From the IMG/VR virus record IMGVR_UViG_3300034790_000119, positions 1-35,656 of that record: a DNA stretch of 35,656 nucleotides; one strand, given 5' to 3'. Below, piece by piece: positions 1 through 35,656 of this stretch (positions are counted from its first letter, which is position 1; the number at the start of each line of letters is the position of its first letter). The position numbers and the translations under genes are program-made. This stretch comes from a virus. Below the pieces are notes generated by a model. The model did not search any database and was not told the DNA's origin. It was given only the letters and a program-made list of their open reading frames with translations.

Positions 1-548
1 CCAATAACCATAACATCACCAGCATCAACTGTTGGCAAAGTTACTGTATTCGCAACTTCAAACGATACTGCAGAACTATTGAACGCAATAGTTTGAGATA
101 CCGCTGTGTTAGAAATAGCGTTTGTATCAATATCACCTACTGCAGCAACACCAGTCTGAAAAGCGCCAGCAGTAGCCCAAGAAACTTCAATTGAGTTACC
201 TAAAGTTCCGGGATATTTTGCGTCGAAAGCTCCATATACACTAAGTTCTGGATCAGCGTCTATAGTAGTACTCGAAGCTGTTGCAGATGCATCATCAGCA
301 CGTACAACGTACAACGCGTTTGAGTACGCTAGAAAATCAGATGCGGTATAAAATGTTTCGTAGTTGTCGTCGGTTGGTTTACCAAAGCGGTCTACAAGGT
401 CATTTTCTGAAGTGATTAGAATGGGATCATTAACAGGACCCCACTTAAAGATGCCGGCCAAAGCTGCCGGGGCAGTTGTAGCACCTGGCACTGTTTGACT
501 CGCATCCACTTCACGAACAATGACGGAAGGACTTACGGAAAAAGCCAT
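1..548 (-). CDS. 18: Tail sheath protein (T4 gp18-like), N-terminal part, runs off the window
   Basis: This is the contractile tail sheath subunit, judged from its N-terminus and its place after gp17. About 182 codons are open to the left window edge, so the C-terminus is missing. The protein begins MAFSVSPSVIVREVDAS and continues with a segment reading FKWGPVNDPI, then a stretch about falling on a YTASDFLAYSNALYVVRA element. This 'SPGV.V.E.D' start, 'GP..WGPV' turn and 'NALYVVR' strand are the pattern of the sheath N-terminal domain in T4-like phages. The start at 548 is preceded by a strong ribosome binding site (AAAGGAG, reading minus) and, about 55 bases further up, by a perfect late promoter. 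The gene is separated from gp17 by about 90 bases, so it has its own transcription start, as expected for a highly abundant virion protein. Confidence 0.88.
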   Translation of the reverse strand, partial: MAFSVSPSVIVREVDASQTVPGATTAPAALAGIFKWGPVNDPILITSENDLVDRFGKPTDDNYETFYTASDFLAYSNALYVVRADDASATASSTTIDADPELSVYGAFDAKYPGTLGNSIEVSWATAGAFQTGVAAVGDIDTNAISNTAVSQTIAFNSSAVSFEVANTVTLPTVDAGDVMVI

Positions 549-601
549 GTTTTTCTCCTTTAATTAATTAGAAACGCGTTTATATTCAATATTATTGTTT
601 C

Positions 602-609
602 TATTTATA
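602..609 (-). promoter_or_regulatory. T4-type late promoter for tail sheath gene
   Basis: The minus strand reads TATAAATA, the T4 late promoter octamer. It lies in the intergenic space between the end of gp17 and the start of gp18, about 53 bases before the gp18 start codon. Confidence 0.8.
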
Positions 610-639
610 AATTATACGATTTGCTATGGAAGCAGGTAA

Positions 640-2229
640 TCATAGTCTAATGCCATCATCTTCGTAGAAATCGCTATCTCCTACGTCACAGAAGCCTAAT
701 GGTAACATATCCTGTTCAATTTGCTCGTCTGTTTTTTCTCTTAACTTCGTTAATGTATTTATGTCAGTCATATCTTTAAAATATTGCTGCTCAGTCATCC
801 AAGCAAACAATACTAAGTTCATTACCAAGTCATCATGAAAACCAGATTCAGCCTCAAAGGAGTTAGCCTTTTTAGAAAACCTGCTCAGTTCTTGAATAGT
901 ATCATAATCTCTTATGAACAATTGGTTTTGCTCAACAAGCATCTTAAGCATAGAACAACCTACACCTTTTACAAGTTTAGTTGTTCTAACGCCTGCATCA
1001 ACGTTTTTGCCAAAACCGGGGCTTAACACTTTACCACTACGGCCATTATTCTGTGTGTAAAGTAAATTTTCATAACCAAGGTCTAATGTGAGGACGTCAG
1101 AAACTTGTCCTCCAATATCGTTAATTTCTACTAATATACCAGCTTCGTTGTAAATCATACCAGCTCTGTATAAAACTGATGCAAAATCAACTGGTCCAAT
1201 TAGATTATCTTTATAAACTGCTACTTGCCTATAAGGCATATCTGAAATATCAAAAATATTAAAAGTAGAAAAGTCTAACCCCTTACCTCTTGCAACGTCT
1301 GCAGTAATTACATATTGCTTATCAGGATCAGCTCTTTCGTATTGTATCAAGCCTTCTGCTTTAGCGATAGGTTGCTCGGGATATAATTCTTTTAATTTAC
1401 TACCACTAATAAGTGTACCAGATGATCCTAGGAACTCGCAACAATATTCTTGGTTAAACTTTGCTTCATCATGATCAAGAGCTTCAATTGTTTCTTTGCG
1501 CCAATTCTCATCACGGCCAGGGACATCGTACCACATAACTTCTTGGTATTCATATCCGTTAGTTCCTTCCTTAGCACCTTTACACGTTTTCCAAAAATGA
1601 TTCAAACCGTTTGGTGTAGAGGTCATTAATAGCTTTGTAGATTCACCAGATGAAATCGTAGGATAAACAGACGCGAAGAATTCATCGTAACCTTCAATAA
1701 ACGCAACCTCATCGAGGTATAGAAAGTTAACAGATTTACCACGAATTGCTGATGAAGATGTAGTACCAGCAAGTACTTGGCAACCATTTTCTAACGCAAT
1801 GTTACCTTTGTTCCATTCTTCGATACCTTGTTGCAACCATTTTGGCAGTGCTTCATATGCTAACTTAACACGGGCCATAACTTCTCTAGATGCGTCTCCC
1901 TTGTTTGCTAGGATAGCTACAGTTTTGAATTCATTAAACAAAATGTAGTGCAGAATAACAGCAACCGCGGTAGTAGTCTTGCCAGATTGTCTAGCAGTCA
2001 AAACAGCTACACGCCTGGATCTAAAGATCTTATCGCAAATTTCTTTTTGGTAATCATACATATCAAAAGGCACAAGACCTCTATCAACGTGAATAATCTT
2101 AATATATTCTTTTGAGAAATAGACAGGATCGCCAGCACACTTCGCGTATTCCTTGAGTAGCTCAGGAGTCCATTCAATTTCTGTTTGGCTTTTCTTGAGA
2201 TGCGAATTACCTAGATAACCATCACCCAT
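640..2229 (-). CDS. 17: Terminase large subunit (T4 gp17-like)
   Basis: This is the ATPase-nuclease motor that packages DNA into the prohead. The N-terminal ATPase shows a Walker A loop, ARQSGKTT, at about residues 79-86 and a Walker B segment, FLYLDEVAFI, at about 169-178 with D173 and E174. The coupling motif TSTPNGLNHFW follows at about 203. The C-terminal nuclease shows the acidic ITADVARGKGLDFS segment and a late HDDLVMNLVLFAW segment, both typical of gp17. At 529 residues it is somewhat shorter than T4 gp17 (610). The start overlaps the end of the gp16 gene by 8 bases, which suggests translational coupling of the two terminase subunits. Gene order 16-17-18 is as in T4. Confidence 0.97.
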   Translation of the reverse strand: MGDGYLGNSHLKKSQTEIEWTPELLKEYAKCAGDPVYFSKEYIKIIHVDRGLVPFDMYDYQKEICDKIFRSRRVAVLTARQSGKTTTAVAVILHYILFNEFKTVAILANKGDASREVMARVKLAYEALPKWLQQGIEEWNKGNIALENGCQVLAGTTSSSAIRGKSVNFLYLDEVAFIEGYDEFFASVYPTISSGESTKLLMTSTPNGLNHFWKTCKGAKEGTNGYEYQEVMWYDVPGRDENWRKETIEALDHDEAKFNQEYCCEFLGSSGTLISGSKLKELYPEQPIAKAEGLIQYERADPDKQYVITADVARGKGLDFSTFNIFDISDMPYRQVAVYKDNLIGPVDFASVLYRAGMIYNEAGILVEINDIGGQVSDVLTLDLGYENLLYTQNNGRSGKVLSPGFGKNVDAGVRTTKLVKGVGCSMLKMLVEQNQLFIRDYDTIQELSRFSKKANSFEAESGFHDDLVMNLVLFAWMTEQQYFKDMTDINTLTKLREKTDEQIEQDMLPLGFCDVGDSDFYEDDGIRL

Positions 2230-2680
2230 CAGTGTTCTCGCCTTTCATCATTTTAAGTAGGTCAGCAGTTGATAAGATCAAATTGTTGTTTGTAACATTT
2301 GTCTGTGCTGCTTCTTTTGGACCGTTTATTTCTTCTGTAGCAAATTTCTTTTTAGAAGAAATATCAGAATATTCTTTGTTAGCGTCAAGCAATGTTTTCA
2401 TTAGGGTAGACACAACTTCAAATGCTCGGGGTTGCTCAGATTGTTTAGCGATCTCAAGCATTTCGTGCATAGCATCTTTACCAATATCAATAACACTTGC
2501 GATATTTTGACGTACTAATTCTATGTCTTGTAAGTTCTCATCGTCATCTGGATTAATAGGTACTATTTCTTTTGACGGAACGTCGAGTTGTACAACAGGG
2601 ACTTGCTCCGCCTTTTCATTTTCATCAATATCAGACATGGCTCTAATGCCAAGGGCTGAAGATATCTTTTCGTCGCTCAT
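2222..2680 (-). CDS. 16: Terminase small subunit (T4 gp16-like)
   Basis: This is the DNA-recognition subunit of the packaging motor, assigned mostly by position directly before gp17 and by size (152 residues against 164 in T4). The N-terminal third is acidic and low in complexity. The central part (about 50-115) is predicted to be helical, with a run of charged and aliphatic residues (IASVIDIGKDAMHEMLEIAK). The C-terminus has TNVTNNNLILSTADLLKMMKG, which resembles the C-terminal tail of gp16 proteins in marine T4-like phages. The start codon overlaps or abuts the gp15 stop at 2680. Sequence conservation in this family is low, so the call leans on synteny. Confidence 0.85.
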   Translation of the reverse strand: MSDEKISSALGIRAMSDIDENEKAEQVPVVQLDVPSKEIVPINPDDDENLQDIELVRQNIASVIDIGKDAMHEMLEIAKQSEQPRAFEVVSTLMKTLLDANKEYSDISSKKKFATEEINGPKEAAQTNVTNNNLILSTADLLKMMKGENTDG

Positions 2681-4776
2681 TATACATCCTCAAATATTGT
2701 AATAATACCCCAGTCATCGTCAAATTCAATTTGTTGGTAAGGTACTGATACAGCTGCCGGATTTCCGACTGTAACGGTTGGCGCAGAACTATAGCCTAGT
2801 CCAGCATTGGTAACGGTAATACCTGTTGCCTGACCGGTACCATCAATTGCAATAGTTGCGGTAGCGGTTTCAGTAACAACGGCGTCTATAGCAACGTTTG
2901 CAGTTATATAGAACTTCCCAGTGTTATTTATAGTAATATCAGTCACCGCTCCATCAGTAAGAACAGCAGTTGCAGTTGCTCGGTAATCTACAGCAGCACC
3001 ATCGGGGTTTGAAATCACGATAGTTGGTGTAGTGTTAGCATAATTAGCTCCAGCGTTTGTTACAACGATTGCAGTTACTTCGCCTTCAAGCACTGTAGCT
3101 GTTGCAGTAGCAGGATCTTTATCAAAATCATCTGTGAAGTGACTACCTGTTTGAGCCGAGGTTGGAACAGTATATGAACCATCAGCTGTTACCCCAGAAA
3201 TCTGTGTAATAATTAAGTTATCTAACGCACCGATGAAACTTCTTTCAGATCCAGAACGTTGACCAATATTTACCGTTCCACCGCCACCTTGTAGGTAACC
3301 TTGTGGAGCATTGCCACCCGCGATTGCGGTACCGTTTAATAACCATTTTGCATCTGAGCCGTAATGCTCAAGTCTAACGTGATTCCATGCGTTTTCGTTT
3401 AAAGTATGTCCAGTAGATCTTACCGGAACTGTGTTGAGCCAAGGACGATATACAAGCACCCCACCATCTTCTATTTCAATTCTCATTGTTTGACCAGGAA
3501 TATGAAGAATATGATAATCAGCAGTGCCTGCACCTGAGAATTCTGGACGAATCCAAAACTCTATAGCAAACCCGTTACCCGCAGTATTGAACGCGTAATC
3601 AGTAACATGGCTAAAGGTTGTATCGGCTATGTTATGATATAGAGCATCATCGCCGTAGTAGACGTACGCAGATTTGGCCGGTGGTTCGTCCACAGAGACG
3701 GTAGCTGAACTGTAATATGTGCCGCTGTTGGTTATATCAATAGATCCAACGGTGTCTCCAGAGATCACGACAGAGCCTGTAGCGGTGATTATGTTGCTGT
3801 CTGGAGCGCTAATTGTAACGGCTGGAACTGTAGAATAAAAGCCACCAGCTTCTGTAATAGTGAAGTCTGTTATAGCAGTATTTGTTATTGTTGGAGTAAT
3901 TTGTGCGTTTAATCCTGATGGAGCACTAATTGTAACTGGTATTACATTGAGTGGATCATAGTTTTCACCGTCGTTTATAATAGTGATACCAGTGAGAGAT
4001 CCATTAGATACCTGAGCAGTTGCCACAGCAGCTATGCCATCTTCGTTAAGTGGCAGACCACCTGCAGTCATGCCTGGGCGAATAGTAATACCTTCTTCAG
4101 CAATAGCATCTCCAGCAGTGGATGTAGCCATATCAATATCAACGAACTTAATAACTTTCTTAGTTTTCTCAGGACCAAAATAGTATCCCTTTAAAGTAAA
4201 AGTTAAAGTGTAAAGAATTGTTTGTCTTGTTTCGTAATCACCCTCGTAAAGATCTTCGGTCGTAACACTATTCAACACAATAGGAATATCAATAGGATCT
4301 AAGTCTGGTACCATCGATGCGGTAACAGTCCAATCTGGTGTAAAGAACGGAATGATTTGTTCCATAATCTTTGTTGCATCTTCAGCATACTTTGTCATAA
4401 TATACAAAGAGAACTCAATATCATATGGAACTGAAGCATACATAAAGGGTCTAGATGAATCAGTTTCGGTTTTTTGACTCTTGCGCATCTTCTGTGTTGA
4501 TCCAATTTTTCTCGCTGGATCATATGATAGACTTGTAATTTCAAAAGACATACGCGGCAAAGACATAGCAGGTCTTGTGCTATTCAATAAATCTGGATCT
4601 TCATTTAATCTTGAAAGAACTTTTTGGAATGGCGCGTATGACAACGGCACAATCATATCCTGTATTACCGTTCCGGCATTGTCTTTTCTTTCAATTTTAA
4701 GTTGATTGAAAATAGTACCGAATAACGCAACATATCTTCTCGTTGTTTCGTTATAGAAATAATTAGCAATAGCCAT
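2680..4776 (-). CDS. 15: Tail sheath stabiliser/completion protein (T4 gp15-like) with large LamG and beta-repeat insertion
   Basis: The first about 215 residues match the gp15 type: MAIANYFYNETTRRYVALFG at the start, then Y.PF.K.L.R, LPRMSFEITSLSYDP and a YASVPYDIEFSLYIMTKYAEDATKIMEQIIPFFTPDW core. gp15 caps the tail tube and sheath and docks to the neck. T4 gp15 is 272 residues, but this one is 698. The extra sequence has three repeats of the type (I/V)x(I/V)xNxGxxYxxxxPxVxIxxP at about 263, 304 and 345. A concanavalin/LamG-like domain follows at about 370-530 (FAIEFWIRPEF, then NENAWNHVRLEHYG, then a FIGALDNLII strand). Three more of the same repeats lie at about 568, 613 and 651. The last about 20 residues may be the original gp15 C-terminus. 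The gene directly abuts gp14 upstream and gp16 downstream. Confidence 0.9.
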   Translation of the reverse strand: MAIANYFYNETTRRYVALFGTIFNQLKIERKDNAGTVIQDMIVPLSYAPFQKVLSRLNEDPDLLNSTRPAMSLPRMSFEITSLSYDPARKIGSTQKMRKSQKTETDSSRPFMYASVPYDIEFSLYIMTKYAEDATKIMEQIIPFFTPDWTVTASMVPDLDPIDIPIVLNSVTTEDLYEGDYETRQTILYTLTFTLKGYYFGPEKTKKVIKFVDIDMATSTAGDAIAEEGITIRPGMTAGGLPLNEDGIAAVATAQVSNGSLTGITIINDGENYDPLNVIPVTISAPSGLNAQITPTITNTAITDFTITEAGGFYSTVPAVTISAPDSNIITATGSVVISGDTVGSIDITNSGTYYSSATVSVDEPPAKSAYVYYGDDALYHNIADTTFSHVTDYAFNTAGNGFAIEFWIRPEFSGAGTADYHILHIPGQTMRIEIEDGGVLVYRPWLNTVPVRSTGHTLNENAWNHVRLEHYGSDAKWLLNGTAIAGGNAPQGYLQGGGGTVNIGQRSGSERSFIGALDNLIITQISGVTADGSYTVPTSAQTGSHFTDDFDKDPATATATVLEGEVTAIVVTNAGANYANTTPTIVISNPDGAAVDYRATATAVLTDGAVTDITINNTGKFYITANVAIDAVVTETATATIAIDGTGQATGITVTNAGLGYSSAPTVTVGNPAAVSVPYQQIEFDDDWGIITIFEDV

Positions 4777-5459
4777 TAGTTGTTATCCTGAATAGTAATG
4801 TTTTCGCTGAATGGATCCATTTCACTAAAGTCTAAAATATCATCCGACAGTTGTTCGAACTCAAGGTTTTGCGCCATCACATCATTATTTGCGACGTCTT
4901 CAAGAGTAGTAACGAATTGGCTGGTAGAATTAATATCATCAAAATAATTGTCAATATCATCGCGACCAGTGTCGAATCTTTCGTTAGAATATTCCATCAA
5001 TTCGCATTTAATATCGTATACTTGTAAAGAACCAGATTGGTAGAAAACACTTTCGTGTTCTACGTATGTAATCTTATACATCTTCTGATTCAAAGGAAGC
5101 CAGATAATATCATTTTCGCGTGGACGAACTTTTGTTTGTGTTTTCCTAGTAACATATTGTTCGAATGTTCTGATAGCAACAGTGAATGTAACTTGGTCTC
5201 TGATCTGTAAACCAAACTTAGATAGGAAGTCGCCTTCGCCTTCAAACCCGTCAACATTTTTCACGTACACTTCAAAAGAATACATCTCATCATACAGAGG
5301 TGTATCATCTTCGTTAAAGATAGCATCTACGTTATTGAACAACCCACTTATATAGGTTACGTCAAGACCATAGATCTGAATAGACTCAATTACGAGGTCA
5401 TCAACTAGATTTTGCTCGTTAAAGTTATCGTAGTTACTGAAGTATACGTTACTAGCCAT
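4776..5459 (-). CDS. 14: Neck protein (T4 gp14-like)
   Basis: This 227-residue protein (T4 gp14 is 256) is assigned as the neck/head completion protein gp14. It begins MASNVYFSNYDNFNEQNLVDDLVIESIQIYG, followed by DVTYI and a long beta-rich middle (YSFEVYVKNVDGFEG, LSKFGLQIRDQVTFTV). The C-terminal half carries RPRENDIIWLPLNQKMYKITYVEHESVFYQ, a segment typical of gp14 in T4-like phages. It starts 3 bases after the end of gp13 and its stop overlaps the gp15 start, so gp13-14-15 are one translational block. Its known role is sealing the packaged head together with gp13 so that the tail can attach. Confidence 0.92.
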   Translation of the reverse strand: MASNVYFSNYDNFNEQNLVDDLVIESIQIYGLDVTYISGLFNNVDAIFNEDDTPLYDEMYSFEVYVKNVDGFEGEGDFLSKFGLQIRDQVTFTVAIRTFEQYVTRKTQTKVRPRENDIIWLPLNQKMYKITYVEHESVFYQSGSLQVYDIKCELMEYSNERFDTGRDDIDNYFDDINSTSQFVTTLEDVANNDVMAQNLEFEQLSDDILDFSEMDPFSENITIQDNN

Positions 5460-5462
5460 GAT

Positions 5463-6206
5463 TTACCCGATAAAATTATATGTTAGAGGCTGCAAATTAC
5501 TAATGGCGTCTTCTTCCATCTTTTCTCTTTCGGCTCTCGCCTCCGCTAATATTTGCTCACCATTAAAAGAAACACCACCAACTAATTGCATATTTGTAAA
5601 TTTAGTTAGGTTAAGACCCCACTGTTCGCGTACAAGAGCTGATGCATAATTCTGCAACCATCTGTCTGACCAAACATCTGCGTATTCATCTGGATCGATA
5701 ATGTCGTATGCTTCAACAATAATATAAGTACCAACTGTCCAGCGGTCTTTGGTATTATCGATATGCAATCTGTTCACATGTTTGTTGTAACGGATAATAG
5801 GTTTACCAACAAGCATTTCTTGCATGAACTCAATATGCTGCATAGACATAAAGTAGTTAGTCATGCTATAACTCGCCATATCTTGAACGTTGTTTAGAAC
5901 GAACTGATACTGAACGTTAAACATGCCACCGCCCATAGAGATCGACGTATCAAAATTAAAGATCTTAGATATACCTAATAATTTTTCTGGTAAAGGGATC
6001 CATCCATTTACTTTATCTTGTTCTGTAATTATGTGCTTTAGATAAACTAACTGGCTACCATTATAATGATAGTCTCTCCAAAAAGAAACAGCTTCATCTA
6101 CTCGGTCGTCGATTTGTTCTTCAGCAACGTTAATTTGGATAACTGGCGCGCCAATTTTCCTTAAAATATATTGTATGAATTCATCTCTTGACTGTGGTTG
6201 TGCCAT
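5463..6206 (-). CDS. 13: Neck protein (T4 gp13-like)
   Basis: This 247-residue protein is assigned as gp13 (T4: 309), the head completion protein that binds the portal side of the neck. The N-terminus SRDEFIQYILRKIGAPVIQINVAEEQIDDRVDEAV and the following FWRDYHYNG are the strongest family features. They are followed by YLKHIITEQDKVNGWIPLPEKLLGISKIF. The middle has the QYQFVLNNVQDMASYSMTNYFMSMQHIEFMQEML helix region usual in this family. The start has a good ribosome binding site (AAGGGG, about 6 bases upstream). The gene precedes gp14 by 3 bases, as part of the T4-ordered 13-14-15-16-17-18 block. Confidence 0.93.
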   Translation of the reverse strand: MAQPQSRDEFIQYILRKIGAPVIQINVAEEQIDDRVDEAVSFWRDYHYNGSQLVYLKHIITEQDKVNGWIPLPEKLLGISKIFNFDTSISMGGGMFNVQYQFVLNNVQDMASYSMTNYFMSMQHIEFMQEMLVGKPIIRYNKHVNRLHIDNTKDRWTVGTYIIVEAYDIIDPDEYADVWSDRWLQNYASALVREQWGLNLTKFTNMQLVGGVSFNGEQILAEARAEREKMEEDAISNLQPLTYNFIG

Positions 6207-6216
6207 GGTTTTCCCC

Positions 6217-6549
6217 TTAAGCCAGTTCGTCTTTAATGATTACTTTGATGTAACCAGTATTTGGAAAGGTTTCAATCTGACCGTTGTTATATTCTATTTG
6301 AAATTCTGCACTATGGATGCCTGTGTTAGAAGTATCGCCAGATGCCCATTCATAAGCTACAATGCCCTTGGTTGCGTTAACGATAGTTCCTGTCCCACCA
6401 TCAATTGCAACAATTCCATCGTCAAGTTTCATATGAAATTTTACCAAAGACGCATTCGCCATTGATTTAACTCTACCGTTAGAATCTTTAAGAGCTACCT
6501 CAATAGACGGTGCAGTGTCGTTCTGTTTAATGTAAAAGCTAGCCGCCAT
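6217..6549 (-). CDS. Small beta-rich structural protein, BppU-N-like
   Basis: This 110-residue protein shows a pattern common in small phage structural proteins: FYIKQNDTAPSIEVALKDSNG at the start, then VKFHMKL, GIVAYEWASGDTSNTGIHSAEFQIEYNNG and a closing ETFPNTGYIKVIIK. The 'I.QgDt.P.i...L.d.nG' opening and 'G...Y.W...DT...G.y..EF.v.y..G....fP..gy..v.I' frame resemble the N-terminal immunoglobulin-like domain of baseplate upper proteins (BppU). Its place directly before gp13 with only about 10 bases between suggests a neck, collar or baseplate accessory, but the exact position in the virion cannot be read from the sequence. Confidence 0.65.
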   Translation of the reverse strand: MAASFYIKQNDTAPSIEVALKDSNGRVKSMANASLVKFHMKLDDGIVAIDGGTGTIVNATKGIVAYEWASGDTSNTGIHSAEFQIEYNNGQIETFPNTGYIKVIIKDELA

Positions 6550-6573
6550 TTTTGTTTCTCCAAGGTTTACTTT

Positions 6574-6581
6574 TATTTATC
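6574..6581 (-). promoter_or_regulatory. Possible weak late promoter before the neck block
   Basis: The minus strand reads GATAAATA, one mismatch from the late octamer TATAAATA, about 25 bases before the start codon at 6549. It sits in a 47-base gap, which is where a promoter for the gp13-gp17 block would be expected. It is weaker than the perfect copies elsewhere. Confidence 0.35.
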
Positions 6582-6596
6582 AAAAGTGAAAACTTT

Positions 6597-7184
6597 TTAC
6601 TGTAGAATTTCAACCTGTGTCATTCCGGTGTTAGTTAATTTAATAGAGTTAGATTCGTCGTTAATAAGCAAGTCGTTGAAGTCTGTACTGTTAAATACTG
6701 TGTAATTAGCACCATCTTTAGAGTAAGTACGTGTAGATATATTTAATCCAACGCTTTCAACACTGAAACTATAAGAACCAATACTATCGCCTTCTGAGAA
6801 AACGTAGATATTGGTGTCAAGTGTAAATTCTAAAGTAGGGTTGAAATTCGCGTGAGTAAGTACAAGACCAGAAGATTCCGAGGTGTAATCAAATAAAACG
6901 TTATTTGCTACTGAAATGTATCTTTGAACACCAAACTCAATAAAGCTTGAACTAGTAAACCCAAAACTTAAATCTGTAGCTCTACCATATATTGTTGGTG
7001 TTTCTATTCCAGCTGTAAACTCAAAGTCTAATGTTACTGGGCTAATATGACCAGTGATCGGAACTTGAGCATAAGAAACAAAGGAAGTTCCAATTGTACC
7101 TGAAACTTCCCCTGATAGCTGTAGATAACCACCGCCAAAGAATTCGAAATCTAATGTTGTCGAAAATGCTCCATTTGCAGACAT
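6597..7184 (-). CDS. Putative structural protein, unknown
   Basis: I do not recognise this 195-residue protein. It is rich in beta-forming residues, Ser, Thr, Phe and Gly, has almost no charged runs, and shows repeated short strand patterns such as TLDFEFFGGGYLQLSGEVSG and VTLDFEFTAGIETPTIYG (two TLDFEF copies at about residues 10 and 50). There is no signal peptide or membrane segment. It sits between two other small structural-type genes and upstream of the neck block, sharing the late promoter at 7647-7654. A minor virion decoration protein is the likeliest role, but this is inference from position and composition. Confidence 0.55.
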   Translation of the reverse strand: MSANGAFSTTLDFEFFGGGYLQLSGEVSGTIGTSFVSYAQVPITGHISPVTLDFEFTAGIETPTIYGRATDLSFGFTSSSFIEFGVQRYISVANNVLFDYTSESSGLVLTHANFNPTLEFTLDTNIYVFSEGDSIGSYSFSVESVGLNISTRTYSKDGANYTVFNSTDFNDLLINDESNSIKLTNTGMTQVEILQ

Positions 7185-7206
7185 GAGGCTTACCTTAAGT
7201 TAAAGT

Positions 7207-7614
7207 TTATGCGCCGCCAGCTGTAATGGTGAATGTAGTAATATTGATTTGCTGACCAGTAGCAATGTTAGTATTATCTAACTGCATGTCGCCACCGGCG
7301 CCAGTCGCTGAAACTGTACCTTGCATATGACATACAGTGCCAGCATTATTATGTAATCTAAAATAACCTGCTGTACCTGAAGCATCTGCAGATAAGTCTT
7401 GCCAAGTTCCTGACAAAGCAATAGATCCATTAAGCGGTGCACCCAACCAATCAGATGGAAGTACCATTGTTGCTACAACTACACCAGTGTTGGCTGTTCC
7501 AGCGTCTGCAGGTGCCGATCCTGTTGAAATTGTAAGAATTGGATTAATACCAATCTCTGTTTCGATTGCAGATAACGTTGAGTTTCTTGCATCTGTTGAT
7601 AGCTGAAATGCCAT
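7207..7614 (-). CDS. Putative structural protein, small beta-rich
   Basis: This 135-residue protein begins MAFQLSTDARNSTLSAIETEIG and continues with ILTISTGSAPADAG, a block about VVATMVLPSDWLG, then GTAGYFRLHN and a closing TGQQINITTFTITAGGA. This layout (a short N-terminal helix 'aRnaml.ai.a.ig', then an alternating strand region with a single Cys) is common among small proteins in tail and neck regions of marine and other phages. No enzymatic motif is visible. It is the first gene after the late promoter at 7647-7654 and probably belongs to the virion. Confidence 0.6.
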   Translation of the reverse strand: MAFQLSTDARNSTLSAIETEIGINPILTISTGSAPADAGTANTGVVVATMVLPSDWLGAPLNGSIALSGTWQDLSADASGTAGYFRLHNNAGTVCHMQGTVSATGAGGDMQLDNTNIATGQQINITTFTITAGGA

Positions 7615-7646
7615 TAGTTGTTCCTTTATTTGTATTAATTTGTGTA

Positions 7647-7654
7647 TATTTATA
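7647..7654 (-). promoter_or_regulatory. T4-type late promoter
   Basis: The minus strand reads TATAAATA about 33 bases before the start at 7614, in the gap after the sugar gene block. It would drive 7207-7614, 6597-7184 and probably the neck block behind them. Confidence 0.75.
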
Positions 7655-7672
7655 AAATAACTAAAATAACTG

Positions 7673-7700
7673 TTGACACTAAATTAGAACGTGGTATAAT
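7673..7700 (+). promoter_or_regulatory. Consensus sigma70 promoter on the plus strand, pointing into antisense
   Basis: The plus strand carries TTGACA at 7673-7678 and TATAAT at 7695-7700, separated by 16 bases. Both hexamers are perfect consensus. No plus-strand gene follows: the next about 4.8 kb on this strand is antisense to minus-strand genes. The first ATG downstream (7707) opens only a 7-codon frame. Confidence 0.6.
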
Positions 7701-7726
7701 AATCTTATGTTCTTTAATATAATAGA

Positions 7727-8500
7727 TTAAAACTTATTAATATCTCTTCTTTCTATATCTTCTTCAGACAATCTATCTCCCATCCAAACCTCAATTACCT
7801 TAACTGGATTAACACCAACGTTAGTTGCTTTGTGCCAACAAAGTCTTGGAATATCAATACTATCACCAGATTTATAGATCTTAGAAGTACTGTAACCATT
7901 AGGGAATTCTAATTCCATTCTAAGATCACCATCAACAATATGCCAATGCTCAGACCTAATGTAATGTTTCTGGTCAGACAAAGACTTTCCAACATCAATG
8001 GATAATTCTTTTACTTTCCAATGACCGTTTTGATCTAAATCTCTGTATGTACCCCAGTTCCTTTGTGTCTTTGGTTTGTTCCAATTCTTTAGAATCCATG
8101 ATGAGCTATTCTTCTTATCTTCACCGCCAACACCAAACTCAAAGTGAACATCGTCAAACACCATCTCTGGAATATTATCTTTTGTTCTGTCTCCACCGTT
8201 AGCAAAAATAATTTCTGTATTACGAGGGAAGTAATCTTTAATATACGCTATGGCATCAATCGCTGTATCATCACTATCATCAAAACCAAAAACATGTCCA
8301 ACACTCTTGATATTATTAACTATATTTATACGTTCTTCGTAGGACATAAATGGCTGCCCTTTCTTACGTGTTAACCATTCATCGCTGTTTACACCAACAC
8401 ATAAGATCTGACCAAGCTTTTTAGCTTCTTCAAAATATGCGATATGTCCCGAATGAAGTGGATCAAATCCCCCAGTTACGACTACTACTCTCATTACCAT
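7727..8500 (-). CDS. Cytidylyltransferase-like domain fused to mannose-6-phosphate-isomerase-type cupin
   Basis: The N-terminal domain (about 1-135) is a nucleotidyltransferase of the TagD/RfaE-C type. It has the nucleotide-binding GGFDPLHSGH motif at residues 10-19, then VGVNSDEWL, a SYEERINIV helix and an NGGDRTKDNIPE segment. The C-terminal domain (about 155-257) is a cupin of the type II phosphomannose isomerase kind: WKVKELSIDVGKSLSDQKHY, RSEHWHIVDGDL, a SIDIPRLCWHKATN strand with a metal-type His, and KVIEVWMGDRLSEEDIERR. Activation of a sugar or polyol phosphate as a nucleotide derivative, with the cupin isomerising or binding the sugar, is likely; the substrate is unknown. The ATG at 8500 follows a GGAGG box by 7 bases. 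It is the last gene of a sugar-type block with an FkbM-type methyltransferase and a GH130-like protein. Confidence 0.82.
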   Translation of the reverse strand: MVMRVVVVTGGFDPLHSGHIAYFEEAKKLGQILCVGVNSDEWLTRKKGQPFMSYEERINIVNNIKSVGHVFGFDDSDDTAIDAIAYIKDYFPRNTEIIFANGGDRTKDNIPEMVFDDVHFEFGVGGEDKKNSSSWILKNWNKPKTQRNWGTYRDLDQNGHWKVKELSIDVGKSLSDQKHYIRSEHWHIVDGDLRMELEFPNGYSTSKIYKSGDSIDIPRLCWHKATNVGVNPVKVIEVWMGDRLSEEDIERRDINKF

Positions 8501-8513
8501 TATAGTTCCTCCA

Positions 8514-8732
8514 TCATATCATTATATCCACGAGCTGGCCTGTCATTTCCCCAATAGGTTTGTTTATTTCCCCATTAGCCGAGTAAACAACATATTCAAT
8601 CTTTTCTACTCGTACTACACCATTACGTTCAACATGATTTACATCAGTGCGAATAACATTATCACCGACATAATTCATTGAGGTGTATTTACTTAATACT
8701 ACTGCATACCCTGCTGCTGCTGTTATATCCAT
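8514..8732 (-). CDS. Small protein of unknown function (72 residues)
   Basis: I do not recognise this protein. I place the start at 8732, so that the protein begins MDITAAAGYAVVLSKY. This ATG overlaps the stop of the upstream methyltransferase gene in a TAATG arrangement and has GGCGGAAC before it. A frame opening 9 codons earlier exists but lies inside the upstream gene. The N-terminus is short and hydrophobic, not long enough for a clear membrane segment, and the rest is beta-prone (VRVEKIEYVVYSANG). Its leader, GGCGGAACTATAATGG, is nearly the same as that of the next gene (GGAGGAACTATAATGG). Function is unknown. Confidence 0.5.
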   Translation of the reverse strand: MDITAAAGYAVVLSKYTSMNYVGDNVIRTDVNHVERNGVVRVEKIEYVVYSANGEINKPIGEMTGQLVDIMI

Positions 8733-9982
8733 TATAGTTCCGCCATCACATAGTCCCAAGCAAAGTTAATCTTGTTAATAGATTTCATTTCAGGTTTCTT
8801 GTTTGCGTGCATTGGATGTACCCACCAATCTTCATAATTCTGTGATGTATCAGTTGAAATATCACTTACAAATAACACATAACCAATTTTATTAAGTATT
8901 TTTCTAGACTCTTCTCTGAATTCAGGACCCCACCAAGCTGCGTTATGTTGGAACTGTATTACACCAAATTCATACTTGTCAAACGGAATTTTGTTTAAAG
9001 CTTCTATAGATGCGGTTTCTGCGTTTATTCTCAATAGATCTATATGCTGCTCTAAACAATTTTGCTTAAACAGCGCTTTATAATCTGTGTTAGCTGCATC
9101 ACCCAATGTAACATTTGTAGTTCTTTCGCGAGAAAATATATGGCACATTCTTTCAGAATTGTCTAATGAAATTCCTTTCCATTCAAACTCTTTTTCTAAT
9201 AAAAGCGTATTATTATATAACTCAGGGTGACCGCATCCAAGCTCAACGAATGTACCATTGCGCTTACCATCTAACAAAGATAATACAAACATATCTTGGA
9301 AGTGGCGAGAATAATTAGTATCAATATCTTCTAATCCAGCGAATGGATATTTAAATCTATCATAATCACTCGGTGTATATGGTAATGTACTTGGATAACC
9401 ATGCATTGCTAATAATTCTGTAGCGCCTTTTTGCACATCTGCATCTGTGTTATATCTATGCTTTAAATTAAACGCTAGATTTTTAGAATCATCCCTGCCA
9501 TTTGTTTTCCACTTTGCTTCTGCATACAATAATTCTAGCATGCCATTGCCCGGATAACCAACATCGTTATCACCAGTACACCAACTGCTGCCAGGAGATC
9601 CGGTTTTTACTGACAAACCGATCTTAGCATACATTAAGCATTCGCGCCAATCATTCTTTTCTTTTTTATATTTCGCAAGAAAGTAATAAGCTTCTGGCAT
9701 ATCAGGTAGTGTATCAATTGCAATCTTAAGAAGACCCTCAACACTTTGACCACGATTACCGTTACGTTCATAGATAAACGAGCTCAGAATCATACATTTA
9801 TACTGCAACCATCTATCTTTTATTGTTTTTCCAGAAGACATATCAGCAGCTCTTAAATAGAAACCAAAGGCACCTGACCCTTGTTCTAATCTATCATATT
9901 CACGCGCTAATTTATAGATTTTATCTGGATTGTTATAGTCTAAGACTACATCGGTCAATAATTGTGGATTTGTAAATTTCAT
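8732..9982 (-). CDS. TPR-like domain plus FkbM-type methyltransferase
   Basis: The protein has 416 residues. The N-terminal half (about 20-200) is helical and TPR-like (EAYYFLAKYKKEKNDWRECLMYAKIGL, then a LLYAEAKWKTNG helix). This is the helical arrangement seen before glycosyltransferases or methyltransferases in surface polysaccharide loci. The C-terminal half has a SAM-binding motif, GTFVELGCGHPELYNNT, at about 243-259, an acidic segment ending strand 2 (WKGISLDNS), and IDLLRINAETASIEALNKI, the 'D.l.iD.EG.e...L' region of FkbM methyltransferases, here with NAET in place of the usual DxEG. Transfer of a methyl group to a sugar or other surface group is probable. It lies 7 bases after the GH130-like gene and is coupled by overlap to the small gene that follows. 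Confidence 0.75.
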   Translation of the reverse strand: MKFTNPQLLTDVVLDYNNPDKIYKLAREYDRLEQGSGAFGFYLRAADMSSGKTIKDRWLQYKCMILSSFIYERNGNRGQSVEGLLKIAIDTLPDMPEAYYFLAKYKKEKNDWRECLMYAKIGLSVKTGSPGSSWCTGDNDVGYPGNGMLELLYAEAKWKTNGRDDSKNLAFNLKHRYNTDADVQKGATELLAMHGYPSTLPYTPSDYDRFKYPFAGLEDIDTNYSRHFQDMFVLSLLDGKRNGTFVELGCGHPELYNNTLLLEKEFEWKGISLDNSERMCHIFSRERTTNVTLGDAANTDYKALFKQNCLEQHIDLLRINAETASIEALNKIPFDKYEFGVIQFQHNAAWWGPEFREESRKILNKIGYVLFVSDISTDTSQNYEDWWVHPMHANKKPEMKSINKINFAWDYVMAEL

Positions 9983-9989
9983 TTTATAA

Positions 9990-11036
9990 TCACCCGTTAT
10001 CCATTAAAAAATCTAAAAATACTTTCTGAGGCATTCTAAGAATAAACGAAGCGTTATCTTGCCAACCAAAAGAGATTAAAATATCACCATTATCTGGGTG
10101 TACAGTCATACCAGTTACAAACTCAATACCATAATCGGTATCCGTAACGTGATCATAATATGTACCCATAAAATGGAAATTACGAGAAGCGTGGATTAGA
10201 TTCCAATCATTATCCCATATAATAACACGATGTGAATACTCACCATCTTTGCGACCAAATGGATCTCTTAGTAAATTTGTTTCATGAATGAAAGCCATAC
10301 GCTGATTATCATTAATTCTAATAACCTGTGATCCGCCACGGAAATCTTTACCAAAAGGTTTACGCTCGCCTTCTTCAATAAACGCATCTTCTGTAGTTCC
10401 TGCTTCAATATCGAATTTAACAACTTGAGTAGGATTACACCATTTAACAAAGTGGTATGGCATATCAATAACTGGCATCCAGTTCTTTTCACAGAAACTA
10501 CCGTCACCATTTGGTGCAGGAATAGGATGTCTTGAGATCTCAGTCCATTGACCATCTACGAATTCAATATGACACAATTCCATGCGGCCTGTGCCTTTAC
10601 TATCATAGCAATCGCGACGAACACCACAAAGATAAAGTTTATCATCCCACTCAAATAAACGAGCGTCTTCCAAACCAATAAAGTTCCAAGTAGGTTTACC
10701 AGTATCCAGAGCCATATCTACGCGTTGTGCAGACTTCAAATTCAAGTTACTATCTAACTCACACATAACATTGTGCGTAGTTAAAGTTACGTCATTTTCT
10801 GGATGAATATATACGAGAGGTCCCCACTGATGCGGAAACTTTTTACCCTCACTATGATAGAGGATATAGTTGATGTGACGAATGTTTAGGAGTATCTTAC
10901 CTTCGTGTGTGAAGATAGATGGATTCATAACTCCTGTTTCGTTTCCTAGAACCGATTTTGGTAATAGGACTGGTGATAGCGACCCACCGCGTTTTAAAGC
11001 CCAGGCCGCTAAGCCACCCATATGCAAATCATGCAT
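9990..11036 (-). CDS. GH130-like five-bladed beta-propeller protein (glycoside phosphorylase/hydrolase or sugar-binding)
   Basis: The 348-residue protein shows the propeller pattern of the GH130/GH43 type: NPSIFTHEGKILLNIRHINY near residue 38, NFIGLEDARLFEWDDKLYLCGVR at about 118-140, NWMPVIDMPYHFVKWCNP at about 183, FRGGSQVIRINDNQRMAFIHE in the middle and GMTVHPDNGDILISFGWQDN near the end. The GLEDARLF motif is the strongest signature. GH130 members cleave or phosphorolyse beta-mannosides, and the conserved EDAR acid would be the catalytic region. Activity cannot be concluded, because similar proteins occur next to glycosyltransferases. It has its own late promoter at 11073-11080 and a GGAGA box 6 bases before the ATG at 11036. 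Confidence 0.7.
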   Translation of the reverse strand: MHDLHMGGLAAWALKRGGSLSPVLLPKSVLGNETGVMNPSIFTHEGKILLNIRHINYILYHSEGKKFPHQWGPLVYIHPENDVTLTTHNVMCELDSNLNLKSAQRVDMALDTGKPTWNFIGLEDARLFEWDDKLYLCGVRRDCYDSKGTGRMELCHIEFVDGQWTEISRHPIPAPNGDGSFCEKNWMPVIDMPYHFVKWCNPTQVVKFDIEAGTTEDAFIEEGERKPFGKDFRGGSQVIRINDNQRMAFIHETNLLRDPFGRKDGEYSHRVIIWDNDWNLIHASRNFHFMGTYYDHVTDTDYGIEFVTGMTVHPDNGDILISFGWQDNASFILRMPQKVFLDFLMDNG

Positions 11037-11072
11037 TCAGAATCTCCATAATATAAAATAAGTTATTACGTT

Positions 11073-11080
11073 TATTTATA
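11073..11080 (-). promoter_or_regulatory. T4-type late promoter for the sugar block
   Basis: The minus strand reads TATAAATA, 37 bases before the GH130-like start at 11036. It would drive the GH130-like, methyltransferase, small and nucleotidyltransferase-cupin genes. Confidence 0.75.
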
Positions 11081-11081
11081 A

Positions 11082-11411
11082 TTACCAGTTAGGGGTAATT
11101 TCACGCCTGTCTTGTTTAGCCAATCTTTTATCTAGTTCAGCGTCGATTACGGCTGTTTTAGCAGTCCCAATCTCTGCTTCTAGCCACTCGATTGCCTGAA
11201 CAGCAGTTACATTGTTTACAGCAACGAAATCAGCAGCTGAAGTTGTTTGCGGATACAATTTAGTATTGCCAACGTAACTCGCTTTATTTCCATCGCTGTC
11301 AACTAGTACTCTTTTCCACTTAAGATTTACGATAGCATTTTCAAGAAGAACATCATCTTGATTCAGTTCGTCGCTTAATCCAAGCTTTGTGATATTCCAA
11401 GTATAAGTCAC
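11082..11411 (-). CDS. Small phage protein, DUF7936-like paralogue B
   Basis: The 109-residue protein begins at a GTG codon (11411), with AAAGGAA 7 bases upstream and no better start. Its layout is TYTWNITKLGLSDE, a basic strand KWKRVLVDSDGNKASYVGNTKL, then a Thr/Val-rich linker and an amphipathic C-terminal helix (VQAIEWLEAEIGTAKTAVIDAELDKRLAKQ). The neighbouring 11424-11822 product has the same arrangement with a WITAVVEADPGYKAHIESQIQ helix at the same place, so the two look like diverged duplicates. Such proteins are common in marine T4-like phages. Function is unknown, and a virion or tail accessory role is possible. Confidence 0.6.
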   Translation of the reverse strand: MTYTWNITKLGLSDELNQDDVLLENAIVNLKWKRVLVDSDGNKASYVGNTKLYPQTTSAADFVAVNNVTAVQAIEWLEAEIGTAKTAVIDAELDKRLAKQDRREITPNW

Positions 11412-11423
11412 AGTAGATTTCCT

Positions 11424-11822
11424 TTATTCAGGATCAATTGCATCAGCAGGAAGCGCTGGGGTTACATCTTCAGGTGCCCAAGGCATTGTAGCTTCTACAA
11501 TTGATACAGCATCAATTTCTTTTTGGATTTGAGATTCGATATGTGCTTTATAGCCTGGATCAGCTTCTACTACTGCAGTAATCCAACCGATAACCGCATC
11601 TTCAGTTAATGATGCAAAATCAGTAAAGTTTGCTACAGAAACAGACGCAGCAGTAAACGGTGTTGCACCAGAGAATTCGCCGACCTTTGTATCGTCAACT
11701 GTATCAGTTCCGACTACTTTCCAATATGTTTGACAAACCGCGTTTGACAACGTGTCGCCATCTGTGTTAACTTCGTCTTTGACTTTAATGCCAGTGACGC
11801 TATATGCTAGTGTTAGTGCCAT
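11424..11822 (-). CDS. Small phage protein, DUF7936-like paralogue A
   Basis: The 132-residue acidic protein begins MALTLAYSVTGIKVKDEVN. It has a beta core (AVCQTYWKVVGTD, VGEFSGATPF), a LTEDAVIGWITAVVEADPGYKAHIESQIQKEID helix and a proline-rich acidic tail (about 112-132, APEDVTPALPADAIDPE). It is related in layout to the next gene, 11082-11411, and shares its transcript. The late promoter at 11878-11885 precedes it, and a short inverted repeat (TTAAC/GTTAA, 11841-11854) lies in its leader. Function is not known. Confidence 0.6.
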   Translation of the reverse strand: MALTLAYSVTGIKVKDEVNTDGDTLSNAVCQTYWKVVGTDTVDDTKVGEFSGATPFTAASVSVANFTDFASLTEDAVIGWITAVVEADPGYKAHIESQIQKEIDAVSIVEATMPWAPEDVTPALPADAIDPE

Positions 11823-11877
11823 GTTATTTTCTCCGTTATTTTAACCAAGGTTAATTAATATTTTGTTGATCTGGTTC

Positions 11878-11885
11878 TATTTATA
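11878..11885 (-). promoter_or_regulatory. T4-type late promoter
   Basis: The minus strand reads TATAAATA, 56 bases before the start at 11822, immediately after the stop of the 2OG oxygenase gene at 11890. Confidence 0.75.
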
Positions 11886-11889
11886 CTCT

Positions 11890-12456
11890 TTAGCCGCTGT
11901 GTAGATAAAGGTCTATTGGTATAGCTATTCGTAAGCTAGAATAGTAAGGATTTACGTGGTGATATGTAAAACTTGGGAAAATTAAATAATCACCGGTTTG
12001 AGGAGTATGTTTAAATCTTTCAAACATTGGTTCGAATTCACTATCGTATCCTCTGTTAGCGTTTGATCTAGGATCAGAAAATACGATGTCACCACCTGAA
12101 TTTTGATCTTCGGCCATAACATAAAATACTGCAGATAAATGAGCCCCAGAATGATTGTGAATAGTCATACTGTAATCTTTGCCATGGCCAGTAATCCAGC
12201 CTTTCATTTCATGGTTATTCCAATCACTTATTTCTTTATTAATAGTTTCTTTTAAATAAGAATTAAAATGATCGTAAACCAATTCTTTAAATGCGTGCAT
12301 TACATCAGAATCGTCGTCAAATATATTGCAACCGTCTACTTCCGCATCTAAATCATGCAAGTCGTAATTTGTAAATATATGTTCAATCAGTCCGTCAACT
12401 TCAAACTTGCCACTACCAAACATTGTTGGCCATTGTGGTGTCATTTTCATATTCAT
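11890..12456 (-). CDS. 2OG-Fe(II) oxygenase (2OG-FeII_Oxy_5 type)
   Basis: The 188-residue protein matches the small phage oxygenase type. It has HNHSGAHLSAVFYV at about 100-113, with the metal-type histidines H100 and H102, then GGDIVFSDPRSNANRGYD at about 121-138, LIFPSFTYHHVNPYY at about 158-172 with H166 or H167 as distal ligand, and R176, which would bind the 2-oxoglutarate carboxylate. It hydroxylates or otherwise oxidises an unknown substrate, using 2-oxoglutarate and oxygen. It is transcribed away from the plus-strand cassette but shares the 101-base divergent promoter region with it, and is clearly related to the 16480 and 17973 products. A GAGGAGATGA box precedes the start. Confidence 0.85.
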   Translation of the reverse strand: MNMKMTPQWPTMFGSGKFEVDGLIEHIFTNYDLHDLDAEVDGCNIFDDDSDVMHAFKELVYDHFNSYLKETINKEISDWNNHEMKGWITGHGKDYSMTIHNHSGAHLSAVFYVMAEDQNSGGDIVFSDPRSNANRGYDSEFEPMFERFKHTPQTGDYLIFPSFTYHHVNPYYSSLRIAIPIDLYLHSG

Positions 12457-12476
12457 CTCCTCATACTATATAAGGT

Positions 12477-12484
12477 TATTTATA
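12477..12484 (-). promoter_or_regulatory. T4-type late promoter for the minus-strand 2OG oxygenase
   Basis: The minus strand reads TATAAATA, 20 bases before the start at 12456, in the divergent intergenic region. Confidence 0.75.
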
Positions 12485-12497
12485 TGTATCTTTTCTA

Positions 12498-12526
12498 TTG
12501 ACATTTTGATCTACTCGTGTTATTAT
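12498..12526 (+). promoter_or_regulatory. Near-consensus sigma70 promoter of the plus-strand modification operon
   Basis: TTGACA at 12498-12503 is perfect, the spacer is 17 bases and the -10 element is TATTAT at 12521-12526 (consensus TATAAT). It precedes the first gene of the cassette by about 30 bases. Host RNA polymerase could read the operon without late factors. Confidence 0.7.
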
Positions 12527-12531
12527 AAATA
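12524..12531 (+). promoter_or_regulatory. T4-type late promoter overlapping the sigma70 -10 element
   Basis: The plus strand reads TATAAATA at 12524-12531, overlapping the TATTAT box by 3 bases. It could be used late in infection for the same operon. Confidence 0.65.
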
Positions 12532-12557
12532 TATATCGCAGCACAGTAAGGATTTAA

Positions 12558-13025
12558 ATGAATTTTCAACAGTTTGAAGAATTTCTGTTATCAGAAGATT
12601 GCTATATGAATCATGATGTATCTATTATTGATACAGATGGTCTTCAGCACTATATTAGTGAAACGGAATTCTTTACTTATCAAACGAAAATGACTAAATA
12701 TTTGGTACAAGAAAAGTATACTGTTAAAATTGAACAGATGGAAAATTATTGGAAATTTAATGATCGCACAATGCATTTATTTTATAATCCAAAGAACGGA
12801 CCAACATTCAGTGAACATACAGATCCAATCGATGTTATTATCGAATGCAAAGACGGTATTAAACATATAGAAGTAGAAGGCTGGCAATTTGATCTACTCC
12901 CGAATGAACGGCTGTATATTCCAGCAGATACATTTCACAAGGCATTAAACTATGAAAAGGCATTGGTGATATCACATGGCATTAGCGACACAGAAACACT
13001 TGAGCGTTTACGTAAAAACGACTGA
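12558..13025 (+). CDS. Cupin/JmjC-like Fe(II) dioxygenase-type protein
   Basis: The 155-residue protein has an apparent HxD...H iron facial triad: H87 and D89 in SEHTDPIDVIIECKDG, and H127 in IPADTFHKAL. The strand between them (IEVEGWQFDLLPNERLYIPA) has the cupin barrel layout, with the usual 'L.p.e.lyiPa...H' motif. It resembles small cupin or JmjC-like hydroxylases that act on peptides. The substrate is unknown. The start codon follows a TAAGGA box by 5 bases. The 3' end overlaps the next gene, a radical SAM/SPASM protein, by 50 bases, which couples the two. It is the first gene of the plus-strand cassette. Confidence 0.65.
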   Translation: MNFQQFEEFLLSEDCYMNHDVSIIDTDGLQHYISETEFFTYQTKMTKYLVQEKYTVKIEQMENYWKFNDRTMHLFYNPKNGPTFSEHTDPIDVIIECKDGIKHIEVEGWQFDLLPNERLYIPADTFHKALNYEKALVISHGISDTETLERLRKND

Positions 13026-13983
13026 AACATGTAATTTAGATTGCTCTCATTGTTTCACCTCAGGCTCTAAAGGTGCAAAAATCTATTTTGATCCGGTTCG
13101 GACTGCGAATTGGCTTAACCAGCTAGATAGAGACACAATCTTTTATGAATTTCACGGTGGCGAGCCTATGCTTGCTTCTGTAGAATCGATGATGAAGTTT
13201 GTTGAACTTACTAAAGGCGAAGGTGTAGAATACGGCACAACTACAAACCTTGTATATAAGTTAACAGATGAAAAGCTAAAGTTCTTTGATGAGGTTCTTA
13301 ATAAAAGAATTGGTACATCATGGGATCCTACAATTAGATTTACTAATGAAAAGCAAAGACAGCTATGGGAAGACAATGTTAAATTCCTCGTTGCTCGTGG
13401 TTACACAATTAAAGTCTTTGTTAGTTTAAGTAAAGACGTAGTTAATATGGAACCAAGAGATATTTGTTCTTACATGGAAGATCTCGGTATTCAAGAAATT
13501 GATTTCGAGCGTATTACTATGGACGGTAACGCTAAAGGTAAAATGTGGCCATCTAACATTGAGTTAGACGAATGGTTCGTAAGGTACCACTCTCAGATTG
13601 AATCTAGAGATGGAATACAACATGTAATCATGGAAAACATATATGCTAAGTTTGAGGATAATAATCCATCGCGAGGCACATGGTGCAGAGACTGTGAACA
13701 AAAACTATTAACTATTAACGCTAATGGATCTATAGCAGGTTGCCCTAACACGGCGCCAAGCAAGGCGTATGGTCATATCGATACACCAGCAAGTGAAGTC
13801 ATGAAATCAGACGGACGCTGTAGTATTATCATAAAAGAACTAAACAGAAATCCAGCATGTTATGAATGTCCAGTGTTTGATGTGTGTGGTTCTGATTGTC
13901 ACCAATTAGAATGGGAAGGCGACATATGCCCGTCTCCGAAGACTCTAATGATGCAATTAAAGAATGAATATAAATATAAATAA
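12976..13983 (+). CDS. Radical SAM/SPASM protein 1
   Basis: The 335-residue protein binds the [4Fe-4S] radical SAM cluster through CNLDCSHC (C19, C23, C26). It has the glycine-rich EFHGGEP motif at about 58-64, which helps bind SAM. Its C-terminal SPASM-type cysteines are C237, C240, C256, C295, C298, C304, C308 and C318, enough for two auxiliary [4Fe-4S] clusters. Such proteins modify ribosomal peptides, for example by making thioether or carbon-carbon links. The start codon lies inside the preceding gene (50-base overlap), with a GGTGAT box close by. It is followed at a 28-base gap by the putative substrate gene at 14012, whose late promoters lie in the last codons of this gene. Confidence 0.88.
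   Translation: MALATQKHLSVYVKTTETCNLDCSHCFTSGSKGAKIYFDPVRTANWLNQLDRDTIFYEFHGGEPMLASVESMMKFVELTKGEGVEYGTTTNLVYKLTDEKLKFFDEVLNKRIGTSWDPTIRFTNEKQRQLWEDNVKFLVARGYTIKVFVSLSKDVVNMEPRDICSYMEDLGIQEIDFERITMDGNAKGKMWPSNIELDEWFVRYHSQIESRDGIQHVIMENIYAKFEDNNPSRGTWCRDCEQKLLTINANGSIAGCPNTAPSKAYGHIDTPASEVMKSDGRCSIIIKELNRNPACYECPVFDVCGSDCHQLEWEGDICPSPKTLMMQLKNEYKYK
13969..13982 (+). promoter_or_regulatory. Two overlapping T4-type late promoters before the (CHxS)3 protein gene
   Basis: Plus-strand copies of TATAAATA lie at 13969-13976 and 13975-13982, sharing two bases. They overlap the last codons of the preceding radical SAM gene (the ending reads NEYKYK) and lie 30 to 36 bases before the start at 14012. 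Late transcription starting here would make the substrate gene more abundant than the enzyme upstream. Confidence 0.65.
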
Positions 13984-14011
13984 TGCAAAGAACACACGGA
14001 GTTAGTATAAC

Positions 14012-14596
14012 ATGGTATCATTAACAAATAACGTAAGCAGATCAAACGTCCGACAAAGATGGGAAGATTATGTTGCGGACGCTGCTCGTGCAGGTATTTC
14101 GTGGGGATACAACAGAAAGCCGTTTTCCCAAGCACCCAATAGCTGGTTTGGTGGTAATTACAACTCACCCCCAGCGAGAAGTTCTTACGCTAGTGATAAT
14201 ACAATTGGTAGTTCTGGTGGATTGATTACTGCTTCTACGCTACGTAATGGTTTAGTCGGTGCTACTACTAACTGGACTCACTTACGAAATATGAATGCGC
14301 GCAGATATTATAACTATCAAGGATCGTGGCAACTTCAATATAACTCAACAGCAAAAGCATATCAAACTACAGGTGTTAGAGCAGCCATTGCCGCTCCGGG
14401 TATTCCAACTAATGGCCCAAACGCAGGTAATCTTATTACAAAAGGTTCAGACTCAAGTAATACTGGTCTTGAAGAATACTTCGCCAGATTACGCAGTGCG
14501 TATTATACTCGCCGTAATCAAGCCGTGGGTCGGTATGCGTATGTATGTCATTACAGTTGCCATTCTAGCTGCCATGGATCGAGAGGACGTAGATAA
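14012..14596 (+). CDS. Candidate modified protein/precursor with C-terminal (CHxS)3-RGRR tail
   Basis: I do not recognise a domain with a known function. The 194-residue protein is rich in Asn, Ser, Gly, Tyr, Arg and Ala. The N-terminal part (about 8-40, VSRSNVRQRWEDYVADAARAG) is predicted to be helical. The middle is Gly/Ser/Asn-rich (SSGGLITASTLRNGLVGATTNW), with aromatic strands around 97-130. The tail is a helix (LEEYFARLRSAYYTRRN) and then CHYS, CHSS and CHGS at 179-190, ending RGRR at 191-194. No other cysteine occurs in the protein. The tail period is exactly four residues. The gene has its own late promoters at 13969-13982. A GGAG box lies 12 bases before the ATG, and the stop overlaps the next start (TAATG). 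A modified virion protein or RiPP-like precursor is inferred from the tail and the flanking enzymes. Confidence 0.7.
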   Translation: MVSLTNNVSRSNVRQRWEDYVADAARAGISWGYNRKPFSQAPNSWFGGNYNSPPARSSYASDNTIGSSGGLITASTLRNGLVGATTNWTHLRNMNARRYYNYQGSWQLQYNSTAKAYQTTGVRAAIAAPGIPTNGPNAGNLITKGSDSSNTGLEEYFARLRSAYYTRRNQAVGRYAYVCHYSCHSSCHGSRGRR

Positions 14597-15345
14597 TGAT
14601 AAAAAATACCGTGGCTCCTATTCCTATTGAGTTGCTTAAGGAATATTTTAGTGATGATACTATTGTTTTCAATATTGATTACGCCGAAAGTATTTTAAAA
14701 GGTGATAAGCTTATAACATATCTGAGTAACTTAGATGTGCCGTGCACCTTAACTGGCTGGGAAAAAGTATCAACTGAAGATAAGTTTTCTTTTATTAAAG
14801 ATTACATGAATGCCAAGTTAGTTATTAAGAACTATGAATTAGAAGTATGTGTTCTAAAGATTTTATACGAACTGTCTTACTTAGAATTCTGGGCTGAATA
14901 CCCAGAAACTGAAAGCATTTTAACATATGAAGAGACTTGTAATTTCTGCGAAGCTAACCAAGATATGATTGAGCAATGGTTAACTATCGTGGCAAGTTGT
15001 TCTATATATGCATTAACGACCGTTGGCGAAGATAGTGATTTAACTGAGCTAGTACTAGAAGAATTCGAAACAATAGACGATTATGACTACTGTGGTGTAA
15101 ACTTCGTAATGTTATTTAGACACGAATTAACACAAGAATTATTAAGCGCTGATCGCCCCGTATACTATTTCGATAAACAGTTTAACGAGCCAATGTTTAA
15201 AGGTCAAGACCTATTTACATATTGGGACCATAATAACAACACCATGGCTTGCATTACGCAGGGTATTTCATCCGGAGAAATTACCCACGACGAATTCACT
15301 GCTAATATAGAAAAAGGATTGGACGATGTTTCTGCTATTCGATAG
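14596..15345 (+). CDS. Unknown acidic protein following the (CHxS)3 protein
   Basis: I do not recognise this 249-residue protein. It is acidic, mostly helical and has no membrane segment, and no catalytic motif stands out. It has several scattered cysteines (around residues 50, 85, 125-130, 150 and 170), some in CNFCEAN-like spacing near 125. Its ATG overlaps the stop of the preceding gene (TAATG), with GAGAGGA 8 bases upstream, so it is translated together with the (CHxS)3 protein. The end overlaps the following gene by 20 bases. A partner, chaperone or scaffold for that protein is possible but not shown. Confidence 0.6.
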   Translation: MIKNTVAPIPIELLKEYFSDDTIVFNIDYAESILKGDKLITYLSNLDVPCTLTGWEKVSTEDKFSFIKDYMNAKLVIKNYELEVCVLKILYELSYLEFWAEYPETESILTYEETCNFCEANQDMIEQWLTIVASCSIYALTTVGEDSDLTELVLEEFETIDDYDYCGVNFVMLFRHELTQELLSADRPVYYFDKQFNEPMFKGQDLFTYWDHNNNTMACITQGISSGEITHDEFTANIEKGLDDVSAIR

Positions 15346-16483
15346 AGTTTATGTAAAGTACGACTTCATGATAGACAACAATACTGATAACTTAATTTGT
15401 ACTCCTAACATTCCAAATCTTATCTGGGATGAATTAGAAGCCATCCATAGTGGTATGGGTGAACAGATGCATAGGGTAGATAGTTATGAAGATCTTGTTG
15501 GTATCGCTGAAGTTGGTGCCTTAGATGATAACGATGAGCAAATTGTTATTCCTTATCTTAATGACTTAGCGTTCTTTGATGCTCTATTAACAAAAGGCAA
15601 AGTAAACATTCACGTTGATACAACTGCGTATGATAAGATCTTTTCTAAGTTTTTAAAAATCTTTTTTCCAAGTATGTCGAGAGATGTTGCATGGAAAACA
15701 TATAATATCTTTAGAACAAATAGCCAACTGCTGAATACTACTAGCTTTGTATGGGGCGGAAATGGCGAGCAAACTCAAATTGATAATGCTGCCGCGTGGA
15801 TACCTAGAACAAAAACAGAATTTCTTTCGGTTTATGATACAGTATCAAGAGATTTAGAAGATGATGCATATACTACTTTTATAGCCTCTGCAAAGCAAAA
15901 AATTGGTATTGAGTTTATGATTGCTAATAGACTAGCTGGCGATGAATCTTATGATGTTTTCCTTGGTGAAAAGATGTATAAGCTTATGGCTTCAAGAGTT
16001 AACGACGAAGGTACGTTCTTAAAATCTACATTGTTTAACAATATGTTCAGACCTTGGGTACAAACTGTGCTAGGTGTTACTGTAAATGCAAATGACGACT
16101 TATTAGATCTTAAAGATACTAATGATATGACACGTTGGGTGTTTGACGATACTGAGCGGTATTTCACCGCAGATTACCAAACAAATCATCCAAATGTTCG
16201 ATTTAGTGCTATTCGTACTGCAATGATAACAGCAGTTACGGGATCTACTTTAGAGGTAGAAGAAGCGCTCACAAACGAATCAATGGATTTTGTCCACGAT
16301 AATGTTTCAGTTCAAAACTTTACTTCTGCTAATATCACAACTATATTAAACACTGATAAAACTTACTTAGGGCCATCTGTATTTGAAATTGAAAATAGAC
16401 TAAAAGTTAATGCTCTGTTTATAGGTTATATGTATAAGTTATCCGTTGACGCAGATGCTGAGTTGAGTATGTTTAGCCTATGA
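15326..16483 (+). CDS. Unknown 385-residue protein in the modification operon
   Basis: I do not recognise this protein. It is acidic and rich in Asn, Asp and Thr, with aromatic clusters (FFDALL, KIFFPSMSRDVAWKTYNIFR) and alternating helices and strands. It has only one cysteine, near the N-terminus (ICTPNIPNLIW), and no nucleotide-binding or metal motif that I can see. The start at 15326 is supported by AAGGA 7 bases upstream and lies inside the end of the preceding gene. Its last 4 bases overlap the next gene (ATGA). Together with 14596 it lies between the (CHxS)3 protein and the oxidising enzymes. It may be structural or may present the substrate. Confidence 0.55.
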   Translation: MFLLFDRVYVKYDFMIDNNTDNLICTPNIPNLIWDELEAIHSGMGEQMHRVDSYEDLVGIAEVGALDDNDEQIVIPYLNDLAFFDALLTKGKVNIHVDTTAYDKIFSKFLKIFFPSMSRDVAWKTYNIFRTNSQLLNTTSFVWGGNGEQTQIDNAAAWIPRTKTEFLSVYDTVSRDLEDDAYTTFIASAKQKIGIEFMIANRLAGDESYDVFLGEKMYKLMASRVNDEGTFLKSTLFNNMFRPWVQTVLGVTVNANDDLLDLKDTNDMTRWVFDDTERYFTADYQTNHPNVRFSAIRTAMITAVTGSTLEVEEALTNESMDFVHDNVSVQNFTSANITTILNTDKTYLGPSVFEIENRLKVNALFIGYMYKLSVDADAELSMFSL

Positions 16484-17022
16484 TACAAAACTGCTATGAA
16501 TCTTCGATATGGGTTAAACAATTTGACAATAGCAACGAGTTCAATCAAGATGTTTTAAATGTCACTAAAGCAATATCGGCTACAACTCCTGAGCCTGTAG
16601 CCGATCATAACGTTGATCTATGGGTGTCTGATAATATGCAGACTATTAGATCATATTTTATGGAAGGCTTTAAAGACTTGTGCAGTACATATAATGAAAA
16701 ATCAGACTTTGATATAGATTCTATGAACATGGTTAATCCCATGAATCACGGTGACTTTAAGTCATGCCACAACCACGATGTTATCGACGCGTTCGGTGTT
16801 TATTATGTTAATGAATCAGACGAAGGCGGTAAGCTAAGATTATACGATCCAAGATTCCTTAGCAAGAAATCATTTTCACAAGGTCCTTATATTGAGATAA
16901 AGCCACGAACTGGTCTTATGGTAATTGCACCATATTATGTTTGGCACGAGGTTACTCCATATCTAGGTAATGAAACCCGATACAGTTTAATATGTAACAT
17001 GGTATTTAATAATGTCACTTGA
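16480..17022 (+). CDS. 2OG-Fe(II) oxygenase (2OG-FeII_Oxy_5 type)
   Basis: The 180-residue protein has SCHNHDVIDAFGVYYV at about 95-110, with H97, H99 and D100 as candidate metal ligands. GGKLRLYDPRF follows at about 116-126, then LMVIAPYYVWHEVTPY at about 146-161 with H156 as distal ligand, and R167 as the likely 2-oxoglutarate anchor (TRYSL). This is the same arrangement as the minus-strand oxygenase at 11890 and the next one at 17973. The start overlaps the upstream gene by 4 bases. It lies directly before radical SAM protein 2, overlapping it by 11 bases. It probably hydroxylates a peptide or protein side chain. Confidence 0.83.
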   Translation: MIQNCYESSIWVKQFDNSNEFNQDVLNVTKAISATTPEPVADHNVDLWVSDNMQTIRSYFMEGFKDLCSTYNEKSDFDIDSMNMVNPMNHGDFKSCHNHDVIDAFGVYYVNESDEGGKLRLYDPRFLSKKSFSQGPYIEIKPRTGLMVIAPYYVWHEVTPYLGNETRYSLICNMVFNNVT

Positions 17023-18004
17023 TATAATAACAAAGACGGGTAAACGAGCAAACACTGGTGAGATCATTGTTACCCTCTTCGAATTCTGTAACCTAAGCTG
17101 CAAGTTTTGCAATCAAGATCATGATAGTCTAGAAGGTGTTAAGACTATAGCTGAAAAGGTCGACGTTGTAAAAAAGGTTATAATGCAAACACCGAGAGAA
17201 AAATACAGTATCCACTTTATGGGTGGCGAAGTTTTTGCTGACGCGTTGCCTTTACACGTATATACCGATTATCAATATGTATGTCACGAATTAAACTCAT
17301 GGGCAACCGAGCAAGATATCGAACTAGAGATATGCTTTACTAGTAATATGGTATTTGATAACATGGATGATTTAGATGAGTTTCTTCATATCTCTAATCC
17401 TAAAATATTAACTAGCTTTGACCCTGCTGCACGCTTTAATAATGATACGTTTGAGATTTTTAAGCGCAATGTAAAGAAGTACAAAGACCATATTAAGTCT
17501 GTTAATATAATCATGACTAAGCCGACAATAAATAAGTTTATGAAAGGCGACGTTGAATTTTTTGATTATCTTTATGATAATTTCGACGTTTACTTTGATT
17601 ACTATACACCTGAAAAGAACATGGCGATGTTTATTCCTAATGATGTAATGCTACGCGATTTTATGATCTATATGCTCGAACATTATCCTAAGGCACTACC
17701 CTTCGCGGATTACACGAGTAAGATTAAGAAACAAATGAGCTGTATGGATACGATGACTATTATGCCAGATAATTCGTTTGGCAATTGCACTATCCTACTA
17801 AAAGATTTTAAAAATGTAACGACAACTAAGCAAGACATGGAACAGGAATGGTTTAAGCAATATAGTTGTTTAACCTGTCCACACTTTCAATACTGTTCTA
17901 TGGGTTGCTTTTTGTCTAATCACATGCAGAGTTTTAGAACTCAAGAAACGTGTTGGTTAAGTGAGGTTTATGATGTGGTCCACCCCGATTCAAATATTCA
18001 ATGA
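17012..18004 (+). CDS. Radical SAM/SPASM protein 2
   Basis: The 330-residue protein has the radical SAM cluster motif CNLSCKFC (C26, C30, C33) and the glycine motif FMGGEVF at about 69-75. C-terminal auxiliary-cluster cysteines are at C244, C259, C286, C289, C295, C299 and C314, the CxxC-x5-C-x3-C type of the SPASM domain. The middle has SFDPAARFNNDTF, matching the TSWDPTIRFTNEKQ region of protein 1 in position. The start lies 11 bases inside the upstream oxygenase gene. It overlaps the next oxygenase gene by 32 bases. It probably modifies the same substrate class as the other radical SAM enzymes here. Confidence 0.88.
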   Translation: MSLDIITKTGKRANTGEIIVTLFEFCNLSCKFCNQDHDSLEGVKTIAEKVDVVKKVIMQTPREKYSIHFMGGEVFADALPLHVYTDYQYVCHELNSWATEQDIELEICFTSNMVFDNMDDLDEFLHISNPKILTSFDPAARFNNDTFEIFKRNVKKYKDHIKSVNIIMTKPTINKFMKGDVEFFDYLYDNFDVYFDYYTPEKNMAMFIPNDVMLRDFMIYMLEHYPKALPFADYTSKIKKQMSCMDTMTIMPDNSFGNCTILLKDFKNVTTTKQDMEQEWFKQYSCLTCPHFQYCSMGCFLSNHMQSFRTQETCWLSEVYDVVHPDSNIQ

Positions 18005-18470
18005 TGGTTATAAAAAGCCAGTAGAAAGATATAGAGATTTTCTAAAAGAACATTTTAATCTTAATTTAGAAAATTTTAATTATGAAATAAGAGAGTGGGA
18101 AACAACCCCAGGCTCTGGCTATTGGTTAGCACCGCATAATCATGGGCATTCGCATTTTACAGCAATTCATTACAGTTATGTTTCCGGAGAAGGCGGTGAA
18201 TTAATCCTGCATGACCCAAGAGTGAACGCTAATAGAGGATTCCCACAAGAATTTGGATCTGAGTTTGCGCCATACATAATTAAACCAGAAACCGGAATGA
18301 CTGCTATATTTCCATCTTATATCTACCATACAGTCGCGCCTTTTAGAGGCATGATAAGAGAAGGAAAGGTAAGTGAAATTCAATTAAATAGCCCACGTAC
18401 TATTGACAATTTAATAGAAGAAGGTTATATTAATATGGATAATGCGCATTTAGGAGCTACCCCAATATGA
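17973..18470 (+). CDS. 2OG-Fe(II) oxygenase (2OG-FeII_Oxy_5 type)
   Basis: I place the start at the ATG at 17973, which follows GTGAGG by 6 bases. An ATG at 17970 and a GTG at 17961 are also possible. The protein (about 165 residues) has LAPHNHGHSHFTAIHYSYV with H55 and H57, GGELILHDPRVNANRGF, then AIFPSYIYHTVAPFRG with H119, and a closing R (about 129). This matches the minus-strand oxygenase at 11890, including the DPRxNANRG element shared by both. A C-terminal extension of about 30 residues (SPRTIDNLIEEGYINMD) is specific to this copy. It starts inside the radical SAM gene, and its stop overlaps the next gene by 4 bases. Confidence 0.83.
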   Translation: MWSTPIQIFNDGYKKPVERYRDFLKEHFNLNLENFNYEIREWETTPGSGYWLAPHNHGHSHFTAIHYSYVSGEGGELILHDPRVNANRGFPQEFGSEFAPYIIKPETGMTAIFPSYIYHTVAPFRGMIREGKVSEIQLNSPRTIDNLIEEGYINMDNAHLGATPI

Positions 18471-19105
18471 ATATTAATAAATTCTATACAGACGGATATG
18501 ACGAATGGCAAATGCCACCACACTTATCAGCTATGGTTTGGGGACAGCTACTATGTGAGAATTGGATTGATCATCCCGTATATAAAGAAATTCCAGACTG
18601 GAGTATTAATAAAGGCGGTGAAGCCCAAAACCAAGATCAAAAATATCTTAGAGGTAAAGAGCAAGAGATTAACGAACAAAGCTTATCTATCGTTCCGTCA
18701 GTATATAAAACAGTAATAGAAGAATTGCTCAAAGAAGATTACTATTCAGAATGGTTTGAGACTGTATGTGGTTATCAACAAAAGATTAAATTCATCGATG
18801 TTTGGAATGGATCTGACGATCTTAAATGGCATTGGGACGGTGTAGAAGACCACGATATGGGATTTCTAATATACTTTACAGAACAATATCAATGGAATGA
18901 AGAATGGAAATCATATCTTCAAATCGGCGAAAGAGAGTGGCCTAATGATAAAGAGATCAATATTAAACACACAGCATATCCTAGCAATGGTAAGATTATC
19001 TTGCTAAATAACATGAACCCGAGATTCGTGCATTCTGTGGCAAAACTGACAAACGCTAATGTTAATAGATATACTATTAACGCAGGGATTTCTTTATGGA
19101 ACTAA
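18467..19105 (+). CDS. 2OG-Fe(II) oxygenase (HxD type, group 2)
   Basis: The 212-residue protein has WHWDGVEDHDMGFLIYFT at about 121-138 with H122 and D124 as iron ligands, then YPSNGKIILLNNMNPRFVHSV at about 171-191 with H189 as distal ligand, and R201 as the 2-oxoglutarate anchor. The N-terminal third has W-rich elements (WQMPPHLSAMVWGQLLCENW). The LNNMNPRFVH and RYTIN elements are nearly the same as LNNNDPSFVH and RYTII in the 20643 product, so the two are paralogues. The start overlaps the upstream gene by 4 bases. It is directly followed by radical SAM protein 3, overlapping by 10 bases. Confidence 0.83.
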   Translation: MNINKFYTDGYDEWQMPPHLSAMVWGQLLCENWIDHPVYKEIPDWSINKGGEAQNQDQKYLRGKEQEINEQSLSIVPSVYKTVIEELLKEDYYSEWFETVCGYQQKIKFIDVWNGSDDLKWHWDGVEDHDMGFLIYFTEQYQWNEEWKSYLQIGEREWPNDKEINIKHTAYPSNGKIILLNNMNPRFVHSVAKLTNANVNRYTINAGISLWN

Positions 19106-20097
19106 TTATTAAACCAACCGAGAAATGCAATTTTAAATGCACATTCTGTTCAAGCACATCAATTGCAGATGATGCTACAGATGAACTAGGTTTAGAACAT
19201 ATTTACACGTTTCTTAAAAGATTTCCTGATACGAATACTATCATTGTAAACGGCGGTGATCCTTTAATGATGAAGCCGTCTTATTACACAAAGCTGCTTG
19301 ATCATCTTGACGAACACGACTATCCTACTACAGTAGCCTTTACAACAAATCTATGGCCATTTTATATGAAGCCAGATAAGTGGATTGATATCTTCTTGCA
19401 TCCTCGTATAGGCATTACAACGAGTTTTCATTATGGCGAATCAAGACTAAAAGGTGATTATTCTGTATTTACTGAAGAAGACTTCTGGGCAGCATCAGAC
19501 AAAATGCTAGAACTTGTTGGGTATCGGCCAGGATTCATATCAGTTATAGATGAACACAACGCAGACAGAGCACTTGATAATGTACGCCTCGCAAAAAAGA
19601 TGGGTGTTGAATGTAAACTGAATTACACAATGGCGTCTGGTATTGCCGGTCGTCCTTATCAATTATCAAAAATGTATAGTATCTATTTAGATGTATATGA
19701 GGCTGGTTTAACTGAGTGGGAATTCAATACTAAACAAATGGTTGTGAGACTTCGTAATGAAGCTTTGATGTGTCCTCAGAATAGAGCTTGTGATAGTACT
19801 ATTAGAGCATTGCAACCAAGCGGAGACTATTATAGTTGTGGAGCGATGGGTGATGATAGAGAATACGCTATTGATTTTGAACGAGAGATGGCTGGCGAAT
19901 TCTTTACCCCTCTACAGGAAGATCCTGATATCCAAACAATGCGGACTGACGGTGAATGTTATTCATGCCCAATGTTTCAAATTTGTAACGGATGCAAGAA
20001 AACAGTAAAAGACACTAAACGTCATAACATGGTTGAGACCCACTGCACTTTGATGAAACAATTAGCACCGAGGATTGTAGATGCAAATAACGGATAA
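19096..20097 (+). CDS. Radical SAM/SPASM protein 3
   Basis: The 333-residue protein has CNFKCTFC (C11, C15, C18), VNGGDPL at about 51-57 and a TTNL segment that matches TSNM and TTNL in the other copies. SPASM-type cysteines are at C226, C232, C248, C288, C291, C297, C300 and C317, with CYSCPMFQICNGC as the clear CxxC-x5-C-x2-C core. The ATG at 19096 follows AGGGA by 7 bases and lies inside the preceding oxygenase gene. The following oxygenase overlaps by 17 bases. The best guess is peptide modification in the same pathway, with a different residue or cross-link. Confidence 0.88.
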   Translation: MELIIKPTEKCNFKCTFCSSTSIADDATDELGLEHIYTFLKRFPDTNTIIVNGGDPLMMKPSYYTKLLDHLDEHDYPTTVAFTTNLWPFYMKPDKWIDIFLHPRIGITTSFHYGESRLKGDYSVFTEEDFWAASDKMLELVGYRPGFISVIDEHNADRALDNVRLAKKMGVECKLNYTMASGIAGRPYQLSKMYSIYLDVYEAGLTEWEFNTKQMVVRLRNEALMCPQNRACDSTIRALQPSGDYYSCGAMGDDREYAIDFEREMAGEFFTPLQEDPDIQTMRTDGECYSCPMFQICNGCKKTVKDTKRHNMVETHCTLMKQLAPRIVDANNG

Positions 20098-20653
20098 CGC
20101 GCTATCACCTATTGAATTTAAAAAAATACTAAATTACTTTACGTCAGAAGCACCAGATTGGAAATTTGTTACTAATGTAACCCACGGTTCTGTTACAGAA
20201 CATGGGCGTGATAAGTGGGGATTCGCGTGCAGCATATATGATTGTGGTAATGGAATAGGCCGCAACTCAACAGAAAAGATAATAGATAGAACTGCTTTAA
20301 AAATAATTGAACCGATAATTATCGATAAAAATAAATTACTCAGAGTTCGCGTTGGTATGATAATAAATGTAGGTCCTGATGAACCACACAATCCTCATAT
20401 AGATCAACATGGAATAGAGCATTTGACTCAAATATATTACTTAACTGCAAGTGATGCACTAACTAATGTATTTGAAGAATATGGTCTTGATGAAAAATAC
20501 AAAACGTACAAACCTGAAGATTTTACTATTAAAATGCAGTCTAAACCTGAGCCTAACAGAATGCTTGTATTTGACGGCTTTCATTGGCATAGCTCATCGC
20601 ACGTTTACGGGCCAGAAGTAAGAATATCGGTGAATATTAATTATGCTAAGTAA
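20081..20653 (+). CDS. 2OG-Fe(II) oxygenase (prolyl-hydroxylase-like type)
   Basis: The 190-residue protein has NPHIDQHG at about 104-111 with H106 and D108 as iron ligands, LTQIYYLTA as the central strand, MLVFDGFHWHSSSHV at about 161-175 with H170 (or H174) as distal ligand, and R181 binding 2-oxoglutarate. The layout is that of the 2OG-FeII_Oxy_3/prolyl hydroxylase group and it is not closely similar to the other oxygenases here. The start has GAGGA 6 bases upstream. It overlaps radical SAM protein 3 (17 bases) and the next oxygenase (11 bases), which places two successive oxygenases before radical SAM protein 4. Confidence 0.83.
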   Translation: MQITDNALSPIEFKKILNYFTSEAPDWKFVTNVTHGSVTEHGRDKWGFACSIYDCGNGIGRNSTEKIIDRTALKIIEPIIIDKNKLLRVRVGMIINVGPDEPHNPHIDQHGIEHLTQIYYLTASDALTNVFEEYGLDEKYKTYKPEDFTIKMQSKPEPNRMLVFDGFHWHSSSHVYGPEVRISVNINYAK

Positions 20654-21362
20654 TAGTCCAAACTTCAATAACTTATATCTTAAAGGCGCAGACATAGTTG
20701 ACGTTGACCCATCGTTCTCTGCAATGCTGTTTGCTCAGTTAATGTCGGAGGAATTTTCTACAGAAAGTAGTTATGGCGCTTCTATAACTAACCCTATATG
20801 GGATAGAGAATATAATGAAAGAGAAGAGCCCATTTATATTGAAGGTAAGAAGCCGTATGCAGAATTCTTCAAAGAGGTTATTAAATCTCCGTACTTTGAC
20901 TATTGGAGAAACGTTTACGGAGAGTTTGACGAGATACATGTCAATGTTAACAAAGTAATGGCTGGTGGCGAGATGCCTTGGCACTTCGATGGATATGATG
21001 GAACATTTCTACAAATACTTTGCTATCCTAACATGGATGATTTTGATACTGATGATGGTGGACATTTGCTAGTAGGCAGACCTGATACGTTATATCGCGA
21101 AGGTGATCCTATGCCGCACTGGGTACCAGAAAAAAGCTTAGATGATATTCTAACAAGCAACGTAGAAGTAACACAGAGGTTTGTTCCTAATAGAAACCAG
21201 ATAGTTGTTCTTAATAATAACGATCCATCGTTTGTGCATAGAGTAACAAAGCTTAGTGCTGAGAAAACAAGATATACTATAATTGCAACACTAGGATTTA
21301 GTTCTTTGTGGAAGACAAATAAATTGAAGTCTGGGTTCTATAAGGATATACAGTTACTATGA
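20643..21362 (+). CDS. 2OG-Fe(II) oxygenase (HxD type, group 2)
   Basis: The 239-residue protein has MPWHFDGYDGTFLQILCY at about 111-128 with H114 and D116, then a GGHLLVGRPD segment, and LNNNDPSFVHRV at about 190-201 with H199, followed by R210. It is a paralogue of the 18467 product: the 'FSAM.(F/W).QL' N-terminus, WH.DG, LNN..P.FVH and RYTI elements are shared in order. A 27-residue tail follows the core (about 213-239). The start is inside the preceding gene and the last 4 bases overlap radical SAM protein 4. Duplication within the cassette is likely. Confidence 0.83.
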   Translation: MLSNSPNFNNLYLKGADIVDVDPSFSAMLFAQLMSEEFSTESSYGASITNPIWDREYNEREEPIYIEGKKPYAEFFKEVIKSPYFDYWRNVYGEFDEIHVNVNKVMAGGEMPWHFDGYDGTFLQILCYPNMDDFDTDDGGHLLVGRPDTLYREGDPMPHWVPEKSLDDILTSNVEVTQRFVPNRNQIVVLNNNDPSFVHRVTKLSAEKTRYTIIATLGFSSLWKTNKLKSGFYKDIQLL

Positions 21363-22255
21363 TTATATCATTAAACCCAACTTACTTGTGCAACTTTAGA
21401 TGTGATTTCTGTTACCTAACGCCAGATCAATTAGCAGATAAGAATAAAATTGATTTAACCGTTCTCGACCAACGCTTATCTGAAGTAGCAAAACACGCTC
21501 CTATTGAGCACATTGATTTGTATGGTGGTGAGATTAGTGTACTGGGCGACTCGTATTTTTATGCTATGAAAGAAAATATTCGTAGATATTATCAAGGCGA
21601 CATTAATATTATAACAAACTATGCATCACCTAAGCCGTATATGCATGATAAGGATATATCTCTTTCAGTATCATATGACTTTGGCGCGCGTGAAAAATCT
21701 GATTTAGTATTTACTAATATGATTATGTGTCCTGTTCCAATCTCAATTCTAATACTTGCTAGCAGAAAAGTTATTGATATGGACGTTAAGTCTATGGTAC
21801 AACAATTAAGTATGTTATCTAATATTCGTTCTGTAGAGATTAAACCATATTCAACGAACCAAGCTAACCAACAAGATGTTACTCATAAGGACTTCGAGGA
21901 CTTTGTTATTAAATGGCTTGAGATGGACTTACCGTTTGAGTTTGAAAACAGGCACCGCATAGAAGATTCAATTACTAAATACTACGACGCATTCAGTAAC
22001 AATCACGTTTACATTAATCCTAACGGTAAGTTTTCCGTTCTAGAATTTGATGAAGACGACAATGAATACTTTCTAGAATTGAATTCGTTTGATGAGTATA
22101 GAGAGTGGGCTAAAAACGAAGCAAAAGATAATACAAGTGACATATGTAGAAATTGTGAATACTACGGTCATTGTTTAACTGAACATTATAGATATGTTAC
22201 AGATTTAACTAATAGTTGTAATGGCTATAAAGGCTTATTAGAATGGGCAAAGTAA
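21359..22255 (+). CDS. Radical SAM protein 4, shortened C-terminal cysteine domain
   Basis: The 298-residue protein has CNFRCDFC (C11, C15, C18) and YGGEIS at about 55-60. Unlike the other three, it lacks the first pair of SPASM cysteines: the segment after VYINPNGKFSVLEF has none. It keeps only CRNCEYYGHC (C263, C266, C272) and C287. It may therefore bind one auxiliary cluster, as in twitch domains. The middle is also shorter. It is preceded by the oxygenase at 20643 (4-base overlap) and followed by the halogenase (13-base overlap). It could make a different modification, or act as a partner, but the sequence does not decide. Confidence 0.85.
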   Translation: MIISLNPTYLCNFRCDFCYLTPDQLADKNKIDLTVLDQRLSEVAKHAPIEHIDLYGGEISVLGDSYFYAMKENIRRYYQGDINIITNYASPKPYMHDKDISLSVSYDFGAREKSDLVFTNMIMCPVPISILILASRKVIDMDVKSMVQQLSMLSNIRSVEIKPYSTNQANQQDVTHKDFEDFVIKWLEMDLPFEFENRHRIEDSITKYYDAFSNNHVYINPNGKFSVLEFDEDDNEYFLELNSFDEYREWAKNEAKDNTSDICRNCEYYGHCLTEHYRYVTDLTNSCNGYKGLLEWAK

Positions 22256-23508
22256 AAGTATTAATATGTGGGGGTGGTACTGCTGGTTGGTTAGCAGCAT
22301 TAATGATGCATGATAAATTTGATGTAACACTTATCGAAAGTGAATCTATTCCTCCAATTGGTGTGGGCGAAAGTACAACTGAAACAGTAACGGACGTAAT
22401 GCGCACGGCCGGAATTGATATGAAAGACTTTGTATCAAAAACAAATGCAACGGGCAAATACGGTGTACAGTTTACTGGATGGCCAGACTATTTCCATCCA
22501 TTTGGAGAGACTTGGTTACAAGAACATATTGATGAAGGTAAACTTGAATCGATGTATAGTGCTGGGCATAATATAAGTAATTTATCCCCGTATACCCATT
22601 TAGCACAAGACGGAACAGAACCGCCACTTGATTTTAAAGACTCGTTTTTTCATGATGTTGCCTTACATTGGCAAAACGATCTTGTTGCTCCTTATTTAAA
22701 AGAGTTTCTAGGCAACAAGATTAAGCACCACTATCATGATATAAAAACAGTAAAGACAGATAAGAATGGGGTTAAGTCTGTTGACTCGTTTACTGCTGAC
22801 TATTATATTGATTGTACTGGATCAGCAAGACTCCTTAGTAAACAGTTTGGGATAGAATATATTCCATTTGATGATATACATCTTGATTCTGCAGTAGTAT
22901 ATTCTAAACCTAAAATTGATTGCTATTATACTGAATCAATTAAACGAAAGTTTGGGTGGGAGTGGTCGATCCCATTACAAGATAGAAACAATAGAGGGTA
23001 TGTTTATTGTTCTAAGTGGGCTACTGAACAAGAGATATTAGACGAGATTGGTATTAAAGAAGATTATAGAATCGTGCGGTTCTCTGCTGGTGTTTTAACT
23101 AACATTGCATATAAGAATGTTATATCAAACGGTCTCTCTGCACACTTCATAGAACCACTTGAAGCTACTAATATTGAGTTTGGAATATTTACTATCAGGT
23201 GGTTCATGGAAGCAATCGAATCCGGATATAATTATAGAGCGCTTAATGATAAACTACTAGCGACTGTAACAGAGATTAGAGATTTTATCATCTTTCATTA
23301 TCACAATGATGATAGGTTTCGGACAATAGACAATGCTGAAGATCGCACAACGATAGAACCTTGGCATCCTTTCAACTGGTACTGCGTTGCTCAAGGTGTA
23401 AGTTTAAAAAATGAGATAAATAACGATATGGATGCTTTACTAGATTATGCGATTATTGAGGGGAAAATGCATGAAAGAATGGCAAGCAAGACAAGAGATC
23501 TACCGTAG
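22243..23508 (+). CDS. Flavin-dependent tryptophan-halogenase-type protein
   Basis: The 421-residue protein has the FAD-binding CGGGTAGWLAAL at about 9-20, IPPIGVGESTTE at about 36-47, the lysine-bearing segment GKYGVQFTGW at about 71-80 (K72 is in the place of the catalytic Lys of PrnA/RebH), the halogenase hallmark WEWSIP at 239-244, and HFIEPLEATN at about 301-310, the region of the catalytic Glu. It would use FADH2, oxygen and a halide to halogenate an electron-rich ring such as Trp or Tyr, and needs a flavin reductase, which I do not see in the window. It is shorter than bacterial Trp halogenases (about 510-540). A related viral enzyme (VirX1, cyanophage Syn10) is known. It overlaps radical SAM protein 4 by 13 bases. 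Confidence 0.9.
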   Translation: MGKVKVLICGGGTAGWLAALMMHDKFDVTLIESESIPPIGVGESTTETVTDVMRTAGIDMKDFVSKTNATGKYGVQFTGWPDYFHPFGETWLQEHIDEGKLESMYSAGHNISNLSPYTHLAQDGTEPPLDFKDSFFHDVALHWQNDLVAPYLKEFLGNKIKHHYHDIKTVKTDKNGVKSVDSFTADYYIDCTGSARLLSKQFGIEYIPFDDIHLDSAVVYSKPKIDCYYTESIKRKFGWEWSIPLQDRNNRGYVYCSKWATEQEILDEIGIKEDYRIVRFSAGVLTNIAYKNVISNGLSAHFIEPLEATNIEFGIFTIRWFMEAIESGYNYRALNDKLLATVTEIRDFIIFHYHNDDRFRTIDNAEDRTTIEPWHPFNWYCVAQGVSLKNEINNDMDALLDYAIIEGKMHERMASKTRDLP

Positions 23509-23863
23509 GTTAAACAAACCAACAACAGACGATCTCAGCAAATTTGATATTGTATGGAGACCCGATACAATTGTTGAAGATGCTTTAAGACACTTTAAAG
23601 AACACGTAGGTGAATGGATATATCCAGGCAAGTCGTACTTTGTTGCGATCTGTTATGCTACGTGGATCGCTAATGAATTTAATGAAAAACTTATCGAAGT
23701 ATTAGATGATCCTGATTTACTACCAGACGATCCATACTTCCTACCGTATAACTTAGCCCGTGAAGAGTATGACCAAATTCTCAAGAATTTAAAATGGCAT
23801 GATACTGACGGCATGGTTCCAGATGTTCGCAAATACTATGATGAAGAGATGCATTATGATTGA
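23471..23863 (+). CDS. Unknown small acidic protein downstream of halogenase
   Basis: I do not recognise this protein. I place the start at 23471, where ATG follows GAGGGG by 7 bases, giving 130 residues. A frame opening 8 codons earlier has no such site. It begins MKEWQARQEIYRRLNK and has a helix-rich middle (EDALRHFKEHVGEW, then YFVAICYATWIANEFNEKLIEVL) and an acidic Tyr-rich tail (VRKYYDEEMHYD). There are no metal motifs. It overlaps the halogenase by 38 bases and the next gene by 8 bases. A halogenase partner or substrate-binding protein is possible but unproven. Confidence 0.55.
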   Translation: MKEWQARQEIYRRLNKPTTDDLSKFDIVWRPDTIVEDALRHFKEHVGEWIYPGKSYFVAICYATWIANEFNEKLIEVLDDPDLLPDDPYFLPYNLAREEYDQILKNLKWHDTDGMVPDVRKYYDEEMHYD

Positions 23864-24416
23864 GAAGAATGCGCCTCCGTTGATTGAGAATAAGTGGTCT
23901 ACTGACGGTGAACAGAGATTTTATAGACCTGAATCTTTTAATGATTTGCCTGCGTTTATTTCAAAAGTTGGAATAGAGTTAATTGGTGTGAGTGAAAAAA
24001 GTATCAATGTTACATATGATAATCATCCTACTAAAAAGATATTAAAGGTTTTTAACGTAACAAAGAAGCATGCGTATTGTGATTATTATGCTATAGAGAT
24101 TTTTGATGATCATCAGGTGTTAAAGATATACGATCAAGATCTTTCGAAGTATCCATTACCATCATTACCACCTGGATCAAGATTAGATCCTCTTAAATCA
24201 GGAATAGGTATTCAATATCCAAATAGCGATGTAGCAAAGATTTATTTTTTGCATGATGATGTAAGCGTTGTGCATGAATGGTTTAAAGATATGAATCCAG
24301 TAATAGCCGATGCTGTTACAAGACTTACTTATTTTGGTTTAGAATATAATTTAAAAACTTTATTATTGACAAACCTTTCACAATATGATCTATATGAGGA
24401 TGAAGACCTTGGGTAA
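23856..24416 (+). CDS. Unknown protein, 186 residues
   Basis: I do not recognise this protein. The start at 23856 has GAAGAG 7 bases upstream and overlaps the preceding stop by 8 bases, so the product begins MIEKNAPPLIENKW. An earlier in-frame ATG (23799) lies deep inside the upstream gene and is less likely. The sequence alternates strands and helices with many Asp, Lys and Tyr residues (KILKVFNVTKKHAYCDYYAIEIFDDH), has one cysteine (around residue 75) and no clear catalytic motif. It sits between the unknown 23471 gene and the P-loop gene. Confidence 0.5.
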   Translation: MIEKNAPPLIENKWSTDGEQRFYRPESFNDLPAFISKVGIELIGVSEKSINVTYDNHPTKKILKVFNVTKKHAYCDYYAIEIFDDHQVLKIYDQDLSKYPLPSLPPGSRLDPLKSGIGIQYPNSDVAKIYFLHDDVSVVHEWFKDMNPVIADAVTRLTYFGLEYNLKTLLLTNLSQYDLYEDEDLG

Positions 24417-24993
24417 AGCAAATAAAAGAATAGCAGTAGTAGGTGCACACGGCGTAGGTAAGAATACCATCGCTATCAAATTACTTGAACGTGAGAAGTT
24501 TAGTGAACGTGGTGTTAACGTAACATATATGCCTGAGACCGTACGATCAACTATGTTTATGGACCACAACATTCTAGGTAAAGAGATTGGTGGTAATTAT
24601 TACTCAGTCAGCTGGTTATTCCATAGACATTGGAGCCAAATGCTTGAACACGAATATAGTTGTGATGTGTTTATCTCTAAACGTCTTCCACTAGATTACG
24701 TAGTATTTAATGAAGTTGCGTATCAGCTAGGAATGGTTGATAGATTGCTCGAGCCTACATATACGCTATTAGCAGTAGATCAAGCAAAAGAGTTTGATGA
24801 AGTTTGGTTTGTAAGACATAATCCTGAACACGAAATGGTTGAAGATAGTGTAAGGCAAGGCGATGCTGGTAGCGCTGACCTCCAACCATTATGGGATAAG
24901 CGCTACAAAGACATCATTGATAGTTGGAATATTCCTGTAATTGAAGGAACGTGTGGAGAGTTGCTAGCTCTCCACTTTGATGTTAAACCTTAA
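24400..24993 (+). CDS. P-loop NTPase (AAA_28/nucleoside kinase-like)
   Basis: The protein of about 197 residues has a P-loop GAHGVGKNT close to its start, where Asn replaces the usual Ser/Thr after the lysine and Thr follows. The RIAVVGAHGVGKNTIAIKLLE start and the SCDVFISKRLPLDYVVFNE segment (like Walker B followed by a lid region) resemble AAA_28/NadR-type kinases. The start is ambiguous: ATG at 24385, 24394 or 24400, or a TTG at 24409 with GAGGA 8 bases upstream, are all possible. I chose 24400. It is the last gene of the cassette, and its end overlaps the giant fibre gene of the opposite strand by 11 bases, so the two are convergent. It may be a cofactor kinase for the cassette or an independent moron gene. 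Confidence 0.7.
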   Translation: MKTLGKANKRIAVVGAHGVGKNTIAIKLLEREKFSERGVNVTYMPETVRSTMFMDHNILGKEIGGNYYSVSWLFHRHWSQMLEHEYSCDVFISKRLPLDYVVFNEVAYQLGMVDRLLEPTYTLLAVDQAKEFDEVWFVRHNPEHEMVEDSVRQGDAGSADLQPLWDKRYKDIIDSWNIPVIEGTCGELLALHFDVKP

Positions 24994-27900
24994 CTTCTAC
25001 TTCACCGTTTTCGCTATCACTTAGAGCGATACCAATGATCTCGTAGCTATTCACGCCTGGGGTGCCATAATCAACACCCTTGGCTTTACCATCAGCGTCT
25101 GGGATAACCCATTGGCCTTTCTTAACATCACCATTTACTAAGCATGGAATACGACCTTTAAGAGCAATGAATGGATTCATTTTTGCTTTCTTAGAAGTAC
25201 TTCCTGGCGCGATACCCATATCGTTCATTTGAACAGCTGGGTTAGTAGAGATAACACCTAATAAAGGCATTCCTGGCTGCCATAAAGTAGCTTCAGAATC
25301 ACCGTCAAGGTTAACACCTAACACAGTCGCGTTTTCATAGATTGCATCAGCAGTATATCGTTCCGCCAAATCCGCCCAGCGAGCTGACGTTGCTGTACCG
25401 ACATATAGACCGTTGTTATCAATGTAAGATCTGTTACTACCGTTACGACGGAACTGGCAAATAAGCGTTGAGTTACCACCAGCTTCAATATAGAAACGGT
25501 TTGAGTGATATTCAATCTTACCAGCATCGTTACCAATGTTACCAGTCCAAGACTCGTTGCCAGACTCAATGAAACGTAGAGTTGGTGAGTAACCATCTGT
25601 GTGACGAGTTTGTAATTGCCATTGACCCGCAGCGTTAAGATCACCAGCATAAGTTCTGTCACCATACATCCAACGACACATTGTACCGTTATATGTTGCT
25701 CTAAGTTGTAGAGACATAGATGAAGAGTTGTTGTTACCAGTGATAGCCCAATACTGACCTTGATAAGAGTATGAGTGTGAACCAGTTGCTTGGTTGTACA
25801 TACCAGTTCGAGCATTATCATTACGTAACCAACTTCTTGAGTAAATCTCAGTAGCACGCAATGAACCGTTGAGGTTAGTACCTGATGATGGATCACAATA
25901 GAAACCAGTGTTATTAGAATCAATAAAGCTACTAGCGTATATTGCAGCGCCGTTGCCGCTGTTAACACCTAGTACTGGAATTGTTCTCCAAGTTCTGAAT
26001 CCGCCCCAAGTAGAACGGAATCGTAAGTTCTCAATTGGTCCACCAACCATCTGCCAACCGTAACGGCTTGAGCCATTTGAATAGTGGAATGCTTGAGTAC
26101 CAACCCAGTGAGATGTACCAGAAGGTTGGTTACCTGGATTAGACCACGTATCGATGAAACCAGAACCCCAGTTACCAACCGTGTTGAAGTCCTGAGTTCC
26201 CCAACCCATTGAACCAACCCAGTAGTTTGTATCACTGGTATAGTTAGGACGACGCATGAATGTTTCGGCAGATGATCTTGTCTGACCAGAGATGTTCATT
26301 TGTGCTTTAGTTCTAGCACTTACACCTTCAAATCGTGTTGAGTTAACCGATGCACCGTTGAAGTAATAAGCTGTGTTATTAGTATCGTAGAAGATCGGAG
26401 CTCGGAAACTGTTTGTAGAGGTACTGATACCAGATGTCCACATTCCAGTACCGATTGCGCTTCGAGTAGTACCGTTATGCTGAATCAACAGCTGATGGCT
26501 TAAACCAGACTTAGTTTGACCGCCGTGGTTAGTGTGTGACCAAGATAGACCGTATAGATTACCAGAACTAGTACCGTTTGCAGGTAAGTTATAAGAAGTA
26601 CCCATTGACCAAACGTGCTGCATTCTTGTAGAACTATATAAACCGTAAACACCGTGACCGTAGTTACTCGCAACCCAAGCTTTTTGTGTGTTCATGTAAG
26701 ATTGAGCGTTAATGTTAACACGGGATAAGTTAGAGGTTGCATTTGGATCTACATAGTAACCACTATTGTTGCGATCGTACATAATATTGGCATATAAGTT
26801 ACCATATACTTCAGTTGTACCACTGTTAGTTCTTAATGCCCAGCTTCCAGCTTGGTTAAGGAAACCAATGTTGTTGCTGTTATCAGCATAAACGTGACCA
26901 CGAACGTTATTACCACTCGTTGCAAATTGGATGGCCTGAGTATTACCAGTACCATACAATCTCCAGTTTGTATTGCTAACAGCCATCCAATGCTGAGCAT
27001 ATGGAGTGCTATACATTCCTCGACCGCCGGAATCGTTACGGAACCAACCATCGTTGTAAATTTCACCACGAACATCTAACGTGCTCATTACTGATGTAGA
27101 TGCTGGATTTGAATAATAAGCAGTGTTATTTCTATCATACGAAGTTGGGAAGTATGAATTACCAGCACTGTTAATTTCAGCTGCAATAGAGTTTGCACCA
27201 TTACCAAAGTATGTAGTATTACCATCATAATAGTTAATGTATGTGCTGTAGCCGCTTGCGGAATCTAGATGCAAGTTGCCGTTAGTAGTACTTACAGAAG
27301 CAACTGATGTATTATTAACATAACCTTGGCGACCGTCACCGCCAACTAATAAGTATTTACCCCACGTTGGGTTTGGACCATGCAAAGCACCACCGCGAAT
27401 ACGCTGTGCTGAGTTAGAAGTAGATGTTAGATCTAACTTGTAACCTGTATCATCTTCATCATAGAAGATATTAGCATATAAACTATTACCACCACCATCT
27501 GGGTTCTCATTGTAAACTGCAACGTTTCTATACGTAGAATATGCAGTACCTGAGTTGAAAGACTGTTGCCAGATTTTCATGCCAATGCCAGATTTCTTGA
27601 ATGTTACAAGATTGTCTGAACCACCAGAAGAGTCTGTATAAGATCTCATGTGGAGGTAATCGGCGTAAGGCGCAGAGTTGTTATTAGCCCAAGAGGTGAA
27701 ACCAAACGTTAAACGTCCTGCTGGATCTTCGTTAGGTTCAATAGTGCGGTTATCTTTACGTAGTAATCCACCTGAATAACCATTAATGTTACCTTGGATA
27801 ACGTTATCTACTTGCAATGTTAATAGTCTAGAAGTACCATTACCATCTATTTTATAAGCAGTGTTATTTGAATCATACATGATAGGAGTACGCAACTGGT

Positions 27901-30900
27901 TATTCGCTTCGAAGTAACCGTTTTGAGTACGAGCCTGTTGTCCACCGTTATAATAAAGAATGGTACGAGCATTACGCTCCATGTAAATTGACCATTCGTT
28001 ATCTGGAGTTTTGAAGCCCCAATGTGAATCATCATCGAAGTAAATGCGTCCACAATCTGTAGAGTTACTATCACGGAAGATGATTGTACCGTTATCAGAG
28101 TTATTAGAACGAATACTCATAGTGGTTGCACTATCGTCGTAAATATCCCAACCATCATTCATGCTGTACATATTTGCGTTGATAACATTCATTCTAGAAG
28201 TAGAAGCAAAGTTACCGTAGTAAGTAGTATCATTTGAATCGTAGAACAATGGAGAACGCATGCTGTTATTTGCGAATGCGTATCCGCCACGAGTTCCAAG
28301 CTGTTCTACATTGTTTGCGTAAAGCTGTACGTAATGCGCGTTACCGCTACCAGAACCAGTTGTATTAAATCTGGCAATATCAAACGCCCCACTAGAACCA
28401 CCACGAATTCTTAAGCCTGCGTAAGTATTCCAGTACATACCATCGAAGCCACCAGAGCCAGCTGCTCCACGAGCTCCAGGACCGCCTTGATATTGGTTCC
28501 AAAGAGCATGGTTTGCATCCGTACCACCGTTAAACCATATAGCGTTATTAGTGTTCCCGCGTTCTAGCATCAGACCGCCGGTTCTTAGCGTTAAGCCGGC
28601 AAATATAGATGTACTTGCTGGATCAGCGTAATAAGCTACGTTATTCGAATCGCGGAAGCGAGTAGCATCCATATAACGTCCAGCAATAATATCACCACTA
28701 GTATTAAATCTAGCTCGTGATGTTGTACCCTGAACGATTTGTAAGTTACCACCAGTGTTTGTAGTTAAGTTATCTGGAGACTCGTAGATTTTCCAACCAG
28801 AACCGCCATTCCAAGTGATACCTTCGTTAGGACCTGGATCATTGAAAGTCATGGCATTTACGTTCTGGATATTACCGTTATTAAAGTTCCAAGTACCAGC
28901 AACACTACCACCCGAAACAGGATCCATATAGCGTGCAGTATTAGTCTTATCACGGAATCTATTAGCATCTACATTGTCTGCTGTAATATCATCAACAGTT
29001 AAGTCACCAACGATTGTTGCGTTAGTACCAACATATAAACTTTCTGACGTGTATAGCTTCATTTGGCCATCAACACGTTTTAGAATTGGAGGACCGTACT
29101 CACGTAGCGCGCCACCAGTTGAGTGGTTCATTAGAATGCGTATTCTGATATACTTAACACCAGCGCCATCTGAACCGTTATAAGCGCCATGGCTTGTAGG
29201 TATTGTATGATAAGCAGAGAACTTCTGCCATGAAGTTGAAGTAGTTACTGTACCACCAGCTACAAAATATGATGTACCAGTGTTACCAGCAATAGGTTTC
29301 TTATCTTTGTCGTAACGTTCGATACCGTAATAAGTTCTACCACCTGAACCACTAATAACTCGTGTCCAGATTTCGCCATAAACTTCTTCACCGGGTTCTA
29401 CCGAAATCATATCTGAATAGAACACACGATATTGATTTGTACGAACTACGTAGCTAGAAGAGAATGGTCCGTCACCGTTCTTAACATATTCTGATGTTAG
29501 AATATTATTAGATTCATTACCTTGAAGTGGTGCCGTATTACGTTTTTCCCAATACTGTGATCCATCAAATAGTGTCTCATCAGCAAGACCTGAACCGTAT
29601 TGTGGGTTCAAAGAGATATTCTCTCCGCCTGCACTCAATGCAAAGTTACCAGCTGAAACTTCATTTTGGAAGTAAGCATTACCACTATCTAAATCGATAG
29701 CTGCTCTAACAGTACCAGCGCCAACAAACGATAGCATGTTATCGCCAAACTGTGCATGACGATAAGCTGATGTTGTGTTAGTGGCCCAAGCAATACCCCA
29801 GTTACTAGCAGTATTCCAAATCCATTGGTTTTGATCTTGGGCTGTTAGGAACTTGTTATCTGCTCCATTATTAGCAGCAAAACCTTCCCTGAAGATTTCT
29901 CCACCAATTTTAAGTGACTCAGCACCGTTTACAGAATCAAGATCTAAGAATCTAGTTGTTCCTGATGGTGGATAGTAAATTGGAGACCGCATGCTATTAG
30001 CAGCTTTGCCGTATCCATTTTCAGCACTAAGTTGTGCAACACCGTTAGCATAGATTTCAGTACGGTTATTATCGTCTGCGCGCAATACCCATTCGTTACG
30101 AGTATCGTTGTAAATACCGGCTTGTGCTGTGCCATTAGACATAAATGCCCAATCATCACGAATTACGTAACCAGCCCATCCACCTTTAGCACCATCAACT
30201 TTGATAGAACCATAATCACCAGAAGGTGAATCGATTGTGTATGTAGAACCATCAACTTGGAATTGATTAGCTCTTACGACATTCATTACTGAAGTAGAAG
30301 CTGGATCTGCATAATAAGCAGTGTTATTTGAATCAGTAAATCTTGGTGCTCTGAATTCTATACGAGCTTCAACGTAAGTAGAATCACGTGGACCTCTCAT
30401 TGCCCAGTTGCCGTTTACGCTATTATTATGTCCAATTAATGCCCAAGTACCATTGCTTGTTCCTTGCAAAGTTACTGGCTGACCAGTAACACTGTTGATT
30501 GAATTAGACCCGCCTTGATAAGCAAGAGACATACCATATCGATCTTGTGCTGCAGCGGTTGAGTTATGTTCAGCAAAGAAGATGCGACTTGAACCTTCAC
30601 CAGAAGCGTCAGCATTACCTTCAATAGATAAGAATCGACCTTTCGTATTTGCGCTACCAGCTACACCAAATGAGATGTTATTCATTACTGATGTTGTTGC
30701 AGGATCTACATAGTACGCAGAATCATTTGAATCGTAATAACGAGGTGCATAAACATTAACAGCAAAATCAGCAGAGTTTGCATCTACGTTAAACCGCTCT
30801 ACACCATTTGTAAATAGCTTATAGTTGTTATTACCTGAGAAACCAAAGTAAGCGTCTGTATTACCTTTATGCTGGATATAATCATCAAGCTCAATAGTAG

Positions 30901-33900
30901 CTAAAACAGAAGTACCACTTGGGTGAACAAGATAATCATTATCTGCGGAATCGATTAATCGAGGTCCATACATCCATTGTGAGAAGTTAGCAGAATCATT
31001 ATCGATATTTACTTGCTGACTTCCACCAGTAAAGATTTTAAATGTATCAGCAGCACTAAATCCAAAGTAAGTATTTGTATCACCGTTGTGGCGAACATAA
31101 TCATCAAGATCAATACGATTCATTATAGAAGTAGATGCTGGATCTGCGTAGTAATTATTATCATTGCCATCGTAAAAACGACCAGCGTATAAGTTACCAG
31201 TAGTGAAAACATCCTTGTTACCACGTACCTTAACGGTAGTGGGTTCATCCATGTAGAAACCGCCGCCAGCACTAAATCCTAATTCGTTAACACCTAAGAA
31301 TGTAGCTTCATTAACTGCAGCATCAGCACCATCAGCTTGATAGATACTTAAAAGACTGTTTTTGCCTTCAATTGAAATACCACCAGCAGAATGGAATTTG
31401 TTTGCAGCTGGTGTTGTAATAAAGTTTGTAGTTACTGCTGGTGTTCCGTTAATGAATGAATCAGATCCAGCAACCACTGAACCATCATTAAAGATAGCAA
31501 ACTTACCACCAGCACCAGTGTCGTACCAATATTGATTTCCACCATTATCATTTACGTGATAGATGTTACCAACCGCGTCTGTACGAATACTATAATCTAC
31601 TACTCCAGCATCACCCAAAGTAAGCAATGATGTACCAGTAGTGAATGGGTTATTACCTTGGGCAGTTGTTTTATTAATAGTAAGAGTTGCACCAGCACTT
31701 GTTGTACCAACACCAACGTTACCACCATTTGGTTGTAAAGCTAGTGGGAAGTTAGCATCGTCTGATTCTCGACCAGATTGTAATGCGACTGCGTAATCAC
31801 CGGCAGCAGCTAGAGAAGCAATATGTAAGTGAACATCTGATCCACCAATACGTACTGCTGAATCGCTTAAGTCTGAAAGATCATCTGGACGAGTTAAGCT
31901 ATTTCCAAGAGTAGATCTGCCAGTTACATCAAGTGCAGCATTTATGTCTGTGTTTAAATTAATATCTACTTTGGTTGCACTAACTGCAATTTGTTTTACG
32001 CCATTAGTCCATACACCAAATTGATCAGCAGCATCAAATCCAATATAAGTATTTGTGTCACCGTTGTGCGTTAAGTAATCGTTAGTATATAATCTTGGCG
32101 CATATACATTGTTTGTAAATGTTGCTGCAGTGTTAGTAATATTTAAGCGCTTTGCAGCATTAGTCCATACACCAAATTGATCAGTAGCATCGAAACCAAC
32201 ATAAGTATTTGTATCACCGTTATGGATAACATAATCATCAATACTAATATTATTTAATACTGAGGTTGATCCTGGCTCTGAATAATAAGTAACAGCGTTA
32301 CTATCATAATACTTTGGAGCATAAACATCTTGTGCAAAGTTAGCAGAATCATTATCGATATTTAATCTTTGAACTGCGTTGGTCCATACACGGAATGTAT
32401 CGTTAGCACCAAATCCAAAGTAGTTGTTTGTATCGCCTTTGTGCTGAATGTAATCGTCAAGCTCAATGCGAGCCATAACTGATGTACCAGCAAAGTTACC
32501 GTAATAACCAGTGTTATCAGTATCGTAAAAGATTGGAGCGCGAAATGAACCTGGAGCAGAAGTATATGTTGTATTTACTTGCAGCTCAACATTACCGCCT
32601 GCTGTAAAGTCTAATCTGTCAGCAGCACCTCTAAACATACCGGTGTTTGTATCTGAGCCAAACGTATATGTTGGCGCTGCGGAAGTACCATTACCACCTT
32701 CGATAGTACCAGCCATATTAATGGAATTGCCAACGTTATTAAAGTCTGCAAAATATGTTTCATCATCGTAATCGTAGAACTTTGGAGCATATACACCAGA
32801 AGAGAATACACCAAATCCGCCAGTGATTTCATTACCGCCGGCATTAATATTTTTATTAAAGTTAAATCTGTTTAAACCGATACCCGAAGATACGATTTCA
32901 AAGTTAACAGAGTGGTCTGTTGCGTTTGTATCATCTTGGATATATCGAATATAGCCTTGTCCGGCTGTAGCATTAATGCTAAATCTTTCGTCAGCACTAA
33001 TACCAATATTGACCGTATTATCTGTTGCGCCACTATAGAAGTTAGCAGAGTGTAATTCTGATAAACCGGCAGGATCTAAGAAGAATGCGTTATCATTACG
33101 ATCAATGAATTTATCAGCAATTACATCTCCGGTATATTGGAAAGATGCAGTAGTCATTAAGCCTTGCTGTGCACCACCTAATGTAAATCCAACTTGATCA
33201 GAAGCTGGGAAATTGATTAGCGTGTTTGTCTCGCCATTATGACGTAAAGCACCTTCTAAATCAATATTGTTTAATGATGATACACCAGAAGGAATAACTT
33301 CATAAGTGTTATCGTTAATATCAATAAACTTTTGTGCGTAAATATCATCTGTTACTTGAACATCGCCAGCTGCATCTACTTTAAGCGCGTAATTAAACGA
33401 GGTATTTAAGAAACCAATTTCACCAGCAGATGAATAAATTGTACCGTTATTGCCAGCACCATCTAAATAGATATAAGCACCACCAGAACCTGTTCCAATA
33501 GTAGCCGAACCTTGAATTCTTGCGTTGCCTGCCGTTACTGTACCGTTAGCTTCTGTACGAAGTTTTGGAACTCCATTGTAACGTAGCTCGCCGTATGATA
33601 CACCAGATCCTTGATTATAAAACGATGCAACGCCGGCTTCAGCTTCCGTAGCGCCAAGTTTGCCTGACAAGAACACTGTACCATCTGATACACCAGAAGC
33701 ACCACCTGCTTCTATAATGAATGAATTGGCGTAAGATGTGATACTACCTTGTAAAGCAGAAGCATCACCTAGAACCAATCCTAGGGACGGTCCAGCCATT
33801 GACCACTTGTCAGACGCTTCTAACCATTGGAACGACGCATTAGTTAATGTGCCACGTTCAACTTCGATACCACTATTTTCGGAAGGAGCTGAACCAACGT

Positions 33901-34525
33901 AATTGCTGTTAAGAGTAATAATGTTATCAGCAAGTAGAATTTCTTCGGTGTTAATAGTTGTTGTAGTACCCGATACTGTTAAGTCGCCTGTAATTGTAAG
34001 GCTACCATTCATTGTATCAGATTCATCAGAGCGTAAGAATTGAGTAGAATCTAATCCATCAATTAAGTCAGCGTCAAGACCAGATCCTGCTCCATCGTTG
34101 CCAGCATTCCAGAAAACATCGCCTAAGTATGTAGGCTCACGTTTAAAGTCAATACCAACTGAATTAAAAGCAATATCAGTAACGCCGTTATATAGAATCT
34201 CTACACCATCGGTATCACTATACAGACGGAAACCATTGTCTTGACCAGTATTCAGAATCGAATAATCGCCAGCGTTAGTATTTTCTATTTGAATGCTTTC
34301 GCTGTCACCCTTAAATTCTGCAATAAGCGATAAAGGACCGGCGCTATTAGTGAATTTAACTGTGGGAGTACTAGCTGATGACTGTGTTACATCTACTGCG
34401 CCGACAATTTTGGCAGATCCAGTTACCTGAAGCTTATCCGTACCGTTATCAACTGTAGATCCAATAACGACGTTCTCTTGCGACTGCAGGCCGTTCTTGA
34501 CTATGAATTTTTTATCGTTGGCCAT
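24983..34525 (-). CDS. Giant tail fibre protein with about 19 YYDSNN-type repeats and a C-terminal chaperone/peptidase_G2-like domain
   Basis: The protein of about 3180 residues starts at the ATG at 34525, which has a GGGGAGA box 8 bases before it. The GTG at 34532 is unlikely. The N-terminus (MANDKKFIVKNGLQSQENVV, then LQVTGSAKIVG, then DESDTMNGSLTITGDLTVSGTTTTINTEE) is of the fibre-attachment kind found in T4-like marine phages. The middle has about 19 copies of APxFYDSNNTxYYxDPxSTSVM, spaced by varied 60-160-residue beta segments. The last about 130 residues, from ARWADLAERYTAD through GVISTNPA and ALKGRIPCLVNGDVKKGQ to a GIALSD ending, resemble C-terminal assembly/self-cleaving domains (peptidase_G2 type). 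It would form a trimeric adhesin for host recognition. A late promoter lies at 34577. It converges with the P-loop gene. Confidence 0.88.
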   Translation of the reverse strand: MANDKKFIVKNGLQSQENVVIGSTVDNGTDKLQVTGSAKIVGAVDVTQSSASTPTVKFTNSAGPLSLIAEFKGDSESIQIENTNAGDYSILNTGQDNGFRLYSDTDGVEILYNGVTDIAFNSVGIDFKREPTYLGDVFWNAGNDGAGSGLDADLIDGLDSTQFLRSDESDTMNGSLTITGDLTVSGTTTTINTEEILLADNIITLNSNYVGSAPSENSGIEVERGTLTNASFQWLEASDKWSMAGPSLGLVLGDASALQGSITSYANSFIIEAGGASGVSDGTVFLSGKLGATEAEAGVASFYNQGSGVSYGELRYNGVPKLRTEANGTVTAGNARIQGSATIGTGSGGAYIYLDGAGNNGTIYSSAGEIGFLNTSFNYALKVDAAGDVQVTDDIYAQKFIDINDNTYEVIPSGVSSLNNIDLEGALRHNGETNTLINFPASDQVGFTLGGAQQGLMTTASFQYTGDVIADKFIDRNDNAFFLDPAGLSELHSANFYSGATDNTVNIGISADERFSINATAGQGYIRYIQDDTNATDHSVNFEIVSSGIGLNRFNFNKNINAGGNEITGGFGVFSSGVYAPKFYDYDDETYFADFNNVGNSINMAGTIEGGNGTSAAPTYTFGSDTNTGMFRGAADRLDFTAGGNVELQVNTTYTSAPGSFRAPIFYDTDNTGYYGNFAGTSVMARIELDDYIQHKGDTNNYFGFGANDTFRVWTNAVQRLNIDNDSANFAQDVYAPKYYDSNAVTYYSEPGSTSVLNNISIDDYVIHNGDTNTYVGFDATDQFGVWTNAAKRLNITNTAATFTNNVYAPRLYTNDYLTHNGDTNTYIGFDAADQFGVWTNGVKQIAVSATKVDINLNTDINAALDVTGRSTLGNSLTRPDDLSDLSDSAVRIGGSDVHLHIASLAAAGDYAVALQSGRESDDANFPLALQPNGGNVGVGTTSAGATLTINKTTAQGNNPFTTGTSLLTLGDAGVVDYSIRTDAVGNIYHVNDNGGNQYWYDTGAGGKFAIFNDGSVVAGSDSFINGTPAVTTNFITTPAANKFHSAGGISIEGKNSLLSIYQADGADAAVNEATFLGVNELGFSAGGGFYMDEPTTVKVRGNKDVFTTGNLYAGRFYDGNDNNYYADPASTSIMNRIDLDDYVRHNGDTNTYFGFSAADTFKIFTGGSQQVNIDNDSANFSQWMYGPRLIDSADNDYLVHPSGTSVLATIELDDYIQHKGNTDAYFGFSGNNNYKLFTNGVERFNVDANSADFAVNVYAPRYYDSNDSAYYVDPATTSVMNNISFGVAGSANTKGRFLSIEGNADASGEGSSRIFFAEHNSTAAAQDRYGMSLAYQGGSNSINSVTGQPVTLQGTSNGTWALIGHNNSVNGNWAMRGPRDSTYVEARIEFRAPRFTDSNNTAYYADPASTSVMNVVRANQFQVDGSTYTIDSPSGDYGSIKVDGAKGGWAGYVIRDDWAFMSNGTAQAGIYNDTRNEWVLRADDNNRTEIYANGVAQLSAENGYGKAANSMRSPIYYPPSGTTRFLDLDSVNGAESLKIGGEIFREGFAANNGADNKFLTAQDQNQWIWNTASNWGIAWATNTTSAYRHAQFGDNMLSFVGAGTVRAAIDLDSGNAYFQNEVSAGNFALSAGGENISLNPQYGSGLADETLFDGSQYWEKRNTAPLQGNESNNILTSEYVKNGDGPFSSSYVVRTNQYRVFYSDMISVEPGEEVYGEIWTRVISGSGGRTYYGIERYDKDKKPIAGNTGTSYFVAGGTVTTSTSWQKFSAYHTIPTSHGAYNGSDGAGVKYIRIRILMNHSTGGALREYGPPILKRVDGQMKLYTSESLYVGTNATIVGDLTVDDITADNVDANRFRDKTNTARYMDPVSGGSVAGTWNFNNGNIQNVNAMTFNDPGPNEGITWNGGSGWKIYESPDNLTTNTGGNLQIVQGTTSRARFNTSGDIIAGRYMDATRFRDSNNVAYYADPASTSIFAGLTLRTGGLMLERGNTNNAIWFNGGTDANHALWNQYQGGPGARGAAGSGGFDGMYWNTYAGLRIRGGSSGAFDIARFNTTGSGSGNAHYVQLYANNVEQLGTRGGYAFANNSMRSPLFYDSNDTTYYGNFASTSRMNVINANMYSMNDGWDIYDDSATTMSIRSNNSDNGTIIFRDSNSTDCGRIYFDDDSHWGFKTPDNEWSIYMERNARTILYYNGGQQARTQNGYFEANNQLRTPIMYDSNNTAYKIDGNGTSRLLTLQVDNVIQGNINGYSGGLLRKDNRTIEPNEDPAGRLTFGFTSWANNNSAPYADYLHMRSYTDSSGGSDNLVTFKKSGIGMKIWQQSFNSGTAYSTYRNVAVYNENPDGGGNSLYANIFYDEDDTGYKLDLTSTSNSAQRIRGGALHGPNPTWGKYLLVGGDGRQGYVNNTSVASVSTTNGNLHLDSASGYSTYINYYDGNTTYFGNGANSIAAEINSAGNSYFPTSYDRNNTAYYSNPASTSVMSTLDVRGEIYNDGWFRNDSGGRGMYSTPYAQHWMAVSNTNWRLYGTGNTQAIQFATSGNNVRGHVYADNSNNIGFLNQAGSWALRTNSGTTEVYGNLYANIMYDRNNSGYYVDPNATSNLSRVNINAQSYMNTQKAWVASNYGHGVYGLYSSTRMQHVWSMGTSYNLPANGTSSGNLYGLSWSHTNHGGQTKSGLSHQLLIQHNGTTRSAIGTGMWTSGISTSTNSFRAPIFYDTNNTAYYFNGASVNSTRFEGVSARTKAQMNISGQTRSSAETFMRRPNYTSDTNYWVGSMGWGTQDFNTVGNWGSGFIDTWSNPGNQPSGTSHWVGTQAFHYSNGSSRYGWQMVGGPIENLRFRSTWGGFRTWRTIPVLGVNSGNGAAIYASSFIDSNNTGFYCDPSSGTNLNGSLRATEIYSRSWLRNDNARTGMYNQATGSHSYSYQGQYWAITGNNNSSSMSLQLRATYNGTMCRWMYGDRTYAGDLNAAGQWQLQTRHTDGYSPTLRFIESGNESWTGNIGNDAGKIEYHSNRFYIEAGGNSTLICQFRRNGSNRSYIDNNGLYVGTATSARWADLAERYTADAIYENATVLGVNLDGDSEATLWQPGMPLLGVISTNPAVQMNDMGIAPGSTSKKAKMNPFIALKGRIPCLVNGDVKKGQWVIPDADGKAKGVDYGTPGVNSYEIIGIALSDSENGEVEVKV
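25880..33345 (-). repeat. Degenerate coding repeat array of the fibre
   Basis: About 19 degenerate copies of the motif APxFYDSNNTxYYxDPxSTSVM are spread across this part of the fibre gene, all in the same frame. The best are APRYYDSNDSAYYVDPATTS and AGRFYDGNDNNYYADPASTS; the most divergent is GPRLIDSADNDYLVHPSGTS. They are protein-level repeats of a beta-helical shaft rather than DNA repeats. Confidence 0.75.
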
Positions 34526-34576
34526 TCGGTTCACTCTCCCCAGTAAGGCTTTTATTAAACTATTATTTGTTTAGTG

Positions 34577-34584
34577 TATTTATA
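34577..34584 (-). promoter_or_regulatory. T4-type late promoter for the giant fibre
   Basis: The minus strand reads TATAAATA, 52 bases before the ATG at 34525, in the gap between the two fibre genes. Confidence 0.75.
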
Positions 34585-34588
34585 TGTT

Positions 34589-35656
34589 TTAGACGTCAAT
34601 CAAAGTGGCGACTGTTTTAAATACAGTAGAGCTTGAACTTGCAGGAGTTGCTCTCAATTCAAGCAAGGATCCGGCAATGGCTACATCAAAGGCTGCTAAT
34701 TCTGAACCAGTATATACTACACCGTATTCCGTAGCAACCGCTGTTGTCCCATCGTGGGTTAGTAGCAGTTTAGTGATATGTCTTTCGCCACCAGACGTCG
34801 AAGTAACTAGGACCTCAGCCGCTGCGTATGAAGCATGAAAGAAAGAAAGAATAGCAACTTGTGTTGTCGCGGCTGTAGTTTGTTTAATAGAAGTAAATCT
34901 AGATTCTTCTTGGATTATATCTTGGTTAACCGTTAAAGCTGCATCAACAATTAACGGACCAGTCATTGTATCGCCGGTTACATCTACAAACTTCGTATCT
35001 GATTCTGACTCTGTGTAATACAGGCTATTTAATTGGCCAGCATTTAACTCGGATTCTGTGTAATACAGGCTATTTAATTGGCCAGCATTTAACTCGGATT
35101 CTGTGTAATACCTATTATCTAATTGGCCAGTGTCTAATTCTGTTTCAGTATAATACTGATTGTCTAATTGACCAGAGTTTAATTCTGTTTGTGTGTAATA
35201 CCGAAGATCTAAGTCTACCGACGTGACTGTTTGTACATGCCCGAAAGTATCAAAGGTTGCACTCGATAAAACACTACCAAGAGTATTAGTAACATCTGCT
35301 ACTGAGGAAGTATCGGCGTGGGTTAAAGTAAATGTGGTATCAGCAAAATCGTTAAGATTAAAATTACCAGATCCAGTAAGTCCAGTACCGCCGCTAATAG
35401 TTACTAATCCATCACCAATTTGTGAGGAAGCGGTATTCGCTGCTTGACTTAATAATTCACTTGCATGATAGCCGTCTAGTAAATCAGCATCAAGTGCAGA
35501 TCCGGCACCATCGTTTGTAGCATCAAAGAAACCAAGACCACGAATATCTGCAGCGGTTTGATCTGCTGTTGCCCCGTCTTCAATAAGATCTAATTTGGAG
35601 CCATCCGTGGCAAGGTCACGTCCATCGACCGTCCCTGTAACTGTGATATTGTTTGC
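34589..35656 (-). CDS. Fibre/structural protein, C-terminal 355 residues (N-terminus outside the window)
   Basis: The frame is open from the right window edge to a stop at 34589, so the N-terminus lies beyond 35656. The visible part begins ANNITVTGTVDGRDLATDGS, followed by KLDLIEDGATADQTAADIRG, a phage fibre signature. A DGYHASELL element and a SGGTGLTGSGNFNL beta segment come next, then five 15-residue repeats of the form LDNRYYTETELNAGQ. The C-terminal domain starts at about GDTMTGPLIVDAALTVNQDI and has a beta-rich fold (FTSIKQTTAATTQVAILSFFHASYAAAEVLVTS). It lies directly before the giant fibre, so it may be a proximal or connecting fibre part. An ATG at 34966 lies inside this frame and is not a real start. 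Confidence 0.75.
   Translation of the reverse strand, partial: ANNITVTGTVDGRDLATDGSKLDLIEDGATADQTAADIRGLGFFDATNDGAGSALDADLLDGYHASELLSQAANTASSQIGDGLVTISGGTGLTGSGNFNLNDFADTTFTLTHADTSSVADVTNTLGSVLSSATFDTFGHVQTVTSVDLDLRYYTQTELNSGQLDNQYYTETELDTGQLDNRYYTESELNAGQLNSLYYTESELNAGQLNSLYYTESESDTKFVDVTGDTMTGPLIVDAALTVNQDIIQEESRFTSIKQTTAATTQVAILSFFHASYAAAEVLVTSTSGGERHITKLLLTHDGTTAVATEYGVVYTGSELAAFDVAIAGSLLELRATPASSSSTVFKTVATLIDV
35011..35205 (-). repeat. 45-bp in-frame tandem repeat of the fibre gene
   Basis: Five YYT units lie at a 45-base spacing (35011, 35056, 35101, 35146, 35191), giving four full units and one partial. The first two full units (35011-35055 and 35056-35100) are identical over all 45 bases and the others are diverged. 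Each unit encodes about LDNRYYTETELNAGQ. Confidence 0.85.

Follow-up and report, generated by a model that had tools for sequence, protein, structure and literature searches.

Late transcription in T4 starts from promoters that consist of an 8-bp box with the consensus TATAAATA and have no −35 sequence (PMC2988020). In marine cyanomyoviruses (S-PM2) the late box takes the form NATAAATA, and an early-plus-late promoter arrangement has been described (PMC2984593). Two radical-SAM maturation systems come closest to the enzymes of the operon considered here. In the His-Xaa-Ser (Hxs) system, comprising the substrate HxsA and the radical SAM proteins HxsB and HxsC, a repeated C-terminal H-x-S likewise occurs beside radical SAM/SPASM enzymes; unlike in Hxs, however, the phage repeat has a Cys before each His and an RGRR end, and the protein bearing it has no NCBIfam match. 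Ranthipeptide or CXXX-repeat maturation (PapB, TIGR04115) shares the Cys at every fourth residue, and rSAM1 of the phage has a SPASM domain and weak similarity to PapB, but the phage substrate is a folded 190-aa protein rather than a short precursor. A literature search found no paper on phage RiPPs of such a kind or on the (CHxS)3 motif.

Layout of the Operon and Its Substrate-Type Protein

The window (the whole stretch of DNA analyzed, a 35.7-kb virus record) comes from a T4-like myovirus described as marine, its terminase subunits, sheath stabilizer, head closure and adaptor proteins matching T4-type PHROGs. It is AT-rich (38% GC), and at the DNA level 12500-15400 has no match among known phages. 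On the plus strand, 12558-24993 forms an operon of modification enzymes that includes a cupin-like protein, four radical SAM proteins, several 2OG-Fe(II) oxygenases and a tryptophan-halogenase-like protein. Its first gene (12558-13025) encodes a cupin/JmjC-like protein of 155 aa, with a weak profile match below the cut-off and a cupin annotation in phage FLC6. The second (12976-13983) encodes rSAM1, which by profile matches is a radical SAM/SPASM protein resembling peptide maturases; it scores 39.8 bits against HxsB (cut-off 370), 20.2 against TIGR04115 (cut-off 350) and 35.1 against PapB (cut-off 340), and so falls outside both the Hxs and the CXXX-repeat/ranthipeptide families as defined by these models; nor does the substrate match HxsA. 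After the substrate gene (14012-14596) come a 249-aa protein of phrog_20767 (14596-15345), whose start overlaps the substrate stop (TAATGA), and the rest of the operon (15326-24993), namely a 385-aa protein (15326-16483), 2OG-Fe(II) oxygenases, rSAM2-4, the tryptophan-halogenase-like FAD enzyme and small proteins. The 249-aa and 385-aa proteins are usual companions of the substrate, and where it is missing beside rSAM1 they are missing there too. On the minus strand, 24983-34534 encodes a giant fibre-like protein of 3183 aa; in other phages a homologue of its C-terminus stands immediately before substrate genes. A strong terminator-like hairpin of 10 pairs (24953-24975) lies between this gene and the convergent operon. 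In the structural region, 7727-8500 combines a cytidylyltransferase-like domain and a mannose-6-phosphate-isomerase-type cupin domain in one protein.

The substrate-type protein has 194 aa and ends in CHYSCHSSCHGSRGRR. Its (CHxS)3-RGRR tail spans residues 179-194 (14546-14593), and C179, H180, S182, C183, C187, H188, R191, R193 and R194 are invariant among 20 homologues. An AlphaFold (AF2) model (pLDDT 82, pTM 0.78) had no Foldseek match in the PDB with E below 0.001. The protein has no match in Pfam, and its sole match in PHROGs is phrog_35144, of unknown function. Protein searches of known phages with this protein and with its homologue from locus L037 returned no match, and homologues were reached through rSAM1. 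Tails of the (CHxS)3-RxRR type are widespread, occurring in at least 120 viral stretches, many of them as tandem substrate pairs; among the matches listed there are 95 substrate clusters at 75% identity. CHxSCHxSCHxSRGRR-type ends also occur in proteins encoded on contigs assigned to Bdellovibrio-like bacteria (Bacteriovoracaceae, Bdellovibrionaceae, Halobacteriovoraceae; loci L053, L054, L058, L063, L065, L066, L067 and L070). Among the matches listed, 60 of the 95 substrates directly follow rSAM1. This adjacency, together with the invariant Cys, His and Arg residues, suggests that rSAM1 modifies the tail, and the substrate is probably modified by radical-SAM enzymes.

An Octamer Pair in Front of the Substrate Gene

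A preliminary description of this DNA had noticed two overlapping TATAAATA octamers at the end of the radical SAM gene, ahead of the gene at 14012, and no other perfect copy inside the plus-strand operon; both observations hold. Positions 13966-13983 read GAA TAT AAA TAT AAA TAA, with the rSAM1 stop codon at 13981-13983. The first octamer (13969-13976) lies within rSAM1 codons and is conserved in relatives; the second (13975-13982) overlaps it by 2 nt. Both are in sense orientation, 37-43 nt 5′ of the ATG at 14012, and a Shine-Dalgarno-like GGAG (13998-14001) precedes that ATG by 10 nt. Between 12558 and 24993 neither strand has a perfect TATAAATA besides this pair, and the looser NATAAATA adds just two sites within coding sequence, at 17527 and 23415; one further TATAAATA occurs at the operon head (12524-12531). 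The doubling emphasized in the preliminary description is kept as two perfect copies in the window and its nearest clade (L001-L003), and as one perfect copy plus one NATAAATA variant in the sister clade (L004-L006, L016). Other clades have a single copy, so the doubling is not essential.

The pair has the attributes of a T4-type late promoter, namely the octamer, the sense position shortly upstream of a gene and the lack of a −35 element: 15-19 nt from the octamers, the best match to one is 3/6. T4 late promoters depend on gp55, gp33 and gp45, and relatives with larger records encode gp55 (G004, G009, G011, G012) and gp45 (G004, G009, G011), while both are absent from the window, itself a genome fragment. 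The locus differs from T4 in that two overlapping octamers lie inside the upstream enzyme gene and in that the starts are predicted ones. Under the T4 rule, which places the octamer at −13 to −6 (PMC2988020), transcription would begin at A13982 and at A13988, a little 5′ of the 13990-14000 interval in which the preliminary description had expected it.

The operon head is built differently. At 12498-12531, TTGACA, a 17-nt spacer and TATTAT (an 11/12 sigma-70 match with an extended −10) are fused to the TATAAATA at 12524-12531, and about eight lineages keep this composite as TTGACATTT...TGnTAnTATAAATA, with the general form TTGACA-17-TAnTAT. It looks like an early-plus-late promoter resembling the cyanomyovirus arrangement. 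Cyanomyoviruses are likewise described as combining sigma-70 and late boxes, and NATAAATA variants are present before substrate genes; unlike in S-PM2, the boxes at the window's head are fused into one element. Since TATAAA is one base off TATAAT, the substrate octamers could in principle be a host sigma-70 (early) promoter with TATAAA as its −10 box. That they have no counterpart to the TTGACA of the operon head, and that, among the matches listed, TTGAC or TGACA lies near just 2 of the 34 octamers before substrate genes, makes this reading highly improbable. We consider it very probable that the octamers are an internal T4-type late promoter that boosts the (CHxS)3-RGRR protein, with the head used both early and late and the protein as a virion end-product. 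The earlier proposal that the substrate gene has a late promoter of its own thus gains support from conservation, position, the lack of a −35 element and the presence of gp55 and gp45 in relatives.

Conservation of the Octamer

Chance-level frequency of the octamer in an AT-rich genome had been named as grounds for rejecting the promoter. By raw count, the window has 11 copies of TATAAATA against 5.4 expected, and 2 of 100 shuffles reach 11, a mild excess. Their placement, by contrast, is non-random, with 9 of the 11 sense-oriented and at most 80 nt upstream of a gene, where 0.42 would be expected (Poisson p ~8e-10).

The search for rSAM1 homologues yielded 37 viral loci, and a direct search for substrate homologues yielded 6. 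For aligned operon genes, NATAAATA was scored up to 90 nt upstream and distinct upstreams were counted. It precedes the operon's first gene in 8/16 and the substrate gene in 9/15 distinct upstreams, compared with 0/17 for rSAM1, 0/18 for the 249-aa gene and 0/14, 0/16 and 0/13 for rSAM2-4. All internal genes other than the substrate, pooled, have it in 8/142 (substrate versus these, Fisher p = 7e-7). In the window's clade the codons divide the octamer as TAT AAA TA; L010, L017 and L018 divide it as T ATA AAT A (or C ATA AAT A), and the encoded rSAM1 tails differ accordingly (EYKYK* versus DINN). A DNA word has therefore been kept while the protein changed, which suggests selection on the octamer at the DNA level. 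On the rSAM1 tree its presence amounts to one gain; this points to conservation rather than repeated invention, and closely related loci are not independent observations.

Across the family, octamers were sought from −110 to −15 of start codons chosen by rule. Among the matches listed, TATAAATA precedes 22 of 95 substrate clusters (23%) and 25 of the 724 remaining ORFs of these loci (3.5%; p = 4e-10), and an antisense copy precedes 0 of 95. The count before homologues of the 14012 gene, which the preliminary description had proposed, is thus above background in related operons and in the wider family. The 22 include an octamer at −97 in L020, L026 and L040 that was discounted, since it probably reflects coding sequence (YKY codons close to the SPASM cysteines). 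A reversed-octamer control was dropped because true sites contaminate it through their ATAAATA core, and the antisense copy, shuffles and neighboring ORFs were used instead. Among the matches listed, the octamer is absent from 65 of the 95 clusters, including the gp55-bearing clades L026, L037 and L039, and is therefore not required; loci above 41% GC have it in 0 of 18 clusters. The phiKZ-like phages FLC6 and DT01 have no gp55 match, so its absence there is expected.

These distributions bear on whether the octamers are mere chance, AT-rich codons of the rSAM1 tail (EYKYK*) that happen to read TATAAATATAAATA. The base composition, a raw count only about twice expectation and the close DNA similarity of the nearest homologues, in which codons and promoter cannot be told apart, are all compatible with such an origin. 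Retention in different codon frames across clades, enrichment before substrate genes family-wide and the lack of an octamer at the 3′ end of rSAM1 in loci with no adjacent substrate leave it very unlikely.

Where the Substrate Has Moved

The last of these points comes from the subclade L025 and L027-L035, in which another rSAM gene directly follows rSAM1 and neither substrate nor octamer is present there; L027 and its close kin retain the operon-head promoter despite the missing substrate. Conversely, G010 and G018 have two tandem substrates directly behind the giant fibre gene; 74 nt upstream of the first of them lies TATAAATA, within the final codons of the fibre gene. In the window, the corresponding stretch of the fibre gene is GTGAATAG, and no substrate follows that gene. 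Among the matches listed, NATAAATA precedes 10 of the 15 fibre-following substrates and 1 of 13 second members of tandem pairs. L050 (G010:11500-16500) and L051 share one run of the fibre gene, two tandem substrates and proteins of 407 and 376 aa; the 407-aa protein has a possible CxxxCxxC radical-SAM motif, and the run is an alternative layout of the system.

The promoter could also be a genuine late one that serves the whole downstream operon (p249, the oxygenases, rSAM2-4) and not the substrate in particular. The TAATGA overlap and the presence of only weak plus-strand terminator-like sites between the substrate and 24953 fit this, because with such an overlap and no convincing terminator the downstream enzymes should share the late transcript. 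Octamers before substrate genes behind fibre genes, away from rSAM1, speak against it. We regard it as a possibility of some weight, if a doubtful one, and it is compatible in part with an internal promoter that boosts the substrate, which probably serves the downstream enzymes too. The preliminary description had expected the substrate to be needed in larger amounts than the enzymes. This is arguable solely with respect to the upstream cupin and rSAM1, and lateness as such does not separate substrate from enzymes, since a perfect late octamer closes the operon-head promoter as well.

From these features we infer the following course of expression. Host RNA polymerase with a phage gp55-like sigma factor, tethered to the sliding clamp, would read the octamer pair, and late transcripts would start at about 13982/13988 with a leader of 24-30 nt and the GGAG. 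This would add to the late expression of the (CHxS)3-RGRR protein and of the genes that follow, while the host-sigma-70 plus late promoter at the head would supply the cupin and rSAM1 early and late. Maturation enzymes would thus be present first, to be followed late by a burst of the substrate protein; its Cys/His/Ser tail would be modified, and the protein would become part of the virion, probably together with the fibres.

A Probable Virion Protein and Its Proposed Tail Modification

The virion idea, also put forward in the preliminary description, need not rest on the promoter. The substrate homologue in Agrobacterium phage Atu_ph07 is FDI40_gp170 (CDS 170), and CDS 170-215 is one of three clusters holding virion proteins by ESI-MS/MS, with gp170 as its first gene, at its edge (PMC6102473). 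Gene numbers in that paper and in the record coincide (gp198 portal, gp204 prohead core, gp215 major head protein), and from the cluster boundary we infer that gp170 is probably among the proteins detected. The AlphaFold model of the substrate matches an Atu_ph07 protein of gp170's length (296 aa) in a viral structure library. Atu_ph07 shares the gene order as well, with gp172, rSAM1 (gp171) and then a (CHxS)3-RSRR protein (gp170). It differs in that its octamer is CATAAATA, which may be chance and was not taken as evidence, the genome having no excess of TATAAATA (41 versus 44 in the control). Furthermore, 15 of the 95 substrate clusters among the matches listed lie directly behind a giant fibre gene. 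With the Atu_ph07 cluster, this linkage lends the idea support, and relatives of the substrate appear to belong to the virion.

The proposed late promoter is of the known T4 kind, and the novelty lies more in the phage (CHxS)3-RGRR system. A broader proposal, which we think about equally likely to hold or to fail, is that a widespread system (in T4-like, Rak2-like and phiKZ-like phages) comprises a virion protein, probably fibre-associated, whose (CHxS)3-RGRR tail is modified by radical-SAM enzymes and oxygenases, with the enzymes made early and the substrate boosted late. The order of expression, with maturases early and late and the substrate late, is testable for what is apparently an undescribed post-translational modification system of phages, and the tail modification can be checked by mass spectrometry on the cultured phages Atu_ph07 and FLC6. 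If the proposal is true, a RiPP-like modification would be built into a virus particle, and a (CHxS)3 tail modified in virions would mean that phage particles carry radical-SAM-made chemistry, perhaps on their adhesion apparatus.
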